Positions 1 to 64,000 of a DNA stretch of 64,000 nucleotides are shown here, one piece after another. Origin of the DNA: Gemmobacter caeni (GTDB lineage: Bacteria; Pseudomonadota; Alphaproteobacteria; Rhodobacterales; Rhodobacteraceae). The stretch's first letter is position 1. Every line of letters starts with the position of its first letter. The stretch covers positions 62,001 to 126,000 of the forward strand of contig NZ_QBKP01000007.1 of assembly GCF_003054195.1 (NCBI RefSeq), written 5' to 3'. A program made the position numbers and the translations under genes. The notes under the pieces are model-generated. The model was not told the DNA's origin and did not search any database. It worked only from the letters and a program-made list of their open reading frames with translations.

Positions 1-258
1 ATCCGCACCTTCGTCACCCTGATCCGCTTTGACGCGGCCTATCACGGGCTGTTCAAGACCAACCTGCGCCAGATCGCGGATTACCCGCGCCTCTCGGCCT
101 ATATGACGCGGATCCTGAACCTGCCGGGGGTGCGCGAGACGGTGAACATGGATCACATCACGCGCGGTTACTATTCGATCAAGGCGCTCAACCCGCTGGG
201 CATCCGCCCGGTCGGCCCGCGCCATGTGCAGGCGCTGCTTGATAACGGGCGGGCATGA
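1..258 (+). CDS. glutathionyl-hydroquinone reductase-like protein, C-terminal part (partial, left edge)
   Basis: Frame 1 is open from the first base to a TGA and encodes the last 85 residues of a Xi-class glutathione S-transferase (YqjG/ECM4 family). The visible part has the family's C-terminal features: an R-F-D-x-A-Y-H-G-L-F-K stretch, then R-Q-I-A-D-Y-P, and the terminal E-T-V-N-M-D-H-I block followed by N-P-x-G-I-x-P-V-G-P. Known members reduce glutathionyl-hydroquinones in the cytoplasm. The catalytic N-terminal thioredoxin-like domain with its Cys lies outside the window, so activity cannot be judged here. It converges on the short-chain dehydrogenase that follows. Confidence 0.8.
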   Translation: MRTFVTLIRFDAAYHGLFKTNLRQIADYPRLSAYMTRILNLPGVRETVNMDHITRGYYSIKALNPLGIRPVGPRHVQALLDNGRA

Positions 259-300
259 ACTGGGGCGCAAATATGCCGTCGCCGGCTGAATCAGGGTATC

Positions 301-324
301 CGGCGGCGGGCTCCCCAGCCGCCG
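301..324. terminator. stem-loop between convergent genes
   Basis: A perfect 7-bp GC stem (301-307 with 318-324) and a 10-base loop lie between the stops of the glutathione-reductase-like gene and the convergent dehydrogenase. No T run follows on either strand, so this is at best a weak bidirectional terminator. Confidence 0.3.
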
Positions 325-331
325 CAAGCGC

Positions 332-1072
332 TTACCAGGCCTGCACCGTGGGGCCGACGGTCAGTTCGCTGACATTCGTGTCGGCGGGTTGTTCAATGGC
401 AAAGGCCACGACATTGGCGATCCGGTCGGACGTGATGCCGACCTGTTCATAAAGTGCTGCCATGCCCGCCGCGGTGCCAATGTCACTGATGGTGCCCAGC
501 AATTCGGTGTTGACTGCGGCCGGAAAGATGGTGGCGGTGCGGATATTGGTGCCCTCCATCGCGGATTCCATACGCAGGATTTCCATGAAATCGCGGACAA
601 AGAACTTGGTTCCGCCATAGACCGCCGCCGCCGGATAGGCCTTGAGCCCCGCCACCGAGGACGTCGCAATCACATGGCCGGATTTTTGCGCGATGAATAC
701 GGGCAACACCGCCGCCACGCCGTTCAGCACGCCCTTGATGTTGATATCCACCATGTCATGCCAGTCGTCGGTTCTCAGTGCCGAAAGCGGCGAACTGGGC
801 ATGATCCCGGCATTGAGGAAGATCACGTCTACCCGGCCATAGGTATCTTTGGCCAGTTTGACGATGGCGTCATTGTCGGCCTGTTTGGTGACATCCAGCA
901 CCTGCCAGACCGCCTCGCCGCCCGCTGCGGTGATTTCGGCGGCCAGCGCCTTCAGTCGGTCCTCGCGGCGCGCGCCCAGAACCACTTTCGCCCCCTTCGC
1001 GGCCAGCAGCCGCGCGGTCGCCTCGCCGATCCCGGAGGAGGCGCCGGTGATGATGATGACCTTGTCTTTCAT
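332..1072 (-). CDS. SDR family NAD(P)-dependent oxidoreductase
   Basis: A 246-residue classical short-chain dehydrogenase of usual length. The cofactor motif TGASSGIG is at residues 9-16, the NAG motif at 87-89, the structural Asn near 111, and the catalytic Ser-Tyr-Lys set is visible as S138/S139, Y152 and K156. A basic residue run just after the second strand (A-R-R-E-D at about 34-38) suggests NADP(H) preference. The substrate cannot be read from sequence. It is the last of three genes running leftwards (cupin, cyclophilin-like protein, SDR), all divergent from a LysR regulator, which is the likely controller. Confidence 0.9.
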   Translation of the reverse strand: MKDKVIIITGASSGIGEATARLLAAKGAKVVLGARREDRLKALAAEITAAGGEAVWQVLDVTKQADNDAIVKLAKDTYGRVDVIFLNAGIMPSSPLSALRTDDWHDMVDINIKGVLNGVAAVLPVFIAQKSGHVIATSSVAGLKAYPAAAVYGGTKFFVRDFMEILRMESAMEGTNIRTATIFPAAVNTELLGTISDIGTAAGMAALYEQVGITSDRIANVVAFAIEQPADTNVSELTVGPTVQAW

Positions 1073-1098
1073 GGTGATGTCCTTTGCGGAGAAAAGGC

Positions 1099-1563
1099 TC
1101 AGCCGATCCGTGTCAGGCCAAGCGGATAGGTGCCGCGCAGCGGAAGCGGCGCGATGCCGCCCTCGATCCGGCCCAGCCGGATCAGCCCGCGGGAATAGCG
1201 GTAGGGCGCGTGGAAGAACACGAGGTTGCCCCAGGGCGCATAGGTGCAGACATGGCCTGCCGCCTCATCACCAAACGGGCCTGCACCCTCCTCGGTCAGC
1301 TTGCGCGGCAGATAGGCGATCTTCTCGTTATGGGCGTAGTCCTCGATCCGCAGATCGAGCGGCAGCAACGCGAACAGGTCACGCGCTGCCGGGCTGTCGT
1401 TCAGCCGGACGGTGAATGCCTGACCGGCAAACCGGCATGTCATTCGCATGGGGGTCTCTCTGGCCATGGCCGGCGCGGTGAAGGCATAGGATGCGGCCCA
1501 GGTCAGGCCGATCAGGAACCCGCGCCGCGACAGGGTTGCGGGATCAGCCGAGGTAATCGGCAT
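1099..1563 (-). CDS. secreted cyclophilin-like fold protein
   Basis: About 154 residues from the chosen ATG; an earlier in-frame start 12 codons upstream would lie further inside the cupin gene. The N-terminus has a twin-arginine-like signal (S-R-R-G-F-L-I-G at about 12-19) followed by a hydrophobic stretch and an A-P-A-M-A-R cleavage region, so the protein is probably exported. The mature part resembles the cyclophilin-like family (PF18050): an [10 protein letters not shown] segment, then a C-terminal stretch with G-N-L-V-F-F and a glycine-rich R-L-G-R-I-E-G-G. The function of the family is unknown. The start overlaps the end of the cupin gene by about 20 bases, which suggests translational coupling. 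Confidence 0.7.
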
Positions 1564-1939
1564 CGCTGACCTGTTCCAGCCAGGTGACCGCGATGCCATC
1601 CACGGCCTCCTGAATGGCGATATGCGTCATCGCCACCTCCGGCGCCGCGCCGTGCCAGTGCTTTTCGCCCGCGGGAAACCAGACCACATCGCCGGGCCGG
1701 ATTTCCTCGATCGGGCCGCCTTCGCGCTGCACGCGGCCGCGTCCTGCGGTCACGATCAACGTTTGCCCCGCCGGATGGGTGTGCCAGGCGGTGCGGGCGC
1801 CGGGTTCAAAGGTGACCGCCGCGCCCGCGCCCCGTGCGGGGGCTTCGGTCTGAAACAGCGGGTCGATGCGCACGCTGCCGGTGAACCAGTCGCCCGGCCC
1901 CCTGACCGAGGCTGTGCTGCCCGCCCTCGTGATCTTCAT
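1544..1939 (-). CDS. cupin domain protein
   Basis: A 131-residue single-domain cupin. Cupin motif 1 is visible with H53, H55 and the glycine-rich turn; motif 2 has [16 protein letters not shown] with H94 and H96. These histidines would bind one metal. The sequence most resembles the small cupins annotated as carboxymuconolactone-decarboxylase-like or (R)-mandelonitrile-lyase-like proteins, but the reaction cannot be fixed. It is the first gene of the leftward set, directly opposite the LysR regulator, with the LysR-type box between them. Confidence 0.85.
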
Positions 1940-1987
1940 GCTGGCCTCCGCCTTTCAGGTTGCATGGGCCTTATATGGCGTGACACG

Positions 1988-2002
1988 ATCTATGGATTAG
2001 AT
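1988..2002. promoter_or_regulatory. LysR-type box between cupin and lysR
   Basis: ATCTA-N5-TAGAT is a perfect 15-bp inverted repeat fitting the T-N11-A rule for LysR-family operators (T1989, A2001). It lies in the 110-bp divergent gap, where a LysR regulator usually controls itself and the opposite operon. Confidence 0.55.
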
Positions 2003-2049
2003 GCAAAATATCGCTTGAACTCATCGAAGCAGACCATGAATGAACCCCG

Positions 2050-2937
2050 ATGGCACAGACCGATTTCAATGACCTGATGTGGTTTCTCGCCGTGGCGGAA
2101 GAAGGCAATTTCACCCGCGCCGCCGCACGGCTTGGCGTCGTGCAATCGACGCTGAGCCACCGGATCAAGAAGCTGGAAACCCGCATGGGAATCCGGCTTC
2201 TGGCGCGCACGACCCGTTCCGTTTCCACCACCGAGGCGGGCGAAAGGTTACGCCGGTCCTTGGCCCCCAGGGTGCGCGAGATCGAGAGCGAGATCGCCGC
2301 GCTGATGGTATTGCGCACCAGACCCGCGGGTCTGGTGCGTCTCACGCTGTCGCATCACGCGCTGACCCGTCTGATCTGGCCCAAGCTGCGGCCGGTGCTG
2401 CGCGACTACCCCGAGATCCGGCTTGACCTGAGTGTGGATGGCGGGTTCCGGGATATTGTCGAGGATGGGTTCGATGCCGGAATCCGGCTTGGGGAGAGCG
2501 TCGAACATGACATGATCGCGCTGCGCGTCGGCCCCGACTGGCGGCTGGTCGCGGTGGCCGCGCCGGCCTATGTTGCCGCGCGGGGCCGTCCCGGCCATCC
2601 GCAAGAGTTGCTGAAACATGATTGCATCAACCGGCGGCTGGCGATGGCGAATGCGCTTTATGCCTGGGAGTTCGAGAAGGACGGTAAGGAATTGCGCGTG
2701 CGTGTCGACGGGCGGCTGACGCTGAATGACGAGGCGACGATGGTAGCCGCCGCGCTTGATGGCGTCGGCATCGCCTATGCGCCCGAGGATATGGTGGCAG
2801 GGCATCTTGCCGACGGCGCGCTGGAACTGCTGCTGGACGACTGGTCACCCCGGTTTTCCGGTTATCACATCTACTATCCCAGCCGGCACCAGAACCTGCC
2901 CGCCTTCAAGGTGGTGGTGCAGGCCCTGCGTCAATAG
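2050..2937 (+). CDS. LysR family transcriptional regulator
   Basis: 295 residues, normal for the family. The N-terminal winged helix-turn-helix is clear (F-T-R-A-A-A-R-L-G-V-V-Q-S-T-L-S-H-R-I-K at about 17-36), followed by a linker helix and a LysR substrate-binding domain with the D-x-G-I-R-L-G-E signature of the aromatic/short-chain-dehydrogenase-associated CrgA-type subgroup. It is transcribed divergently from the cupin, cyclophilin-like and SDR genes, with a LysR box in between, so it probably controls that set. The inducer is unknown. Confidence 0.92.
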   Translation: MAQTDFNDLMWFLAVAEEGNFTRAAARLGVVQSTLSHRIKKLETRMGIRLLARTTRSVSTTEAGERLRRSLAPRVREIESEIAALMVLRTRPAGLVRLTLSHHALTRLIWPKLRPVLRDYPEIRLDLSVDGGFRDIVEDGFDAGIRLGESVEHDMIALRVGPDWRLVAVAAPAYVAARGRPGHPQELLKHDCINRRLAMANALYAWEFEKDGKELRVRVDGRLTLNDEATMVAAALDGVGIAYAPEDMVAGHLADGALELLLDDWSPRFSGYHIYYPSRHQNLPAFKVVVQALRQ

Positions 2938-2939
2938 CG

Positions 2940-3260
2940 GTCGGGGCTGGAAATAGGCTCTGTCCAGTGCCTCCGGCTCGCTCCTGAGCGTCAGGGTGGG
3001 GCCGTTGTAGCGCACCTCGCCCCGCCGCATCACCACGGCGTCATCGGCCAGCGACCTCGGTGAGCTGCTCCACCAGTATGACACCCGCACCGCGCGAGAC
3101 CAGTTCACCGATGGCCGCGACCAGCCGCTTGACGATCAGCGGCGCAAGACCCAGCGACATTTCGTCGTTCACCAGATAGCGGGGCCAGCACATCAGCGCC
3201 TGACCGATGGCAAGCATCTGCTGCTGCCCGCCCGACATGGTGCCGGCCAGCTGAAGAAGC
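2940..3260 (-). pseudogene. remnant of LivF-type branched-chain amino-acid ABC ATPase
   Basis: The minus strand holds only the C-terminal half of an ABC ATPase. Homology begins abruptly with [15 protein letters not shown] (signature motif), then a degraded Walker B (L-V-N-D-E-M-S where L-x-D-E-P-S is expected) and V-E-Q. Around 3045-3060 the reading frame shifts and continues as [16 protein letters not shown], the usual end of LivF. The Walker A half is absent, the frame is broken, and the Walker B proline is lost, so it is dead. Its truncated end coincides with the truncated end of the AraC remnant next door. Confidence 0.8.
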
Positions 3261-3675
3261 GATCTATGGCGTGCTGCGCGCGCTGCTTTACGAACGCCAT
3301 GACAGCCTTGCCCGATCAAGGATCGAGGCCGAGGTGTCGCGCGCGCAAATCCCTGAACGCGGCATCGCCTCCATCGACCGCTGCCTGACCGACAGCGATT
3401 TGCCCACACAGACCGACGCCGAGGCGGTCGGGGTGTCGGTGCGGCAATTGCAGCGCGCCTTTGCGTTGGCGGGCACGACGCCCACCGATTACCTGCTGGA
3501 GAAACGCTTTGAAAAAGCCTGCCAGATGCTGAGCGGCCGCGAAAAGGATGCTGAGCCGATGCTGGTCTCGTCCATCGCCTATGTCTGCGGCTTCAACGAC
3601 GTGTCCTATTTCAACCGACAGTTCCGGCGGTTCTTCGGCTGCGCGCCGGGGCAATTTGACACCCGGACGGGCTGA
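3250..3675 (+). pseudogene. AraC family regulator, C-terminal fragment
   Basis: About 140 codons encode only the DNA-binding end of an AraC-family protein: V-R-Q-L-Q-R-A-F (first helix-turn-helix recognition helix), then [21 protein letters not shown], the family signature, and a proper stop. The N-terminal sensing domain is missing, and in-frame homology begins at about 3250, exactly where the LivF remnant on the other strand begins. There is no clear ribosome-binding site for the in-frame GTG at 3271. It is most likely a non-functional leftover of a deletion or recombination. Confidence 0.75.
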
Positions 3676-3679
3676 CGGG

Positions 3680-4141
3680 TCAGGCGCGTTCCAGCGCGGT
3701 CATCAGCGCCTCGAGGTCATCCAGCAGGGCGTCGATGCGCGCGCGGCCAAGGCGCGCCTCGAGCTCGGCATAGATCGCGGCGCTTTCCGGGGCGATCTGG
3801 CGGATGAAGGCGTGCCCCTCTGCTGTCAGGCGGATCAGCGCGCGCCGGCCGTCCTGAGGATCCTTGCGGGTCGCGATGAAGGCGCGGGTCTCCAGCGTCC
3901 TGAGGATGCGCGACAGCGAGGGCGCGAGGATGCTGGCCGCATCGGCCAGATCCGAGGCGTCGGTCTCCTCGGCCTCTTTCAGAACGCGCAGCACCCGCCA
4001 TTGCTGTTCGGTCACCCCATGGGCCAGCAGCAGCGGGCGGAACCGCTCCATGACCGCCTCACGGGCACGGAGCAGTGCCATGGGCAAGGTCCGGCGGGTC
4101 TTCGAAAGCTCGAACCCATCCTTGACGGGGGAATGCGGCAT
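3680..4141 (-). CDS. hpaR: MarR family regulator HpaR, repressor of the hpa operon
   Basis: 153 residues from the chosen ATG (a longer in-frame start lies within the operator region and is less likely). It is a MarR winged-helix protein with the HpaR hallmark N-terminus (T-R-R-T-L-P-M-A-L-L-R-A-R-E-A) and the helix-turn-helix E-E-T-D-A-S-D-L-A-D-A-A-S-I-L-A-P-S-L-S. HpaR proteins repress homoprotocatechuate genes and are released by hydroxyphenylacetates. It is divergent from hpaF with two palindromes in the 99-bp gap, which fits autoregulation and operon control. Confidence 0.9.
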   Translation of the reverse strand: MPHSPVKDGFELSKTRRTLPMALLRAREAVMERFRPLLLAHGVTEQQWRVLRVLKEAEETDASDLADAASILAPSLSRILRTLETRAFIATRKDPQDGRRALIRLTAEGHAFIRQIAPESAAIYAELEARLGRARIDALLDDLEALMTALERA

Positions 4142-4183
4142 GGCGGTCGGGATCCTCTGAACTGCCCCTAAGATGCTTCGCAG

Positions 4184-4222
4184 GTTAAGCATTGACAAGA
4201 TGCGTTTTGCTTAACATGTTAA
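4184..4222. promoter_or_regulatory. probable HpaR operator region
   Basis: Two symmetric elements sit between hpaR and hpaF: GTTAAGC (4184-4190) matched by GCTTAAC (4209-4215), and a perfect 12-bp palindrome TTAACATGTTAA (4211-4222) typical of MarR-family sites. A TTGACA hexamer (4192-4197) lies within, but no well-spaced -10 box follows it, so the exact promoter is uncertain. Confidence 0.6.
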
Positions 4223-4240
4223 TCTAATGGAGGACGAATC

Positions 4241-4630
4241 TTGCCACATCTGAGCATCGAATATTCGCCGGGGCTGGAGGTGCGGGCCGATGTGTCGGGC
4301 CTGTGTCGCGCGCTGCATGCGGCCATGGCGGCGGCGGGCATCTTCCCGCTGGCAGGTATCCGGGTGCGGGCCTATCGCGCGGATCATTGCATCGTCGCCG
4401 ACGGCCTGCCCCAGAACGACTTTTTCGCCATGACGCTCAGCGTCGGGGCCGGGCGGACGAAGGCAGAGCTGAAGGCGGTCGGTGATGGTATCTTCAGGGC
4501 GGCGCAGGCCGCATTGGCAGGCCCGCTTTCCACACCGCATTTCGCCCTTTCGCTGGAAATCCGCGTCATCGACCCGGAGCTGAGCTGGAAGGACACGCCG
4601 ATCCACGCCCGTCTCGCGGGCAAGCAATGA
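4241..4630 (+). CDS. hpaF: 5-carboxymethyl-2-hydroxymuconate delta-isomerase
   Basis: 129 residues, the normal size for CHMI (PF02962, tautomerase superfamily). It starts with TTG, preceded by a good GGAGG at 4229-4233. The residue after the initiator is proline, the N-terminal catalytic base of this family once Met is removed. The enzyme isomerises 5-carboxymethyl-2-hydroxymuconate to 5-oxo-pent-3-ene-1,2,5-tricarboxylate, the step after HpaE. It is first in the rightward hpa operon. Confidence 0.9.
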   Translation: MPHLSIEYSPGLEVRADVSGLCRALHAAMAAAGIFPLAGIRVRAYRADHCIVADGLPQNDFFAMTLSVGAGRTKAELKAVGDGIFRAAQAALAGPLSTPHFALSLEIRVIDPELSWKDTPIHARLAGKQ

Positions 4631-4639
4631 GGGCCGCAG

Positions 4640-6151
4640 ATGAGCGTTCTTGAAACCAATATCGCCCGCGCCACAGAATACATGGCGAAGTTCCGTCAGC
4701 ATGGTGTGATGAACCACATCAATGGCGAGTCCGTGCCCGCGCACTCAGGGCAGACATTCGAGAGCATATCGCCGGTGGATCTGTCGGTGCTGGCGCAGGT
4801 CGCCAAAGGAGACGAGGCGGATATCGACGCCGCCGTCGCCGCGGCCAAGGCCGCCTTCCCCGCCTGGTCGAGGATGCCGGGGGCGGAACGCCGCAAGATC
4901 CTGATCAGGGTGGCCGAGGCGATTGAGGCCCGGGCCGAGGAAATTGCCTTTACCGAATGTATGGATACCGGCCAGGCCCTGCGCTTCATGTCCAAGGCCG
5001 CGATCCGGGGCGCTGCGAATTTCCGCTTCTTCGCCGATCAGGCGCCGACAGCCGAAGACGGCAAGACCCTGCGCACGCCAACCCAGATGAACGTGACCTC
5101 ACGCCGCCCCATCGGCCCGGTGGGGGTGATCACGCCGTGGAACACGCCTTTCATGCTGTCCACCTGGAAGATCGCGCCTGCGCTGGCCTCGGGCTGCACG
5201 GTGGTCCACAAACCAGCCGAGTTCAGCCCGATGACGGCCAAACTGCTGGTGGAAATCGCTGAAAGCGCGGGTCTGCCGAAGGGCGTGCTGAACGTGGTCA
5301 ACGGCTTTGGCGAGGATGCCGGCCGCCGCCTGACCGAGCATCCCGATATCAGGGCCATCGCCTTTGTTGGCGAAAGCCGCACTGGCAGCCTGATCATGGC
5401 GCAGGGTGCAAAGACGCTGAAGCGCGTGCATTTCGAACTCGGCGGCAAGAACCCTGTGATCGTGTTCGAAGATGCCGATCTGGATCGCGCCGTCGATGCC
5501 GCGACCTTCATGATCTATTCGCTGAACGGCGAGCGCTGCACCTCGTCTTCGCGGTTGTTGGTGCAGGCGTCGATTTACGACAGCTTCACCGCCCGCGTGG
5601 CCGAGGTAGCGAAACTCATCAGGGTGGGCCATCCGCTTGACCCTGAAACCGTGGTCGGACCGCTGATCCACCCGGAGCACGAGGCAAAGGTGCTGTCCTA
5701 TTTCGATAAGGCGCGTGCAGAGGGCGCGACCATCGTGGCGGGTGGCGCCAAGGTGGGTGACAAGGGCTGCTATGTCGCGCCGACATTGTTCACCAATGCG
5801 ACCAATGACATGGCCGTGGCGCAGGAAGAAATCTTCGGCCCGGTGCTGACCGCGATCCCGTTCAGGGACGACGAGGACGCACTGCGCCTTGCCAATGACG
5901 TGCAATACGGCCTGGCGGCTTATCTTTGGACCAACGACCTCAATCGCGCGATGTGGATGACCGACAATCTCGAAGCCGGGATGATGTGGGTGAATTCGGA
6001 AAACATCCGCCACCTTCCGACGCCCTTCGGCGGGGTGAAGGCCAGCGGCATCGGCCGTGACGGCGGCGACTGGTCGTTCGATTTCTACATGGAAACGGTG
6101 AACGTCTCGTTCCCGCGCGCCTTGCACAAGATCCCGAAGCTGGGCGGCTGA
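4640..6151 (+). CDS. hpaE: 5-carboxymethyl-2-hydroxymuconate semialdehyde dehydrogenase
   Basis: 503 residues of the NAD-dependent aldehyde dehydrogenase superfamily. The catalytic Cys is C300 (N-G-E-R-C-T-S-S-S-R) and the general base E266 (H-F-E-L-G-G-K-N-P). The M-N-H-I-N-G-E start and W-V-N-S-E-N-I-R-H-L-P-T-P-F-G-G-V-K segment are typical of HpaE. It oxidises the ring-cleavage product of 3,4-dihydroxyphenylacetate. It follows hpaF by 9 bases and precedes the VOC-type dioxygenase. Confidence 0.93.
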   Translation: MSVLETNIARATEYMAKFRQHGVMNHINGESVPAHSGQTFESISPVDLSVLAQVAKGDEADIDAAVAAAKAAFPAWSRMPGAERRKILIRVAEAIEARAEEIAFTECMDTGQALRFMSKAAIRGAANFRFFADQAPTAEDGKTLRTPTQMNVTSRRPIGPVGVITPWNTPFMLSTWKIAPALASGCTVVHKPAEFSPMTAKLLVEIAESAGLPKGVLNVVNGFGEDAGRRLTEHPDIRAIAFVGESRTGSLIMAQGAKTLKRVHFELGGKNPVIVFEDADLDRAVDAATFMIYSLNGERCTSSSRLLVQASIYDSFTARVAEVAKLIRVGHPLDPETVVGPLIHPEHEAKVLSYFDKARAEGATIVAGGAKVGDKGCYVAPTLFTNATNDMAVAQEEIFGPVLTAIPFRDDEDALRLANDVQYGLAAYLWTNDLNRAMWMTDNLEAGMMWVNSENIRHLPTPFGGVKASGIGRDGGDWSFDFYMETVNVSFPRALHKIPKLGG

Positions 6152-6162
6152 CGCCGTTCAGC

Positions 6163-6183
6163 GGGCGGCCGGAAATGCCGCCC
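6163..6183 (+). other. stem-loop between hpaE and hpaD
   Basis: A 7-bp stem (GGGCGGC, 6163-6169, with GCCGCCC, 6177-6183) sits in the 55-bp gap. No T run follows, so it is more likely an mRNA processing or stability element than a terminator. Confidence 0.35.
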
Positions 6184-6206
6184 CATCACCTTCAAGGGAG
6201 AGAGAC

Positions 6207-7187
6207 ATGCCCATTCCGGCCCCGAACCTTTATCCGCCCTTCAACATCATCCGCCTGAGCCATGTCGATTTCGGCGTGACGGACCTGACCGCCAGCAAAG
6301 CATTCTATGTCGATACGCTGGGCCTTCAGATCACCGATGAGGATGCGAACACGGTCTACCTGCGCGCGATGGAGGAACGCGGGCATCACTGCATGGTGCT
6401 GCACAAATCACCCGAGGCGCATGTGAAGGCCCTGTCCTTCAAGGTCTATGACGAGGCGGAGCTTGATAAGGCCCATGCCTGGTTCGCGGCACAGGGCCAT
6501 GCCGTCGCCTGGGTCACCCGCCCCTATCAGGGCCGCACGCTGGCCACGACCGATTGTTTCGGCATGCCGGTCGAGTTCTATTTCCAGATGAAGCGGCTGG
6601 AGCCTATCCATCAGAAGTATGCGCTTTACAAGGGTGTGAAGCCGCTGCGGATCGACCATTTCAACTGCTTCTCGCCCGATGTGGACAAGGCGGTCGGTTT
6701 CTACAACCAGATCGGTTTCCGCGTCACGGAATATACCGAGGACGAGGACAGCAAGCGCCTCTGGGCCGCCTGGACGCATCGTAAGGGCGGCGTGCATGAC
6801 CTCGCCTTTACCAATGGCACCGGCCCGCGCCTGCACCATACCGCCTTCTGGGTGCCGACGCCGCTGAACATCATCGACCTGTGCGACCTGATGGCGACCA
6901 CGGGCTATGTCTCGAATATCGAACGCGGTCCGGGGCGGCACGGCATCTCCAACGCCTTCTTCCTCTATATCCTCGACCCTGATGGCCATCGGATCGAGAT
7001 TTATTGCTCCGACTACCAGACCGTTGACCCGGATCTGGAAGCGATCAAATGGGATCTGAAAGACCCGCAACGCCAGACATTGTGGGGCGCCCCCGCGCCG
7101 CGCTCCTGGTTCGAGCATGGCTCTCTGTTCGCAGGTGTCGAACCCGTTGCCTCCACCCTGGGCGCATCGCCCATCATCGCACCGTGA
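6207..7187 (+). CDS. hpaD: 3,4-dihydroxyphenylacetate 2,3-dioxygenase, type I extradiol (VOC fold)
   Basis: 326 residues with two vicinal-oxygen-chelate repeats, the architecture of the Brevibacterium HPCD and Arthrobacter MndD enzymes. By alignment in my head the metal ligands are H151 (R-I-D-H-F-N), H211 (L-H-H-T-A-F-W) and E264 (H-R-I-E-I-Y); second-sphere residues N153, W189, H197 and Y254 also line up with the HPCD set. It would cleave homoprotocatechuate next to the hydroxyls using Fe(II) or Mn(II). A strong ribosome-binding site (AAGGGAGAGA) precedes the ATG. It is notable because a second, unrelated enzyme for the same reaction ends the operon. Confidence 0.92.
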   Translation: MPIPAPNLYPPFNIIRLSHVDFGVTDLTASKAFYVDTLGLQITDEDANTVYLRAMEERGHHCMVLHKSPEAHVKALSFKVYDEAELDKAHAWFAAQGHAVAWVTRPYQGRTLATTDCFGMPVEFYFQMKRLEPIHQKYALYKGVKPLRIDHFNCFSPDVDKAVGFYNQIGFRVTEYTEDEDSKRLWAAWTHRKGGVHDLAFTNGTGPRLHHTAFWVPTPLNIIDLCDLMATTGYVSNIERGPGRHGISNAFFLYILDPDGHRIEIYCSDYQTVDPDLEAIKWDLKDPQRQTLWGAPAPRSWFEHGSLFAGVEPVASTLGASPIIAP

Positions 7188-7194
7188 GGCCCCG

Positions 7195-8643
7195 ATGCTG
7201 AAGGACGCAACGCTGCTCAGGCAGGCCGCGCTGATCGGCGCGGAGTGGATCGAGGCCGCAGGAGCCGGCATCGCCGTCACCAACCCGGCGACCGGCGCCC
7301 TGATCGGCCATGTGCCGGACCTGGGCGCCACCGAAACCGAAGCCGCCATCGCGGCGGCCGAGGCGGCGCAGGGCGTTTGGGCCGCGCGCACCGCGAAAGA
7401 GCGCAGCGCGATCCTCCGTCGCTGGTATGACCTTATCGTCGCCAATGCCGACGATCTGGCCCGCATCCTGACCATGGAACAGGGCAAGCCGCTGGCCGAG
7501 GCGAAGGGCGAGATCCTCTATGGCGCGTCCTTCATCGAGTGGTTCGCGGAAGAAGCCCGCCGCATCTATGGCGACGTGATCCCCGGCCATGCGCCCGACA
7601 AGCGCATCATCGTCATCAAACAGCCCATCGGCGTGGTGGCGGCGATCACGCCCTGGAACTTTCCCAATGCGATGATCACCCGCAAGGCTGGCCCGGCGCT
7701 GGCAGCGGGTTGTGCCATGGTGCTGAAACCTGCCTCGCAGACGCCGTTTTCAGCCCTCGCGCTGGCGGTTCTGGCCGAACGCGCCGGGCTGCCCGCAGGG
7801 CTGTTCTCGGTCATCACGGGCTCGGCCCGTGCCATTGGCGGCGTGATGACAGCCAGCGACAAGGTGCGCAAGCTGACCTTCACCGGCTCCACCGAGGTCG
7901 GGATCGAACTGATGCGCCAGTCGGCGCCAACGGTGAAGAAGCTTGCGCTGGAGCTGGGCGGCAATGCGCCCTTCATCGTCTTCGACGACGCCGATCTGGA
8001 TGCGGCGGTGGAAGGCGCCATCGTCTCGAAATTCCGCAATAACGGTCAGACCTGTGTCTGCGCCAACCGGATTTATGTGCAGGCCGGGGTCTATGACGTC
8101 TTTGCCGAAAAGCTGGCGGCGCGGCTTGCCACGCTGAAAGTGGGCAACGGGCTGGACGAAGACACCGTCTTCGGCCCGCTGATCGACGTCCATGCCGTCG
8201 CCAAGGTCGAGGAACATATCGCGGATGCCACCGCGAAAGGTGCGAAAGTGGCGATGGGCGGCAAGCGCCATGCGCTTGGCGGCACTTTCTTCCAGCCAAC
8301 GGTGCTGACCGGCGTCACGCAGGATATGGCCATCGCGCGCGAGGAAACCTTTGGTCCGGTCGCGCCGCTGTTCAGGTTTGACACCGATGCCGGGGTGGTG
8401 GCGATGGCGAATGACACCGAATTCGGTCTGGCCAGTTATTTCTACACCCGCGATCTGGCGCGGGCATGGAAGGTGGGCGAACAGCTTGAATATGGCATGG
8501 TCGGCATCAATACGGGCCTGATCTCGACCGCCGAGGCGCCTTTCGGCGGCATCAAATCCTCGGGTCTGGGGCGTGAAGGCTCGCGCTATGGGATCGAGGA
8601 ATTCACCGAAATCAAGTATCTCTGCTTCGGCGGCATCGCGTAA
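7195..8643 (+). CDS. gabD: NADP-dependent succinate-semialdehyde dehydrogenase
   Basis: 482 residues from an ATG 7 bases after hpaD, exactly the length of E. coli GabD, with near-continuous similarity. Landmarks: I-T-P-W-N-F-P, K178 in L-K-P-A, E253 in L-E-L-G-G-N-A-P-F, C287 in N-G-Q-T-C-V-C-A-N-R. The paired Cys287/Cys289 matches the redox switch of GabD. It oxidises succinate semialdehyde, which HpaI releases, to succinate, so its place inside the hpa operon makes metabolic sense. A longer upstream reading would overlap hpaD and is not used. Confidence 0.93.
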   Translation: MLKDATLLRQAALIGAEWIEAAGAGIAVTNPATGALIGHVPDLGATETEAAIAAAEAAQGVWAARTAKERSAILRRWYDLIVANADDLARILTMEQGKPLAEAKGEILYGASFIEWFAEEARRIYGDVIPGHAPDKRIIVIKQPIGVVAAITPWNFPNAMITRKAGPALAAGCAMVLKPASQTPFSALALAVLAERAGLPAGLFSVITGSARAIGGVMTASDKVRKLTFTGSTEVGIELMRQSAPTVKKLALELGGNAPFIVFDDADLDAAVEGAIVSKFRNNGQTCVCANRIYVQAGVYDVFAEKLAARLATLKVGNGLDEDTVFGPLIDVHAVAKVEEHIADATAKGAKVAMGGKRHALGGTFFQPTVLTGVTQDMAIAREETFGPVAPLFRFDTDAGVVAMANDTEFGLASYFYTRDLARAWKVGEQLEYGMVGINTGLISTAEAPFGGIKSSGLGREGSRYGIEEFTEIKYLCFGGIA

Positions 8644-8652
8644 GGAGGCACC

Positions 8653-9534
8653 ATGAAATCCATCCCCGCCCGTATCGCCGCCTTCCGCACCCATGGCGCC
8701 GACCGCTATGGCGTCGTCACCGACAAGGGTATCGTCGATCTGACGCCCGAATATGGCGCCCGGTTCAAGGGCCTGAAAGAGGTGATCGAGGCTGGTGCGC
8801 TGGAAGAGGTGATCGCCGCCGCAAATGGCCGCGCCGCCACCTTCAACGCGGCTGATGTCACGTTCCTGATCCCCGTCGCCAACCCGGAAAAGCTGATCTG
8901 CATCGGGGTGAATTTTCCCGACCGCAACGCCGAGTACAAGGACGGCACCACCGACGCGAAATCCTATCCGTCGATGTTCATCCGCTTTCCGCGCAGCTTC
9001 ACCGGGCACGGCCTGCCGCTGATCCGCCCGCCGGAAAGCCCGCAGCTGGATTACGAGGGCGAGGTGGCCATCGTAATCGGCAAGGCGGGCCGCCGCATCG
9101 CGCGCGAGAATGCCTATGACCACATCGCCGCGCTGACCCTGTGCAATGAGGGCACCATCCGCGACTGGGTGCGCCACGCCAAGTTCAACGTGACGCAGGG
9201 CAAGAACTGGGATCGCTCGGGGTCCATCGGCCCGTGGCTGGTGCCGTTCCGGTCCGCCGATCAACTGGATGACATCGAACTGACCACGCGCGTCAATGGC
9301 GAGGTGCGCCAGCAGGATCGCACCAGCCGGATGATGTATGACTTCCGCTATATCGTGAGCTACCTCTCGACCTTCTGCACGCTGGTGCCGGGCGATGTGA
9401 TCGTCTGCGGCACCCCCACCGGCGCGGGGGCGCGGTTCGATCCGCCGATCTGGCTGAAGCCTGGCGACGTGGTCGAGGTGGAGGCCGAGGGCATCGGCAC
9501 CTTGCGCAACGGCGTCGAGGACGAGGCATGCTGA
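8653..9534 (+). CDS. hpaG: fumarylacetoacetate-hydrolase family protein, probable OPET decarboxylase/HHDD isomerase
   Basis: 293 residues with one FAH domain in the C-terminal two thirds. Metal-binding signatures are visible: D-Y-E-G-E-V-A-I-V-I-G-K (acidic ligands), then S-G-S-I-G-P-W and C-G-T-P-T-G-A-G near the end. In the pathway this family decarboxylates 5-oxo-pent-3-ene-1,2,5-tricarboxylate and isomerises the product to 2-oxo-hept-4-ene-1,7-dioate. E. coli HpaG carries two FAH domains; only one is present here, so either this domain does both steps or a second gene lies elsewhere. It overlaps hpaH by 7 bases. Confidence 0.82.
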   Translation: MKSIPARIAAFRTHGADRYGVVTDKGIVDLTPEYGARFKGLKEVIEAGALEEVIAAANGRAATFNAADVTFLIPVANPEKLICIGVNFPDRNAEYKDGTTDAKSYPSMFIRFPRSFTGHGLPLIRPPESPQLDYEGEVAIVIGKAGRRIARENAYDHIAALTLCNEGTIRDWVRHAKFNVTQGKNWDRSGSIGPWLVPFRSADQLDDIELTTRVNGEVRQQDRTSRMMYDFRYIVSYLSTFCTLVPGDVIVCGTPTGAGARFDPPIWLKPGDVVEVEAEGIGTLRNGVEDEAC

Positions 9535-10328
9535 GCGCCTCCGAAATCGAGCAGGCCGCCGCCGATCTTCTGGCGGCCGAAGCCACCGGCAAGCAATGCG
9601 GCCTTCTGAGCCTGCGCCATCCGGGCATCACACTGGATGACGCCTATGCAATTCAGTCCGCCCAGATGGCGCAAAAGCTCGCACAGGGGCGGCGGATCAT
9701 CGGCTGGAAGATCGGCCTGACCTCGAAGGTCATGCAAGAGGCGCTTGGCATCGACACGCCCGACAGCGGCGTGATCTATGACGACATGGATTTTGCCGAT
9801 GGTGCTGCGGTGCCTGCGGGCCGCTTCATCCAGCCACGCATCGAAACGGAGATCGCCTTCGTGATGAAGGCACCGCTGGAGGGTGATGTGACGCGCGAGG
9901 ATGTGCTGGCGGCGACCGACTATGTCGTCCCGGCCATCGAGATCCTCGATACCCGCATCCTGCGCACCGATCCGGTGACGAAACAGCCGCGCAAGATCTT
10001 TGATACCGTGTCGGACAATGCCGCCAATGGCGGGATCGTGCTGGGCCCGCAGCGTCACGCGCCGGGGGCGTTCGATCTGCGTTGGGTCGGGGCCATCGTC
10101 AGGAAAAACGACGAGGTGGTGGCAACCGGCCTTGGTGCCGCCGTGCTGGACGATCCGGTCATGGGCATCGTCTGGCTCGCCCGCCGCATGGGTCAGTACG
10201 GCCAACGGATCGAGGCGGGACAGGTGGTGCTGGCAGGGTCGTTCATCGGCCCGGTCGAATGCCCCGCCGGCACCCGCATCGCCGCCGATTACGGCCCGTT
10301 CGGCGCCGTTTCCGTATCGTTCAGCTAA
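9528..10328 (+). CDS. hpaH: 2-oxo-hept-4-ene-1,7-dioate hydratase
   Basis: 266 residues of the hydratase/decarboxylase branch of the FAH superfamily (HpaH, MhpD-like), of normal length. The G-W-K-I-G-L-T-S-K block and the acidic metal ligands in R-I-E-T-E-I-A-F are clear. It adds water to 2-oxo-hept-4-ene-1,7-dioate to give 4-hydroxy-2-oxo-heptane-1,7-dioate, the HpaI substrate. Its ATG lies within the last codons of hpaG, so the two are translationally coupled. Confidence 0.92.
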   Translation: MLSASEIEQAAADLLAAEATGKQCGLLSLRHPGITLDDAYAIQSAQMAQKLAQGRRIIGWKIGLTSKVMQEALGIDTPDSGVIYDDMDFADGAAVPAGRFIQPRIETEIAFVMKAPLEGDVTREDVLAATDYVVPAIEILDTRILRTDPVTKQPRKIFDTVSDNAANGGIVLGPQRHAPGAFDLRWVGAIVRKNDEVVATGLGAAVLDDPVMGIVWLARRMGQYGQRIEAGQVVLAGSFIGPVECPAGTRIAADYGPFGAVSVSFS

Positions 10329-10338
10329 GGTTCCGCCC

Positions 10339-11097
10339 ATGCCCGCCCCCACCAACCACTTCAAGGCCCGGCTGAAATCCGGGGAAACGCAGATCGGCCT
10401 CTGGGTCTCGATGGGCGACGCGTCTGTCGCTGAACTGGCCGCTCATTGCGGCTTTGACTGGCTGGTGATCGACGGCGAACACGGGCCGAACGGGCTGCGC
10501 GACATCCTTGCGCAACTGCGCGCCGTGGGAGATCGCAGCCACCCCGTCGTGCGGGTGCGCGATGACAACCGTGCCGAGATCAAGCAGATGCTCGACATCG
10601 GGGCGCAGACGTTGCTGGTGCCGATGATCGAAAGCGCCGCACAGGCGCGCGAGGCGATACGGTCGATGTTCTACGCGCCGCAGGGCGTGCGGGGTGTCGG
10701 GGCGGCGCTGGCGCGGGCCTCAGGCTATGGGGCGGCGGGCGATTATCTGGCCACCGCCAACGATCAGGTCTGCCTGCTGTTGCAGGTGGAAAGTCGTGCG
10801 GGGCTCGGGGCACTGGACGAGATCCTGACGCTTGAGGGCGTCGATGGCATCTTCATCGGCCCTGCCGATCTGGCGGCCGACATGGGCCATCGCGGCAACC
10901 CCGGCGCGGCCGAGGTTCAAGCGGCCGTCACCGACGCGCTGACCCGTATCCGGGCTGCGGGCCGCGCCGCGGGCATCCTGACATCTGACCGGGCACTCGC
11001 CCGATCCTACGCCGCGATGGGGGTCGAGTTCCTCGCCGTTGGATCGGATGTCGGCACCTTGCGCGCCGGTCTCACCGCGCTGCGCAAGGAATTCTGA
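10339..11097 (+). CDS. hpaI: 4-hydroxy-2-oxo-heptane-1,7-dioate aldolase
   Basis: 252 residues from the ATG 10 bases after hpaH. It is a class II pyruvate aldolase (HpcH/HpaI family): base-dyad His at H48 in D-G-E-H-G-P-N, metal-binding Glu in L-Q-V-E-S-R-A-G-L and Asp in F-I-G-P-A-D-L-A. It splits 4-hydroxy-2-oxo-heptanedioate into pyruvate and succinate semialdehyde, the latter passed to the GabD protein of the same operon. The much longer in-frame reading runs back through hpaH in another frame and is rejected. Confidence 0.92.
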   Translation: MPAPTNHFKARLKSGETQIGLWVSMGDASVAELAAHCGFDWLVIDGEHGPNGLRDILAQLRAVGDRSHPVVRVRDDNRAEIKQMLDIGAQTLLVPMIESAAQAREAIRSMFYAPQGVRGVGAALARASGYGAAGDYLATANDQVCLLLQVESRAGLGALDEILTLEGVDGIFIGPADLAADMGHRGNPGAAEVQAAVTDALTRIRAAGRAAGILTSDRALARSYAAMGVEFLAVGSDVGTLRAGLTALRKEF

Positions 11098-11132
11098 ACT
11101 ACGGGAAACGCGCAACTTCCCCGGAGGAACAG

Positions 11133-11987
11133 ATGGGAAAACTCGTTCTGGCCGCCAAGGTCACACATGTGCCGACCATGCTGATGTCGGAGCAGGAAGG
11201 GCCGCTCAAGGGTTGCCGTCAGGCCGCCATTGACGGTCACCGCGAGATCGGGCGCCGCGCGCGGGAGGCCGGAGCGGATACGTTCGTGGTGCTGGACACG
11301 CATTGGCTGGTCAATGCGGCCTATCACATCAATGCCAATCACCGCTTCAAGGGCATCTTCACCAGCCATGAATTCCCGCAATTCATCAAGGACATGCCTT
11401 ATGATTACGAGGGTAACGCGGCACTTGGCGACCTGATCGCCGAAACCGCCCGCGCAAACGAGATCTATACGCTCAGCCATCAGGTCGACAGTCTGGACCT
11501 GGAATATGGCACGCTGGTTCCGATGCGTTACATGAATGCCGATGCAGGCCTGAAGGTGGTGTCGGTCGCGGCCATGTGCACCGTCCACAGCTTTGAAAGC
11601 TCACGCAGACTGGGCCAGTCGATCCGTGAAGCGATTGAAGCCTCGGACAGCGATGTCGCGCTGATCGCCTCCGGCTCGCTCAGCCACCACATCTGGCCGA
11701 ATGATGACTACGCCGCCAACAACGGCACCTTTACCATCTCTTCCAAGTTCAATGAGGTGGTGGACCGCCGCGTGCTGGAGATGTGGCAGGGCGGCGAGAC
11801 AGAGCTGTTCCTGCAAATGCTGCCCGATTACGCGAAATACTGCGACGGCGAGGGTGACATGCACGATACCGTCATGCTGTTCGGCGCGCTTGGCTGGGAC
11901 AAATACAAGGGCCGGGGCGAGGTCGTCACCGAATATTTCCCCTCCTCGGGCACGGGTCAGACAAACGTGGTCTTCTCGCTGGACTGA
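11133..11987 (+). CDS. 3,4-dihydroxyphenylacetate 2,3-dioxygenase, type III extradiol (LigB fold)
   Basis: 284 residues, closely like E. coli HpcB/HpaD along the whole length: the start M-G-K-L-x-L-A-A-K-x-T-H-V-P (ligand H12), D-T-H-W-L-V-N (H57), L-E-Y-G-T-L-V-P-M-R-Y-M-N, S-G-S-L-S-H-H and the terminal E-x-F-P-S-S-G-T-G-Q. It belongs to the LigB superfamily and is unrelated to the VOC-type enzyme four genes upstream, although both are known to cleave homoprotocatechuate. It is preceded by a CGGAGGA ribosome-binding site and followed by the operon terminator. Confidence 0.92.
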   Translation: MGKLVLAAKVTHVPTMLMSEQEGPLKGCRQAAIDGHREIGRRAREAGADTFVVLDTHWLVNAAYHINANHRFKGIFTSHEFPQFIKDMPYDYEGNAALGDLIAETARANEIYTLSHQVDSLDLEYGTLVPMRYMNADAGLKVVSVAAMCTVHSFESSRRLGQSIREAIEASDSDVALIASGSLSHHIWPNDDYAANNGTFTISSKFNEVVDRRVLEMWQGGETELFLQMLPDYAKYCDGEGDMHDTVMLFGALGWDKYKGRGEVVTEYFPSSGTGQTNVVFSLD

Positions 11988-12005
11988 GCTACCGGGATTT
12001 TGCGG

Positions 12006-12041
12006 ACAGGGGGCGCGGCAAGGCGCCCCCTGTTTTCGTTT
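12006..12041 (+). terminator. Rho-independent terminator of the hpa operon
   Basis: A perfect 11-bp stem (12006-12016 with 12023-12033) and a 6-base loop are followed by TTTT-CG-TTTT, 19 bases after the last hpa stop. Confidence 0.9.
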
Positions 12042-12044
12042 TCG

Positions 12045-12456
12045 CTCCCGCCCGAAAGACCTGTTATGTCGAAGTGAAATTCGCAAACAACGGGAATGCG
12101 CTGAGAAACCTGCGCCAACCCGAATGTCGAAGTACGGCCGCTGCACAAGATCTTTCTCGAGGACAGGTGCGAGGACGGCCCTCAGCCGGAGAGGCCCGCT
12201 TCGCACTAACGGTGAATCAGGGCCGACGCTCATGCCCCGGCTTCGGAATCCCAAGAACCGGAAACAGGGCTTGATCCCCGATCTGCCGCCCGTCAGGCAG
12301 ACACGTTTGGATTTCTGCGGGATGCCGAAGCTTTCACAGATACCTGTGATCACCTCCACGAGACGTGCGGGCCGGGCGCAGAACCCTGTATCTGCGCATT
12401 GCTACCGTGACGGGCGATCCTGGTCCTTGCATCAGAACCACCCGGCACAGGTCTGA
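12045..12456. other. non-coding stretch, no recognisable gene
   Basis: About 410 bases between the hpa terminator and the end of the aldehyde dehydrogenase gene. Short open frames exist on both strands but none has a ribosome-binding site or a recognisable protein. The only repeat seen is ATGTCGAAGT at 12066-12075 and 12124-12133. It may be decayed coding sequence. Confidence 0.5.
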
Positions 12457-13965
12457 TCAGGCGACCGGGAGCAGGCTTTCAGGGATGTTCTGATAGCAGA
12501 CCGGCCGCAGGAAACGGCGGATCGACAGCGTGCCGACCGAGGTTGCCCCGAAATTCGTCGACGCGGGATAGGGGCCGCCATGCACCATGCTGTCGCAGAC
12601 CTCGACCCCGGTGGGAAAGCCGTTGGCGAGGATGCGCCCGGCCTTGCGATCCAGCACCGGCATCAGGCGGCGGGCCAGATCTGCGTCGGCTTCATCCATA
12701 TGCAGCGTCGCGGTCAACTGGCCCTGAAAGCTCTCGGCCACCTGCACCATCTCTGCCGCATCGCGCACCGTTACCACCAGACCCAGCGGGCCGAACACCT
12801 CTTCTGACAGCGTATGGTTACCCAGCCAGTCGGCAGCAGCGACGCGGAACAGGAAAGGTTTCGCATTGCGCTGGTCACACACCGGGGTCAGCAGATCCTG
12901 CACCCCGGCCTGACCGGCCATGGTCGCGGCACCACTAGCATAGGCAGCCGCAATACCTTCGGTCAGCATCATCTGCGCGCCGGTTTCAGCCAGTGCCGCG
13001 CGGGTTGCCTCAACCAGCGCCTCCGCTTCCCGCCCCTCCATGACAACGGCGATGCCCGGATTGGTGCAGAATTGCCCGGCGCCCATGGTCAGCGAGGCGG
13101 CCCAGCCCCGGCCAATCTCAACTCCGCGACGGGCCACCGCCTCGGGCAGCAGGAACATGGGATTCACCGATCCCAGTTCGCCAAAGAACGGGATTGGTTC
13201 AGGGCGCTGCGCGCAAAGGTCGAACAATGCCCGCCCCCCGGCCAGCGAGCCGGTGAAGCCCACAGCCCTGATCAGGGGATGCTGCACAAGCGCCTGCCCC
13301 ACATCGCGCCGCCCGCCCTGTACCAGCGAGAACACGCCCGCAGGCATGCCGCAGCGCCGGATGGCGGCGTGGATGGCCTGCGCGACGATCTCGCCGGTGC
13401 CGGGATGGGCGCCATGGCCCTTGACCACGACCGGGCAGCCTGCCGCCAGCGCCGCCGCCGTGTCGCCCCCGGCGGTCGAGAAGGCCAGCGGGAAGTTCGA
13501 GGCGCCGAATACCGCGACCGGGCCGATCGGGCGCTGCATCATGCGCAGATCCGGGCGCGGCAGCGGCTGGCGGTCCGGCAGGGCGGGATCATGGCGCAGG
13601 TCCAGATAATCGCCCGCGCGGATATGCTGCGCGAACAGGCGCAACTGCCCGGTGGTGCGACCGCGTTCGCCGTTCAGGCGGGCCTCGGGAAGGCCGGTTT
13701 CCTGCGTGCCGATGGTCGTGATCGCCTCGGCGCAGGCCTCGATCTCATCGGCGATGGCATCGAGGAAGTCCGCACGCGCCGCGCGCGGGACATGGGCATA
13801 AAGGCCAAAGGCTTGTTCGGCCGCCTGCACGGCCTGATCGACCAGTCCGGGGGTGCCGACGGAAAATTCATGCGCCGGACCATGCGCCGGCTCCGACAGG
13901 AAGGTGTGTTCGCTCCCGATCCATGCGCCGGCGATCAGGTGTTTGCCACTGGGTGCGAAAGTCAT
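12457..13965 (-). CDS. 2-oxoglutarate semialdehyde dehydrogenase (2,5-dioxovalerate dehydrogenase)
   Basis: 502 residues from the ATG at the edge of the divergent promoter region; earlier in-frame starts add 6 to 16 residues. It belongs to the NADP-type aldehyde dehydrogenase group with the F-G-A-S-N-F-P-L-A-F-S block, general base E263 in F-F-G-E-L-G-S-V-N-P and catalytic C300 in G-A-G-Q-F-C-T-N-P-G, as in type III alpha-ketoglutarate semialdehyde dehydrogenases. It is the last step of 4-hydroxyproline degradation (product 2-oxoglutarate), which fits the neighbouring deaminase and epimerase. It is divergent from the ABC importer genes. Confidence 0.88.
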   Translation of the reverse strand: MTFAPSGKHLIAGAWIGSEHTFLSEPAHGPAHEFSVGTPGLVDQAVQAAEQAFGLYAHVPRAARADFLDAIADEIEACAEAITTIGTQETGLPEARLNGERGRTTGQLRLFAQHIRAGDYLDLRHDPALPDRQPLPRPDLRMMQRPIGPVAVFGASNFPLAFSTAGGDTAAALAAGCPVVVKGHGAHPGTGEIVAQAIHAAIRRCGMPAGVFSLVQGGRRDVGQALVQHPLIRAVGFTGSLAGGRALFDLCAQRPEPIPFFGELGSVNPMFLLPEAVARRGVEIGRGWAASLTMGAGQFCTNPGIAVVMEGREAEALVEATRAALAETGAQMMLTEGIAAAYASGAATMAGQAGVQDLLTPVCDQRNAKPFLFRVAAADWLGNHTLSEEVFGPLGLVVTVRDAAEMVQVAESFQGQLTATLHMDEADADLARRLMPVLDRKAGRILANGFPTGVEVCDSMVHGGPYPASTNFGATSVGTLSIRRFLRPVCYQNIPESLLPVA

Positions 13966-14133
13966 GGGAGGCCCCTTCTGCATGTGTCGACAGCCGGTTT
14001 TTTCCGACCACACGGCGTTTCATTGACGCAGCCCGCCTGAGCCGGGTGCTTCCGGCGGCTGCATATAATGGCGCAAAACCAGCGCGTTAAATCATGGATG
14101 CGGCATAGCAGGAATTTTCCATCTGCACCATAG

Positions 14134-14152
14134 TTTTTCATAAAAGAAAAAT
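14134..14152. promoter_or_regulatory. AT-rich symmetric element upstream of the importer, possible XRE operator
   Basis: TTTTTC-ATAAAA-GAAAAA forms a 6+6+6 inverted repeat in an unusually AT-rich patch about 65 bases before the binding-protein gene. The 11-mer AAAAGAAAAAT (14142-14152) recurs exactly in front of the XRE-cupin regulator gene. TATAAA at 14159-14164 could be a -10 box. Confidence 0.4.
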
Positions 14153-14213
14153 TCTTGCTATAAAAAATAAATCCAGTCATCTTCGCGCAAGAATCAACAG
14201 AGAGGAACAACAA

Positions 14214-15020
14214 ATGAAAAAGCTGACTTTGACCACCGCCCTGCTGGCCGCGACCGGCCTTGCGGGCATGGCCCAGGCTGACAAGCTGGACGATATCATC
14301 GCTTCGGGCACGCTGCGCTGCGCGGTCGTGCTGGACTTCCCGCCGATGGGGATGCGCGACGCCAATAACGCGCCGGAGGGCTTTGACGTCGACTATTGCA
14401 ACGACCTGGCAAAGGCGCTTGGCGTCACCGCAGAGATCGTCGAAACCCCCTTCCCCGAACGTATTCCCGCGCTGATGTCGGGGCGCGTGGATGTCGGCGT
14501 CGCCTCGACCTCGGACACGCTGGAACGTGCCAAGACGGTCGGCTTTTCCATCCCCTATTTCGCCTTCGAAATGGCGGTGACCGCGAATGACGCGACGGGC
14601 ATCAAATCCTATGACGACATGAAGGGTCACACGGTCGGCGCCGTCGCGGGCACCTACGAGGCCATCGCACTGGAACAGCAGGTCACCGCCTGGGGAGAGG
14701 GCGAGTTCCGCCCCTACCAAACGCAGGCCGATGTGTTCCTCGCGCTCAGCCAGGGACAGCTGGATGCGACAGTTTCCACCTCGACCGTTGCCATGGCCAA
14801 TGTCAAGACCGGCAACTTTGCGGGCATCTCGGTGGTCGGCAAGGCGCCCTTCGACACCGACTATGTCGCGCTGTTCACCAACCGCGATGAATACGGCCTG
14901 ATCAACTATCTGAACCTGTTCGTGAACCAGCAGATCCGCACCGGCCGTTACGCGGAACTGTATGAGAAATGGGTTGGTGGCGAGCTGCCCGCGCTGACCG
15001 TGCCGAACGCCTATCGCTAA
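14214..15020 (+). CDS. polar amino-acid ABC transporter substrate-binding protein (hydroxyproline importer candidate)
   Basis: 268 residues with a clear Sec signal (positively charged start, hydrophobic core, cleavage at about A-Q-A-D near residue 22) and a family 3 periplasmic binding domain: T-L-R-C-A-V, P-M-G-M-R-D and G-F-D-V-D-Y-C-N-D-L-A for ligand contacts. A GAGAGGAACAAC ribosome-binding region precedes the ATG. It is the first of four importer genes. Hydroxyproline specificity is inferred only from the surrounding catabolic genes. Confidence 0.88.
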   Translation: MKKLTLTTALLAATGLAGMAQADKLDDIIASGTLRCAVVLDFPPMGMRDANNAPEGFDVDYCNDLAKALGVTAEIVETPFPERIPALMSGRVDVGVASTSDTLERAKTVGFSIPYFAFEMAVTANDATGIKSYDDMKGHTVGAVAGTYEAIALEQQVTAWGEGEFRPYQTQADVFLALSQGQLDATVSTSTVAMANVKTGNFAGISVVGKAPFDTDYVALFTNRDEYGLINYLNLFVNQQIRTGRYAELYEKWVGGELPALTVPNAYR

Positions 15021-15027
15021 CCGGATG

Positions 15028-15069
15028 GCGGAAGGACAGGGGGGTAGTCCGCCCCGCCTGTCCTTCCGC
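15028..15069 (+). other. intercistronic stem-loop after the binding-protein gene
   Basis: A perfect 13-bp stem (15028-15040 with 15057-15069) with further GGGG/CCCC pairing possible in the loop. It sits between the binding protein and first permease genes with no T run after it, typical of elements that protect the upstream mRNA or reduce read-through so the binding protein is made in excess. Confidence 0.6.
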
Positions 15070-15090
15070 GTCCCCAGGCCGGAGACAGCA

Positions 15091-15756
15091 ATGTTCGGTT
15101 ACACCTTCCAATGGAACCAGGCGCTGGCCCGGCTTCCGAAGATGCTGGATGGTGCGCTGGTGACGATGGAGGTGGCAATGCTGTCAATGCTGATCGGCAT
15201 TGCGCTTGCCATCCTGTTGACCCTGCTGCGCCTGTCCGGCGCGCGCCCGTTGCGCGCCATCGCAACCGGCTGGGTCGAGATCGCGCGCAACACCCCAGCC
15301 CTGTTCCAGATCTACATGGCACATTTCGGCGTTGCCAGTTTCGGCATCCACTTCAGCCCTTTCGTCTCGCTGCTCATCGGCATCACCTTCAACAATGCGG
15401 GCTATCTGGCCGAGAATTTCCGCGGCGCGCTGAAGGCCATCCCCGAGACACAGACGCGGGCCGGGCGGTCGCTGGGCATGTCGCAGTTGCAAGCCTTCCG
15501 CTACATCATCCTGCCGCAGATGCTGCGCATTTCCTTCCTGCCGATGACGAACCAGATGGTCTGGGCTGTGCTGATGACCTCGCTGGGTGTGACGGTGGGC
15601 ATGAATGCCGATCTTTACGGCGTCACGCAGGATCTGAACGCGCTGACCTTCCGCACCTTCGAGCTGTTCGCCATTGCCGGAGTGCTGTTCTACGCCATCA
15701 CGAAGATCATCACACTGGGCGCGCGCGTCATCGCCGCACGCCTGTTCCGGTATTGA
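15091..15756 (+). CDS. amino-acid ABC transporter permease 1
   Basis: 221 residues from the ATG after the stem-loop. It is a HisM/GlnP-type permease with several membrane helices and the EAA loop that contacts the ATPase (A-E-N-F-R-G-A-L-K-A-I-P, then Q-T-R-A-G-R-S-L-G-M-S). It pairs with the next gene to form the inner-membrane channel of the importer. An upstream in-frame ATG would place 22 codons across the hairpin and is unlikely. Confidence 0.88.
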   Translation: MFGYTFQWNQALARLPKMLDGALVTMEVAMLSMLIGIALAILLTLLRLSGARPLRAIATGWVEIARNTPALFQIYMAHFGVASFGIHFSPFVSLLIGITFNNAGYLAENFRGALKAIPETQTRAGRSLGMSQLQAFRYIILPQMLRISFLPMTNQMVWAVLMTSLGVTVGMNADLYGVTQDLNALTFRTFELFAIAGVLFYAITKIITLGARVIAARLFRY

Positions 15757-15767
15757 GAGGGGCCACC

Positions 15768-16421
15768 ATGTTCGATACCGCACTCTCCGCCGCCGATCTG
15801 GTCTTTCTGGCCAAGGGCGCGGGCATGACAATCCTTGTCACCGCGATTTCCGTGGCCATCGGCACCCTGCTTGGCATCCTGTTCGGCGTGATCCGGGTGC
15901 AGCTTGGTGCGACGCTGTCGCTGCCGCTGACCTTCTTTCTGGATATCTTCCGCTCTGTCCCGCTGCTGATCCAGCTTGTCCTAGCCAATGCCTTCATGGG
16001 CATGGTGCTGCGCCTTCAGATTTCGGGCTTCACCGTGGCCTGCGGGGTGCTGTCGCTTTACACTGCCGCCTATTGCGCCGAGATCGTGCGCGGCGGCATT
16101 GACGCTGTGCCTGCCACCACCCGCCGCGCGGCGCGCTCGCTGGGCATGAGCTGGATGCAGGACATGCGCTATATCGTGGCCCCGCTGGCGACGCGCATCG
16201 CGCTGCCCTCGTGGATCGGGCTGGCACTTGGCGTAATGAAGGATTCCGCGCTGGTCTATGTGGTGCAGGTGACCGAATTGCTGAAATCCACCCAGATCCT
16301 GATCACCCGCCTGCAAGAGCCGTTATTCCTGCTGCTGATCTGCGGCGCCTTCTACTTCCTCATCAGCTTCCCGCTGGCCCGTTTCGGCGGGTATCTTGAA
16401 AAAAGGTGGTCCCATGATTAA
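15768..16421 (+). CDS. amino-acid ABC transporter permease 2
   Basis: 217 residues, the second HisQ/HisM-type permease. The EAA motif is visible as A-E-I-V-R-G-G-I-D-A-V-P, then T-T-R-R-A-A-R-S-L-G-M-S, and K-D-S-A-L near the C-terminal helices. The start ATG lies 11 bases after permease 1 with GAGAGGGG upstream. The end overlaps the ATPase gene by 8 bases. The longer reading in the same frame runs antisense through permease 1 and is not real. Confidence 0.88.
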   Translation: MFDTALSAADLVFLAKGAGMTILVTAISVAIGTLLGILFGVIRVQLGATLSLPLTFFLDIFRSVPLLIQLVLANAFMGMVLRLQISGFTVACGVLSLYTAAYCAEIVRGGIDAVPATTRRAARSLGMSWMQDMRYIVAPLATRIALPSWIGLALGVMKDSALVYVVQVTELLKSTQILITRLQEPLFLLLICGAFYFLISFPLARFGGYLEKRWSHD

Positions 16422-17136
16422 GATCCAGAACGTCCACAAATCCTTTGGTCCGCTCAAGGTTCTCAAGGGCATTGACCTGACGGTGGAAAAGGGCGAGGTC
16501 GTCACCGTGATCGGCGGCTCGGGGTCGGGGAAATCCACGCTGCTGACCTGCATCAACGGGCTGGAGCCCATTGATACCGGCCGCATCCTCGTCGATGGCA
16601 CCGAGGTTCACGCCCGCACGACCGACCTGAACAGGCTGCGCCAGAACATTGGGATCGTGTTCCAGCAATGGAATGCTTTTCCACATCTGACCGTGCTGGA
16701 AAACGTGACGCTCGCGCCGCGCAAGGTGCTGGGGATCGGCAAGGCGGAGGCCGAGGCGATTGCGGAAAAACAGCTTCGGCATGTGGGCCTGGGCGAGAAG
16801 CTGTCGACCTTCCCGTCGCGTCTGTCGGGCGGTCAGCAGCAGCGCATGGCGATTGCCCGCGCGCTGGCCATGTCGCCCGACTACATGCTGTTCGACGAAG
16901 TGACTTCGGCGCTGGACCCGCAGTTGGTGGGTGAGGTACTGGAGACGCTCAAGATGCTGGCCGAGGAAGGCATGACCATGATCTGCGTGACGCATGAAAT
17001 GGCCTTTGCCCGCGACGTGTCGGACCGCGTGGCCTATTTCCATAAGGGGATCATGGCCGAAATCGGTGCGCCGGAACAGATTTTCGGCGATCCGCAACAC
17101 CCGGAAACGCGGGCCTTTCTGGCCAGTGTGCGCTGA
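16414..17136 (+). CDS. amino-acid ABC transporter ATP-binding protein
   Basis: 240 residues, a GlnQ/HisP-type ATPase. Walker A G-G-S-G-S-G-K-S-T, Q-loop F-Q-Q-W-N-A-F-P-H-L-T, signature L-S-G-G-Q-Q-Q-R, Walker B Y-M-L-F-D-E-V-T-S-A-L-D-P and the switch histidine in C-V-T-H-E-M are all intact. Note Walker B reads D-E-V rather than the more common D-E-P, which is normal for this subgroup. Its ATG overlaps permease 2 and has an AAAAGGTGG site. Confidence 0.93.
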   Translation: MIKIQNVHKSFGPLKVLKGIDLTVEKGEVVTVIGGSGSGKSTLLTCINGLEPIDTGRILVDGTEVHARTTDLNRLRQNIGIVFQQWNAFPHLTVLENVTLAPRKVLGIGKAEAEAIAEKQLRHVGLGEKLSTFPSRLSGGQQQRMAIARALAMSPDYMLFDEVTSALDPQLVGEVLETLKMLAEEGMTMICVTHEMAFARDVSDRVAYFHKGIMAEIGAPEQIFGDPQHPETRAFLASVR

Positions 17137-17154
17137 CCGCTTTCATGGCCGGAA

Positions 17155-17182
17155 CAAAAAAGGCGCGGGGGCAACCCCGCGC
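17155..17182 (-). terminator. terminator for the leftward reductase gene
   Basis: A perfect 8-bp GC stem (17163-17170 with 17175-17182, loop GCAA) followed on the minus strand by seven T residues. It sits between the convergent ATPase and reductase genes and may also stop rightward transcription weakly. Confidence 0.85.
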
Positions 17183-17206
17183 ATTTCGCCTTTCCGGCGC
17201 GAAAGA

Positions 17207-18244
17207 TCAGGCGACGACAGCCGCAAGGCCCATGGCCTCGAAACGATCAAGCTGCGCCAGTTCGATATCGCTCAGCGCGATGCCGTCACGCAGCGCCCTG
17301 TCGCGTGCGGCAAAGCGGCGCTCGGACGGCAGGCGCGCGCCCTGCGCCCCGATGGCGGTCAGCAGCTTCTCGCCCTCGGCAATCGGGTCACGGCCACTGC
17401 GGGCGGCAAAGACCTGCGGGTCCAGTGCGATCACCAGCGCGCCGTGACGCGGCAGCAGGTCGGTTCCGCCCATGAAATCCAGCGCCTCCTTGCTCATGAA
17501 TTCGCCCAGCATCGCGCCCGACAGCAATTCAACCATCGTCGATATGGCCGAGCCTTTGTGCCCCCCGAAGGTCAGCATCGCACCGTCCAGCGCGGCCTCG
17601 GGGTCGGTCGTCGGCTTGCCGTCGCGGTCAACGGCCCAGCCTTCCGGGATCGGCTTGCCCGCGCGGCGGTGCAATTCGATCTCGCCCCGCGCGGCAACGC
17701 TGGTCGCAAAGTCGAAGACATAGGGATGCGCGCCCTCGCGCGGCCAGCCGAAGGCCAGCGGGTTGGTGCCCAGAAGCGGTTCCTTCCCACCGGCAGGCGC
17801 CACGAAGGAATAGCTCGGGCACATCGACAGCGAGGCAAGCCCGTCCTCGGCCAGCGCCTCGACATCATGCCACAGCGCCGAGAAATGCAGACAATCGCGG
17901 ATCACCAGCGCGGCAAGGCCGGTTTCGCGGGCACGGGCCGCCAGCGCGGCGCGGGCGGTGTAAAATGCGGGGTTGGAAAACCCACCCTTTGCATCCACCT
18001 CGATTACGGATTTCCCGGCATCATGCAGTTCCGGCACCGCATCGGGCACGACCTTGCCCGCCGCCAGAACCCGCAGGCAGCCCTCGATCCGGTAAATGCC
18101 GTGGGACTTGCAGTTGTCGCGCTCGCCCACAACGATCACACGGGCCACCGCCCCGGCGCTTTCGGGGCGCACACCGGCACGGGTGAAGATGGTTTCGACA
18201 CGCGTCAGCAGCGCATCGCAGGACAGGATATTGGGCTCGGCCAT
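17207..18244 (-). CDS. Ldh2/malate dehydrogenase family NAD(P)H oxidoreductase, candidate pyrroline-2-carboxylate reductase
   Basis: 345 residues from an ATG with a good AAGGAGA site; upstream in-frame starts would add 36 residues without support. The family signatures are seen: S-H-G-I-Y-R (substrate-binding His), a T-N-P-L-A-F-G-W-P segment and the C-terminal G-G-H-K-G-S-A. Ldh2-family enzymes include DpkA, which reduces Δ1-pyrroline/piperideine-2-carboxylate. Beside an aconitase-X type hydroxyproline dehydratase, which yields pyrroline-2-carboxylate, that role is the best inference: reduction to L-proline. Another 2-oxo-acid or ureidoglycolate-type substrate remains possible. Confidence 0.78.
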   Translation of the reverse strand: MAEPNILSCDALLTRVETIFTRAGVRPESAGAVARVIVVGERDNCKSHGIYRIEGCLRVLAAGKVVPDAVPELHDAGKSVIEVDAKGGFSNPAFYTARAALAARARETGLAALVIRDCLHFSALWHDVEALAEDGLASLSMCPSYSFVAPAGGKEPLLGTNPLAFGWPREGAHPYVFDFATSVAARGEIELHRRAGKPIPEGWAVDRDGKPTTDPEAALDGAMLTFGGHKGSAISTMVELLSGAMLGEFMSKEALDFMGGTDLLPRHGALVIALDPQVFAARSGRDPIAEGEKLLTAIGAQGARLPSERRFAARDRALRDGIALSDIELAQLDRFEAMGLAAVVA

Positions 18245-18299
18245 GCTTGGGCAGTCTCCTTCAGGAAGGCGGTGGGTGGGCAGGCCGGGCGTCGCGCGC

Positions 18300-18950
18300 C
18301 TACCTGTCCACGTCGATATAAGTGCAGGCCCAGAACACGCGGGCCTCGTCATCGTCGAGGGCGCGCAAGCCGTGCTTCAGCGTGCTGTCGAAATAGGCGC
18401 AGTCGCCCGGTTCCAGCACGACAGGCTGGTAATGCTCCACCACCAGCTCGATCCGGCCGGACAGCACATACAGCGTTTCCTCGCCGTCATGCGCCTCAAG
18501 CTCGGACGGCTTCAGCGGCGCGCGTTTTTCGACACGGGTCACCAGCGGGATGATCTTCTTCTCGGCCAGCGCGTTGCAAAGCACCTCGTATTCGAAGTTC
18601 TTCGAACGCACCTTGCGGCCCTGACCCGCCTTGGTCACCGTCATGCGCGTGGTCTGATGCGCCTCGTGATCTGACGAGAACAGCCGCTCCATCCCGATGT
18701 CATAGGCCCGCGCGATGCGGACAAGGTTTTCGTAGCTTGGCGAGACGCGACCGTTTTCGATCTTGTGGATCGTCGACACGGCAAGACCCGTCCGCTGCGC
18801 CGCCGCCTCCAGGGTCAGGCCGCAGGCCTGACGCACGGATTTCATCCGGTTCCCCAGGTCCGACCGCAGCTGCAGGCGTTCGGCCTCCCAGTCGTCCCCG
18901 GTCTGATCGGAGTCGACGGCGCCGTCCAAGGATTTTTCCGTTTGCGTCAT
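18300..18950 (-). CDS. XRE family regulator with C-terminal cupin domain
   Basis: 216 residues: a helix-turn-helix of the XRE type (about 30-85, L-T-L-E-A-A-A-Q-R-T-G-L-A-V-S-T-I-H-K-I) and a cupin sensor (about 145-212, with G-E-E-T-L-Y-V-L-S-G and L-E-P-G-D-C-A-Y-F-D). Regulators of this build control amino-acid and amine catabolism. It lies 55 bases upstream of the reductase gene on the same strand and is divergent from the aconitase-X gene; its own upstream region shares an 11-mer with the importer promoter, so it may control the whole hydroxyproline region. Confidence 0.88.
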   Translation of the reverse strand: MTQTEKSLDGAVDSDQTGDDWEAERLQLRSDLGNRMKSVRQACGLTLEAAAQRTGLAVSTIHKIENGRVSPSYENLVRIARAYDIGMERLFSSDHEAHQTTRMTVTKAGQGRKVRSKNFEYEVLCNALAEKKIIPLVTRVEKRAPLKPSELEAHDGEETLYVLSGRIELVVEHYQPVVLEPGDCAYFDSTLKHGLRALDDDEARVFWACTYIDVDR

Positions 18951-18961
18951 ATTTTTCTTTT
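18951..18961 (-). promoter_or_regulatory. 11-mer shared with importer promoter, candidate XRE autoregulatory site
   Basis: AAAAGAAAAAT on the minus strand lies directly before the XRE gene start and is identical to 14142-14152. A related AAAAGAGAAT lies in the same divergent gap at about 19026-19035, on the plus strand facing the aconitase-X gene. Because one copy overlaps a ribosome-binding position, chance similarity of A-rich sequence cannot be excluded. Confidence 0.35.
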
Positions 18962-19114
18962 CTTACCAGTTGTGATCGTTTAAGCATATTTCCATGGCGA
19001 CTGCAAGATTAGCAATCTGCCAGCAGAAAAGAGAATCCCAAAGTCGGCCCTTTCGGTGCCGTTGCGCGTGAAATCCGCGAAACGGCAGGTCTTCGACGGG
19101 CAACGAGGTCAACC

Positions 19115-20803
19115 ATGGCAACCATGATCGTTTCCGCATCGGTTCAGGGGCCGCTCCTCGTCTGCGACGAAGGGCTGAGTGTCTGGGGCGGCGTGAACCC
19201 GTCCACGGGCGAGATCATCGACGCGCTGCACCCGCAACGCGGGCATTCGCTTGCCGGTCAGATCGTGATGATGCCGACCAGCCGGGGGTCTTGCACCGGC
19301 AGCGGTGTGCTTTTGGGTCTGGCCTTCGCAGGGAATGCCCCGCGCGCCCTGATCTTCCGCGAGGGCGAGGACATCCTGACGCTGGGCGCACTGGTCGCCG
19401 GGCGGCTGTTCGGGCATGGCATCGCCGTGCTGCGTCTCAGCCCCGCCGAATATGATGCGCTGGCCCGCGAAACTGCCGCCAGCATCACCCCCGACGCGCT
19501 GACCGCCGGAGCGCTGACCCTGCTGCTTGCCCCCGCCGGAGACCGGGATCTGGAGCTGACGGCAGCCGACCGGGCCTTCCTTGACGGGCAGCATGGCGAG
19601 GCGGCGCGGCTGGCCATGGAGATCATCGTCACCATGGCGCGTGCGCAGAGCGCCCCGCGCCTGACCGATGTCAGCCGCGTGCATATCGACGGCTGCATCT
19701 ACGCCAGCCCGGCCTTCCTGACCTTTGCCCGCGGCATGGCCGACAAGGGCGCACGGGTGCGCGTTCCGACCACAATGAACGCCATTTCGGTGGATCACGC
19801 CAACTGGCGCGTGCAGGGCGTCGCTCCTGCCTTCGGCACTCCGGCTGCGGGGCTGGCCGATGCCTATGTCGAGATGGGCGCGAAGCCCAGCTTCACCTGC
19901 GCCCCCTATCTGCTGGAGGATCGCCCCGGCACGGGCGAAGACATAGCATGGGCCGAAAGCAATGCGGTGATCTATGCCAACAGCGTGCTGGGCGCGCGCA
20001 CGGTGAAACACGCTGATTTCATGGATCTCTGCATCGCGCTGACCGGACGCACCGCGCTTGCCGGGGTCTACCTGCCGGAAAACCGCGCGCCGCGCCGGAT
20101 CATCGATGTGGCCCTGCCGGACGGGGCCGACGATGCCTTCTGGCCCATGCTCGGCTGGCTGGTGGGTCGCGCCGCACCGGACCGTATTCCGCGGATCCGG
20201 GGGCTGGAACAGGCGCAGCCTTCGCAGGATGATCTGAAGGCGCTTTGCGCCGCCTTCGGCACGACCTCAGCCGCGCCAATGCTGCATGTCGCGGGCCTCA
20301 CGCCCGAGGCAGGCCTGCCCCCCGCGCCCGAGGCAGACACCGTGACGCTTGGCCCTGCCGATTTCGCCCGGCTCTGGCAGGACTTCAATCGCGGTCCGGC
20401 GCAGGTCGATCTGGTTGCGCTTGGCAGCCCGCATTTCTCGGCGGACGAATGCGCGCTTTTCGCAGATCTGATGGCGGGAAGCCGCGTGCATCCCGAAGTC
20501 ACCACGATCATCACGCTTGGCCGCGACACACTTGCAGTGATCGGGCGGAACGGGGTGCAGGCCCGGCTGGAAGCCGCGGGCGTCAGGATCATTCCCGATC
20601 TGTGCTGGTGCTCGATCTCGGAGCCGGTCTTTCCGCCACAGGCAAAGGTGCTGATGACCAATTCCGGCAAATACGCCCATTACGCGCCGGGGCTGAGCAA
20701 CCGCAGCATCCGCTTCGGCGCGCTTGCCCAATGCGCCGAAACGGCGCGCAGCGGGCTGGCACCTGCCCAGCCCCCCGGCTGGGTGACGCAAGCCACAATC
20801 TGA
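19115..20803 (+). CDS. aconitase X, probable cis-3-hydroxy-L-proline dehydratase
   Basis: 562 residues: an N-terminal swivel-like small domain (DUF126, about 1-135, with P-T-S-R-G-S-C-T-G-S) fused to the aconitase-X catalytic domain (DUF521, about 150-560). Conserved blocks include H-I-D-G-C, P-T-T-M-N-A-I-S-V-D, G-M-A-D-K-G-A and the C-terminal T-N-S-G-K-Y-A-H-Y-A-P-G with later Cys residues that can hold an Fe-S cluster. Fused bacterial AcnX proteins are known to dehydrate cis-3-hydroxy-L-proline to pyrroline-2-carboxylate; separate subunits act in the archaeal mevalonate pathway. The hydroxyproline setting strongly favours the first role. Confidence 0.88.
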   Translation: MATMIVSASVQGPLLVCDEGLSVWGGVNPSTGEIIDALHPQRGHSLAGQIVMMPTSRGSCTGSGVLLGLAFAGNAPRALIFREGEDILTLGALVAGRLFGHGIAVLRLSPAEYDALARETAASITPDALTAGALTLLLAPAGDRDLELTAADRAFLDGQHGEAARLAMEIIVTMARAQSAPRLTDVSRVHIDGCIYASPAFLTFARGMADKGARVRVPTTMNAISVDHANWRVQGVAPAFGTPAAGLADAYVEMGAKPSFTCAPYLLEDRPGTGEDIAWAESNAVIYANSVLGARTVKHADFMDLCIALTGRTALAGVYLPENRAPRRIIDVALPDGADDAFWPMLGWLVGRAAPDRIPRIRGLEQAQPSQDDLKALCAAFGTTSAAPMLHVAGLTPEAGLPPAPEADTVTLGPADFARLWQDFNRGPAQVDLVALGSPHFSADECALFADLMAGSRVHPEVTTIITLGRDTLAVIGRNGVQARLEAAGVRIIPDLCWCSISEPVFPPQAKVLMTNSGKYAHYAPGLSNRSIRFGALAQCAETARSGLAPAQPPGWVTQATI

Positions 20804-20848
20804 CGCGGGGGTTCCCCCTGCCCTTCCCACGAACCAACGGAGCCTCCG

Positions 20849-21808
20849 ATGAAGAAAGACGTATTTCTGGGCACGATCCCTGCATTGCTGACGCCCTGCA
20901 CCGCAGACCGTCAGCCCGATTTCGACGCCCTTGTGCGCAAGGGACAAGAGATGATGGCGGCCGGCATGTCCGGCGTGGTCTATTGCGGGTCATGCGGCGA
21001 CTGGCCGCTGCTGACCGACGAACAGCGGATGGAAGGCGTGGAACGTCTGACGAAGGCCGGGGTGCCGGTCGTCGTCGGCACCGGCGCCATCAACACCAGA
21101 TCCGCCGTGGCCCATGCCGCCCATGCCCAGAAGATCGGCGCCGCCGGTCTGATGGTCATTCCGCGGGTGCTGTCGCGCGGGCTTTCGGTCGCGGCACAGC
21201 GCAACCATTTCAAGGCCATCCTCGACGCGGCGCCGGATGTGCCGGCCATCATCTACAACAGCCCCTATTACGGCTATTCAACCAAGGCCGACCTGTTCTT
21301 CGCTCTGCGCGCCGAGCACAGAAATCTGATCGGTTTCAAGGAATTCGGCGGCAAGGCGGATCTGAGCTATGCGGCGGAACACATCACCTCGCAGGATGAC
21401 GAGGTGATCCTGATGGTGGGCGTGGATACCGAGGTCTACCACGGTTTCGTCAAATGCGGCGCGGTGGGCGCGATCACCGGAATCGGCACGATCTTCCCGA
21501 AGGAATCGCTGCTTCAGGTCGCGCTGTCACGTCGCGCCGCCGAGGGCTGCCCCGAAGCCGACCTCCGCGCGCGCGAGTTTGCCGAGGCATTCTCGGTGCT
21601 GGCCAAATTCGACGAGGGTGTCGATCTCGTACTTTACTTCAAGCATCTCATGGTGCTGAAGGGCGAAAGCGAGTATGCGCTCAACATCAATGAAACCGAT
21701 GCGCTGTCGCCCTCGCAGGCCAAATTCTGTGAAGCGCAGTTCCATCAGTTCAACAAGTGGTTCGCCGCATGGTCGCGTCAGGGCGGGGTGATCGCTGAAT
21801 GCATGTGA
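20849..21808 (+). CDS. DHDPS family protein, probable 1-pyrroline-4-hydroxy-2-carboxylate deaminase
   Basis: 319 residues, an (αβ)8-barrel of the dihydrodipicolinate synthase/N-acetylneuraminate lyase family. The Schiff-base lysine is K164 in I-G-F-K-E-F-G-G and the partner tyrosine Y136 in I-I-Y-N-S-P-Y. Sequence features such as Y-C-G-S-C-G-D-W-P and a C-terminal extension match the hydroxyproline-pathway deaminases (LhpC-like), which convert pyrroline-4-hydroxy-2-carboxylate to 2-oxoglutarate semialdehyde plus ammonia. Its stop overlaps the epimerase start by 10 bases. Confidence 0.85.
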   Translation: MKKDVFLGTIPALLTPCTADRQPDFDALVRKGQEMMAAGMSGVVYCGSCGDWPLLTDEQRMEGVERLTKAGVPVVVGTGAINTRSAVAHAAHAQKIGAAGLMVIPRVLSRGLSVAAQRNHFKAILDAAPDVPAIIYNSPYYGYSTKADLFFALRAEHRNLIGFKEFGGKADLSYAAEHITSQDDEVILMVGVDTEVYHGFVKCGAVGAITGIGTIFPKESLLQVALSRRAAEGCPEADLRAREFAEAFSVLAKFDEGVDLVLYFKHLMVLKGESEYALNINETDALSPSQAKFCEAQFHQFNKWFAAWSRQGGVIAECM

Positions 21809-22731
21809 TCGACAGCCATACCGGCGGGGAGCCGACACGGGTGATCCTCGACGGCGGTCCCGATCTCGGGGCCGGGCCTCTGGCCGAACGGGCAATGCGG
21901 CTTGCCACGGAATACCGGGATTTCTACCGCTCGGTCATTCTTGAACCGCGCGGGCAGCCCGCCATGGTCTGTGCCCTGCTGGTTCCGCCGGTCGATCCGA
22001 CCTGCGTGACCGGGGTGATCTACTTCGACGCCGAGGCGGTTCTGGGCATGTGCGGCCATGGCACCATCGGGCTGGCGGTGACGCTGGCCCATCTGGGCCG
22101 CATCGGCATCGGCCAGCACCGGATCGAAACGCCGGTCGGGGTGGTGACGGTCGATCTGCTGGACCCGACCACGGTTCGGGTGACGAATGTCGAAAGTCGC
22201 CGCACCCGCAGCGGCGTTTCGGTCGAGGTCGCGGGCGTCGGCACTGTCACCGGCGATCTGGCCTATGGCGGCAACGGCTTCTTCATTGTCGATCCCAGCC
22301 CGATCCCTGTCACCGCCCCGAACATCCGTCAGCTGACCGAGGTTACCATTGCGGTGCGCGAGGCGCTTCAGACGGCGGGAATCACCTGCGCGCCAGGCAT
22401 GCCGGTCGATCATGTGATCTTCTACGGCCCCCCTGAAACGCCGGAAGGTCACAGCCGCAACTTCGTGCTGTGCCCCGATGACGCCTATGACCGCTCGCCC
22501 TGCGGCACCGGCAGTTCGGCCCGGCTGGCCTGTCTTGCTGCCGCCGGACGCCTGGCAGAAGGCGCCGAGATCGTGCAGGAAAGCATCATCGGCAGCACCT
22601 ATCGGCTGTCCTGGCGCAAGGGGGCGAATGGCGGGGTCATCCCCTCGATCACCGGCCGCGCCTATGTGATGGCGGAAAGCCGGCTGATCTTTCAGGCGGA
22701 AGATCCGTTCCGGCTGGGCATCGTGCTCTGA
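21799..22731 (+). CDS. 4-hydroxyproline 2-epimerase (proline racemase family)
   Basis: 310 residues with both catalytic cysteines: C85 in M-C-G-H-G-T and C235 in D-R-S-P-C-G-T-G. The start H-x-I-D-S-H-T-G-G-E-P-T-R and the later Y-G-G-N-G-F-F block are typical of the epimerase group, which turns trans-4-hydroxy-L-proline into cis-4-hydroxy-D-proline. It begins the 4-hydroxyproline route, followed by the D-amino-acid dehydrogenase, the deaminase and the semialdehyde dehydrogenase of this region. A terminator follows at once. Confidence 0.93.
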   Translation: MHVIDSHTGGEPTRVILDGGPDLGAGPLAERAMRLATEYRDFYRSVILEPRGQPAMVCALLVPPVDPTCVTGVIYFDAEAVLGMCGHGTIGLAVTLAHLGRIGIGQHRIETPVGVVTVDLLDPTTVRVTNVESRRTRSGVSVEVAGVGTVTGDLAYGGNGFFIVDPSPIPVTAPNIRQLTEVTIAVREALQTAGITCAPGMPVDHVIFYGPPETPEGHSRNFVLCPDDAYDRSPCGTGSSARLACLAAAGRLAEGAEIVQESIIGSTYRLSWRKGANGGVIPSITGRAYVMAESRLIFQAEDPFRLGIVL

Positions 22732-22737
22732 CCCCAG

Positions 22738-22762
22738 CCCCGGCCGTCAGGGCCGGGGTTTT
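22738..22762 (+). terminator. Rho-independent terminator after the epimerase gene
   Basis: CCCCGGCC (22738-22745) pairs perfectly with GGCCGGGG (22751-22758), loop of five, followed by TTTT-CC-TTT. It ends the aconitase-X/deaminase/epimerase operon or attenuates it before the dehydrogenase gene. Confidence 0.85.
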
Positions 22763-22786
22763 CCTTTGCTTTCATGGCTGAACGGA

Positions 22787-24037
22787 ATGCCACATCCCAC
22801 CCAAACGGAAATCATCGTCATCGGCGCCGGGATCATCGGCGTGACCGCCGCGCTGGCGCTTCAGGCCGAGGGGCACCGCGTGCGCCTGCTGGATCGCAAG
22901 GGCGTGGCCGCCGAAACCTCGCGCGGAAACGCCGGGGCCTTCGCCTTTGCCGAGCTGGAACCGCTGGCCACCCCCGGCATTCTGCGCAAGGCACCGAAAT
23001 GGCTGCTGGACCCGCTGGGGCCGCTGTCGCTGCGCCTGGCCTATGCGGCGCAGATCCTGCCGTGGATGTGGCATTTCTGGCGCGCGACGGCGCCTTCACG
23101 CTACGAGGCGGCGGTGCAGGCGCAATCAGGGCTGATGCGGCTGTCACAACAGGCGCTGGAGCGGCTGATCACGCGCGTTGACGGGGAACCCCTGATGCGG
23201 CGCGAAGGCCAGCTTCAGGTCTATGAGGGGCAGGCGCAGTTCGCCGCCTCGCTGCCCGCATGGGAATTGCGCCGCCGCCATGGCATCGCCTTCGACCTGC
23301 TGGAAAGCCCGGCGGCGATTGCGGAGATCCAGCCGGGGCTGAACCCGCGCTTTACCCATGCAGGCTTTACCCCAGGCTGGATGAATACCGTCGATCCCGC
23401 GCGCTGGACCGAACACCTCGCCGCTGCCTTCGTAAATGCAGGCGGGATGATCGAGGTGGCAGATGTTCGTGCGATCAGGCCGCGCGAGGCGGGCGCGGAT
23501 GTCATCACCGCCACCGGCCCCCGCGCCGCCGCGCAGGTGGTCGTTGCCGCCGGGGCGTGGTCGCATCATCTTGCCCGGACGCTGGGCCACCGCATCCCGC
23601 TCGACACCGAACGCGGCTACAACACCACCTTCCCCACGGCCAGTTTCGATCTGCGTACCCATCTGACCTTCAGCAATCACGGCTTCGTCGTCAGCCGCAT
23701 TGGCGAGGGCCTGCGCGTCGGCGGCGCGGTAGAGCTGGGCGGCCTGAACCTTCCGCCGAACTACAGGCGCGCCGAAATCCTTGTGCGCAAGACAGCCGAG
23801 TTTCTGCCCGGTTTCGATCCGAATGGCGGCACGCAATGGATGGGTTTCCGCCCTTCGCTGCCTGACAGCCTGCCGGTCATCGCCCGCGCACCGGGGGCTG
23901 ACCGGGTGATCTATGCTTTTGGCCACGGCCATCTGGGTTTGACCCAATCCGCCGGAACCGCCGAACTGGTCGCAGCGCTTGTCGCGGGCCGGGCGCCTGC
24001 GCTGTCGCTCGCCCCCTTCGACCCGCGCCGGTTCTGA
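22787..24037 (+). CDS. FAD-dependent D-amino acid dehydrogenase (candidate D-hydroxyproline dehydrogenase)
   Basis: 416 residues from the ATG; an in-frame TTG seven codons earlier is possible but abuts the terminator. N-terminal FAD-binding motif I-V-I-G-A-G-I-I-G-V-T (about 9-19), then the D-R-K ribose-binding end, and the C-terminal G-H-G-H-L-G-L-T-Q-S motif typical of DadA-like D-amino-acid dehydrogenases. It should oxidise cis-4-hydroxy-D-proline to pyrroline-4-hydroxy-2-carboxylate. A ribosome-binding site is weak, which fits expression by read-through from the epimerase operon. Confidence 0.85.
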   Translation: MPHPTQTEIIVIGAGIIGVTAALALQAEGHRVRLLDRKGVAAETSRGNAGAFAFAELEPLATPGILRKAPKWLLDPLGPLSLRLAYAAQILPWMWHFWRATAPSRYEAAVQAQSGLMRLSQQALERLITRVDGEPLMRREGQLQVYEGQAQFAASLPAWELRRRHGIAFDLLESPAAIAEIQPGLNPRFTHAGFTPGWMNTVDPARWTEHLAAAFVNAGGMIEVADVRAIRPREAGADVITATGPRAAAQVVVAAGAWSHHLARTLGHRIPLDTERGYNTTFPTASFDLRTHLTFSNHGFVVSRIGEGLRVGGAVELGGLNLPPNYRRAEILVRKTAEFLPGFDPNGGTQWMGFRPSLPDSLPVIARAPGADRVIYAFGHGHLGLTQSAGTAELVAALVAGRAPALSLAPFDPRRF

Positions 24038-24051
24038 ACCGGCCCCTGGCC

Positions 24052-25086
24052 TCAGCCGAACAGCCGGGGCCAGGTATCGGAAATGCGATAGCCCTCGGGC
24101 CAGGGGTCTGCCGGGTCCAGCATGTGCTGATGCGTGCCCGTGATCCATGCCCGGCCACTGATCTCGGGCCGGATGGCAGGAATTTCCCCGACGCGGGTTT
24201 CGCCAAGAATGCGGCCATGAAACTCTGACCCGATGATCGACACGCCGGTAAAGCGGTCCTCCGGACCCATCTGGTTGCGCGCATGCAGGATGGCCATGCG
24301 GGCGGAAACGGCGGTTCCGGTCGGCGAGCGATCCAGCTTGCCCGGCTGGATCGCCACCACCGATTGCGCCCGCAACTGGTTGCCCTGCCGCGACACCGGA
24401 CCGGCGAACAGACAGAAGGAATGATGCGTCCAGTCGGGCTGCCCCGGATGCTCGAACCGATAACGCGCATTGGCAGCGTTGGTAATGCGGATGCCGGTTT
24501 CCGCGATCTCGCGCGCATTCCCGGCCACAAGGTCAATGCCCAGAGCAACCGGATCGACAACGACAAAACTGTCCCCGCCGAAGGCCGTATCAACCGTCAG
24601 GCAGCCCAACCCCGGCACTTCCAGCGGCACATCCAGCCGCGTGGCGAAAGACGGCAGGTTTTCGACATGGATGCGCTCGGCCTTGCCCTGCGCGCATTCG
24701 GCCCGCACCCGCACCAGACCGCCCGGCGCCTCCAGCACCATTTCGGTAACAGGTTCCTGCATCGGGATGATGCCGCTGTCCAGCAGCACGGTTGAGACGC
24801 AGATCGAGTTCGACCCCGACATCGGCGGTGTGTCTTCCGGCTCCATGATGATCCAGGCGGCCTGCGCCTCGGGATGCCTGGGCGGCACCAGCAGGTTCAC
24901 ATGCCGGAACACCCCGCCCCGCGGTTCATTCAGCATGAAATTGCGCAACACCTGATCGCGCGCAATCCAGTTGCGCTGATCCCACACTGTATTTCCCGGC
25001 GGAGGTGCGACACCGCCGACGATGACATCGCCCACCTCGCCCTCGGCATGGCATGAAACGACGTGAATGACCTTCGTGCTGCGCAT
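24052..25086 (-). CDS. proline racemase family protein with Ser/Thr in place of both catalytic cysteines
   Basis: 344 residues from the ATG preceded by AGCAGGA. It aligns with the proline-racemase fold ([10 protein letters not shown] start, [24 protein letters not shown]) but the first catalytic position is S90 and the second T256. Trans-3-hydroxy-L-proline dehydratases carry Thr at the second position and usually Cys at the first; a Ser/Thr pair cannot racemise in the standard two-thiol way. A dehydratase or other role on 3-hydroxyproline is the likeliest guess. It is divergent from the GntR regulator. Confidence 0.85.
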
Positions 25087-25123
25087 GTCCTGCTCCGGCT
25101 GTAATGAATCGCTGGTATTGCAT

Positions 25124-25142
25124 ATTGTATCCAATATACAAT
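25124..25142. promoter_or_regulatory. probable GntR operator
   Basis: ATTGTAT-CCAAT-ATACAAT is a perfect 7+5+7 inverted repeat in the gap between the Ser/Thr racemase-family gene and the divergent GntR gene. FadR-type GntR proteins bind such TTGTAT/ATACAA palindromes. Confidence 0.65.
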
Positions 25143-25199
25143 TCAAGCTATAACCTGTTCCGCTGGCCAAAGTTTGGCGATCCGGGGCATATCGGGCCT

Positions 25200-25856
25200 A
25201 TGAAATTCGAAAGCACCGACCTGTCACAAACCCGATCCGCCGCGGATGTCGTTTTCGCGGCGCTGCGCACGGCCATCGTGAACGGTGATCTGGAAAACGG
25301 CAGCCAGCTCCGGCAGGAGGAAATCGCCACCGCCTTCAATGTCAGCCGTATCCCGGTGCGCGAGGCCATTGCCCGGCTTGAACAACTCGGCCTGGTTGAG
25401 ACACGGCGCTACAAGGGTGCTTTCGTGACCGATCTTCCGCCGCAGGAGATCGCGGAAATCTTCCGGCTGCGGGCGCTTGTCGAAAGCGATGCCATCCGGC
25501 AGGCCGCAAGGCAGATGACCGGAGCGGCCCTGTCGGACGCCGAAACCGCGCATCTGGCCTTTGCCTGCGCGGTCACGCCGACGGAATGGATGGAACAGAA
25601 CCGCCGCTTCCACTGCGCGCTTTATGGCGCAGGCGGCCAACGGCACTATCTCGGCGTGATCGAAAATCTGCTTAATCTCAGCGACCGCTATCTGCGTGCC
25701 CAGCTTTCACTGACAGACGGCCAGCAGAAAGCAGTCGACGAACACGGGCTGATCCTTGACGCCTGCAGGTCCGGCGATGCCGAACGCGCGGCCCGCCTGA
25801 CTGCCGCACATATCGAGGATGCCGGGCGTGCCTTGCTGACCTGCCTTGGCCACTGA
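25200..25856 (+). CDS. GntR family regulator with FCD domain
   Basis: 218 residues from the ATG; a longer in-frame reading would run over the operator. The N-terminal winged helix has L-R-Q-E-E-I-A-T-A-F-N-V-S-R-I-P-V-R-E-A, the GntR signature, and the C-terminal FCD domain keeps the metal-binding pattern (E at about 100, H in R-R-F-H-C-A-L, H in E-H-G-L-I-L-D-A and A-H-I-E-D-A). It probably represses the divergent racemase-family gene and itself through the palindrome between them. Confidence 0.9.
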   Translation: MKFESTDLSQTRSAADVVFAALRTAIVNGDLENGSQLRQEEIATAFNVSRIPVREAIARLEQLGLVETRRYKGAFVTDLPPQEIAEIFRLRALVESDAIRQAARQMTGAALSDAETAHLAFACAVTPTEWMEQNRRFHCALYGAGGQRHYLGVIENLLNLSDRYLRAQLSLTDGQQKAVDEHGLILDACRSGDAERAARLTAAHIEDAGRALLTCLGH

Positions 25857-25996
25857 CCGGCGCAGGGCTCCGGCTTGCCGAAGTCTCTGATCTGTCCTGC
25901 GGTATGCAGGCGGATCGGTCGTTGCCCTTCCTGCCGTCACCGTGCGAGGCTGTTGCGCGTTCGGCGGCGCGGTGTGACGAAGGAAGCGGATCATCC

Positions 25997-26923
25997 ATGG
26001 CATTCGATCTGAAAACCCTGGAGCTTTTCGTCCGCGTGGCCGCACTTGGGGCGCTTGGAAAGGCGGGCGAGGATATGCGCATTTCGCCGACCGCCACGAC
26101 GCAGCGCATTCAGGCGCTGGAGGCAGAACTGGGCGTCCGGCTGCTGCATCGCACCACACGCGCGGTTTCGCTGACCCCCGAAGGCGAAACCTTCCTGCTG
26201 CACGCCCGGCAGATCCTCGATAGCGCGGAAGAAGCCCGCGCGGCCATGTCATCAAGCCGCAGCCGGGTCTTTGGCGACTTGCGGGTCACCGCGTCGGCAG
26301 CCTTCGGGCGCAGCCAGATCGTGCCGCATATCGGGGAGTTTCTGCGGCTCTACCCCGAGGTTTCGCTCAGGCTCGACCTGAGCGACAGCATGGTGGACAT
26401 CATCGAACACGGCTATGATCTGGCAATCCGTATCGGTGCGCTGGCTTCGTCTTCACTGGTGGCGCGGAAACTGGCGCAGAACCCGAGGCTGCTTGTTGCG
26501 GCCCCGGCCTATCTTGAACGGGCAGGCCAGCCCGCCTCGCCCGCCGATCTCAGGTCACATAGCTGTATCGTTCTGGGTGAAACCCGGAACTGGCTGCTGC
26601 GCGATGCCATGGGAACCGAGGTGGAAACACGCGTCTCGGGCCGGTTTACCACCAATTTCGGCGAGGCCGTGACGGAGGCTTTGCTGCAAGGCCTTGGCAT
26701 CGGCCTGAAATCGCTCTGGGATGTCGCGGATCATCTGCAAGCCGGGCGTCTGGTGCGGGTGCTGCCCGACTATTCCGTCGGTCCCGACTGGTACGTCTGG
26801 GCCGTGCGCCCTCCGAACCGGGTGCTTCCGTCACGGGTGCAGGCATTCATTGAATTCTTTGAAAAAAGGTTTCAGACCGCAGTGCAGCAAGGCACAGCCC
26901 TGCCGCATGCCCCCGGCACCTGA
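25997..26923 (+). CDS. LysR family transcriptional regulator
   Basis: 308 residues from the ATG preceded by GAAGGAAG. The helix-turn-helix is A-G-E-D-M-R-I-S-P-T-A-T-T-Q-R-I-Q-A-L-E, and the effector domain has the D-L-A-I-R-I-G signature of the same subgroup as the regulator at 2.0 kb. It lies upstream of, and in the same direction as, the quinone-oxidoreductase-like gene, which is the likely target. The effector is unknown. Confidence 0.9.
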   Translation: MAFDLKTLELFVRVAALGALGKAGEDMRISPTATTQRIQALEAELGVRLLHRTTRAVSLTPEGETFLLHARQILDSAEEARAAMSSSRSRVFGDLRVTASAAFGRSQIVPHIGEFLRLYPEVSLRLDLSDSMVDIIEHGYDLAIRIGALASSSLVARKLAQNPRLLVAAPAYLERAGQPASPADLRSHSCIVLGETRNWLLRDAMGTEVETRVSGRFTTNFGEAVTEALLQGLGIGLKSLWDVADHLQAGRLVRVLPDYSVGPDWYVWAVRPPNRVLPSRVQAFIEFFEKRFQTAVQQGTALPHAPGT

Positions 26924-26926
26924 ATT

Positions 26927-26969
26927 TTGAAATTCCAAATTATCATTGCCTGAATGCGGTGATTATCAT
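26927..26969. promoter_or_regulatory. symmetric and repeated elements upstream of the quinone-oxidoreductase-like gene
   Basis: TTGAAATTCCAA (26927-26938) is a near palindrome just after the lysR stop; ATTATCAT occurs at 26939-26946 and again at 26962-26969. This AT-rich 45-base patch is the likely promoter/operator for the following gene. Confidence 0.35.
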
Positions 26970-27031
26970 GAAATCCTCGCGGGGTAATGTTCCCCATGCG
27001 GCATTCCCGCCGTGACACCGAGGACAATTCC

Positions 27032-27139
27032 ATGAAGCTCGCCCGTTTCCTTGCCCTGTTCACCAGGACGCAATGCCGCCCGCAAAGCCCTTATGTGCGG
27101 GCGATGCTGGGCGCCGTCATCGACGCCCGCAATGGATGA
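27032..27139 (+). CDS. possible 35-residue small protein
   Basis: An ATG preceded by GAGGACAATT opens a 35-codon frame with an amphipathic start (M-K-L-A-R-F-L-A-L-F-T-R). It lies between the LysR gene and the oxidoreductase, has codon use similar to its neighbours and no recognisable family. It could be a leader peptide, the start of a decayed gene, or chance. Confidence 0.3.
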   Translation: MKLARFLALFTRTQCRPQSPYVRAMLGAVIDARNG

Positions 27140-27188
27140 CACGGCACCGGCCCTGCCCGACCGCCGCCCGAAGGAAAGGATTACTGCC

Positions 27189-28199
27189 ATGAAAGCCGTC
27201 GCCCTGCTGCGCTATCTGCCGGTTGATGACCCCCAATGCCTTGTCGATGTGGAGCTGCCGATGCCCCGCGCCGAAGGCCACGATCTGCTGGTCGAGGTGA
27301 AGGCCGTTTCGGTCAACCCGGTGGATGCCAAAGTGCGTGCGCCCAAGGACAAGGCCGAGACCACGCCAAGGGTGATCGGCTATGACGCGGCCGGGATCGT
27401 CTCGGCGGTGGGGCCGGATGTGACCCTTTTCAAACCGGGCGACGAGGTCTGGTATGCGGGCGACATCACCCGCACAGGAACCAACCAGCAGTATCACCTT
27501 GTGGACGCGCGGATCGCCGGGCGCAAACCGGCCTCACTGACCTTCGCCGAAGCCGCCGCAATGCCGCTGACGACGATTACCGCGTGGGAGGCAATGTTCG
27601 ACCGGCTGGGCATTGACCCCGATGGTGCGGACAAGGGCCAGTCGATCCTCTTGATCGGCGGCGCGGGCGGCGTTGGTTCCATCGCCATCCAGCTTGCCAG
27701 ACGGGCGGGTTTGACGGTGATCGCCACCGCCTCGCGCCCCGATACGATATCCTGGGTCCGGGATCTGGGCGCCAGCCATGTTGTCAATCACCGCGAGGAT
27801 CTGGTTGCGCAGGTGCGCGGGCTGGGTTTCCGGCACGTCGACCATATCGCGATTTTCAACGACATGCGGCACTGGGCTGCCTGCGTGGAACTGATCCGCC
27901 CGCAAGGCGGCATCGTGGCGATCGACGATACCGACCTGCCGATGCCAATGGGAGGCATGAAAACCAAGGCGGCCAGCCTGCACTGGGAATTCATGTTCGC
28001 CCGGCCCATGCACCAGACCCCCGACATGATCGAACAGCACCGGCTTCTGAATCGGGTGGCCGGGCTTGTCGATGCAGGCGAGATCCGCACGACACTGACC
28101 AGAACCCTGTCGCCCATCAACGCAGCAACGATGCGCGAGGCCCATGCCGCCGTAGAATCCGGCCGGATGATCGGCAAGATTGTCGTCGAAGGATTCTGA
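27189..28199 (+). CDS. zinc-type alcohol dehydrogenase-like / quinone oxidoreductase family protein
   Basis: 336 residues of the medium-chain reductase superfamily. The N-terminal GroES-like domain has V-N-P-V-D-A-K-V-R and G-Y-D-A-A-G-I-V; the Rossmann domain has G-G-A-G-G-V-G-S-I-A-I-Q-L-A. The catalytic-zinc Cys set is absent, as in quinone oxidoreductases. Such proteins reduce quinones or enones with NADPH in the cytoplasm. The start is an ATG with AAGGAAAGG upstream; the longer frame covers the promoter region. Confidence 0.87.
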   Translation: MKAVALLRYLPVDDPQCLVDVELPMPRAEGHDLLVEVKAVSVNPVDAKVRAPKDKAETTPRVIGYDAAGIVSAVGPDVTLFKPGDEVWYAGDITRTGTNQQYHLVDARIAGRKPASLTFAEAAAMPLTTITAWEAMFDRLGIDPDGADKGQSILLIGGAGGVGSIAIQLARRAGLTVIATASRPDTISWVRDLGASHVVNHREDLVAQVRGLGFRHVDHIAIFNDMRHWAACVELIRPQGGIVAIDDTDLPMPMGGMKTKAASLHWEFMFARPMHQTPDMIEQHRLLNRVAGLVDAGEIRTTLTRTLSPINAATMREAHAAVESGRMIGKIVVEGF

Positions 28200-28220
28200 A
28201 CTTTCCTGTGCAGGAATGGC

Positions 28221-28241
28221 CCGGCAGCTCGAAGCTGCCGG
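28221..28241. other. stem-loop between convergent genes
   Basis: A perfect 9-bp stem CCGGCAGCT/AGCTGCCGG with a 3-base loop between the oxidoreductase stop and the end of the leftward Na/phosphate gene. No T run on either side; it may act as a weak bidirectional stop or mRNA end protector. Confidence 0.4.
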
Positions 28242-28310
28242 ACCAGCCACGGGTGCGGCACGGGTCCGGGCCTACAATCTCTTGAGATCGCAGATGCTTA
28301 CATCCGGCGC

Positions 28311-29990
28311 CTATTCGGAGATCCCGGCTTCGTCGACACGCTCCATCTCCCGCAGGCGACTGCCATGCATGAGGCCAGCGGCGGCCAGTCTGGGATAGGC
28401 CGCAGCGGCCAGCACAGAATTGACACGGTGGAGATCACGCAAGATGTCGAAGAACAGCTTTGCCGAAGCACTGTCCGAAGATCCCTGCGAAAGATCCGCC
28501 GCGATGATCCTGTCTTCCCGGCTGCGAAAAACATCCTTGCGACTGGCCAGTTCCTTGGCCACCTCCAGATCGTCAGAGCAAAGTGCTGCGGGCAGCACCT
28601 GAAGCGTACCCGTCAGAACAGCCCGCAGATCGCTCAGACTGTCTTGCTGCATGGTGTCGAAGACGCTGTTTCGGCGCACCTTCTGGCGGGCGCGGTCGCT
28701 CAGGGTGCGGCGGATGATGTCGCCCGCATGTTCCAGGCTGCCTGCGTAATGCAGGATCATCCGGGCACGCCGCGCTTCGTCTCCTGTCTGGCCTTCGGCT
28801 GTCAGCCCGGACAGATAACGTCCAAGCGCCTTGAGATGCGCTGAGAGTTGGTCCCCCAGTGGCGACAGATCGCGCAGGCCTTCCAGTTTGCCGCTTTTCA
28901 GAACATCCAGAGGCAGTTCGATCATCCGGGCCACCATCTCGGCCATGCGCGTGGTTTCCAGCCCTGCATTGATCAGCGCCATCTGCGGCGTGGTTGCCGC
29001 CGAAACCGTCAGGTATCGCGGCGCGGCGAGCCCCTGATCCGGGGGCGGATCACCCGGCACCAGCCGCGCCACCACCCCCGGCACCTTGTGCGACAGCGGC
29101 AGGAAGATGATCGCGGCAGCCAGGTTGAAATCCAGATGCATCTGCGCCACCGCCGTAGCTGGCGTCAGATGCATCCCTGCCAGCCCGCGCAGCAGCGGCG
29201 CCATGCCCAGCAGGGCAAGCACCGCCAACCCGCCCCGGCACAACAGGTTTGCAACCGGCAACTGCCGTGCGGCGGCAGGCTGCCCCATCGTCGCGGTCAG
29301 CGCGGGAAGGCCGCCTCCGAAGTTCAGCCCCAGCACGAAAGGCAGCGCCTGATCCGGTGCGAGGCTGCCGTTCATCACGAAGGTCGTCAGCAACAGAACG
29401 ACTGCCAGCGACGAATGGCAGATCCATGTGAGAAGGGCCCCGGCCAGAAAGGCAAGCACCGGCTCGGCCGACAGGGCATTGAGGAGATCGTGAAACAGCG
29501 TTGCCTCGCGCAGCGGCGCGGTTGCGCCGACCACCAGCTTCAGCGCGAACAACATCAGGCCAAGCCCGATCAGCATGCGCCCCATGTTGCGTGGGCGGAA
29601 CTCGGCGGATCGGCCAAAGGTCACATAACCCGCAAAGATCAGCACTGGCGCCAGCATCGCAGCCACCGAAGATCCAGAGGCCAGCACCGCAGCCGTGGCC
29701 GCCGACCCGACATCCGCCCCCAGCAATACCGCCAGCCCGGCGGCAGGCGCCAGAACACCGCCAGCCGCAAGACTGGCCACGATCAGCGTGGTCGCGGTGG
29801 CACTGCCCAGAATGGCCGTGACACCCAAGCCGCCACCGAAGGCTGCGATCCGGCTCGACAGCCTTCGTTCCAGCCAGGCGCGCAGCCGGTCACCCCAGCC
29901 ACGCTCCATCCCGGTGCGGACCATGCGCACACCCCAGAGCAACAGGGCAACGCCCCCGAGCAGATCGAGGATGACAAACGTGCCGGTCAT
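28311..29990 (-). CDS. Na/phosphate cotransporter family protein with PhoU-like C-terminus
   Basis: 559 residues. The first part is the NptA/YjbB membrane domain: two inverted repeats of about 170 residues each with the glutamine/serine/threonine-rich loops (T-A-I-L-G-S-A-T-A-T-T at about 58-68 and W-I-C-H-S-S-L-A). The last 200 residues form PhoU-like helices. E. coli YjbB exports phosphate. The gene ends an operon with a phosphatase and an ABC importer, so disposal of phosphate released from an imported organophosphate is an attractive role, but this is inference. Confidence 0.87.
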   Translation of the reverse strand: MTGTFVILDLLGGVALLLWGVRMVRTGMERGWGDRLRAWLERRLSSRIAAFGGGLGVTAILGSATATTLIVASLAAGGVLAPAAGLAVLLGADVGSAATAAVLASGSSVAAMLAPVLIFAGYVTFGRSAEFRPRNMGRMLIGLGLMLFALKLVVGATAPLREATLFHDLLNALSAEPVLAFLAGALLTWICHSSLAVVLLLTTFVMNGSLAPDQALPFVLGLNFGGGLPALTATMGQPAAARQLPVANLLCRGGLAVLALLGMAPLLRGLAGMHLTPATAVAQMHLDFNLAAAIIFLPLSHKVPGVVARLVPGDPPPDQGLAAPRYLTVSAATTPQMALINAGLETTRMAEMVARMIELPLDVLKSGKLEGLRDLSPLGDQLSAHLKALGRYLSGLTAEGQTGDEARRARMILHYAGSLEHAGDIIRRTLSDRARQKVRRNSVFDTMQQDSLSDLRAVLTGTLQVLPAALCSDDLEVAKELASRKDVFRSREDRIIAADLSQGSSDSASAKLFFDILRDLHRVNSVLAAAAYPRLAAAGLMHGSRLREMERVDEAGISE

Positions 29991-30002
29991 GGCAGGGCCC
30001 TT

Positions 30003-30611
30003 TCAGTCTGCGACGGAAAGATCCGGCACCACTGCGCCGATATTGTAGCCCTCCAGCTGGGCGGTTTCCCAGACGCCGGGCGTGAAGCTGAGGATGGTGC
30101 CGGTGCCGGGCGTCACCGGGATCACCCGCGCGGGAGGCATCTGTAAAAAGGCGTCCAGCGCGGCGCGGATCACGCCACCATGCACCACCGCCAGCAGGTC
30201 GCCGGAACCCGCGGCGAGCCAGTGGCGCAGGCCCCCTGCCACCCGGTCACGAAACACGGCCCAGGGCTCGCTGCCTTCGGGGGTGTACGTGCCCGCGCGC
30301 CAGGCGTGATACAGTTCGGCGTCGGCGGCGATCAGATCAGGCTTCGTACGCCCGGTCCAGCTGCCCATGTCCCACTCGCGCAGGCGCGCGTCGCTGGGAC
30401 AGTCGCCATGGCCGATCAGTTCAGCGGTCTGCCGGGTGCGTCCCAGATCCGACGACACCACCCGCGCCGGTTTCAGCGCCCGCACGAAGGCGCTGAAACG
30501 GCGGGCCTGTTCGATCCCGCGTTCGGACAGGTCGGAGTTGTCCTGTCCCTGCAGCCGGGATTGGGCATTCCATGTGGTTTCGCCATGGCGCATCAGGATA
30601 AGGCGCATCAT
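30003..30611 (-). CDS. histidine phosphatase family protein
   Basis: 202 residues with the phosphoglycerate-mutase-like signature L-M-R-H-G-E-T-T-W-N (catalytic His at 9), conserved Arg in S-S-D-L-G-R-T-R-Q-T, and the second catalytic His in V-V-H-G-G-V-I-R. Members near this sequence are broad cytoplasmic phosphatases (CobC/PhoE-like). The gene starts within the stop of the ATPase gene (ATGA) and is followed 12 bases later by the phosphate transporter, so it is firmly part of the importer operon. Confidence 0.9.
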   Translation of the reverse strand: MMRLILMRHGETTWNAQSRLQGQDNSDLSERGIEQARRFSAFVRALKPARVVSSDLGRTRQTAELIGHGDCPSDARLREWDMGSWTGRTKPDLIAADAELYHAWRAGTYTPEGSEPWAVFRDRVAGGLRHWLAAGSGDLLAVVHGGVIRAALDAFLQMPPARVIPVTPGTGTILSFTPGVWETAQLEGYNIGAVVPDLSVAD

Positions 30612-31705
30612 TCGATCCTTTCGCCGGTTGCGGCAAAGACGGCGTCCGGCGCGCCGGTAAGTGCAAGTTCGATCAGATCCCCCGGACGGGCATCGGGAAA
30701 ATCATCAACAATCGCCGACAGTCGCAGCGCGCCCGTCGCTGCGGTCACCATGACCTTGCCCGCCATGGGGGCCGCCTCGGAAAATTCTGCCGTCAAGATG
30801 GGCCGCCCGGGCGCGCGACCGATGGTGATTTGCTCTGCCCGATAGAACAGCTGCACCGCGTCATGGCTTCCGGCCAGCGCTGCCGGCGCCAGCGGCACCC
30901 CGGCATGTACAAGCATGTCGCCCTCACGGGTGGCAGGCAGCAGATTTCCGGGGGGTGTCCCGAGGAAGGTGGCGACAAAGGTGGTGGCCGGTCGTGCCAG
31001 CAGGTCACGCGGCGGGCCAAACTGTTCGACCCGGCCCTGGTTCATCACCGCCACATGGGTGGCCATCGTCATGGCCTCCACCTGATCATGCGTCACATAG
31101 ACCGAGGTGGCGCCCGTCGCCCGGTGAATCCGCATCAGCTCGCTGCGCATCTCGATCCTGAGCTTTGCATCCAGATTGGACAGCGGCTCGTCGAACAGCA
31201 GGATCGAGGGTTTCGGGGCCAGTGTGCGGGCAATGGCGACCCGTTGCTGCTGCCCGCCCGAGATTTCCGCCGGATAGCGGTCGCGCAGGGCGGCGATGCC
31301 CAGCAATCCCAGCACCTCGTCAATCCGTGCCTCGCGCGCGGCCCTGTCCCAGCCGGCCACCTTCAGAGGCCAGCCGATATTGCCCGCCACCGTCATATGC
31401 GGCCAGAGCGCATAGGACTGGAACACCAGCCCCGCATTCCGCATCCTGGGATCGGCAACCACACCGCCCGTTCCCGAAGAAACGACCTGCCCCATGAAGG
31501 CAATCTCGCCGCCGGTCGGTTCATCCAGCCCGGCCAGCATGCGCAGAAGGGTGGATTTTCCGCAGCCTGACGGGCCAACCAGCACAAGGAAAGACCCCGG
31601 CGGGACCGAAAGCGAAAGATCGGGAATGGCCGTAAAGTCGCCGAAGCGTTTCACGAGATTGGTGATGCGGATCGCATCCTTTGCTTCGTTCGGGACAGAA
31701 GCCAT
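30608..31705 (-). CDS. ABC transporter ATP-binding protein (Fe3+/spermidine/organophosphate type)
   Basis: 365 residues from an ATG with an AAGGAG site that overlaps the permease stop. Walker A G-P-S-G-C-G-K-S-T, signature I-S-G-G-Q-Q-Q-R, Walker B I-L-L-F-D-E-P-L-S-N-L-D, switch V-T-H-D-Q, then a C-terminal TOBE-like domain of about 110 residues. This is the PotA/FbpC/AfuC architecture. It energises the fused permease of the next gene upstream. Confidence 0.92.
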   Translation of the reverse strand: MASVPNEAKDAIRITNLVKRFGDFTAIPDLSLSVPPGSFLVLVGPSGCGKSTLLRMLAGLDEPTGGEIAFMGQVVSSGTGGVVADPRMRNAGLVFQSYALWPHMTVAGNIGWPLKVAGWDRAAREARIDEVLGLLGIAALRDRYPAEISGGQQQRVAIARTLAPKPSILLFDEPLSNLDAKLRIEMRSELMRIHRATGATSVYVTHDQVEAMTMATHVAVMNQGRVEQFGPPRDLLARPATTFVATFLGTPPGNLLPATREGDMLVHAGVPLAPAALAGSHDAVQLFYRAEQITIGRAPGRPILTAEFSEAAPMAGKVMVTAATGALRLSAIVDDFPDARPGDLIELALTGAPDAVFAATGERIE

Positions 31706-31710
31706 GAAAG

Positions 31711-33453
31711 TCACTCCTTCCATTTCTGCACGCGCGCCTGAAGGGCCTGCGCGACAAGCGAGGCCGTCAGACAGATCACGAGGATCAGAACGGTGATGGC
31801 ATTGGCAAATTGCATGAACCCTTCGGCGGCATAGCGGTAGGCGACCATCGAAAGGACAGGAGAGGTGGCGCTGAACAGCAGGACGACCAGCGACAGGTCG
31901 CGCACCATCTTGACGAAGACGAGAATGGCGCCCGCCAGAAGCCCCCGGATTGCCAGCGGCACGACGATGGCCCACATCCGCCGCAAGGGACCGGCGCCGG
32001 TGAGCCGGGCACTTTCCTCAAGATCGGTGGAAATCTGACCCAGCACAGATCGCCCGGACTGCACCGCATAGGGCAGGTTATGCGCGGCGGCAGCCATGAC
32101 CAGCAGCGTAAAGCTGCCGTAAAGCGAAGGCAGCGGCCCGATAGGTGCGCCAAACAGGGCGATATAGGCTGCGGCGAAGGCAATCGAGGGGATCAGCAGC
32201 GGCAGAAAGGCCAGCTGCGACAGGATATTGGCCAGCACGGTCCCCTTGTTGCGGGTAATCGTATGGGCCAGCGCCAACCCCAGAAGCATCGTGATCAGTG
32301 CCACCACCACGCCCAGCTTCAGCGTGTTCAGCAGTGCGCCGATCAGCACAGGATTGCGAAAGATGCCCGCCGTACCCTGTGCGATCTGGCCGCCCCCCTC
32401 GCCAAGCCAGAAATGCAGCGTCCAGTTTGAAAACAGCGCCCCGGTCTGCGTCGCAAGGCTGGAGGCGACCAGAACCACCACCGGCACGATCGTGGTCAGC
32501 ATGGCAAGCCCGAAGCCCGCCACAAACAGCGGCCAGCGCCATTTTCCCAGAGGAAAGCGCCGGGTGCGCCCGCCCTTCCCGGTCACGGTCACAAAGGCAC
32601 GCCGCCCTGAAACCAGCCGGTCCGACAGAAACAGGAAGATGCCGGAAACAGCAATCAGCAAGAGCGCCAGCACGAAGCCGCGCTCCGCCTGACCAATCTC
32701 GATCATGCCGAAAAGCCGGGTTGAAAGTGTCTGCATCCGCACCGGCAGGCCCAGCAGCGCAGGCGCGGCGAAGTTCGCCACCGCACCCGCGAGTGTCAGC
32801 GAGGCCGCCGAAACCAGCGCCGGCGTCACCACCGGAAGCACGATGCCGAAGAAGATGCGCGGACGGCGGGCGCCGGTCATCTGCGCAGCCTCGACCAGGT
32901 CTGCGCCGACCGAAGACAGCGCGGCGGCGATGATGGTGAAGGCCAGCGAATAGTAATGCGCGATCAGCACGATCAGCACCGGCACGATGCCCCAGGCCAG
33001 CCAGTCGGGAATGATGAAGCCGTTCGCCTCGAAAAAGCCCGGTGATCCGCCCATACGCCCGTTGCGAAACAATGTGCCCCAGGCCAGCGCCGCCGCAAAG
33101 CTCGGGATCATGAAGGGCAATGTGTGCAGCACTCCCAGAATGCGACGGCCCGGCACATCGGTCATCACCACCAGCCAGGCGGTGAAGCCCCCCAGCAGCA
33201 GACAGCCCGCCGAAACGCCCAAACCCAGGATCAGGGTGTTCATCAACGGGCGCCACCACAGGTTCGGCGACATCGGGCTGGCAAGTATCGCCCCCCAGGC
33301 TTCGATCCCGGCGGGGCTCAGGGTGGCCAGAAGGATGCGCAGCAGCGGGGCAAGCACCAGAACGCCGACGATCAGGATCATCAGCAGCGGTGCGAGTCTG
33401 CGCGCGGTCAGAAACCGGCGCCAACCGGGCGCGGCAAGCTCGGGCATTGACAT
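31711..33453 (-). CDS. ABC transporter permease, two fused MetI-type domains
   Basis: 580 residues with about 12 membrane helices and two EAA loops: E-A-A-Q-M-T-G-A-R-R-P in the first half and E-E-S-A-R-L-T-G-A-G-P in the second, so one chain supplies the whole channel. Fused permeases of this kind occur in FbpB (ferric iron), AfuB (sugar phosphate) and aminoethylphosphonate systems. It lies between the binding-protein and ATPase genes. Confidence 0.92.
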   Translation of the reverse strand: MSMPELAAPGWRRFLTARRLAPLLMILIVGVLVLAPLLRILLATLSPAGIEAWGAILASPMSPNLWWRPLMNTLILGLGVSAGCLLLGGFTAWLVVMTDVPGRRILGVLHTLPFMIPSFAAALAWGTLFRNGRMGGSPGFFEANGFIIPDWLAWGIVPVLIVLIAHYYSLAFTIIAAALSSVGADLVEAAQMTGARRPRIFFGIVLPVVTPALVSAASLTLAGAVANFAAPALLGLPVRMQTLSTRLFGMIEIGQAERGFVLALLLIAVSGIFLFLSDRLVSGRRAFVTVTGKGGRTRRFPLGKWRWPLFVAGFGLAMLTTIVPVVVLVASSLATQTGALFSNWTLHFWLGEGGGQIAQGTAGIFRNPVLIGALLNTLKLGVVVALITMLLGLALAHTITRNKGTVLANILSQLAFLPLLIPSIAFAAAYIALFGAPIGPLPSLYGSFTLLVMAAAAHNLPYAVQSGRSVLGQISTDLEESARLTGAGPLRRMWAIVVPLAIRGLLAGAILVFVKMVRDLSLVVLLFSATSPVLSMVAYRYAAEGFMQFANAITVLILVICLTASLVAQALQARVQKWKE

Positions 33454-33477
33454 GGGGAAAATCTCCGGCGGACGGCG

Positions 33478-33501
33478 GGCGCAGCCTGTCGCGGCTGCGC
33501 C
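33478..33501 (-). other. intercistronic stem-loop after the binding-protein gene
   Basis: GGCGCAGCC (33478-33486) pairs perfectly with GGCTGCGCC (33493-33501), loop of six, in the 57-bp gap between binding-protein and permease genes. Like the other two importers in the window it lacks a T run. Confidence 0.55.
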
Positions 33502-33510
33502 ACACCCGTA

Positions 33511-34629
33511 TCATTGCAGGGTGATGATCAGATCGGCGATGCGGGCGCGGTGTTCCGCCACGGCCTCGGTATTGATGGTCCATGCCTTCAGATCTTCCAG
33601 CGGCACGGAATCCGGGTCATCGGCAATGGTCGTGCGGGTCGCATAGTCGCCCGGAACGTTGAAGGGCGCAAAGGCCGGGCCCCCGTCTGCCGTGTCATCG
33701 CCAAACATGAAGTCGATCAGCAGCCGCGCCGCGGCCGGACTGGGCGCCTTGTCCGCCACCGCCAGCACCGCCGGGAACAGGATGCCATTTGCAGGTTCAA
33801 CATCGTTGGCAACCTGCAATGCCCAGCCTTCCTCTTCATTGTCGCGGCGGTCGGAATAGGTGCCAAAGGCGACCGGCGGGTCCTTGGCATCCCGCGTCCC
33901 GACGGCCTTGTTCAGATCGTCACTGTTCGAGACCAGAACCAGATCGTTGAGAAAGAGATTGCGGATGAATTGCTCTCCCGCGCCCGACAGATCATCGTCG
34001 ATCACGATATCGCTGCCGAACTGGGCCTTGTACGCCGCCGCCATCTCGTCGGGATGGAGCGCAATCTCGGTCAGAAGGTCCAGCAATTCGCCGCGCTGCG
34101 TCGGATCGACCATCATCACCTTCCCTGACCATTCGGGCAGGGTCAGTTGCCAGAGATTGGTGACCGGGCTTCCGTCGGGATAGGCCTGCTCGTTATACAT
34201 GAGCACCTTGGTCGACAGCCGGTGCACCAGAAGCGGCGCCTTGAAACGATTCTCGATCTGGTCCGCCAGCCTTGGCGGCACATAGGTATGGATGCGTCCG
34301 GGCGCCAGAAGGTCACGTAGCGCAACCGGCGCATCGGCGATATAAAGCACGTCCACCGCATACACCCCGGCCTGCTGTTCCGCCACAACGCGCGCAATCT
34401 GTTTGGCGGAGCTGAGATCCAGCCCGATCAGATCAACACCCGGATAGGTCGCCTCAAAGGCCTTCTCCACCCGTGCGATGCGGCTGGACAACGAAAAGAC
34501 GGTCACCGTCTTTTCCTCTTTGGCCCGATCATAAAGTTCTGCGGTCGACATCGCATCCAGATCCTGCGCCGCAGCCAAAGCAGGGACGCAGGCCGCCGCG
34601 AGAAGCGCTGCCTTCAGGCTCTTCCACAT
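33511..34629 (-). CDS. ABC transporter substrate-binding protein, family 1 (organophosphate candidate)
   Basis: 372 residues from an ATG with GGGAGGAGAG upstream; a longer frame would run into the rpiR gene. A Sec signal is clear (M-W-K-S-L-K, hydrophobic core, A-A-A-Q near 20). The mature part is an Fe3+/AfuA-type binding fold: T-V-F-S-L-S-S-R-I at the N-lobe, and V-M-M-V-D-P-T-Q-R-G. The tyrosine pair typical of ferric-binding proteins near the C-lobe is not evident, which argues for a substrate other than iron. Confidence 0.87.
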   Translation of the reverse strand: MWKSLKAALLAAACVPALAAAQDLDAMSTAELYDRAKEEKTVTVFSLSSRIARVEKAFEATYPGVDLIGLDLSSAKQIARVVAEQQAGVYAVDVLYIADAPVALRDLLAPGRIHTYVPPRLADQIENRFKAPLLVHRLSTKVLMYNEQAYPDGSPVTNLWQLTLPEWSGKVMMVDPTQRGELLDLLTEIALHPDEMAAAYKAQFGSDIVIDDDLSGAGEQFIRNLFLNDLVLVSNSDDLNKAVGTRDAKDPPVAFGTYSDRRDNEEEGWALQVANDVEPANGILFPAVLAVADKAPSPAAARLLIDFMFGDDTADGGPAFAPFNVPGDYATRTTIADDPDSVPLEDLKAWTINTEAVAEHRARIADLIITLQ

Positions 34630-34663
34630 TGTGTCTTCTCTCCTCCCAGAGATGGCAACGCCG

Positions 34664-35509
34664 TCAGGCGAAGCGGTCGAACAGATCGGCCAGTTCCTCG
34701 AGTTTGGTGACGATCTGCGGCTCATGCCGACCGGCAATGGTCAGCAGAATGGCGTTGACGATGGTCATGGGGACGATCGGGGTCTGGAACTCCGTGCCCG
34801 ACCGCCCCCTCGGCGCCGCCAGCAGATGTTCGGCAGGCGGGGTCATGGTTGGACCCGCCAGATCCGAAATCAGCAAGGTGCGCGCTCCCACCTGCGCGGC
34901 GTGGCCCATGATCGCCGCGTAGTCTGTCGGTTGCTTGCGAAACGCCAGAACCAGAACCAGATCATCCTGCCCAAGGCTGGTCAGCCGTTCCGCAATGTCG
35001 CGGCCGCGGCCGGTCAGCATCACCGTCGTCATGGCGAAACGATCCAGCCGCCGTTGCAAGAAGGCGGATACGGCGGTTGCATGGCCCTGTGCGAAGATGA
35101 ACACCCGCCGCGCCGCAAAGATCATGTCCGATGCGGTATCGACATCGCGCTGGTCGATGCTGCGGGCAAGCTGTTCCAGCGCGGAGATTTCGCTTTGCAC
35201 CAGATCAGCCAGATAGCTGCCATCGGCCACTTTCGACACCGACCGGCGCATCCGCGCCGCCGCATCCTGCCCTTCCATCACTTCGCGCTGCAATTGCGCG
35301 CGCAGTTCCGGGTAGCCGCTGAAGCCCAGCTTCTGCGCCAGCCGCGTCGCCGTCGTTTCATGCACCTGCGCCCGCTCGGCCAGCTGGGCCGCTGACAGGA
35401 ACACCGCCTCCGCCTGCTGACCCAGCAAGACCTCGATGACCTTCCGGTCCGCTGCGGTCAGTTTCTGGGACGTGTGCTGAATACGGCTGAGCAGGGTCAT
35501 CGGCGGCAT
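34664..35509 (-). CDS. RpiR/MurR family regulator with SIS domain
   Basis: 281 residues from this ATG; an ATG three codons later and a GTG six codons earlier are also possible. The N-terminal RpiR helix-turn-helix has S-A-A-Q-L-A-E-R-A-Q-V-H-E-T-T-A-T-R-L-A, and the SIS domain (about 115-250) binds phosphosugars in characterised relatives (V-F-I-F-A-Q-G-H-A-T, then D-L-V-L-V-L-A). A phosphorylated effector fits an organophosphate importer operon. Repeated palindromes overlap and precede its start, so it is likely autoregulated. Confidence 0.88.
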   Translation of the reverse strand: MPPMTLLSRIQHTSQKLTAADRKVIEVLLGQQAEAVFLSAAQLAERAQVHETTATRLAQKLGFSGYPELRAQLQREVMEGQDAAARMRRSVSKVADGSYLADLVQSEISALEQLARSIDQRDVDTASDMIFAARRVFIFAQGHATAVSAFLQRRLDRFAMTTVMLTGRGRDIAERLTSLGQDDLVLVLAFRKQPTDYAAIMGHAAQVGARTLLISDLAGPTMTPPAEHLLAAPRGRSGTEFQTPIVPMTIVNAILLTIAGRHEPQIVTKLEELADLFDRFA

Positions 35510-35580
35510 ATCCTGTTGGTGATCCACCCAGCATCATGCAGGATATCCTGCGAGTCAACAATTTTATGCAGGATATCCAG
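35506..35580. promoter_or_regulatory. repeated palindromic operators of the RpiR operon
   Basis: GCAGGATATCCTGC (35538-35551) is a perfect 14-bp palindrome. ATGCAGGATATCC recurs at 35566-35578 with centres 30 bp apart, and a half site ATATCCTG (35508-35515) overlaps the rpiR start with its centre 35 bp away. Spacing near whole helical turns suggests cooperative binding. Confidence 0.7.
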
Positions 35581-35819
35581 AACTCCTCTCAGCAGCCATC
35601 GGCGCAGTCCCTTACCTGTCAGCGCCAAGAACCTGACCAGCGTCAGCTTCCGATACGACGAGGCCGGCTGCCGCCAGTGAAGCCGTTTGCAACCACCAAA
35701 TGCCTTGGTCGGAAACCACAAAGGATTTCCTCGCCCGTTTGAGGATTTGCTTCCAGAACCAAGCCGGGCATTTACTTGTATGGTAGTATGGTGTATCGAA
35801 TCCCCAAGGGGGAACTGTC
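35581..35819. promoter_or_regulatory. divergent intergenic region with GntR-type direct repeat
   Basis: No gene is seen in this stretch between the RpiR operators and the gntR gene. GTATGGT occurs twice in tandem (35778-35784 and 35786-35792) followed by GTAT, a likely GntR/UxuR-type site, and AAGGGGGAA serves as the gntR ribosome-binding site. The part at 35581-35770 shows nothing recognisable. Confidence 0.45.
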
Positions 35820-36509
35820 ATGTCTGACCGGAAACGCGAAATCGTCGCCCTTCAGCCAGTCCGCATCAGTGTGGTGGACCAGCTTCACGCCGCCCTGCGC
35901 ATGGCGATCATCGGCAACGACTTGTCGCCCGGCACCCGGATTTCCGAATCCGAGGTCGCGCAGCAATACGGCATCAGTCGCCAACCCGTGCGCGAGGCCT
36001 TCATCACGCTCGCGAATGAAGGGCTGCTGGATATCCGCCCGCAGCGCGGCTCTTTCGTAGCGAAGATCTCGCTCGCGGCGGTGCTGGATGCCCGCTTCGT
36101 GCGCGAGGCCGTCGAGGCCGATATCGTGAAGCTTCTGGCGGACACACCCGATCCCGCGCTGATCGCGGATCTGCGGGGCCAGCTGGCCCGGCAGCAGGAG
36201 CTGATTGGCGGCTCCGCACGCGACTTCATGGAGGCGGATGAAATCTTCCACCGCACCCTGGCCGAAGGGGCGGACAAGGGTAATGCCTGGCGCGTGCTGG
36301 TCGAGATGAAGGCGCAGATGGACCGCGTCCGCTTTCTGTCCAGCATGCATTTTTCCGTTGCGCGCCTGATCGAGCAGCACCGCGCCATTGTCGATGCCAT
36401 AGCGGGCGGTGACAGGCCCGCCGCCGAGACGCAGATGCGCCAGCACCTGCAAGGCATCCTGTCCGACCTGCCGGTGATCAAGCAGGAACGCCCCGAATAT
36501 TTTCTTTGA
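35820..36509 (+). CDS. GntR family regulator with FCD domain (sugar-acid operon)
   Basis: 229 residues. N-terminal winged helix with S-E-V-A-Q-Q-Y-G-I-S-R-Q-P-V-R-E-A-F, then an FCD effector domain with metal-ligand histidines in F-H-R-T-L-A and E-Q-H-R-A-I-V-D-A. FCD regulators such as UxuR and ExuR respond to hexuronates. It is first in the same-direction operon with TRAP and uxuAB genes and is very likely its local repressor. Confidence 0.92.
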   Translation: MSDRKREIVALQPVRISVVDQLHAALRMAIIGNDLSPGTRISESEVAQQYGISRQPVREAFITLANEGLLDIRPQRGSFVAKISLAAVLDARFVREAVEADIVKLLADTPDPALIADLRGQLARQQELIGGSARDFMEADEIFHRTLAEGADKGNAWRVLVEMKAQMDRVRFLSSMHFSVARLIEQHRAIVDAIAGGDRPAAETQMRQHLQGILSDLPVIKQERPEYFL

Positions 36510-36549
36510 TCACGGCATCTGCCGCGATCACATCATCCTGGAGGAGGAA

Positions 36550-37527
36550 ATGATGTTTGTCACAAAGCTGACCCGCCTGGCCGCGGGCTGTGCGCTGGCC
36601 GTACTGATGGGCACTTCGGCAATGGCCGCCGAAGTCACGCTCAAACTGGGACACCTCGCCAACGAGGAGAACATTTGGCACAAGGCCGCGCTGAAATTCG
36701 CCGAAGAGGTTGCCGCCCTGACCGAGGGCCGCGTCGAGGTTGTCGTCTACCCGAACGAGACGCTGGGCAAGGAAATCGACGTCATCAACGGTATGCAGCT
36801 TGGCACTGCCGACATGACGATCACCGGCGAAAGCCTTCAGAACTGGGCACCGAAAGCCGCGCTTCTGGCGCTGCCCTATGCCTACAAATCGCTTGAACAC
36901 ATGGACCGTGTCGCGTCGGGCGAGATCGGTGATGCGATCGAGGCCGAGATCATCGCGAATGCCGGCATCCGCCCGCTGACCTACTTCGCTCGTGGTCCGC
37001 GCAACCTGTCGGCCAACCGCGAGATTACCTCGCCCGATCAGCTGAACGGGTTCAAGCTGCGCGTGCCGAACGTGCCGATTTTCGTGGCCGCCTGGCAGGC
37101 GCTTGGCGCAAATCCGACGCCGATGGCCTTCTCCGAGGTCTTCACCTCGCTTCAGAACGGCACCATCGAAGGGCAGGAAAACCCGCTGGCGCTGTTCAAG
37201 TCGGGTGGCTTCTACGAGGTGCAGAAGGTCGTCAACAAGACCGAGCATGTGCGTTCGTGGATCTACCTGACCATCGCGGAAAGCAGCTGGGACAAGCTGT
37301 CGGAAGCCGATCAGGCCGCCGTTCAGGAGGCGGCAAACCGCACCCAGGCCTTCGAGCGCGAACTGTTCCTTGCGGATGAACAGGCGCTGGTCACGGATCT
37401 GGAATCGAAGGGCGTCAAGTTCGTCGAGGTCGATCAGGCCGCCTTTGCCGCCAGGGCCAAAGATGCCGTCATCGCGGCGGTTCCCGAAGATATCCGCCCT
37501 CTGGCCGAGCAGATCTTCAACAACTGA
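36550..37527 (+). CDS. dctP: TRAP transporter substrate-binding protein DctP
   Basis: 325 residues with a strong GGAGGAGG site before two adjacent ATGs. The signal peptide ends at A-M-A-A near residue 26. The DctP fold is plain: K-L-G-H-L-A-N-E-E-N, the R-V-E-V-V-V-Y-P-N-E-T-L-G-K strand, and the carboxylate-binding Arg in F-K-L-R-V-P-N-V-P. It captures a sugar acid in the periplasm for DctQM; neighbouring genes point to gulonate, mannonate, fructuronate or a relative. Confidence 0.92.
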   Translation: MMFVTKLTRLAAGCALAVLMGTSAMAAEVTLKLGHLANEENIWHKAALKFAEEVAALTEGRVEVVVYPNETLGKEIDVINGMQLGTADMTITGESLQNWAPKAALLALPYAYKSLEHMDRVASGEIGDAIEAEIIANAGIRPLTYFARGPRNLSANREITSPDQLNGFKLRVPNVPIFVAAWQALGANPTPMAFSEVFTSLQNGTIEGQENPLALFKSGGFYEVQKVVNKTEHVRSWIYLTIAESSWDKLSEADQAAVQEAANRTQAFERELFLADEQALVTDLESKGVKFVEVDQAAFAARAKDAVIAAVPEDIRPLAEQIFNN

Positions 37528-37536
37528 CAATGCGAC

Positions 37537-37565
37537 GGGATCTGCCGTTTCACGCGGCAGATCCC
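37537..37565 (+). other. intercistronic stem-loop after dctP
   Basis: A perfect 11-bp stem GGGATCTGCCG/CGGCAGATCCC with a 7-base loop fills most of the gap between dctP and dctQ; no T run follows. Confidence 0.6.
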
Positions 37566-37579
37566 TTGCGGAGGCATCC

Positions 37580-38080
37580 ATGACACATGCTTTCAAATGG
37601 CTGGAGGGGCTGTGCCGCCTCCTGATCCTCGCGGCGTTCCTGGTCCTTTCGGGTTCGGTTCTGTTGCAGGTCTTTGCGCGCACCTTCCTTTCGACAGCGC
37701 CGGTCTGGACCGAAGAGTTGACGCGGTTCTGCCTGATCTACATTGGCGCCCTTGGGGCGGGACTGGCGCTGCGCAGCGGTGACATGGTGAACGTGGACCT
37801 GCTGTGCGAAAATCTGCCCGGTCACGGCCCGCGCCTGCTGCGGCTGCTGTCGGCCGTTCTCACGGCAGGTTTTGCGCTGACACTGTTGCCCGCGGCCTGG
37901 GCCTATACGGTTGTCGGACAACGCCAGACCGCCCCGTCGCTTGGCTGGCGCATGGATTTCATCCACATCTCGATGCTTGTGCTGTTCCTGACGCTCGCGC
38001 TTTGGGCGCTGGTGCGCGTGTTCGAGATGCTGACCGGCCGGCATGACGGCCGCCCGATCCCGAATTCGGAGGAACTGTGA
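37580..38080 (+). CDS. dctQ: TRAP transporter small permease DctQ
   Basis: 166 residues with four predicted membrane helices (about 12-34, 48-68, 88-110 and 128-150) and the DctQ pattern W-T-E-E-L-T-R-F-C between helices one and two. It forms the membrane complex with DctM. The start has GCGGAGGC upstream, and its stop overlaps the dctM ATG (TGATG). Confidence 0.9.
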   Translation: MTHAFKWLEGLCRLLILAAFLVLSGSVLLQVFARTFLSTAPVWTEELTRFCLIYIGALGAGLALRSGDMVNVDLLCENLPGHGPRLLRLLSAVLTAGFALTLLPAAWAYTVVGQRQTAPSLGWRMDFIHISMLVLFLTLALWALVRVFEMLTGRHDGRPIPNSEEL

Positions 38081-39357
38081 TGGGTCTGACCCTGCTGCTG
38101 GGCGTCTTTGTGCTGGGCCTTGCCATCGGCCTGCCCGTTGCGGTGACGCTGGGGCTGTCCTCGATGGCCTATCTGCTGTTCGCCGACATCCCGCTCGTGG
38201 TCATTCCGCAGAAGATGTATGCGGGAATGGACAGTTTCGTTCTGCTGTGCATTCCGGGCTTCATCCTCGCCGGGAATCTGATGAATTCCGGCGGGATCAC
38301 TGAACGGATCATCCGCTTCGCCAATGCGCTGGTTGGCTGGATGCGCGGCGGGCTGGCGCAGGCCAATATCGCCGCTTCGATGCTGTTCGGCGGCATTTCC
38401 GGCACGGCGGTGGCCGATGTGGCCTCGGTCGGCGGCATGATGATCCCCGGCATGAAGAAAGCAGGCTATCCCGGCGATTTCTCGGCGGCGGTCACGGCGG
38501 CTTCGTCCACCGTGGGGCCGATGATCCCGCCCAGCGTTCCGATGATCATTGTCGGATCGCTGTCCGGCCTGTCGGTCGGCAAGCTGTTTCTTGCCGGGGC
38601 CGTTCCCGGCCTGCTGATGGGCTTTGCGATGATGATCACCACCTATTTCATCGCGAAGAAAAAGAACTTCCCGCGTGAACCCTGGCAGGGCCTGCGGGAG
38701 CTGTTCACCTCGTTCACCGGCGCGATATGGGCCATTGCGATGACCGGGCTCATCGTTGGCGGGCTGCTGATCGGCGTGACCACACCCACCGAAACTGCCG
38801 TGGTCGCCTGCCTTTATGCGGCGCTCGTCGGGCTGTTCATCTACCGGGAATTGCCGGTGGCCCGCATCCCGAAGATCATCATCGACAGCGCGGTCAGCTC
38901 GGCGGGTATTCTGGTTCTGGTCGGCACGGCGAATGTCTTCGGCTGGATTCTGGTATCAGAGCGGATTCCGCAGATGCTTGCAGATGCCGTTCTTTCGGTC
39001 ACCGATAACAAATTCCTCGTGATCCTGCTGATCAACCTGCTGCTGCTGTTCGTCGGCATGTTCATGGAAACCATCGCCGCGCTGATCATCCTGTTCGTGC
39101 CGCTTCAGGCTCTGGCCATGGCCGTGGGGATCGACCCGCTGCATTTCGCCTGCTTTGCGGTGCTGAACCTGATGATCGGGCTGACCACGCCGCCCGTCGG
39201 GGTCTGCCTCTTCGTTGCCTCGAACATCGCACGGCTGCCGCTGTCGCCGGTGATCCGCGCCATCACCCCCTATATCGTGACCAACATCGCAGTGCTGCTG
39301 CTGGTCAGCTACTGGGCGCCGCTGGCGACCTGGCTTCCGAAACTGCTGATGCCCTGA
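38080..39357 (+). CDS. dctM: TRAP transporter large permease DctM
   Basis: 425 residues, about 12 membrane helices, with the DctM blocks F-V-L-L-C-I-P-G-F-I-L-A-G, G-G-I-S-G-T-A-V-A-D, P-P-S-V-P-M-I and G-L-T-T-P-P-V-G. It is the sodium-coupled translocation subunit. The ATG is chosen over a GTG one codon earlier because GGAGGAAC is well spaced. The next gene starts 8 bases later. Confidence 0.93.
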   Translation: MGLTLLLGVFVLGLAIGLPVAVTLGLSSMAYLLFADIPLVVIPQKMYAGMDSFVLLCIPGFILAGNLMNSGGITERIIRFANALVGWMRGGLAQANIAASMLFGGISGTAVADVASVGGMMIPGMKKAGYPGDFSAAVTAASSTVGPMIPPSVPMIIVGSLSGLSVGKLFLAGAVPGLLMGFAMMITTYFIAKKKNFPREPWQGLRELFTSFTGAIWAIAMTGLIVGGLLIGVTTPTETAVVACLYAALVGLFIYRELPVARIPKIIIDSAVSSAGILVLVGTANVFGWILVSERIPQMLADAVLSVTDNKFLVILLINLLLLFVGMFMETIAALIILFVPLQALAMAVGIDPLHFACFAVLNLMIGLTTPPVGVCLFVASNIARLPLSPVIRAITPYIVTNIAVLLLVSYWAPLATWLPKLLMP

Positions 39358-39365
39358 GGCAAGAC

Positions 39366-40433
39366 ATGACCCAGACAGAAAACCGCATCGTGCGTCTTTA
39401 CGGTCAGGATGACCTGCGCGTTGAAACCGAGCCGACCGCCCAGCCCGGACCGGGCCAAGTGCGCGTCTCGGTGCTGGCCGGGGGTATCTGCGGCTCGGAC
39501 CTGCATTACTGGCTGGAGGGCGGGATCGGCACCATCCGCGTGCGCGAGCCGATCATCCTCGGCCATGAGGCCGCCGGGCGGATCGAGGCTCTGGGCGCCA
39601 GTGTCACCGGGCTGGAGGTCGGGCAACTGGTTGCGATGAACCCTTCGCATCCCTGCGGTGTATGCGACTTCTGCCAGCAGGGGCTGACGATCCATTGCAC
39701 CGCGATGAAGTTCAAGGGTTCGGCCATGTATCTGCCGCATCAGCAGGGCATGTTCCGCGACCTGATGGTGATCGACGCCGCGCAATGCCATGTGCTGCCC
39801 GATGGCACCGATCCGGGGGCAGCCGCCTGTGCAGAACCGCTCGCCGTCTGTCTGCATGCCGCGAACCGCGGCGAGAGTGTGGCGGGCAGTCTGGCGGGCA
39901 AGGTTGTGCTGGTTACCGGGGCCGGGCCGATCGGCGCGCTGTGTGTTGCGGTTGCGCGGGCGCGCGGCGCGGCCGAAATCGTGGTGACCGACATTCAGGA
40001 TACCACGCTTGCGGTGGCCCTGCGGATGGGGGCCGATCATGCGGTCAACACCCTGAAAACTCCGGACGGCCTGGCCCCCTGGCAGGCGGGCAAGGGCCGG
40101 GCCGATCTGGTCTTTGAATGTTCGGCTGCGGCCCCGGCGATCCGAGATGCGATCACCTGCCTGCGCCCGCGTGGCACCATGGTGCAGGTCGGTGTGGCCG
40201 GGCCGACCCCGATGCCGCTGAATGTGATGGTGGGCAAGGAAATCCTGTTCATCGGCTCGCAGCGGTTTGATGCCGAGTTCGCGGATGCCGTGGCGCTGAT
40301 CGGCTCTGGCCGGATCGACCCGCGCCCGATGATCACCGGCACCTATCCGGTGACAGAAGCACTTGACGCCTTCGATGCCGCCCGTGACCGCGCCCGTGCG
40401 GTCAAGGTCCAGATCTCGTTCGCCGGCGCCTGA
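39366..40433 (+). CDS. zinc-dependent L-idonate/L-gulonate 5-dehydrogenase
   Basis: 355 residues of the zinc alcohol dehydrogenase family. Catalytic zinc ligands are the Cys in G-G-I-C-G-S-D-L-H, the His/Glu in L-G-H-E-A-A-G; structural zinc cysteines are in C-G-V-C-D-F-C-Q-Q-G-L-T-I-H-C; the Rossmann motif is G-A-G-P-I-G. It is most like IdnD. In a uxuAB operon, an L-gulonate 5-dehydrogenase yielding fructuronate would feed directly into UxuB; L-idonate to 5-ketogluconate is the alternative. Confidence 0.88.
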   Translation: MTQTENRIVRLYGQDDLRVETEPTAQPGPGQVRVSVLAGGICGSDLHYWLEGGIGTIRVREPIILGHEAAGRIEALGASVTGLEVGQLVAMNPSHPCGVCDFCQQGLTIHCTAMKFKGSAMYLPHQQGMFRDLMVIDAAQCHVLPDGTDPGAAACAEPLAVCLHAANRGESVAGSLAGKVVLVTGAGPIGALCVAVARARGAAEIVVTDIQDTTLAVALRMGADHAVNTLKTPDGLAPWQAGKGRADLVFECSAAAPAIRDAITCLRPRGTMVQVGVAGPTPMPLNVMVGKEILFIGSQRFDAEFADAVALIGSGRIDPRPMITGTYPVTEALDAFDAARDRARAVKVQISFAGA

Positions 40434-40465
40434 GCGCGCGGCTTTTCCAGACAGAAAGACACCCC

Positions 40466-41698
40466 ATGAGACAGACCTGGCGCTGGTTCGGCCCGAAAGA
40501 TCTGGTTTCCATCGACGACATGTTGCAGGCCGGTGTGGAAGGCGTTGTCACCGCGCTGCACCACATTCCGACCGGCGCGGTCTGGTCGCCCGGTGAAATC
40601 GCGGCCCGGCAGGACATGCTGGCGGTGATGCAGGATGGCGGCCCCTCGGGCCTGAAATGGGAGGTGGTCGAAAGCCTGCCCGTTTCCGAGGATATCAAGC
40701 GCCAGTCCGGCGGCTGGAAAACCCATATCGCCAACTGGAAAACCTCGATGCGGAACCTGCGCGCCGCAGGGATCGAGGTGATCTGCTACAACTTCATGCC
40801 GATCCTCGACTGGACGCGCACCGATCTGGCCCATCGCCTGTCGAATGGCGCGACCTGCATGCGGTTCGACGCCATCGACTTTGCTGCCTTCGATCTGTTC
40901 CTGTTGCAGCGCAGGGGCGCCGCAGACAGCTATACGCCCGAGGTGACCGAAGCCGCGCGGGCGCGCTTTGCCGACATGACCGAGGCGCGCAAGACCGGGT
41001 TGGCCGGAAATGTGGTATTCGGCCTGCCCGGTGCAGCCGAGCGCATGTCGATGGAGGATGTGAAATCCCATCTGGCCCGCTACGACAGCATTCCCGCAGA
41101 CCGGCTGCGCGGGCATCTGGTCGATTTCCTTGCCGAAGTCGCGCCGCTGGCCGAAGAGATCGGGATGCGGCTGTGCTGCCATCCTGACGATCCGCCTTTC
41201 CCGCTGCTCGGCCTGCCCCGCATCATGTCCACCGAAGCCGATTACCGCGCGGTGATGGAAGCGGTGGACATTCCGGCAAATGGCATAACGCTCTGCACCG
41301 GATCGCTGGGCGCGCGGGCCGACAATGACCTGCCCGGCATGATGCAGCGTCTGGGCGACCGCGTGCATTTCCTGCATCTGCGTAACGTGGCACTGGAAGA
41401 ACGCCACCTGGGCGGGTCGTTCCACGAGGCGGCGCATCTGGAGGGCAATACCGATATGGTGGCCATGATCGCCGCCGTTCTGGCCGAGGAGGCCCGCCGC
41501 AAGGCCGCTGGTCGCGCCGACTGGCAGATCCCGATGCGGCCCGATCACGGGCAGGATATTCTGGACGATCTGAAGCGCAAGGCACAGCCCGGCTATCCCG
41601 CGATCGGTCGGCTGAAGGGTCTGGCAGAACTGCGCGGCATCATGACCGCCCTAGCCCATCCCATGCTGTCTAAGCCCGCCACGAGTACCCTGGCATGA
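40466..41698 (+). CDS. uxuA: D-mannonate dehydratase
   Basis: 410 residues, the usual UxuA size and sequence from M-R-Q-T-W-R-W-F-G to the end. Characteristic pieces include G-V-V-T-A-L-H-H-I-P, C-Y-N-F-M-P-I-L-D-W-T-R, C-C-H-P-D-D-P-P and H-L-R-N-V. It removes water from D-mannonate to give 2-keto-3-deoxygluconate. The stop overlaps the uxuB start by 4 bases. Confidence 0.95.
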   Translation: MRQTWRWFGPKDLVSIDDMLQAGVEGVVTALHHIPTGAVWSPGEIAARQDMLAVMQDGGPSGLKWEVVESLPVSEDIKRQSGGWKTHIANWKTSMRNLRAAGIEVICYNFMPILDWTRTDLAHRLSNGATCMRFDAIDFAAFDLFLLQRRGAADSYTPEVTEAARARFADMTEARKTGLAGNVVFGLPGAAERMSMEDVKSHLARYDSIPADRLRGHLVDFLAEVAPLAEEIGMRLCCHPDDPPFPLLGLPRIMSTEADYRAVMEAVDIPANGITLCTGSLGARADNDLPGMMQRLGDRVHFLHLRNVALEERHLGGSFHEAAHLEGNTDMVAMIAAVLAEEARRKAAGRADWQIPMRPDHGQDILDDLKRKAQPGYPAIGRLKGLAELRGIMTALAHPMLSKPATSTLA

Positions 41699-43161
41699 CC
41701 CGGCTTTCGGCGCGATCCGAGCCACAGGGGGCTGCGGCATGGCCGGAATACCGGCCAGAGGATCATGCCCCCGGCATCGTGCATCTTGGCCTTGGCAATT
41801 TCGCCCGTGCCCACCTTCTCGCCTATACCGACCGGGCACTGGCCTTGCAGGGTGGCGACTGGCGCGTCACCGGGGTCTCGCTGCGCGGCACCTCGGTCGC
41901 GGAGGGTCTGATGCCGCAGGATGGCCGCTATACGCTGATCACCCGCGGAGCCGAAGTATCGGCCCGCGTGATCGGAGCGCTGGCGACGGTGCTGTCCGGG
42001 CCGGATGTCGGGGCGCAGGCCCTGGCCGCCATGGCTGCGCCGGGCTGCCGGATTGTCAGCCTCACCGTAACCGAAAAGGGCTATGGCATCACCAGCGCCG
42101 GGGGGCTTGATCCTGATCATCCCGTAGTGCGGGCAGATCTGGCCCGCCCGGATGCGCCGACGGGGGTCATCGGGCTGATCACCGCCGCGCTGGCCGCGCG
42201 GCGCGCGGCGTCGGTGCCGCCCTTCACCGTGCTCTCCTGTGATAACCTTTCGCATAATGGTGCAAAGCTGCGTGGGGCAGTGCTGGATTTCGCCCGCCGC
42301 GCCCACGGTTCAGATCTTGCCGACTGGATCGCCGCCGGGGCGCGCTTTCCCTCTACGATGGTCGACCGCATCACCCCTGCGCCAACCCCGGAAACCACAG
42401 AAACCGCCCTGCGCCTGACCGGCTGCCAGGATCTGGCGGCGGTCGAGACGGAGCCCTTCTCGCAATGGGTGATCGAGGATGATTTCAGCGCGGGCCGCCC
42501 CGCATGGGAACAGACCGGAGTCCTGTTCGTGCAGGATGTCGCCCCCTATGAACAGATGAAACTGCGCATGCTGAACGGGGCGCATTCGATGCTGGCCTAC
42601 AGTGGTCAGCTGGCCGGTCGGGCCTATGTGCGCGATGTGATGGCCGATCCCACCCATGCCACACTGGTGCGCGCGCATCTGGCAGCAGCAGCCACCGTGC
42701 AGGGGCTTTCGCTGGATCTCGCAGCCTATGCCACGGCGCTGGCGGAGCGGTTCAGCAACCCGGCCATCGCCCATGCGACCGCACAGATCGCCATGGACGG
42801 CACGCAGAAACTGCCGCAGCGCGTGACCGCCCCCGCAATCGAAGCGCTGGAGGCAGGTACGCCTGTCCGTCCCTTCGCCTTCGCGCTGGCATCCTGGCTG
42901 GCCTGGCTCGCCCGTCGCGATGCTGCGGGCAAGCTGGTGCCCGTGGACGATCCGAAGGCCGGGGCACTGGCGGCCGCAATCGGACGCCATACCGCCGCTT
43001 CAGACATCCTTTCGGCCGTTGCCGGGGTCTGCCCCGATATCCTGCCCCCGAAGCTGAGCAGCGGCCCCTTCGGCATGGCGCTGCGCGAATTGCTGGGCAT
43101 GATCCTGACCGAAGGAATGCAGGCGTTGATCGCCCGCGAAGCCCTGGCGCAGGAGGGTTGA
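41695..43161 (+). CDS. uxuB: D-mannonate oxidoreductase (fructuronate reductase), mannitol dehydrogenase family
   Basis: 488 residues. The Rossmann domain starts I-V-H-L-G-L-G-N-F-A-R-A-H; conserved catalytic-region segments L-R-M-L-N-G-A-H-S and D-G-T-Q-K-L-P-Q-R are present. It interconverts D-fructuronate and D-mannonate with NADH. Positioned between uxuA and kdgK it is almost certainly UxuB rather than a polyol dehydrogenase. Confidence 0.93.
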   Translation: MTRLSARSEPQGAAAWPEYRPEDHAPGIVHLGLGNFARAHLLAYTDRALALQGGDWRVTGVSLRGTSVAEGLMPQDGRYTLITRGAEVSARVIGALATVLSGPDVGAQALAAMAAPGCRIVSLTVTEKGYGITSAGGLDPDHPVVRADLARPDAPTGVIGLITAALAARRAASVPPFTVLSCDNLSHNGAKLRGAVLDFARRAHGSDLADWIAAGARFPSTMVDRITPAPTPETTETALRLTGCQDLAAVETEPFSQWVIEDDFSAGRPAWEQTGVLFVQDVAPYEQMKLRMLNGAHSMLAYSGQLAGRAYVRDVMADPTHATLVRAHLAAAATVQGLSLDLAAYATALAERFSNPAIAHATAQIAMDGTQKLPQRVTAPAIEALEAGTPVRPFAFALASWLAWLARRDAAGKLVPVDDPKAGALAAAIGRHTAASDILSAVAGVCPDILPPKLSSGPFGMALRELLGMILTEGMQALIAREALAQEG

Positions 43162-43163
43162 CC

Positions 43164-44042
43164 ATGCGATTTCTGGCAATTGGCGAGGCCATGCTGGAAC
43201 TGTCCGAGCAATCCCCGCTCTGGGCGCTGAATGTTGCCGGAGACACGTTCAATACGGCCTGGCATGTGAAACGCCTGCTGGGCGATACGGCCGAGGTCGA
43301 ATATCTGAGCGTGCTCGGCACAGATCCTTTCTCGGACCGGATTGCACGCTTCATGGCGGCTTCGGGTATCGGAACGCGCTTTCTGCGCCGGGACGCGGGG
43401 CGTGGACCGGGGCTTTACGCGATCTCGCTGCAAGATGGCGAACGCAATTTCACATATTGGCGCGACCGCTCCGCAGCCCGGCTGCTGGCTGATGATCCTG
43501 AGCACCTCGCTGCGGCGTTGGACTGGGCCGGGACCATCTATTTCAGCGGCATCACCCTTGCCATCCTGACACCGGAGGCGCGCGCGCGCCTGCTGAGCGC
43601 ACTTGAAACCGCGCATGCCGCCGGGCGGCGGCTGATCTTCGATCCGAACCTGCGCCCCCGGCTGTGGGAAGATGCACCAACCATGCGCGCGACGATTACC
43701 CGCGCCGCCGGGCTGGCCGATGTACTTTTGCCCAGCTTCGAGGATGAAGCCCAGCATTTCGGCGATGCTGACCTTGCCGCCTGCGCCCGTCGCTACGGCG
43801 CGGATGCCGGGCGCGACGTGGTGGTGAAGAACGGCGGTCAGGACGTATTGCTGGCGGTCGACGGGGCCCGGACGCTCTGGCCGCTGGACACCGTGACCCC
43901 GGTCGACACTACTGGCGCCGGGGATGCCTTCAACGCAGGCTGGATCGCCGCCCGACATCGCGGTCTCGACGCAGACGCCAGCCTTGCCGCCGCACATGAT
44001 CTGGCCCGGCATGTAGTGTCGATTCAGGGGGCTCTTGGCTGA
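43164..44042 (+). CDS. kdgK: 2-keto-3-deoxygluconate kinase
   Basis: 292 residues, PfkB family. N-terminal I-G-E-A-M-L-E-L-S and the C-terminal T-T-G-A-G-D-A-F-N-A-G-W carrying the catalytic Asp are intact. It phosphorylates the UxuA product to KDPG. The ATG lies 2 bases after the uxuB stop with a GGAGGG site; an in-frame TTG two codons earlier is less likely. No KDPG aldolase gene follows, so Eda must be encoded elsewhere. Confidence 0.92.
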   Translation: MRFLAIGEAMLELSEQSPLWALNVAGDTFNTAWHVKRLLGDTAEVEYLSVLGTDPFSDRIARFMAASGIGTRFLRRDAGRGPGLYAISLQDGERNFTYWRDRSAARLLADDPEHLAAALDWAGTIYFSGITLAILTPEARARLLSALETAHAAGRRLIFDPNLRPRLWEDAPTMRATITRAAGLADVLLPSFEDEAQHFGDADLAACARRYGADAGRDVVVKNGGQDVLLAVDGARTLWPLDTVTPVDTTGAGDAFNAGWIAARHRGLDADASLAAAHDLARHVVSIQGALG

Positions 44043-44161
44043 GCCATGGCCGCCTGCCCCTGACAACGAATGGGGCATACGCGCGCGGTCCCCCGGAACC
44101 TGCATCCTGCCGGCGCCACCGCTGGTGGGCTGCGCCTGCCGGCGTTGCAGCCGCTGGCCAG

Positions 44162-44788
44162 TCACACAGCTGTTCTGGCCAGATCAGTCGCGGCCAGCGC
44201 GATGGCAAAGCCGATCAGCAATACACCGAAAATCCGGTCAATCCAGGGGCGCAGACGCAGGATGCGCTGTTGAACGGATGGCGCGCCGAAGAACAGGCTG
44301 ACAGTCGAAAACCACACCACATGGGCGAAAGAGATGAACAGCCCGTAGCCGATCCGCGTTGCCAGCGGAGTTTCCGCCTGAATGACCTGCATGAACAGGC
44401 TGACAATGAAGATTGTCGTCTTGGGGTTCAGAGCATTCGTCAGAAAGCCGATCCGAAAGGCCGCAAGATCAGAGAGGGCTGTTTCGCTTGCTGAAACTGC
44501 CCCCTCTGTCTTATGGCTGAGCAGCATCTGCCATCCCAGCCACGCGAGATAGGCCGCTCCGGCCAGCTTCAGAACATCGAAGAGGGTCGGTGTTTCCCGA
44601 ATGAGCACGCCGATGCCGAGCAGCGTGTAGCTGACATGCACCAGCACCCCCGCACCAATTCCAAGCGCCGTCACGAGGCCCGCCCGGCGGGAAAGCGTCA
44701 GGGAATTCCGCGACACCATGGCAAAATCCGGCCCCGGACTGATAACAGCAAAGAGGGTTATGGTGATCACGGCGAGCCATTCGGCCAT
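44162..44788 (-). CDS. LysE family amino-acid/metabolite exporter
   Basis: 208 residues with six predicted membrane helices and the family start I-S-P-G-P-D-F-A-M-V, followed by G-L-V-T-A-L-G-I-G-A-G and N-P-K-T in the second half. RhtB-type LysE proteins export amino acids or related small molecules. The ATG with AAAGGAT is chosen; the frame continues upstream into the divergent regulator but has no start there that makes sense. Confidence 0.9.
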   Translation of the reverse strand: MAEWLAVITITLFAVISPGPDFAMVSRNSLTLSRRAGLVTALGIGAGVLVHVSYTLLGIGVLIRETPTLFDVLKLAGAAYLAWLGWQMLLSHKTEGAVSASETALSDLAAFRIGFLTNALNPKTTIFIVSLFMQVIQAETPLATRIGYGLFISFAHVVWFSTVSLFFGAPSVQQRILRLRPWIDRIFGVLLIGFAIALAATDLARTAV

Positions 44789-44881
44789 ATGCGTATCCTT
44801 TCGGTTTTCCGGTTGGGTAACGCGGCCGCGGCCATCTGAAAAACGATGACTTCTGACAATATCTGTGAAGATAAATGACAT

Positions 44882-45778
44882 ATGAGACAGTCCGTCACTT
44901 CGCTCCCCGCCCTCGCCTGCTTCCGGGTCGCCGCCGAACTGGAAAGCTTCAGTAAGGCTGCAGACCGGCTTAATCTTACGCATGGCGCGGTCAGCCGCGC
45001 AGTGCGATTGCTTGAGGATGACCTGGGCGTCCCGTTGTTCGATCGTCGCAATCGTGCTGTTTTTCTGACCGATACCGGGCGCAGGCTGGCAGAGGTGGTG
45101 ACGCGGGGCCTGGCGGACATCGAGAACGAGGTGCAGCGCATCAGGACCAGACACGCCGATGCCCCCGTCACAGTGTCCTGCGAACCGACGCTGATGATGC
45201 GCTGGCTTATCCCGCGAATGCCCCGGTTTCATGCGGCACATCCGTCATCAGAGATTCGCCTGCTGGCCGGTGGCGGGCCGGTATTGCTTGGATCAGGCAT
45301 CGACCTAGCGATCCGCCGCAATGATTTCACATGGCCGGAAAACCATTTCGCACAACATCTGTTCAACGAACGGATTGGCCCGGTCTGCCGCCCTGACAAG
45401 GCGGCAATCTACTTTGATCATGGCCGGCTCCGGGCGGATGCGAAGGTGCTGCATACGCGCACGCGGTCGTCGGCCTGGCAGACATGGGCGGAAGTTTTCG
45501 ACCAGCCCTGCCCCACCGGCGCAGGACAGGACTTTGAGCATTTCTATTTCAGCCTGCAAGCTGCCGTCGCAGGCATCGGCGTGGCCATCGGGCCCTGGCA
45601 TCTGGTAGAAAACGACATCAGGGATGGGCTTCTCGTGGCGCCGCAAGGGTTTCGCGAGGACGGGAGCGCCTATTTCCTGCTATCGGCCCATGCGCCGAAA
45701 AGCGGCTCTGTCTCCGGGGCGTTCACGGACTGGTTGCAACTGCAGGCGTGTGACAGAGGCGAGATGCCGATTCCATGA
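44882..45778 (+). CDS. LysR family regulator (GcvA-like) of the exporter
   Basis: 298 residues; helix-turn-helix S-F-S-K-A-A-D-R-L-N-L-T-H-G-A-V-S-R-A-V and a GcvA-type effector domain. It is divergent from the LysE exporter with a 93-bp gap, the usual arrangement for an ArgP/LysG-like activator-exporter pair. The effector would be the exported metabolite. Confidence 0.9.
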   Translation: MRQSVTSLPALACFRVAAELESFSKAADRLNLTHGAVSRAVRLLEDDLGVPLFDRRNRAVFLTDTGRRLAEVVTRGLADIENEVQRIRTRHADAPVTVSCEPTLMMRWLIPRMPRFHAAHPSSEIRLLAGGGPVLLGSGIDLAIRRNDFTWPENHFAQHLFNERIGPVCRPDKAAIYFDHGRLRADAKVLHTRTRSSAWQTWAEVFDQPCPTGAGQDFEHFYFSLQAAVAGIGVAIGPWHLVENDIRDGLLVAPQGFREDGSAYFLLSAHAPKSGSVSGAFTDWLQLQACDRGEMPIP

Positions 45779-45884
45779 TCTGACGCGCGAATGGCCGGAA
45801 GATCTGCGCGCCCGCGAAGCACCCCGCTCTGACAGGATACAGAGGAAAAGGGGCAGACGCAGCAGTGCGCGTCGCAACGCGCCG

Positions 45885-46595
45885 TCAGGAAATTCGCGCG
45901 CCGGTCTCTTGCCGGATATCCGCGAGGGAAATCCTGCCCGTCGCCAGATCGGCCAGCATTGCGACATGCACTTCAAGAGCATCAATAACCGGAAAGCCCG
46001 GATCACGGCCATCGAACGCGAGCAGGAGGTCGGTTCCCGCCAAAGCCACGGCTTCGGCCCCTTGCTCCATCATTTCCCGGCCTGCATCGAAAAGCAACTT
46101 GCGGGTGGCCTCGTCGCACCGGCCTCCGACGGCCATGTCCTGATAAGCCTTGCCCACGGGTTCGAGGTTCTCAGGCAGCAGAACTCCGGTGCGCGCCATC
46201 TGATCGAAAAGCTTCGTGCGCATGGCTCTTGCGGTTCCCAGAAGCCCGACCTGCGAGTATCCTTTCCCGGCACAGTAAAGATCCAATGGCGTCACGGCCG
46301 AAAGCAGAGGCAAAGGGCTGAGGGCGCGTGTTTCTTCCCAGCAGAAAAGCGGGCCGATGGCGGTGATGCTTGCAAAATCAGCACCTGCCGCCCTGAGCCG
46401 GTGCAGCAGCGCGGCAAATATCTCTGCCTGTTCCTGTGCCCGACCGGCAAGGTTGTTCGCCAGAACCTCACGGATATTCGCTTCAACCATCGTCAGTTCC
46501 AGCCGGCACCCGCGATCAGCCGCGATCTGGTTCAAACGTTGATAGTAAACCACCGTCGCGGCAGGCCCCAGCCCGGTAATCAAGCCGACATGCAT
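45885..46595 (-). CDS. aspartate/glutamate racemase family protein lacking the catalytic cysteines
   Basis: 236 residues from the second ATG (the first adds seven). The start G-L-I-T-G-L-G-P-A-A-T-V-V-Y-Y is typical of aspartate racemases. The first active-site motif, normally P-C-N-T-A-H, reads T-A-I-G-P-L at about 78-83, and the second, normally G-C-T-E, reads A-G-T-D. Both nucleophilic cysteines are therefore gone (C85 is not in register). The protein is full length, so it is not simply a pseudogene; it may bind an amino acid or do another reaction. It lies leftwards of a LysR gene on the same strand. Confidence 0.82.
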   Translation of the reverse strand: MHVGLITGLGPAATVVYYQRLNQIAADRGCRLELTMVEANIREVLANNLAGRAQEQAEIFAALLHRLRAAGADFASITAIGPLFCWEETRALSPLPLLSAVTPLDLYCAGKGYSQVGLLGTARAMRTKLFDQMARTGVLLPENLEPVGKAYQDMAVGGRCDEATRKLLFDAGREMMEQGAEAVALAGTDLLLAFDGRDPGFPVIDALEVHVAMLADLATGRISLADIRQETGARIS

Positions 46596-46727
46596 GGCGC
46601 GCTCCCCCAGGACCACCTGACGCCGCTATATACACTGCAACACCCTGCCGCACCACTGCGCTGCACTGATCGCGCCGACAGAGGCCGGACGGCCCCCGCC
46701 AGAATCATTCGCGAGGCCAGCGCTGGG

Positions 46728-47669
46728 TCAGGAAGCCGCCGGCTCCTTACCATCCGTCGGCGCATAGAGTGCCGTCGGCGCCAGCCGTTTGCGCATCTGT
46801 TCGGTCAGGGCCATCACCTGCGGCGAAAGAATCCGGTTTCTGCGTGTTATCAGGTGCACATAGACCGATTGCATGGCGGACGACACGATCCTTACGGCGA
46901 CCAGCTGACCGTTCGAAAGCTCCGACCTGACGCTGAATTCAGGCAGGACCGTCACCGCCCGGCGGGCGCAGGCGCTGCGGATCAGGACCGGGATCGAGTT
47001 GGAGACCAGCACCGGCGAAACAAGCTGACCACTATCCGCTGCCGCCAGATCGATCATCTGGCGGATACGGAACGCCTGCCCCATCAGGGCCAGCGGCTCG
47101 GCGCAAAGCTCGGCGATAGAAATGCTGGAGCGATCCGCAAGTGGATGCGCGGCATGCATGATTGCCTTCAGCGGAACCGCCGCACGAAACCGCGACACGA
47201 CCTGTGGATGCGACAGCGGGTGGAAACCAAGCCCGAAATGCACCTCATCCTCCAGCAGAAGTCGCACCATTTCGGTCGTGTCGGTGACGCTGAGAGACAG
47301 GGTAAAGCCCGGATAACCATCCATGAACTCGTCCAGCGTGCGATAGAGCGCTTCACCCAGAAAGCCTTCGCCGATGGCGAATTTGACATGCCCGGTCCGC
47401 GCCGCCGACAGGTCACGCAACTGGGCATTCAGCATCTCAAGGCTGCTGTGCCGGTTCCGGTAGTATTCAAGCACAGCATGGCCTGCTTCGGTCAGAACGA
47501 TTTCGCGGCGTCCGTGCTCGATCAGGGTGCTGCCGATCTCTCGTTCAAGCTGGGCGATCTGGCGGCTGATCGAGGACGGCGCCATCTCAAGGATTTCGCT
47601 GGCCTGACGCATCGAACCGCTGCGCCACGCCTCGTAAAGGAAGTGAATCCGCCGGTCATTGATCTGCAT
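46728..47669 (-). CDS. LysR family transcriptional regulator
   Basis: 313 residues from the ATG with a GGAGG site. The helix-turn-helix is S-M-R-Q-A-S-E-I-L-E-M-A-P-S-S-I-S-R-Q-I and the effector domain is of the CysB/CbbR type with V-K-F-A-I-G-E-G-F-L. It is divergent from the Rid/VOC/NhaC operon and a TTGC-N7-GCAA box sits in the gap, so it probably controls that operon and perhaps the racemase homologue downstream of it. Confidence 0.9.
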   Translation of the reverse strand: MQINDRRIHFLYEAWRSGSMRQASEILEMAPSSISRQIAQLEREIGSTLIEHGRREIVLTEAGHAVLEYYRNRHSSLEMLNAQLRDLSAARTGHVKFAIGEGFLGEALYRTLDEFMDGYPGFTLSLSVTDTTEMVRLLLEDEVHFGLGFHPLSHPQVVSRFRAAVPLKAIMHAAHPLADRSSISIAELCAEPLALMGQAFRIRQMIDLAAADSGQLVSPVLVSNSIPVLIRSACARRAVTVLPEFSVRSELSNGQLVAVRIVSSAMQSVYVHLITRRNRILSPQVMALTEQMRKRLAPTALYAPTDGKEPAAS

Positions 47670-47973
47670 GCCGCCTCCTGCTGCGCAGGTCTTCGCCCCG
47701 CGCAAACAGGCGCGCGCCACCATCCGCAAAGCGCAGGACAGGCCGGGTGAAGATCATGAGTCACCGATATTTGCGGTATCCATTTGTCATCAATGCAAAT
47801 TTGTTGCGTTTATTGCAATCTAAAACAGATAAACGTCGCATTGACTGCAACATGTTTTGAGCATGAAATGTATCAAGTCGCTGAATTTTCTGATCCTGCG
47901 GGCAAAGTTGCCCCGCAAGATCGGCAAACACCGCGGCCAAGAACAGCAAGAACATTCCAACAGCGAGGACGAC
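47670..47973. promoter_or_regulatory. divergent promoter region with LysR box
   Basis: This 304-base AT-rich gap holds a perfect LysR-type site TTGC-GTTTATT-GCAA (47804-47818, T-N11-A) and a second imperfect one, ATTTG-N9-CAAAT (47782-47800). An in-frame extension of the Rid-family gene reaches into it but lacks a ribosome-binding site. Confidence 0.6.
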
Positions 47974-48369
47974 ATGGAAACGCGAGAAATCAATCCCTGG
48001 TCTTGGCAAGAAGGCTTCGGCTTTGCCCATGGCCGCGAGGTCAGCGGGGCGACCCGCATCCTGACCCTCTCGGGCCAGTGTGCCACCGACGCCACCGGCG
48101 CACCGCAGCACAAGGGCGACATGGCGGCACAACTGGCCCTTTGCGTGGCCAATCTCGGTGAGGTCCTGGCAGCTGCCGGGATGACCTATGCCAATGTCAC
48201 GGGCATCCGGGTGCTGACGACCGACATGGATGCAACACTGGCCAACTGGGGCACGCTGATCGGGCCTTTCGCCGCGCTGGGGCACCGCCCGGCCAGCACG
48301 CTCGCCGGTGTGACCCGGCTGTTTTCGCCCGACCTTCTGGTCGAGGTCGAAGCCACCGCCTGCGCCTGA
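47974..48369 (+). CDS. Rid-family (YjgF/YER057c/UK114) protein
   Basis: 131 residues from an ATG preceded by GCGAGGACG. The fold signatures T-L-S-G-Q, A-Q-L-A-L-C-V-A-N-L-G-E-V-L-A-A-A-G and V-E-V-E-A-T-A are present. The arginine of canonical RidA (P-A-R-S), which binds the imino-acid carboxylate, is replaced: the motif reads P-A-S-T (106-109). True RidA hydrolyses 2-imino acids; members without this Arg have uncertain activity. It begins the operon leading to the three-subunit dehydrogenase. Confidence 0.85.
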   Translation: METREINPWSWQEGFGFAHGREVSGATRILTLSGQCATDATGAPQHKGDMAAQLALCVANLGEVLAAAGMTYANVTGIRVLTTDMDATLANWGTLIGPFAALGHRPASTLAGVTRLFSPDLLVEVEATACA

Positions 48370-48379
48370 GAAGCCCGAC

Positions 48380-48856
48380 ATGATCCGTGGCATTCACCAC
48401 CCCGGCATCACCACCGGCGATCTGGACCGGTCTCTGGCCTTCTATTGCGGTCTTCTGGGCTTCCGGGAGGTATCGGGTTTCGGCTGGGAGGCCGGAACCG
48501 AGATGTCCGCCTTCGCAGGCCGGATCATCGGCATTCCCGAGTCCACGGCAAGGTCGGTCCTGCTGCACGCAGGCAACGCCTTTCTGGAGGTCTTCGAATA
48601 CCGGACCCCGGTCTCGACCCGCAGCGATGATCGGAGCCTGTCACAGCAGGGCTTCGCGCATCTGTGCTTCGACAGCGATGACGTGATTGCCGATCACGCG
48701 AGACTGAGTGCGGCGGGCGTCACCTTCAACACGCCCCCGACGGATGTCGCCCCCATGCGGCTGTGCTTCTGCCGCGATCCCGACGGCAATTTCGTGGAAC
48801 TGCAACAGATCACCGATCCGGCCAGCGACATGGTGTTGCGGTCGGTTCAGGGCTGA
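48380..48856 (+). CDS. VOC family (glyoxalase/dioxygenase superfamily) protein
   Basis: 158 residues with two VOC half-modules: H-H-P-G-I-T-T-G-D-L-D-R-S-L-A-F-Y at the start, H-L-C-F-D-S-D-D in the middle and D-P-D-G-N-F-V-E-L at the end. Metal ligands by position are H6 or H7, the His in A-H-L-C-F and the terminal Glu. It may be a lyase, isomerase, dioxygenase or epimerase; sequence alone does not decide. It starts 10 bases after the Rid-family stop. Confidence 0.82.
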   Translation: MIRGIHHPGITTGDLDRSLAFYCGLLGFREVSGFGWEAGTEMSAFAGRIIGIPESTARSVLLHAGNAFLEVFEYRTPVSTRSDDRSLSQQGFAHLCFDSDDVIADHARLSAAGVTFNTPPTDVAPMRLCFCRDPDGNFVELQQITDPASDMVLRSVQG

Positions 48857-48964
48857 CAAACCGCCCTGCCAAACTGTTTCCGCAAGGGTTCCGCCGCTGG
48901 CATGATCGTGCCCACGGCGCGGGACCAGTCGTGCGACCATTTTCTGCAATGAAGGAGAAACTTC

Positions 48965-50422
48965 ATGAGCGAACCGATCCTGCGTTTTCGCGGCGGGCTG
49001 GCCCTCGCCTTTCTGCCGCCCGTCATCTTTCTGGTGATGTGCGTCCTGTTTTTCATCGTGTTCAAGGCCTTCGACATGACCGCCCTTGCAATGGGCGGCT
49101 TTGTCTCGCTGCTGGTGGGGGCGGTCTTCGCCCGCGACTATGGCAAGTTCTGGGAGCAGGTGCTGAAAGGCATCGGCAGTGAAACCTCTGTTGCCATCGT
49201 GGTGATCCTGTTTCTGGTTGGGATGATCTCGGCCATGATCAAGGCGACGGGCGTCGCCAATGGCTTTGTCTGGCTGGCCCAGGATATCGGCCTGAGTGCG
49301 GGCTATTACACCTTCTTCGTATTCATCGCAGTCAGTGTGGTTGCCATGGCGACCGGATCGTCGATCGGCACGATGTTTACCGCTTTCCCGATCTTCTACG
49401 CCGCCGGGCTGGCGATCGGCGCGCCCCCCGCGCTGCTGGCGGGGGCAATTCTGTCGGCGGCCATTCTGGGTGACAATCTCGCGCCCATCTCGGATACCAC
49501 CATCATTTCTTCCTCTAGCCAGCGATTCCGCAGCCGGTCTGCGGTCGCCGATATCGGTGGCGTCGTGCGGCACCGGGCGCGCTATGCCCTGACGGCCGCG
49601 CTGATTTCGGCCGCCCTGTTCCTGGTGATCGGCCAGTCGCAGACCGCCGATACCAGCATCGTCAGCCAGTTCAGCGCCACAGCTTCGGCAATGCCGCTGT
49701 TCATGCTGATCCCGGTGGCGATCATGCTGATCGTCGCAATGATCACGCGTGACATCTTCATGGCGGTGACGGTGGGTCTTGTCCTTGGTTCGGCAACCGG
49801 ACTTGCCACCGGACTCCTGACGCCCGCGATGATCGTAGGAGTCAAGGACGGTGCGCTGAGCGGCTTCCTGTACGATGGCGTGAACTCGATGCTGGGCACG
49901 GTGGCGCTGGTCCTTTCGGTCTTCGGCATCATGGGCGTGCTGCGCGGCGCGGGCGTCATGGAACTGATGGTGGACAAGATCACCTCGGGCAAACTGTCGT
50001 CGACGCCGCGTGGGGTTGAAACGGCCATTGGCCTTGGCGTCACGGCCACGACCCTGCTGTTCGGCGGCGTGAACTCGGCGGCCATGCTGACCTTCGGCCC
50101 GGTTGCCGACGAACTGGGCGCCCGTGTCGGCCTGCACCCCTATCGCCGGGCCAATGTGATGGATTGCTTCGCGCTGGGGCTGGCCTCCGTCGTGCCGGTG
50201 CTGAGCGCCTATCTGTTCATCGGCGCCCTGCTGACCTCGGGCTATGAAGCCGCCCCGGCGCTGTCCACCTTCGATCTGTTCCCGGTCACGCTCTACCCGC
50301 TGGTGCTGACCGCGATCATGATTCTGTCGGTGATCACCGGCTGGGGACGAACCTATGAGGCGAAGGACGGTTCCGCCGTCACCTCGCCGCAACCAGTCGC
50401 CGCTGGCAATCCGGCGAACTGA
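48965..50422 (+). CDS. NhaC-type Na+/H+ antiporter family transporter
   Basis: 485 residues with about 12 membrane helices. The family blocks A-T-G-S-S-I-G-T and G-D-N-L-A-P-I-S-D-T-T-I-I are intact. NhaC-family proteins exchange protons, sodium and in some cases organic anions. Within a catabolic operon it more likely imports the pathway substrate with sodium, but that is inference. A GAAGGAGAAAC site precedes the ATG. Confidence 0.88.
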   Translation: MSEPILRFRGGLALAFLPPVIFLVMCVLFFIVFKAFDMTALAMGGFVSLLVGAVFARDYGKFWEQVLKGIGSETSVAIVVILFLVGMISAMIKATGVANGFVWLAQDIGLSAGYYTFFVFIAVSVVAMATGSSIGTMFTAFPIFYAAGLAIGAPPALLAGAILSAAILGDNLAPISDTTIISSSSQRFRSRSAVADIGGVVRHRARYALTAALISAALFLVIGQSQTADTSIVSQFSATASAMPLFMLIPVAIMLIVAMITRDIFMAVTVGLVLGSATGLATGLLTPAMIVGVKDGALSGFLYDGVNSMLGTVALVLSVFGIMGVLRGAGVMELMVDKITSGKLSSTPRGVETAIGLGVTATTLLFGGVNSAAMLTFGPVADELGARVGLHPYRRANVMDCFALGLASVVPVLSAYLFIGALLTSGYEAAPALSTFDLFPVTLYPLVLTAIMILSVITGWGRTYEAKDGSAVTSPQPVAAGNPAN

Positions 50423-50455
50423 ACCTACTCTGACTGCAAGTGAAAGGACGTCGCT

Positions 50456-51385
50456 ATGGACCGGACAAGTGTGGACTGGACAGGATATATTCCCGCCATC
50501 ACCACCCCGTTCACCCGCAAGGGCCAGCTGGACCTCGAGGCCTTTGCCGGCCAGATGGACTGGCTGAGCACGGAAAGGATGCACGGGGTGATCCTGGCCG
50601 GGACCAGCGGCGAATGGTTCAGCCTGTCGGCCGGGGAACGGGCACAGCTCTTCGAGGCCGGGGCGCCCTATCGCAAGGCCGGGCTGACGGTGATCGGCGC
50701 CTGCAATGCCTTCACGGCGCAAGAGGCAATCCTGCATGCAAGGGCGGCGGAAAAGGCGGGGCTGGATGGTATCCTGCTGACGCCGCCGCCCTATGTCGTG
50801 CCGAACCGGGCAGAGATCGTGCAATTCTACCGCTCCGTCTCGGATGCCACCGACATTCCGATGACGGTATACAACTGGCCGCGCGGGTGTATCGTGGATA
50901 TGGACCCCGATCTTCTGGATGAGCTTGCGGACATTGAAAACGTGGTGGCCATCAAGAATTCCACCGGAAATTTCGCAGGCTTTCTTGCCGCGATGTACAG
51001 GGTCGAAGGGCGGGTGCGCTATTTCGGCCTGCCCACGAGCGAACTTGGCGTCGATCTGGCGCTTCTGGGGCATGGCGACGGGCTTATGGGGTCCGGCGGT
51101 GTGCTGGGTGCCGATCACCCCGATTTCTGGCGTGCGATTGCGGCGGGTGACCGCGACAGGGCAATCCGGCTTGGCGCTCGGGACCGGGTCGTCATGCAGG
51201 CCTGGTTCACACCGGATTACGGGGTGCGCTTCGGAAATCAGCAGGCGATCATGAAAACCGCCCTGCGTCTGCGCGGTGTGCGCGCCGGTTTCGTACGCGA
51301 ACCGCTGCTGGAACTGACACCCCCTGAAGTGCTCCGCATCGAGCAGACGTTGCGCGCGCTCGGGATTGAGACCGTGGCAATCTGA
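50456..51385 (+). CDS. dihydrodipicolinate synthase family lyase/deaminase
   Basis: 309 residues, DHDPS/NAL barrel. Schiff-base lysine K167 in V-V-A-I-K-N-S-T, tyrosine Y139 in M-T-V-Y-N-W-P, and G-T-S-G-E-W at 49-54 for substrate carboxylate binding. It differs clearly from the deaminase at 20.8 kb. It might cleave a 2-oxo acid by retro-aldol reaction or act as a pyrroline-hydroxycarboxylate deaminase. It is coupled by a 1-base overlap to the next gene, a flavin dehydrogenase subunit. Confidence 0.85.
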   Translation: MDRTSVDWTGYIPAITTPFTRKGQLDLEAFAGQMDWLSTERMHGVILAGTSGEWFSLSAGERAQLFEAGAPYRKAGLTVIGACNAFTAQEAILHARAAEKAGLDGILLTPPPYVVPNRAEIVQFYRSVSDATDIPMTVYNWPRGCIVDMDPDLLDELADIENVVAIKNSTGNFAGFLAAMYRVEGRVRYFGLPTSELGVDLALLGHGDGLMGSGGVLGADHPDFWRAIAAGDRDRAIRLGARDRVVMQAWFTPDYGVRFGNQQAIMKTALRLRGVRAGFVREPLLELTPPEVLRIEQTLRALGIETVAI

Positions 51386-52560
51386 TGGATGCGCCGTTTG
51401 ATGCTGTTGTGATCGGCGGGGGGCTTCTGGGCTGTGCAACAGCCTGGATGATCGCCCGCGAGGGCGGTCGCGTGCTGCTGGTCGAACGCGACCAGATCAA
51501 CCAGCACGCGTCGGGCAGAAATGCGGGCAGCCTGCATTTTCAGCTGGAATACCGCATGATCGACCGTGGCATCGAAGCGGCGCGGCAGGCGGCTGAGGCC
51601 ATGCCCCTTCATCTTGAGGCGGCGCGGCTTTGGGCCGCGCTGCCCCAGCTCTGCGGTGAGCCGGTCGAGGTCAGACAGACTGGCGGGCTGATGATCGCCG
51701 AGGATGCAGGGCAGGTCGCGCTGCTGGAGCAGAAGACAGAGATCGAACGCTCCTGGGGTCTGGACAACCAACTGATCGACCGCGCAGAGATCGACCGCAT
51801 CGCGCCCTATCTATCGGACCGGGTGATTGCGGCAGCGCATTGCCCGCTGGAGGGCAAGGCCGATGCCCGCACCGCCGCGCCGGCACTGGCCCGTGCCGCC
51901 CTGCGGCTGGGGGCGGAAATCCGGACAGGCTGCGCGATTACCGGCCTGTCGCGGCAGGGCGGGGTCTGGCAGGTGCAGTTGCAGGGCGACACAGCCCGCA
52001 CGGTGAGCGCCAGTGCAGTGGTGATCGCCGCCGGCGTCTGGACAACACAGCTGGGGCAGATGATGGGCGCGCATCTGCCGACGATCCCGCTGGCCCTGAC
52101 CATGACGGTTACAATGCGCATCCCCAAACTGGTTCCCCATCTGGTGCAGCATGCCGGGGGGAAACTGTCTCTGAAACAGGCGCTTGACGGCAATATCCTG
52201 ATTGGCGGCGGCTGGCCCGCGCGACTGCCGCTTTTGCCCGATGGCCAGCCCGATCTCGACACCAGGCCCGAGCTTCTCGCCTCGTCGCTTGCCGGGAATG
52301 CTGCCATGGCAATCCGGGTTCTGCCCGAACTGGGGAAGGTGCCGACGCTGCGCAGCTGGGTTGGCACCACGACGATCACACCCGACCAGTTGCCGCTGGT
52401 CGGCCCGGTGCCCGGATATCCCGGTGCCTTCGTCGCAACCGGCGGATCGGCCTTCACGCTTGGGCCCTGTTTCGCACAGGTCTTGGCCGATCTGATCGCG
52501 GGACGGCAGGCCAGCATGGATCTCACGAAATTCGACGCGGCCAGATATGGCAGGGGTTAG
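51385..52560 (+). CDS. FAD-dependent dehydrogenase, beta-like subunit (OoxB/HcnC/DHypDH type)
   Basis: 391 residues of the D-amino-acid-oxidase fold: V-V-I-G-G-G-L-L-G-C-A-T-A-W at the N-terminus and G-P-V-P-G-Y-P-G-A-F-V-A-T-G-G near the C-terminus. Proteins of this size beside a small 2Fe-2S protein and a larger FAD protein form heteromeric dehydrogenases for D-hydroxyproline, opines or glycine (HcnABC). It should carry the substrate-oxidising site. Confidence 0.88.
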   Translation: MDAPFDAVVIGGGLLGCATAWMIAREGGRVLLVERDQINQHASGRNAGSLHFQLEYRMIDRGIEAARQAAEAMPLHLEAARLWAALPQLCGEPVEVRQTGGLMIAEDAGQVALLEQKTEIERSWGLDNQLIDRAEIDRIAPYLSDRVIAAAHCPLEGKADARTAAPALARAALRLGAEIRTGCAITGLSRQGGVWQVQLQGDTARTVSASAVVIAAGVWTTQLGQMMGAHLPTIPLALTMTVTMRIPKLVPHLVQHAGGKLSLKQALDGNILIGGGWPARLPLLPDGQPDLDTRPELLASSLAGNAAMAIRVLPELGKVPTLRSWVGTTTITPDQLPLVGPVPGYPGAFVATGGSAFTLGPCFAQVLADLIAGRQASMDLTKFDAARYGRG

Positions 52561-52563
52561 GAC

Positions 52564-52848
52564 ATGACAGAAGCAAGGCGCATGACGGCGACCAGAGGCC
52601 CGGCTGTTACCTTCCATTTCGAAGGGCAGCCGGTGACGGGCTACTGCGGCGAAACGCTGGCAACGGCCCTTCTGGCTGCGCAGGTATCCGCTTTTGGCCT
52701 GACGCGCGAAGGAACTCCACGCCTGCCCTTCTGCAACATGGGCACCTGCTTTGACTGTGTTGTCACCGTCGATGGACAGAGGCTGGTGCGGGCCTGCCTG
52801 ACAGAGGCGCGCGACGGTCTTTGTGTCACCCGACACGAGGCGACATGA
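52564..52848 (+). CDS. (2Fe-2S)-binding gamma-like subunit
   Basis: 94 residues, ferredoxin-like fold of the HcnA/OoxC kind. The cluster cysteines are C57-x4-C62-x2-C65-x12-C78. An ATG at codon 7 is an alternative start. It would pass electrons between the flavins of the two larger subunits. It lies 3 bases after the beta-like gene and overlaps the next start by 4. Confidence 0.9.
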   Translation: MTEARRMTATRGPAVTFHFEGQPVTGYCGETLATALLAAQVSAFGLTREGTPRLPFCNMGTCFDCVVTVDGQRLVRACLTEARDGLCVTRHEAT

Positions 52849-54320
52849 TGATGGATCTCGCGGTCATAGGCGCAGGCCCCGCCGGCATGGCCGCCGCCAT
52901 CGCGGTGGCGGATGCCGGTTTTTCGGTACTGGTGGTCGACGAACAGGCGCGGGCAGGCGGGCAGATCTTTCGTCGCCCACCGCAGGAATGGGGCCAGCGG
53001 CACGGCAATTACCGCCCCTATTCCTGGGCCAAAGACCTGATCGAACGTTTCGAAGACCATCCGGGTATCACGACCGCCTTTCGAAGCACCGCGTTTGGGG
53101 TCTTGCGCGACCCCGACGACCACGCGCCGCTGCGGCTTGCCCTGCACACACCCGAAGGCGGGCGCCTTGTTGCGGCCCGCCGTCTGCTGATCGCAACCGG
53201 AGCGCATGACATGCCGGTCGCCTTCCCCGGCTGGACACTTCCGGGCGTGATGACGGCAGGGGCGGTACAGTCGCTTTTGAAAAGTCAGAAACTGCTGATG
53301 GGGCGCCGCCTTGTTCTCGCAGGGTCGCATCCGATCCTCCTGATCCTCGCCGAACAGTTGCTGGAGGCCCGCGCCGATATCGTCGAAATCGCCCTTGCCC
53401 GCGGCCTGCCGAATTTTGCCGAGATGATCGGCGCGGTCCCTGCCCTTCCCGGCCATGTCACCTTGTTTGCCGATGCGTTCCGGGCGATGGGCAAGATCAT
53501 TGCACGGGGGATACCCGTCACGCGCCGGACCATAATCGACGGGGTCGAAGGCACGACAGAGGTGACCGGGGTCCGGCTGGCGGAGGTCGATGAAGGCTGG
53601 ATGCGCACGGGGAAGCCGCGACATGTCGCCGCCGACCTTTTGGTGCTGGGCTATGGCTTCAACCCCTCGACCGAACTTGCGCGTCAGGCGGGTTGCAGGA
53701 TGCAATGGGCCTCGGATCTCGGTGGCTGGGTAGTGGCCCATGACCAGACGTTCCAGACTTCGGTCGAAGGCGTCTTTGTCGCCGGAGAGCCGACCGGGAT
53801 CGCCGGGGCCGAACGGTCCTGGGCCGAGGGGCAGATGGCCGGTCTGGGCATCGCCGCATCGCTTGGGGTTGCGGCAGATCCGACGCAGCGCAGGCGGGCG
53901 GGCCGCATTCTGGCACGGGCGGGCCGGTTTTCCCGCGTGATCCAGACCATGTTCGAACCGAAACGCGAGGCACTGGCACGGCTGTCAGGGGCTGAGGACG
54001 TGATCGTTTGCCGCTGCGAGCTGATCCGCAGCGGTGCGCTGGATGCAGCGCTGCGCAAGAACCCCTTCCTGTCCACCGCAAGCGCGGTGAAACTTGAATG
54101 CCGCACGGGTATGGGACCCTGTCAGGGCCGATATTGCGAAGGGACGGTGGCTGCTCGACTGGCCACCACACGCGGCGCAACCATCCCGGAGTCCGGCTTC
54201 TTCAATGCGAACTTCCCTGTGAAACCCGTTCCTCTCCAATCCCTGTGCGATCTGGAAAGATCACAAGAGGAGCACATCACGGCCACCACTCCCGCGACCT
54301 ACCCCGCCGCCAGTCGATAG
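52845..54320 (+). CDS. FAD/NAD(P)-binding dehydrogenase, alpha-like subunit (OoxA/HcnB/DHypDH type)
   Basis: 491 residues; the first of three adjacent ATGs is chosen because it overlaps the upstream stop. N-terminal I-G-A-G-P-A-G-M-A for FAD, a second nucleotide-binding region, and a C-terminal BFD-like domain with C-R-C-E, then C-R-T-G-M-G-P-C-Q-G-R-Y-C for another Fe-S cluster. It completes the three-subunit dehydrogenase. Its end overlaps the converging kdpE gene by about 22 bases. Confidence 0.9.
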   Translation: MMMDLAVIGAGPAGMAAAIAVADAGFSVLVVDEQARAGGQIFRRPPQEWGQRHGNYRPYSWAKDLIERFEDHPGITTAFRSTAFGVLRDPDDHAPLRLALHTPEGGRLVAARRLLIATGAHDMPVAFPGWTLPGVMTAGAVQSLLKSQKLLMGRRLVLAGSHPILLILAEQLLEARADIVEIALARGLPNFAEMIGAVPALPGHVTLFADAFRAMGKIIARGIPVTRRTIIDGVEGTTEVTGVRLAEVDEGWMRTGKPRHVAADLLVLGYGFNPSTELARQAGCRMQWASDLGGWVVAHDQTFQTSVEGVFVAGEPTGIAGAERSWAEGQMAGLGIAASLGVAADPTQRRRAGRILARAGRFSRVIQTMFEPKREALARLSGAEDVIVCRCELIRSGALDAALRKNPFLSTASAVKLECRTGMGPCQGRYCEGTVAARLATTRGATIPESGFFNANFPVKPVPLQSLCDLERSQEEHITATTPATYPAASR

Positions 54321-54979
54321 CCTACGCCCGGCTCGGTGAAGATCCACCGCGGATCGGCGGCATCGTCGCCCAGCTTGGCGCGCAGCTGGCGGATGTAGAC
54401 CCGCAGATACTGGCTGTCCCCGGCATGGGCAGGCCCCCAGATCGCCCGGAGGATCATGTCCTGCGTGACCAGCCGCCCGGCATGGCTGGCAAGAAGCCAC
54501 AGGAGGTCGAATTCCTTGCGGGTCAGCCGCAGATCCTCGCCGGAAAGGCTGGCGCGATGGTCTGCGGCGTCAATTTCCAGCGGGCCAAGCGTCAGGCACG
54601 CGCTGCCGCCCTCGACCGCGCGGTCGCGCAGCAGGCCGCGCAGCCGCGCCAGCAATTCGCCTGTTGAAAATGGTTTGGTGACGTAATCCTGCGCGCCGGC
54701 ATCCAGTGCGGCGATCTTGCCCGCCTCGTCGTTGCGCACCGACAGCACCAGAACCGGCATCTGCGTCCACTCCCGCACGCCGCGCAGCACGCTGATCCCG
54801 TCAGCATCCGGCAGACCGAGGTCAAGGATCATCGCGGCCGGAGCTTCTTTCGCGGCCAGGGCCAGCCCCTCGTGCGCCGTTGCCGCTTCGGACACCAGAT
54901 GCCCCTCGGCCTCCAGCGCGATGCGCAGGAAACGGCGGATCGGAGCCTCGTCCTCGACGATCAGGATGCGGGCGGTCAT
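54299..54979 (-). CDS. kdpE: KdpE response regulator
   Basis: 226 residues: receiver domain with phosphorylated D53 (I-L-D-L-G-L-P-D), conserved Lys in Y-V-T-K-P-F, and a C-terminal OmpR-type winged helix (L-T-R-K-E-F-D-L-L-W, V-Y-I-R-Q-L-R-A-K-L). It activates kdp transcription under low potassium. It is the last gene of the leftward operon and starts within the end of kdpD (4-base overlap). Confidence 0.95.
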   Translation of the reverse strand: MTARILIVEDEAPIRRFLRIALEAEGHLVSEAATAHEGLALAAKEAPAAMILDLGLPDADGISVLRGVREWTQMPVLVLSVRNDEAGKIAALDAGAQDYVTKPFSTGELLARLRGLLRDRAVEGGSACLTLGPLEIDAADHRASLSGEDLRLTRKEFDLLWLLASHAGRLVTQDMILRAIWGPAHAGDSQYLRVYIRQLRAKLGDDAADPRWIFTEPGVGYRLAAG

Positions 54980-57654
54980 GCGGATACCTCGGGATTCCAG
55001 AGCGGCAGATCAAGCGTGATCCGCGTGCCATGCCCGTCAGGATGAACGGCTTCGGCCCGGATACGCCCGCCATGGGCTTCGACGATCCCCTTGCAGATGG
55101 CAAGGCCCAGCCCGGTGCCGGACTGCCCTCCATCGCCCTGATCGGCGCGCCAGAACATGTCGAACACCTGTGTTTCGGCGCCCGGAGGCAGGCCGGGTCC
55201 GTCATCCTCGATCACCAGCACGGCGCGGCCACGCTCGGTCCGGGCCGACATGCGGATCGGGCTGCGGGGCCCGGCATATTTGCGCGCATTGTCGAGAATA
55301 TTGACCAGAACCTGTTCGATCAGCACCGGGTCCACCTCGGCCGGGGCCATGTCAGCGGGGATCGCCACCTCAACAGGCTGATCACGCAGCGCACCTCGCA
55401 GTCGATGGCGGGCTGCACCGGCCAGTTCACGCAAATCGACCGTGGTGGTGCGCGGCTTCAGCGCGCCGTGACCCAGCCGGGTCATGTCCAGCAGGTTCTG
55501 GATATAGCGGTCCAGCCGTTCACCCTCTTCGCGAATGGTATCGACCAACTGGGCGCGGCCATCGGGCGCCAGCCCGGCCTGATCCAGCCCCTCAGCTGCG
55601 CCGAGGATTGACACCAGCGGCGTGCGCAGATCGTGGCTGACCGAGGAAAGCAGCGCGACGCGCAGGCGCTCTGTCTCGCTCAGCACCCGGCTTTGCGCCA
55701 GATCATCGGCCAGCCGCACCCGCTCCAGCGCCAGCGCGACCTGATCGGCCAGCGCCTCGACCAGATGCCGGTCGCCCGGGGCGGGTTCACGCCCGTCGGC
55801 ATAAGTCAGCCCCAGCACACCGATACGTCGCTCTGCCGCCGAAAGCGGCAGGAACAGCCAGCGCGAGGCAGGCAAGGTGCCCGATCCCCGCCCCGCCGGT
55901 TCACCCTTGTCATATGCGTAACGCGCAGCCGAAGTTTCGCGCGGCTCCATCCGGTCTTCGGGCGGGAAGGCACCGACAACGGTCAGTTGCCCCGCATCAT
56001 CGGGCAGCAGCAGGATGGTGTCGCATTCCAGCACGGCAGCGACATGGCTGACCGCTGCCCAGACCACATCATCGACCGAAGCCGCCGCCGCCGCGCGGCG
56101 TGAGAAATCATAAAGCTTGCGGGTGCGGTCAGAAATCGCCCGTTGCAGGATGGCCCGGTCCCGCAGCCGGGCCGCCAGATTGCCGGTCAGGATCGAGGCC
56201 GCCAGGAACAGCAGCAGCGTCAGGAACTGGCCCTGGCTCCAGATCCTCAATGAGAAGCGCGGCTCGGTGAAAAGGACATTGTAGACCAGAAAACTGAGCA
56301 CGGCCGCCGCGACAGAGGGCCAGCGCCCAAGCCGGGCTGCGACAGCGACGACCATGGTCATATACAGCAGCGACAGGCTGAAAACCGGGATAAAGCGGTC
56401 GGCCAGAACCGCAAGCAGCGTGGTTGCCGCCACCGCCCCGGCCACCAGCGCGAAGTTGCGCCCGGCATCGGGCAAAGAAGGGCTCGCCGCGCGTGGGGTC
56501 CGGCGGCCGGGGCTATCCTCGTCGGTCACCAGCGTAAGCTCGAACCGGGTCGCACCGCGCAGAAGACCCGCCACCACCTGTTCCTGCGGACGGGGCATCA
56601 GGCGGCGGGCCAGAAACCCACGGATGGGCGGACGCGGAACCACAATCCGGCGAACATTGTGGCGGCGGGCAAAATCCAGCAACTCTGCCTCTGCCGCGCC
56701 GTCGGCCTGCAGAACAGTCACCTCGGCGCCCAGCCGTTCGGCAAGCCGCAGGGCGGGGCTGGTGCTGTCTTCGGCGCGGGCCTCGGCGCGCAGGCTGGTC
56801 AGGGCGACGGCCAGCCACTCCACCCGCGCCCGATCGGCCGAACGTTTGGCGATCCGAACCGCGTCGCGCCCGATCGAACCTTCCGGCAGCACGACGAGAA
56901 TGCGCTCCTGCGTGGGCCACGGCCCCTCGATGGCATGGACGGCCATATGCTCCTGCAACTGGGCATCGACCCGGTCGGCTGCCGTCCGCATCGCCAGTTC
57001 GCGCAGCGCCGTCAGATTGCCCTTGGCGAAGAAATTCGCCACAGCCCGCGCGGCCTGATCCTGAACATAGACCTTCCCCGCGCGCAGGCGGGCAATCAGT
57101 TCGTCCGGCGAAAGATCGATCAGCGCGATTTCGTCGGCGGCTTCCAGCACCGAATCCGGCACTGTCTCGCGCACGCGTACCCCGGTGATCCGGGCCACGG
57201 TGTCATTGAGTGTCTCGACATGCTGCACGTTCAGGGTGGTATAGACGTCGATCCCCGCCGCCAGCACATCCTCGACATCCTGCCAGCGCTTGTCATGCTG
57301 CCCGCCGGACAGGTTGGAATGCGCCAGCTCGTCGATCAGCGCCAGATCAGGCCGCCTTGCGATCAGCGCCTCGGTGTCCATTTCCTGAAGGATGCGGCCA
57401 TTGTGATAGACCGGACGGCGGGGCAGCACGTCCAGCCCGCGCAACATCGCCTCTGTCTCGGCGCGGCCATGGGTCTCGACCACGCCGACCAGCACTTTGG
57501 TGCCCTCGGCCGCACGGCTGCGCGCGGCCTGCAGCATGGCATAGGTCTTGCCGACCCCGGGCGCCGCACCCAGAAAGACTTTGAGATGCCCCCGGCCTTC
57601 GCGGCGGGCGGCGGGCAGAAGGGCCTCTGGCGTGGGGCGGGCGGGGTCGGGCAA
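54976..57654 (-). CDS. kdpD: KdpD sensor histidine kinase
   Basis: 892 residues from a TTG start supported by a GAGGAG site; the frame runs further upstream into kdpC without a sensible start. Domains: KdpD N-domain with Walker A F-L-G-A-A-P-G-V-G-K-T (about 27-37), a universal-stress-like domain (about 225-350), four membrane helices (about 400-510), a GAF domain, then HisKA with S-V-S-H-D-L-R-T-P-L and an ATPase domain with N-I-L-D-N-A and G-T-G-L-G-L-A-I. All catalytic boxes are intact. Confidence 0.94.
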   Translation of the reverse strand: MPDPARPTPEALLPAARREGRGHLKVFLGAAPGVGKTYAMLQAARSRAAEGTKVLVGVVETHGRAETEAMLRGLDVLPRRPVYHNGRILQEMDTEALIARRPDLALIDELAHSNLSGGQHDKRWQDVEDVLAAGIDVYTTLNVQHVETLNDTVARITGVRVRETVPDSVLEAADEIALIDLSPDELIARLRAGKVYVQDQAARAVANFFAKGNLTALRELAMRTAADRVDAQLQEHMAVHAIEGPWPTQERILVVLPEGSIGRDAVRIAKRSADRARVEWLAVALTSLRAEARAEDSTSPALRLAERLGAEVTVLQADGAAEAELLDFARRHNVRRIVVPRPPIRGFLARRLMPRPQEQVVAGLLRGATRFELTLVTDEDSPGRRTPRAASPSLPDAGRNFALVAGAVAATTLLAVLADRFIPVFSLSLLYMTMVVAVAARLGRWPSVAAAVLSFLVYNVLFTEPRFSLRIWSQGQFLTLLLFLAASILTGNLAARLRDRAILQRAISDRTRKLYDFSRRAAAAASVDDVVWAAVSHVAAVLECDTILLLPDDAGQLTVVGAFPPEDRMEPRETSAARYAYDKGEPAGRGSGTLPASRWLFLPLSAAERRIGVLGLTYADGREPAPGDRHLVEALADQVALALERVRLADDLAQSRVLSETERLRVALLSSVSHDLRTPLVSILGAAEGLDQAGLAPDGRAQLVDTIREEGERLDRYIQNLLDMTRLGHGALKPRTTTVDLRELAGAARHRLRGALRDQPVEVAIPADMAPAEVDPVLIEQVLVNILDNARKYAGPRSPIRMSARTERGRAVLVIEDDGPGLPPGAETQVFDMFWRADQGDGGQSGTGLGLAICKGIVEAHGGRIRAEAVHPDGHGTRITLDLPLWNPEVSA

Positions 57655-57664
57655 GGCGCGCTCC

Positions 57665-58243
57665 TCAGTTCGTGCCAGCAGGCGGCAGCGGCAGGGCGGC
57701 GTCAAGGGCCAGATTGAGCCGCAGCACATGCACACGCGGCTGGCCGTAAAGCCCCAGCCAGGGCGCCTCGGTCGCGGCCGTGATCAGCGCCAGCACATCG
57801 GCCACCGGCACACCCCGCGCGGCGGCGATCCGGGCCGCCTGCCCCTGCGCATTTTCCGGCGACACATGCGGATCAAGCCCCGAGCCAGAGGCTGTCACCG
57901 CATCAACCGGCGGCGATACACCGTTTTCCGCCTGCCATGCCGCGCGCCGCGCGGCAATCGCGTCGCGCAAACCGGCCGAGGCAGGACCAAGGTTCGATGC
58001 ACCCGAAGGCATGGCCCCGTAATCGCTGGCCGACGGACGGGGGTGCAGGTACTCAGGCCGCGCGAAGGCCTGCCCGACCAGATCAGACCCGACAGGCAGA
58101 CCATCGCGGAACACGAGACTGCCGCTTGCGGCGCCGGGTGCGACAAGCCGCGCAATCCCGGTCATGGCCAGCGGATAGGCCAGCCCGGTCAGCAGGGTCA
58201 TGGCCAGCAGCAGGACGAAAGCAGGGCGAAGTTGGGTCAGCAT
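57665..58243 (-). CDS. kdpC: KdpC potassium-transporting ATPase subunit
   Basis: 192 residues, one N-terminal membrane helix (about 8-30) and a periplasmic domain with the family pieces R-P-S-A-S-D-Y, S-G-L-D-P-H-V-S and L-G-L-Y-G-Q-P-R-V-H-V-L-R-L-N. It stabilises the KdpAB complex. Confidence 0.95.
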   Translation of the reverse strand: MLTQLRPAFVLLLAMTLLTGLAYPLAMTGIARLVAPGAASGSLVFRDGLPVGSDLVGQAFARPEYLHPRPSASDYGAMPSGASNLGPASAGLRDAIAARRAAWQAENGVSPPVDAVTASGSGLDPHVSPENAQGQAARIAAARGVPVADVLALITAATEAPWLGLYGQPRVHVLRLNLALDAALPLPPAGTN

Positions 58244-58256
58244 GGCAAATCTCCGT

Positions 58257-60278
58257 TCAGGCCAGACCGAGGGCGGACACGGCCATGTCGATGGCCTTGA
58301 TCCCCAGAAAGGGCACGATCAGACCGCCGAGGCCGTAGATCGTCAGGTTCCGGCGCAACAGCGCCGCCGCACTGCCGGGCGCATATTTCACCCCGCGCAG
58401 CGCCAGGGGGATCATCGCCACGATGATCAGCGCATTAAAGATCACCGCCGCCAGAATGGCGCTTTGCGGGCTGGACAGACCCATAACGTTCAGCACACCC
58501 AGCCCCGGATAGGCGGCGACAAAGATCGCCGGCAGGATGGCGAAATATTTGGCGACATCATTGGCGATGCTGAAGGTGGTCAGCGCGCCCCGGCTGATCA
58601 GCAGTTGCTTGCCCACCAGCACCACCTCGATCAGTTTGGTCGGATCACTGTCAAGGTCGATCAGGTTCGCCGCCTCCTTCGCGGCTGGTGTGCCCGAGTT
58701 CATCGCAACACCCACATCGGCCTGCGCAAGCGCGGGCGCATCGTTCGAACCGTCGCCACACATTGCCACCAGCCGCCCGCCCGCCTGTTCCCGGCGGATA
58801 TACTCCAGCTTCATCTCGGGCGTGGCCTCGGCCAGAAAATCATCTACCCCGGCCTCGGCGGCGATGGCAGCGGCAGTCAGGGGGTTGTCGCCGGTAATCA
58901 TCACCGTGCGGATCCCCATGGCACGCAGTTCGGCGAACCGTTCGCGCACGCCGGGTTTCACCACGTCCTTCAGATGGATGGCACCCAGAAGCCGGTCGCC
59001 CTCGGCCACCAGCAAGGGTGTCCCGCCGGAGCGCGCGATTTCATCGACCCGCGCCCGCAGCGCCGCATCCAGCCGGTGCCCGACAAACCGCTCGACGGCA
59101 TCCACGGCACCCTTGCGCAGTGTTCGGCCAGGCAGATCAACACCAGAAAGCCGTGTCTCGGCGCTGAACAGGACCGGCTGTCCCCCGGCCTCCGCAGCGG
59201 CCAGTTCCGGCTGCATCCGGCGCGCGAGGTCTACGATGCTTTTGCCCTCGGGCGTCTCATCCGCCAGAGATGCCAGACAGGCTGCGTGCACCAGATCCCG
59301 CTCCGCCACGCCCTGTGCGGGAAGGAAGGCATCAGCCATGCGGTTGCCGAAGGTGATCGTGCCTGTCTTGTCCAGCAACAGCGTATCCACATCGCCCGCC
59401 GCCTCGACCGCGCGCCCGGATTTCGCGATGACATTGGCGCGCACCAGACGGTCCATCCCCGCGATGCCGATAGCTGACAAAAGCCCGCCGATCGTCGTCG
59501 GGATCAGGGTCACGAAAAGAGCGGCCAGCGTAACCACCGGGATCACGATGCCCGAGTAGCGTGCGAAAGGGTCCAGCGTCACGGTGACGATGAGAAAGAT
59601 CAGTGTCAGCCCGCACAGCAGGATGTTCAGGGCGATCTCGTTCGGCGTCTTCTGACGTTCCGCACCCTCGACCATCGCGATCATCCGGTCCAGAAAGCTT
59701 TTGCCCGGCTCTGCCACGATGCGCAGGATCAGGCTGTCAGACACGATCCTTGTGCCGCCGGTGACCGAGGAGCGGTCGCCCCCGCTCTCACGGATCACCG
59801 GGGCGCTTTCGCCGGTGATGGCGCTTTCATCGACCGAGGCGACGCCCCGGATCACCTCGGCATCGGTGGGGATCAGGTCGCCCGCATCGACGCGAACAAG
59901 CTGTCCCGCGCGCAAAGTGGCCGATGGCACAAGGCTTGGCTCAGGGCTATCCTCGCTGGCCAGCAGTTTCACCATGGTTTCGGCCTTGGTGGCCCGCAGG
60001 CTGTCGGCGCGTGCCTTGCCGCGCCCTTCGGCCAGGGCTTCGGCAAAATTGGCGAAGATCACGCAGACCCAGAGCCAGAAGGCGATTTGCAGCGTGACAC
60101 CCCAACCGGGCGCGCCGGTCATCAGGTCACGCAGCGCAAGAATTGTGGTCAGCGCCGCAGTAACAGCGGTCACGCAGATCACCGCATTGCGGATCAGGGC
60201 GCGGGGGTGAAGCTTGACAAACGCGGTCTTCAGCGCCGCCGGATACAGCCCGGACCGGGTGGTGGACGGGATGGACAT
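58257..60278 (-). CDS. kdpB: KdpB potassium-transporting P-type ATPase
   Basis: 673 residues from the ATG; the frame extends into kdpA but the start here fits the family. The phosphorylated D303 in L-L-L-D-K-T-G-T, the T-G-E-S actuator loop (about 155-158) and [10 protein letters not shown] hinge motif are intact. It hydrolyses ATP to drive potassium uptake through KdpA. Confidence 0.95.
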
Positions 60279-60298
60279 GGGATTGAATCCTGTCAGGG

Positions 60299-60324
60299 AA
60301 AAAGGCGGCCGCGTCCCGGCCGCC
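60299..60324 (-). terminator. terminator-like stem-loop between kdpA and kdpB
   Basis: An 8-bp perfect GC stem (60304-60311 with 60317-60324, loop of five) is followed on the coding (minus) strand by five T residues, all in the 53-bp gap after kdpA. It resembles an intrinsic terminator placed inside the operon and may reduce read-through to kdpBCDE. Confidence 0.6.
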
Positions 60325-60331
60325 CGGAATG

Positions 60332-62017
60332 TCAATCGCTTTGGCCAGCAGTCAGCGCGGCCTGTTCGGCGATGGGACCAAGCGCCAGAACCGGAAAGAA
60401 AGTCAGGGCGCCCAGCACCAGCACAGTCAGCACCAGCAGCAGGACAAACAGCGGCCCATGCGTCGGGAAGGTGCCTGCCGTCACCGGAGCGCGGGATTTC
60501 ACGACCAGCGATCCGGCGATGGCCAGCATCGGCAGGATGATCGCATAGCGCCCCAGCAGCATGAGAAGACCAAGCGCCGTCGTTTGCCAAGGCGTTGCCG
60601 CACCAAACCCGGCGAAGGCCGAACCGTTGTTCCCCACGGCCGAGGAATAGGCGTAGAGGATCTCGCTCAGTCCATGCGGACCGGCTTCTTGCAGCGAGAC
60701 CAGCGCAGCGGGGACCGTGGCCGAAAGCGCCGCCCCGCCCAGGATGCCCAGCGGCATCGACAGAAAGGCGAGCATGGCCAGCGTGACCTCGCGCCCCTCG
60801 ATCTTGCGACCCAGATATTCCGGCGTACGTCCCACCATCAGGCCCGCCAGAAACACAGCCAGCACGACGTAAAGCAATATACCGTAAAGCCCTGCCCCCA
60901 CGCCGCCAAAAATCACCTCGCCCACCTGCATGTTGACCAGTTGCACCAGCCCCGACAGCGGCATGAAACTGTCATGCATTGCATTGACGGACCCGTTCGA
61001 GGCGGCGGTGGTCGCGGCCGCCCAGAGGGCCGAGAGGCCCGCACCAAAGCGCAGTTCCTTGCCTTCCATGTTCGGCCCAGCGTTCAGCACGGGATTTCCT
61101 GCCGTCTCGGCCCACCAGATGATCAGAAGCCCGGCAACGAACATGAGGCCCATAGCCGCGAAGATCGCCCGGCCCTGCCGCCGATCCGCCGCCATGCGCC
61201 CGAACAGGAAGCAGAAGGCGACCGGGATCAGCAGGATCGAAAAGCATTGCAGCATGTTCGACAAGATCGTGGGATTCTCGAACGGATGGGCGGAGTTCAC
61301 ACCGAAGAAACCGCCGCCATTCGTGCCCAGTTGCTTGATTGCAACCTGCGCCGCCACCGGCCCTCGCGGGAGTATCTGCCCGGCGCCCTCCAGTGTGGTG
61401 ACATTGGCAGCCCCCTGTAAAGTCTGCGGCACGCCTTGCAGCATCAGCGCAAATCCGAGGATCGCGGCCAGCGGCAAAAGCACATAAAGCACCGACCGCG
61501 TCATGTCGGCCCAGAAATTGCCCAGCCCCGCACCTTTCGGCCCGGTAAAGCCCCGGATGACCGCCACACCCACCGCCATGCCAGTCGCCGCAGACACGAA
61601 GTTCTGCACCGTCAGCCCGGCCATCTGCGACAGATAGCTCAGCTGTGTCTCGCCGGAATAAGCCTGCCAGTTGGTGTTGGTGACGAAGCTGATCGCGGTA
61701 TTGAAGGCCAGATCCGGGGGCATGCCGGAGATGGCGGCGGGGTTCAGCGGCAGCACGCCCTGCAAGCGCAGGATCGCGTAAAGCGCAAGAAACCCGAGGC
61801 CGTTGAACGCCAGAACCGCCAGCGCATAAGCCTTCCAGCCCTGCGCATTGTCGGGCCGGATGCCCGCCAGCCGGTAGAACCTCTGTTCCACCGGCGCCAG
61901 AACCGGCGACATCAGGTTGCGGCGCCCGGCAAAGACGCCGGACATATGCGCGGCCAGCGCCCAGCCCGCCGCAGTCAGAACCGCGCAAAACAGGGCATAT
62001 CCAAGAAGATCCTGCAT
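60332..62017 (-). CDS. kdpA: KdpA potassium-transporting ATPase channel subunit
   Basis: 561 residues with about 10-12 membrane helices. The four selectivity-filter-like loops are visible, for instance [22 protein letters not shown] and A-V-G-N-N-G-S-A-F. It binds and conducts potassium. It begins 10 bases after kdpF. Confidence 0.95.
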
Positions 62018-62027
62018 GATGCCCCCT

Positions 62028-62114
62028 TCAGAACCGGCCGGGGCGGATCAGCGCCAGCACCAGAAAGCCGAAGACCCCAACAGCGGCTGCGAGGCCAAGG
62101 ATGATGTCAAACAT
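62028..62114 (-). CDS. kdpF: KdpF small subunit
   Basis: 28 codons on the minus strand encode a single hydrophobic helix with the KdpF pattern (M-F-D-I-I-L-G-L start, a valine/leucine-rich core and an I-R-P-G-R-F end). A GAGGGGG ribosome-binding site precedes it. It sits directly before kdpA as usual and stabilises the Kdp complex. Confidence 0.85.
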
Positions 62115-62124
62115 GGATACCCCC

Positions 62125-62208
62125 TCAGATCCGCGCGATCAGAAAGGTGAGGCCGGAGAAGGCGGCAAACCCGCCAAGCCCCAGCGCAAGATAAATCAGG
62201 TCAGCCAT
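62125..62208 (-). CDS. 27-residue membrane peptide at the head of the kdp operon
   Basis: A second tiny gene precedes kdpF by 10 bases: an ATG with GGGGGAGAG upstream opens 27 codons encoding M-A-D-L-I-Y-L-A-L-G-L-G-G-F-A-A-F, a glycine-rich hydrophobic helix ending in A-R-I. Similar short peptides with a D-x-I-Y-L-A-L-G start are seen upstream of kdpF in other proteobacteria, usually unannotated. It may be an extra Kdp component or regulatory peptide. Confidence 0.65.
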   Translation of the reverse strand: MADLIYLALGLGGFAAFSGLTFLIARI

Positions 62209-62214
62209 TGCAGC

Positions 62215-62350
62215 TCTCCCCCAAGGGTTTACTGGCAGAGCTTCCTGCGCTGGCCCGCAAAGGGGCTATTCGGAAGTGTCGGGTGCAGCGTAAAGAACGC
62301 GTGAATCCGGCCAGCGCAGGCAGCTCATATACAACAGGTAAACACGCGGT
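62215..62350. promoter_or_regulatory. presumed kdp promoter region
   Basis: The kdp operon must be transcribed leftwards from here. I cannot point to convincing -35/-10 boxes or a KdpE site by eye, so only the location is supported. Confidence 0.4.
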
Positions 62351-62351
62351 C

Positions 62352-62519
62352 CCGTCCGGCATTGCTGCCGCCTTGCCGGCCGGAGTTCTTTTGCAATTCG
62401 GCGCGTTTGGCGGCACCAGCGTCGAACCAGCCCTGATCGGCAGCTATCTGATGATGATGGCGCTCGTCGGCTCGCATGCCTTCAACGTTGCGCCCGTTAT
62501 CGCATCCGTCGTTCCGTGA
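62352..62519 (+). pseudogene. possible BenE (benzoate symporter) C-terminal fragment
   Basis: The frame reads P-S-G-I-A-A-A-L-P-A-G-V-L-L-Q-F-G and then E-P-A-L-I-G-S-Y-L-M-M-M, resembling one transmembrane segment pair of BenE transporters. It has neither a full-length frame nor homology before about 62350. It abuts the threonine synthase fragment on the opposite strand. The similarity is short, so this is tentative. Confidence 0.3.
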
Positions 62520-62589
62520 GGCGCGCATCTTTTCCGTTCGCGGATGGCCAGCCGGATCGAAACCTGCTTCGTCGCTTCCTCAAGCGCCA

Positions 62590-63003
62590 TCAAAGAATGG
62601 TCGCCTCCCCACCGCTGCGCTGCATCTCCTCCGAGATGAGTTCGGCCAGCGGCATCAGGGCATAATCCTTGAAGGCCAGCGTCGGGCCATGAAACAGCTC
62701 CAGCGCATGACAACGCTCGGTCAGCGCCGTCACCGGCGGCGCCCCGGCTGTGGAAAAGCGCGCTTAGGCACGGGCAATCGCTGCCCGTGTCGCGGACCCG
62801 GCTTCAGGCCGGTCGTCAAACAGTGCGATCAGCGCCGCCACCAGATCGGCAAAGGGCAGCGCCCCCAGGGCCAGCGCGCACTGAAGGTCCGGGGCGGGAA
62901 AGTTTTGCGGCATGTAAAGCCCGCCATCCGGTGCCGTGCCCCGCGTCAACAAGGCCCGCAGCGGGACGGGTGCCGCGTGGCCGCGCGTGCTTGTAAAGAT
63001 CAT
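62590..63003 (-). pseudogene. thrC: threonine synthase, truncated and interrupted
   Basis: The ATG opens the normal ThrC N-terminus (F-T-S-T-R-G, then L-T-R-G-T-A-P-D-G-G-L-Y-M-P). After 79 codons an in-frame TAA occurs at 62764-62766; the same frame goes straight on with [13 protein letters not shown], containing the pyridoxal-phosphate lysine, and ends at a TGA at 62590 where the A-T-S-G-D-T-G block should follow. So there is one nonsense codon plus loss of about three quarters of the gene. A working thrC must exist elsewhere. Confidence 0.85.
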
Positions 63004-63203
63004 AGCTTCTCCTTCCCGGCGACAAGGGTCATCCCCTGCCCGCGATCGCGTAAAAACAACAGAAAGTCCGGCGATGCTTCCCCTACAGGCACGGGCGAGT
63101 GCAGATCACAGGCGCGTGCCTGAAACGGACCAGCACCATCCAGCTCACGGGCAATCCGTTCGGCCTGACCCGCCTCTCCGATGATTTCAAGCAAGACCGG
63201 CAT
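63000..63203 (-). CDS. hypothetical small protein, 67 residues
   Basis: From the ATG (an earlier in-frame start adds 13 residues) it encodes a soluble, acidic protein starting M-P-V-L-L-E-I-I-G-E-A-G and ending in L-V-A-G-K-E-K-L. No family is recognised. Its TGA overlaps the ATG of the thrC pseudogene (ATGA), so the two were once a coupled pair. A GGAAGGGATATCCC sequence lies just upstream. Confidence 0.5.
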   Translation of the reverse strand: MPVLLEIIGEAGQAERIARELDGAGPFQARACDLHSPVPVGEASPDFLLFLRDRGQGMTLVAGKEKL

Positions 63204-63320
63204 CGGGATATCCCTTCCTTTCCGGCAGAATACCGGCCCCACCCGCCGAAAATCTGCAATCTTTTAGCCAGTTCCGGGCTTTTCCCGCGCAGATGCGACA
63301 ACCTGCGCGGCGATGCGGTG

Positions 63321-64000
63321 TCACCCCCGATTCAGGCAGATGGCGCGCGGCTGGGTCATCTCCTCATAGGCAAACCGCACTCCTTCGCGCCCCAGACTGC
63401 CATATTTGAACCCGCCAAACGGCATGGCATCAAAACGGTAATCCGAACTGTCGTTGATCATCACACCGCCAGCCTCGATCCGTTCGGCTGCCGCCAGTGC
63501 GGTTTCAAGGCTCGCAGTGAAAATCCCCGCATGCAGGCTGAACGGGATCGCATTGGCGCGGGCAATCGCCTCCTCGAAATTATCGAACGGCTCCAGCATC
63601 ACGACCGGCGCAAAGGCCTCTTCCTGCCACAGCGCCGCCGCATGCGGCACACCTTCCAGCACGGTCGGGGCATGCAGCGCGCCCTGCCGCTGGTGCCCGC
63701 ACAGGACTGTCGCCCCAAGTGCCACCGCTGCCTCTGTCCGCGCGGCGATCAGACCTGCCGCCGCCTCCGAGATCATCGGCCCCATATCGCTGTCCTCTGC
63801 CATCGGATCGCCTGTCACCAGCGCCCGTGTGGCCGTGACAAAGCGATCCCGGAAGGCCTCATAGACCGGGCGGGCGATCAGCCGCCGCTGCGCGCCGATG
63901 CAATTCTGCCCTGCCGCCCAGAACGCCCCCGACACACAACCCGCCACCGCCTTGTCCAGATCGGCATCGGCCATCACGATCACAGGGGCATTGCCCCCAA
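63321..64000 (-). CDS. aldehyde dehydrogenase family protein, C-terminal part (partial, right edge)
   Basis: The frame is open from the right edge and covers the last 226 codons or so. It enters at G-G-N-A-P-V-I-V-M (after the general base Glu, which is outside), with the catalytic Cys in [11 protein letters not shown] and the C-terminal [24 protein letters not shown] is typical of lactaldehyde, phosphonoacetaldehyde and related dehydrogenases; the substrate cannot be decided from this part. Confidence 0.88.

Follow-up and report, generated by a model that had tools for sequence, protein, structure and literature searches.

A recurrent dehydrogenase-lyase cassette in Gemmobacter caeni and its possible role in the conversion of a γ-hydroxy-α-amino acid, tentatively dioxindolylalanine, to pyruvate and a carbonyl compound

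Introduction

In the hydroxyproline systems of Pseudomonas and Streptomyces coelicolor (LhpBEF and LhpC; SCO6289-6293), an αβγ dehydrogenase adjoins an enzyme of the DHDPS family. The flavin-containing opine dehydrogenase OdhABC also has three subunits, encoded in the order β-γ-α, and the abstract describing it mentions no DHDPS-family partner (PMC4575208). Within the DHDPS superfamily, 4-hydroxy-2-oxoglutarate aldolase (HOGA1) carries a GxxGE loop, a Tyr, a Lys and a Ser at Lys+2. In the human enzyme, this Ser was modelled against the 4-hydroxyl and Asn78 against the distal carboxylate (PMC3188589). The conserved Arg of Rid proteins is essential, although a minority of RidA proteins have Ser, and the function of the Rid4-Rid7 subfamilies, which lack the catalytic Arg, is unknown (PMC4433059). 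In the iad auxin-degradation pathway, which has indolepyruvate-oxidoreductase-type subunits as marker genes, indole-3-acetic acid gives rise to the intermediate isatin following the action of a Rieske-type oxygenase.

Here we describe an operon in a 64-kb stretch of the Gemmobacter caeni genome (hereafter the window). Compared with the Lhp systems, the operon is without an epimerase or a ketoglutarate semialdehyde dehydrogenase, and it has another regulator and another carrier. Its gene combination was not found described in the open-access literature searched (one library).

Results and Discussion

Operon layout

Gene families, neighbourhood conservation, the regulator box and the box-linked isatin hydrolase of Novosphingobium humi were determined computationally. 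The genes rid-VOC-nhaC-dapA-β-γ-α occupy positions 47974-54320 of the + strand (Table 1) and are parted by short gaps or overlap; the α and γ genes share 4 bases. Pfam matches recovered the whole gene set listed in the initial annotation (Rid, VOC, NhaC, DHDPS-lyase and three-subunit dehydrogenase), and, as stated there, none of these genes names the substrate. At position 47669, given there as the start of the region, the divergent LysR gene has its start codon; rid starts with the ATG at 47974, and its listed ORF begins farther upstream at 47857. The adjacent DAO β, Fer2_4 γ and Pyr_redox_2 plus BFD α subunits match the αβγ flavo-[2Fe-2S] dehydrogenases of the LhpBEF/Odh type. All NCBIfam matches listed for the operon genes were under their cut-offs, so the genes have no assigned function. 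By tblastn, none of the other cassette loci searched matched the Asp/Glu racemase-family gene behind LysR, whose membership in the system seems doubtful. A reading of the substrate from this gene was dropped because it is not conserved across cassette loci.

Table 1 Features of the operon and its surroundings (positions in the window).
Feature	Position	Strand	Basis or remark
Asp/Glu racemase-family gene, behind LysR	45885..46595	-	PF01177
LysR-family regulator	46728..47669	-	divergent; HTH_1 + LysR_substrate (Pfam)
LysR-type box TTGCGTTTATTGCAA	47804..47818		TTGC-N7-GCAA, in LysR gap
Second conserved half-site CATTGAYTGCAA	47839..47850		gap alignment
Rid-family protein without conserved Arg	47974..48369	+	PF01042 (Ribonuc_L-PSP)
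VOC-family protein	48380..48856	+	PF00903 (Glyoxalase)
NhaC-like carrier	48965..50422	+	PF03553 (Na_H_antiporter)
DHDPS/NAL-superfamily lyase, YNWP clade, proposed retro-aldolase	50456..51385	+	PF00701 (DHDPS)
Dehydrogenase β subunit (DAO, FAD)	51385..52560	+	PF01266, 223 bits
Dehydrogenase γ subunit ([2Fe-2S])	52564..52848	+	PF13510 (Fer2_4)
Dehydrogenase α subunit	52845..54320	+	PF07992 (Pyr_redox_2) + PF04324 (Fer2_BFD, BFD-like [2Fe-2S])

Conservation of the cassette

The neighbourhood check suggested in the initial annotation was run on 22 loci with a close DapA (72-87% identity), from Rhodobacteraceae, Leucobacter, Rhodococcus, Streptomyces, Microbacterium and others. The dapA-β-γ-α block was kept in all of them, with the β gene always behind dapA, and it was neighboured by NhaC in 15 loci and by a peptide ABC system in seven. 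Because the dehydrogenase-lyase block recurs in 22/22 loci, the gene combination is not due to chance. The block is a discrete, horizontally moving unit of distantly related bacteria, across phyla.

Peptide-related genes (amidohydrolase, DUF885 and peptide ABC) recur near the cassettes. They fit peptide precursors and leave the amino acid unnamed. A SnoaL-like identity for the small gene beside one amidohydrolase (genome G629) was dropped, there being no Pfam match.

Properties of the encoded proteins

The DapA-family protein has the GxxGE loop, the Schiff-base Lys and the catalytic Tyr of the DHDPS/NAL superfamily. Lys167, Tyr139 and GTSGE were found in 12/12 close copies aligned, and in an alignment of 15 sequences GxxGE (49-53), Tyr139, Lys167 and Ser169 were present throughout, Ser51 being Thr in two rows. 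Ser169 is also present in relatives with other neighbours. Against NCBIfam dapA the protein scored 116.5 bits (cut-off, 206), and it has Gly at the position of Arg138, where a Streptomyces protein labelled DHDPS has Arg in the alignment. On both counts, the window DapA would fall outside dihydrodipicolinate synthase proper. Its structure model (mean pLDDT 71, loops poorly modelled) matches DHDPS and NAL in fold, and such a predicted model confirms the fold only.

A Rid protein acting on the imine had been part of the initial annotation. However, the conserved Arg position is Ser in the four Rhodobacteraceae copies, and the remaining five have Asn or Gln. Since the catalytic Arg is replaced in 9/9 aligned proteins, an ordinary imine hydrolase of the RidA/Rid1-3 kind is not supported for the cassette Rid; in lacking this Arg it resembles Rid4-Rid7. 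The VOC protein retains the His/Glu/His/Glu positions in 4/4 copies aligned and probably binds a metal through them. The NhaC-like carrier scored 71.2 bits against TIGR00931, far from the equivalog cut-off of 370 for the NhaC Na+/H+ antiporter, and probably imports the substrate.

Regulator box and isatin genes

The strict TTGC-N7-GCAA box occurs once in the window, at 47804. One such box per 64 kb is about what is expected by chance. Sites of this type are present in the LysR gap of 7/7 loci compared, and for this reason, not for its rarity in the window, the box is counted as real, in agreement with the divergent LysR and clear box of the initial annotation. LysR matches with 59-78% identity stand at the same position in loci L010, L012, L016 and L014 (in L014 in pieces), and the half-site CATTGAYTGCAA aligns across the gaps of these four loci and the window, being degenerate in L010.

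On the N. humi plasmid, all four strict box hits in a 25 kb stretch were intergenic as judged by our own gene caller, which missed some small genes. They precede a DUF3311-SSS-isatin hydrolase-IOR operon, LysR/dapA, VOC-Rid and TonB-GH3. The same box is thus found upstream of the cassette and of a carrier-isatin hydrolase-oxidoreductase operon, whose hydrolase scored 353 bits against the isatin hydrolase of known structure, 5nnb. A box-linked isatin hydrolase was seen in N. humi only. The window operon itself contains no isatin gene and the isatin loci of the window genome have no strict box; in this genome an isatin hydrolase adjoins an IOR α subunit that shares 61% identity with the N. humi one.

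Isatin genes were also found near cassettes of other hosts. Rhodococcus ruber encodes an isatin hydrolase and a TPP enzyme 7 kb downstream of the cassette on the same strand, adjoining a PF00724+FAD_binding_3 monooxygenase and a benzoate-CoA-ligase-like gene, and L. chromiisoli has an isatin hydrolase about 13 kb from the cassette. The salicylyl/anthraniloyl-CoA-type monooxygenase NF006101 was over its cut-off in 11/17 hosts or plasmids versus 0/14 control genomes; in N. humi, G629 and R. ruber its gene is less than 15 kb away from the cassette. Isatin hydrolase was enriched in two comparisons, 3/4 versus 36/197 (p = 0.024) and 3/9 versus 19/245 (p = 0.034), each a single uncorrected test on few genomes. 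Leaving aside N. humi, the source of the query, it was detected at E ≤ 1e-75 in 7/17 host genomes. The genome G739 has a 47% copy and G689 a broken one, and no isatin hydrolase was found at E ≤ 1e-20 in the Microbacterium, Agromyces, two Streptomyces, two Leucobacter, GH2-2 and G1027 genomes. The host genomes without a close intact copy (10/17) and the box-free isatin loci of the window genome speak against the isatin route proposed below. Moreover, since isatin modules are also used to break down indole and auxin, their position near cassettes may come from an aromatic lifestyle common to the hosts.

Proposed pathway

We tentatively propose, with somewhat less than even confidence, that the operon takes in a γ-hydroxy-α-amino acid and converts it to pyruvate and a carbonyl compound, specifically dioxindolylalanine to isatin. 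The reactions, the import and this substrate are inferred. The amino acid would enter by the NhaC-like carrier and be oxidised by the αβγ flavo-iron-sulfur dehydrogenase to the 2-imino/2-oxo acid; Rid and VOC possibly handle the imine or its tautomer. DapA would then cleave the 2-oxo acid by a retro-aldol reaction through a Schiff base at Lys167. As this reaction yields pyruvate and a carbonyl compound, a semialdehyde dehydrogenase would not be needed. In the most specific version, the carbonyl compound is isatin and the substrate dioxindolylalanine (3-hydroxy-2-oxindol-3-yl-alanine). Dioxindolylalanine is a tryptophan oxidation product; formally, aldol addition of pyruvate to isatin would give its 2-oxo acid. 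It may be used as the free amino acid or after release from peptides and conjugates. Isatin hydrolase would open isatin to isatinate, leading to anthraniloyl-CoA, by genes that in some hosts adjoin the cassette and in others lie apart from it. Amino-acid catabolism would in this way be joined to the isatin-anthranilate route of auxin and indole breakdown; in contrast to the iad pathway, isatin would come from an amino acid by retro-aldol cleavage.

That the cassette is a mobile pathway for oxidatively damaged tryptophan, producing pyruvate and isatin by the dehydrogenase and a new DHDPS-superfamily aldolase, is a doubtful claim at present. Bacterial catabolism of dioxindolylalanine was not found in the titles and abstract beginnings of the open-access literature searched, nor did that library yield a paper linking oxindolylalanine to isatin or aldolase catabolism. 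If true, it would provide a pathway for damaged tryptophan, a source of the bioactive compound isatin apart from auxin and indole metabolism, a function for a conserved branch of 'dihydrodipicolinate synthase family proteins', and a defined pathway in which the job of a Rid protein without catalytic Arg may be found. Even with a wrong substrate, the block is a discrete, mobile and testable unit, left without a name by the family libraries consulted.

Alternative explanations

The initial annotation had named a redundant hydroxyproline pathway as its own refutation, the dehydrogenase oxidising cis-4-hydroxy-D-proline and DapA being a Pyr4H2C deaminase. The gene families are those of the S. coelicolor hydroxyproline operon SCO6289-6292 (PMC6608401), and the window genome holds a 4-hydroxyproline epimerase. 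However, in full alignment DapA shares 19% identity with the window LhpC-like protein and 23% with those of Sulfitobacter and Streptomyces (27-32% over local BLAST stretches), which places it outside the LhpC lineage, the window and Streptomyces LhpC-like proteins being themselves only 27% alike. Its Ser at Lys+2 is Phe in three LhpC-like proteins, and the β subunit shares 25-28% identity with its counterpart in a Streptomyces hydroxyproline-type operon. Furthermore, PF05544 (proline-racemase family) was unmatched at E ≤ 1e-10 in 7/14 hosts, the search covering the window genome together with those of 13 among the 22 close loci. In two Streptomyces hosts the PF05544 genes are located away from the cassette, and one of these genes belongs to an operon (locus L079) that has LhpC-like, α, γ and β genes of its own. 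Because DapA is so distant and 7/14 hosts lack a proline-racemase-family match, we consider a second hydroxyproline pathway quite unlikely; the amino-acid catabolic operon distinct from the hydroxyproline region, as first annotated, is supported. A pathway for opines or N-alkylated amino acids, of the Oox/Nox/Odh type, would account for the β-γ-α gene order, which is like OdhB-C-A (PMC4575208), but opine cleavage needs no DapA, and in 22/22 loci the block contains one whose 2-oxo-acid site is intact, making this explanation highly improbable.

The same chemistry might act on another γ-hydroxy amino acid, e.g. 4-hydroxyglutamate, giving pyruvate and glyoxylate, with the isatin genes being neighbours but no partners, or marking a single sub-branch. 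We regard this as rather unlikely. DapA does share the Ser at Lys+2 (Ser169) with HOG aldolase (PMC3188589), and 10/17 host genomes are without a close intact isatin hydrolase. An oxoprolinase-family HyuAB adjoins the cassette in L015 (Pfam) and L071 (tblastn only), and an amidohydrolase nearest to Xaa-Pro dipeptidase and ochratoxin-type enzymes lies beside it in L015, L024-L029 and L032, which suggests lactam or peptide precursors. However, Ser77-Asn78 of HOGA correspond to Thr50-Ser51, so that the residue modelled at the distal carboxylate is Ser51 in the cassette DapA, which overall does not qualify as a 4-hydroxy-2-oxoglutarate aldolase; HOGA1 also belongs to another pathway. The common box linking the cassette with isatin hydrolase in N. 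humi likewise speaks against this substrate. That hydrolase, behind the cassette's own box, would also stay unexplained in a tryptophan-related pathway in which DapA forms no isatin, e.g. with the side chain dehydrated or deaminated and the isatin genes on a parallel indole route. Such a pathway is unlikely, even though a P450 near the R. ruber cassette has as its best NCBIfam match a cyclodipeptide-synthase-associated P450 and as its sixth 4-nitrotryptophan synthase, all under cut-off.

Variation among lineages

With only 44-50% identity between the sphingomonad-type DapA and that of the window, the substrate may differ in these loci. In sphingomonads, one LysR box would govern outer-membrane uptake, glycosidase, amidohydrolase/peptidase and carrier together with oxidation, cleavage and isatin opening in a single regulon. 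A search for an actinobacterial XRE operator common to cassette and isatin genes gave nothing convincing; palindromes are present upstream of nhaC in Streptomyces and R. ruber, and one weak site lies by the R. ruber TPP gene.

Gene content of the operon

All the genes named in the initial annotation (rid, VOC, nhaC-like, dapA-like, beta, gamma and alpha) were present on the forward strand, spaced 3 to 108 bases apart or overlapping by 1 and 4 bases. The listed NCBIfam matches of these genes were all below cut-off, and the operon is therefore without an assigned function. The block is a real, conserved and mobile catabolic unit that has no name. Behind LysR lies an Asp/Glu racemase-family gene; of the NCBIfam models, those for cysteate racemase and amino acid racemase came closest, both far under cut-off, and it was unmatched in the other cassette loci searched. 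In the kdp potassium-transport operon, KdpA and KdpB were over cut-off and the KdpD- and KdpE-like proteins under.

Features of the window
Feature	Position	Strand	Description
Hydroxyproline region	19115-25170		
Racemase-family gene	45885-46595	-	behind LysR
LysR	46728-47669		divergent from the operon
LysR-type box	47804		TTGC-N7-GCAA, LysR-rid gap
Operon (cassette)	47974-54320	+	rid-VOC-nhaC-dapA-beta-gamma-alpha
beta			DAO
gamma			Fer2_4
alpha			Pyr_redox_2 + BFD
kdpE-like gene	end at 54299		convergent; ends within 3' end of alpha
kdp operon	54299-62017	-	

Conservation and transfer

A DapA scan of species-level genomes gave 24 loci, 22 of them with DapA 72-87% identical. Conservation of the neighbourhood, proposed earlier as a check, was borne out: beta, gamma and alpha matches stood behind DapA in 22/22 close loci. 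In L014 (Brucella cytisi) the cassette matched as several broken pieces, as if decaying. nhaC adjoins the block in 15 of the 22 (opposite strand in L019; a contig end cuts the L011 copy). The window order of LysR, rid and VOC was kept in four loci (L010, L012, L014 and L016), and the sequence of L011, the fifth alpha-proteobacterial locus, begins within nhaC. Seven Microbacterium/Agromyces loci carry upstream, instead of nhaC, a peptide-type ABC transporter, an amidohydrolase, a DUF885 protein and a SnoaL-like protein (Pfam check made on L024). In the actinobacterial loci a gene was assigned by eye to the XRE regulators. GTGC-type palindromic sites were seen beside the XRE-like gene, in the gap before nhaC, in L018, L020, L021, L022, L023 and L030.

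Remoter DapA copies were found in Bradyrhizobium plasmids (65%), Embleya (56%), Novosphingobium (45-50%) and host genome G629 (44-45%). In a tree built on concatenated sequences from 18 copies, some of its inner nodes being weak, Rhodobacteraceae were sister to Leucobacter (support 1.00; placement of Leucobacter unresolved in a DapA-only tree) and nested in the actinobacterial copies, with Bradyrhizobium as a deep branch. This topology thus indicates that the cassette moved by horizontal transfer. The cassette is rare. Counts including the query's own or centre genome were 5/295 family genomes (E<=1e-40; four at only 36-39% identity), 2/398 genomes of the phylum (E<=1e-75) and 3/396 of the Streptomyces phylum (E<=1e-60).

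On Bradyrhizobium elkanii plasmid pS05J (L034), a VOC gene sharing 70% identity with that of Novosphingobium is located 11 kb upstream of the cassette, and the plasmid has a partial match to NF006101; nhaC, SSS and SBP5 were unmatched within 25 kb around this cassette. Further groups of DapA and DAO-type dehydrogenase genes occur at L063, L064, L067, L068, L069, L071 and L072, and several of them include hydantoinase, DUF3830, oxoprolinase or amino-acid ABC genes. They probably belong to a wider, unexplored family whose substrates differ.

Comparison with hydroxyproline degradation

The hydroxyproline region of the window encodes an LhpI-type cis-3-hydroxyproline dehydratase, a 4-hydroxyproline epimerase and a trans-3-hydroxyproline dehydratase, all over NCBIfam cut-offs. 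It also carries an LhpC-like protein and a single-subunit DadA-like protein. The operon had been set apart from this region, and the distinction holds, cassette DapA being 19% identical to the LhpC-like protein. Low identity by itself does not decide against a hydroxyproline function, because the two LhpC lineages are mutually just 27% identical. One Streptomyces host has a separate operon (L079; racemase, LhpC-like, alpha, gamma and beta genes) resembling the SCO6289-6293 set as outlined in PMC6608401. Proline-racemase-family proteins (E<=1e-10) occur in 7 of the 14 hosts searched, a set made up of the window genome and the genomes behind 13 of the 22 close loci. The cassette is probably not a second hydroxyproline pathway.

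Proposed substrate

With its carboxylate loop, Tyr139 and Lys167 intact, DapA is expected to act on a 2-oxo or 2-imino acid. Ser169 (Lys+2) is the same in 15/15 aligned proteins. In the account of PMC3188589, a model of human HOG aldolase places Ser198 against the 4-hydroxyl, and the Lys+2 residue of E. coli DHDPS is Ala163. The three LhpC-like proteins have Phe there; since other DHDPS relatives likewise have Ser, Ser169 favours a retro-aldol reaction only mildly. The Rid protein has Ser at the position of UK114 Arg. According to PMC4433059, Ser also occurs in about 10% of RidA sequences, and a Rid7 protein that lacks the Arg failed to hydrolyse the imine tested.

Isatin would be formed by an amino-acid dehydrogenase acting ahead of a pyruvate-type class I lyase, provided that the 2-oxo acid is the isatin-pyruvate aldol adduct. 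On chemical grounds the matching amino acid would be dioxindolylalanine, which we tentatively infer to be the substrate. The operon, as noted initially, lacks a semialdehyde dehydrogenase, and this route would need none. Lactam, amide, peptide and glycoside hydrolases near the cassette in other hosts would release dioxindolylalanine from conjugates.

Isatin genes in cassette hosts

The case for isatin is strongest in Novosphingobium humi and R. ruber and weaker in the window's own lineage. Sequence identifies the 'cyclase' of N. humi as an isatin hydrolase (its match to 5nnb scores 353 bits); it stands in a single gene run with a carrier and indolepyruvate-oxidoreductase-type (IOR) subunits, beta over a subfamily cut-off and alpha short of its equivalog cut-off. 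According to PMC9613470 and PMC12633357, the iad auxin pathway turns isatin into anthranilate, and IOR subunits serve as marker genes. About 3 kb separate isatin hydrolase from the cassette in N. humi, compared with 7 kb for R. ruber and 13 kb for L. chromiisoli. In R. ruber, rid is followed by P450, ferredoxin (by eye), ferredoxin reductase, FAD oxidoreductase, isatin hydrolase and TPP enzyme genes, the run from P450 on the cassette strand throughout save one small ORF, and beyond it by a ligase and a monooxygenase on the opposite strand.

With the N. humi query (E<=1e-75), isatin hydrolase was found in 7/17 host genomes (G000, G629, G678, G679, G681, G683 and G684), a count excluding N. humi itself and W01, a plasmid without its genome; weaker matches were a 47% copy in G739 and a broken copy in G689. 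Backgrounds were 37/198 family genomes (E<=1e-75; G000 among them) and 19/246 actinobacterial genomes (E<=1e-69), giving uncorrected Fisher p = 0.024 (3/4 hosts against 36/197) and p = 0.034 (3/9 against 19/245), respectively. NF006101, a salicylyl-CoA 5-hydroxylase by NCBIfam name, was over cut-off in 11/17 hosts or plasmids versus 0/14 control genomes (four controls match below cut-off); anthraniloyl-CoA monooxygenases share the build of these proteins. IOR alpha homologues occurred in 5/17 (G000, G629, G679, G689 in pieces, and W02, the source of the query).

LysR box and regulation

As first described, LysR is divergent with a box, of which the 64 kb window has a single instance; one box is about the chance number, but its location in the LysR-rid gap is not chance. 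The box stands in the matching gap of 7/7 LysR-linked loci, including the distant sphingomonad-type L036 and L070. Sphingomonad-type DNA (168,680 bases in eight partly overlapping stretches, about 8 kb counted twice) holds 14 strict matches, 3 within genes and 11 within the 13,955 intergenic bases left uncalled by our gene caller; by arithmetic at equal base frequencies, not by shuffling, about 2.6 and 0.2 are expected in all and in intergenic DNA.

The N. humi cassette stretch has four boxes, before DUF3311-SSS-isatin hydrolase-IOR, before LysR/dapA, before VOC-Rid (the weakest of the four, 4 bases past the stop of alpha) and before TonB-GH3. Those of N. resinovorum precede TonB-GH3-LysR, dapA and VOC-Rid; G629 has one before dapA and one between an amidohydrolase operon and a second DUF885 gene. 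L082 and L085 have one additional intergenic box each, of no clear meaning. Pfam confirmed GH3 (N. humi, N. resinovorum), TonB (N. humi), DUF885 and amidohydrolase (G629) and HyuAB (L015); DUF3311 and the TonB genes of N. resinovorum and G629 were named by eye.

The strict-box search gave no sign of co-regulation of the window genome's isatin genes with the cassette. This genome could use isatin, since it encodes two isatin hydrolases, one with a StyA-like protein and IOR genes for neighbours, as well as an NF006101 protein located on the same contig. At its locus L099 (C12:128000-145000), isatin hydrolase, IOR alpha, a VOC protein and a StyA-like monooxygenase stand together, with IOR beta, MarR and flavin reductase named by eye; this locus looks like an indole-to-isatin module.
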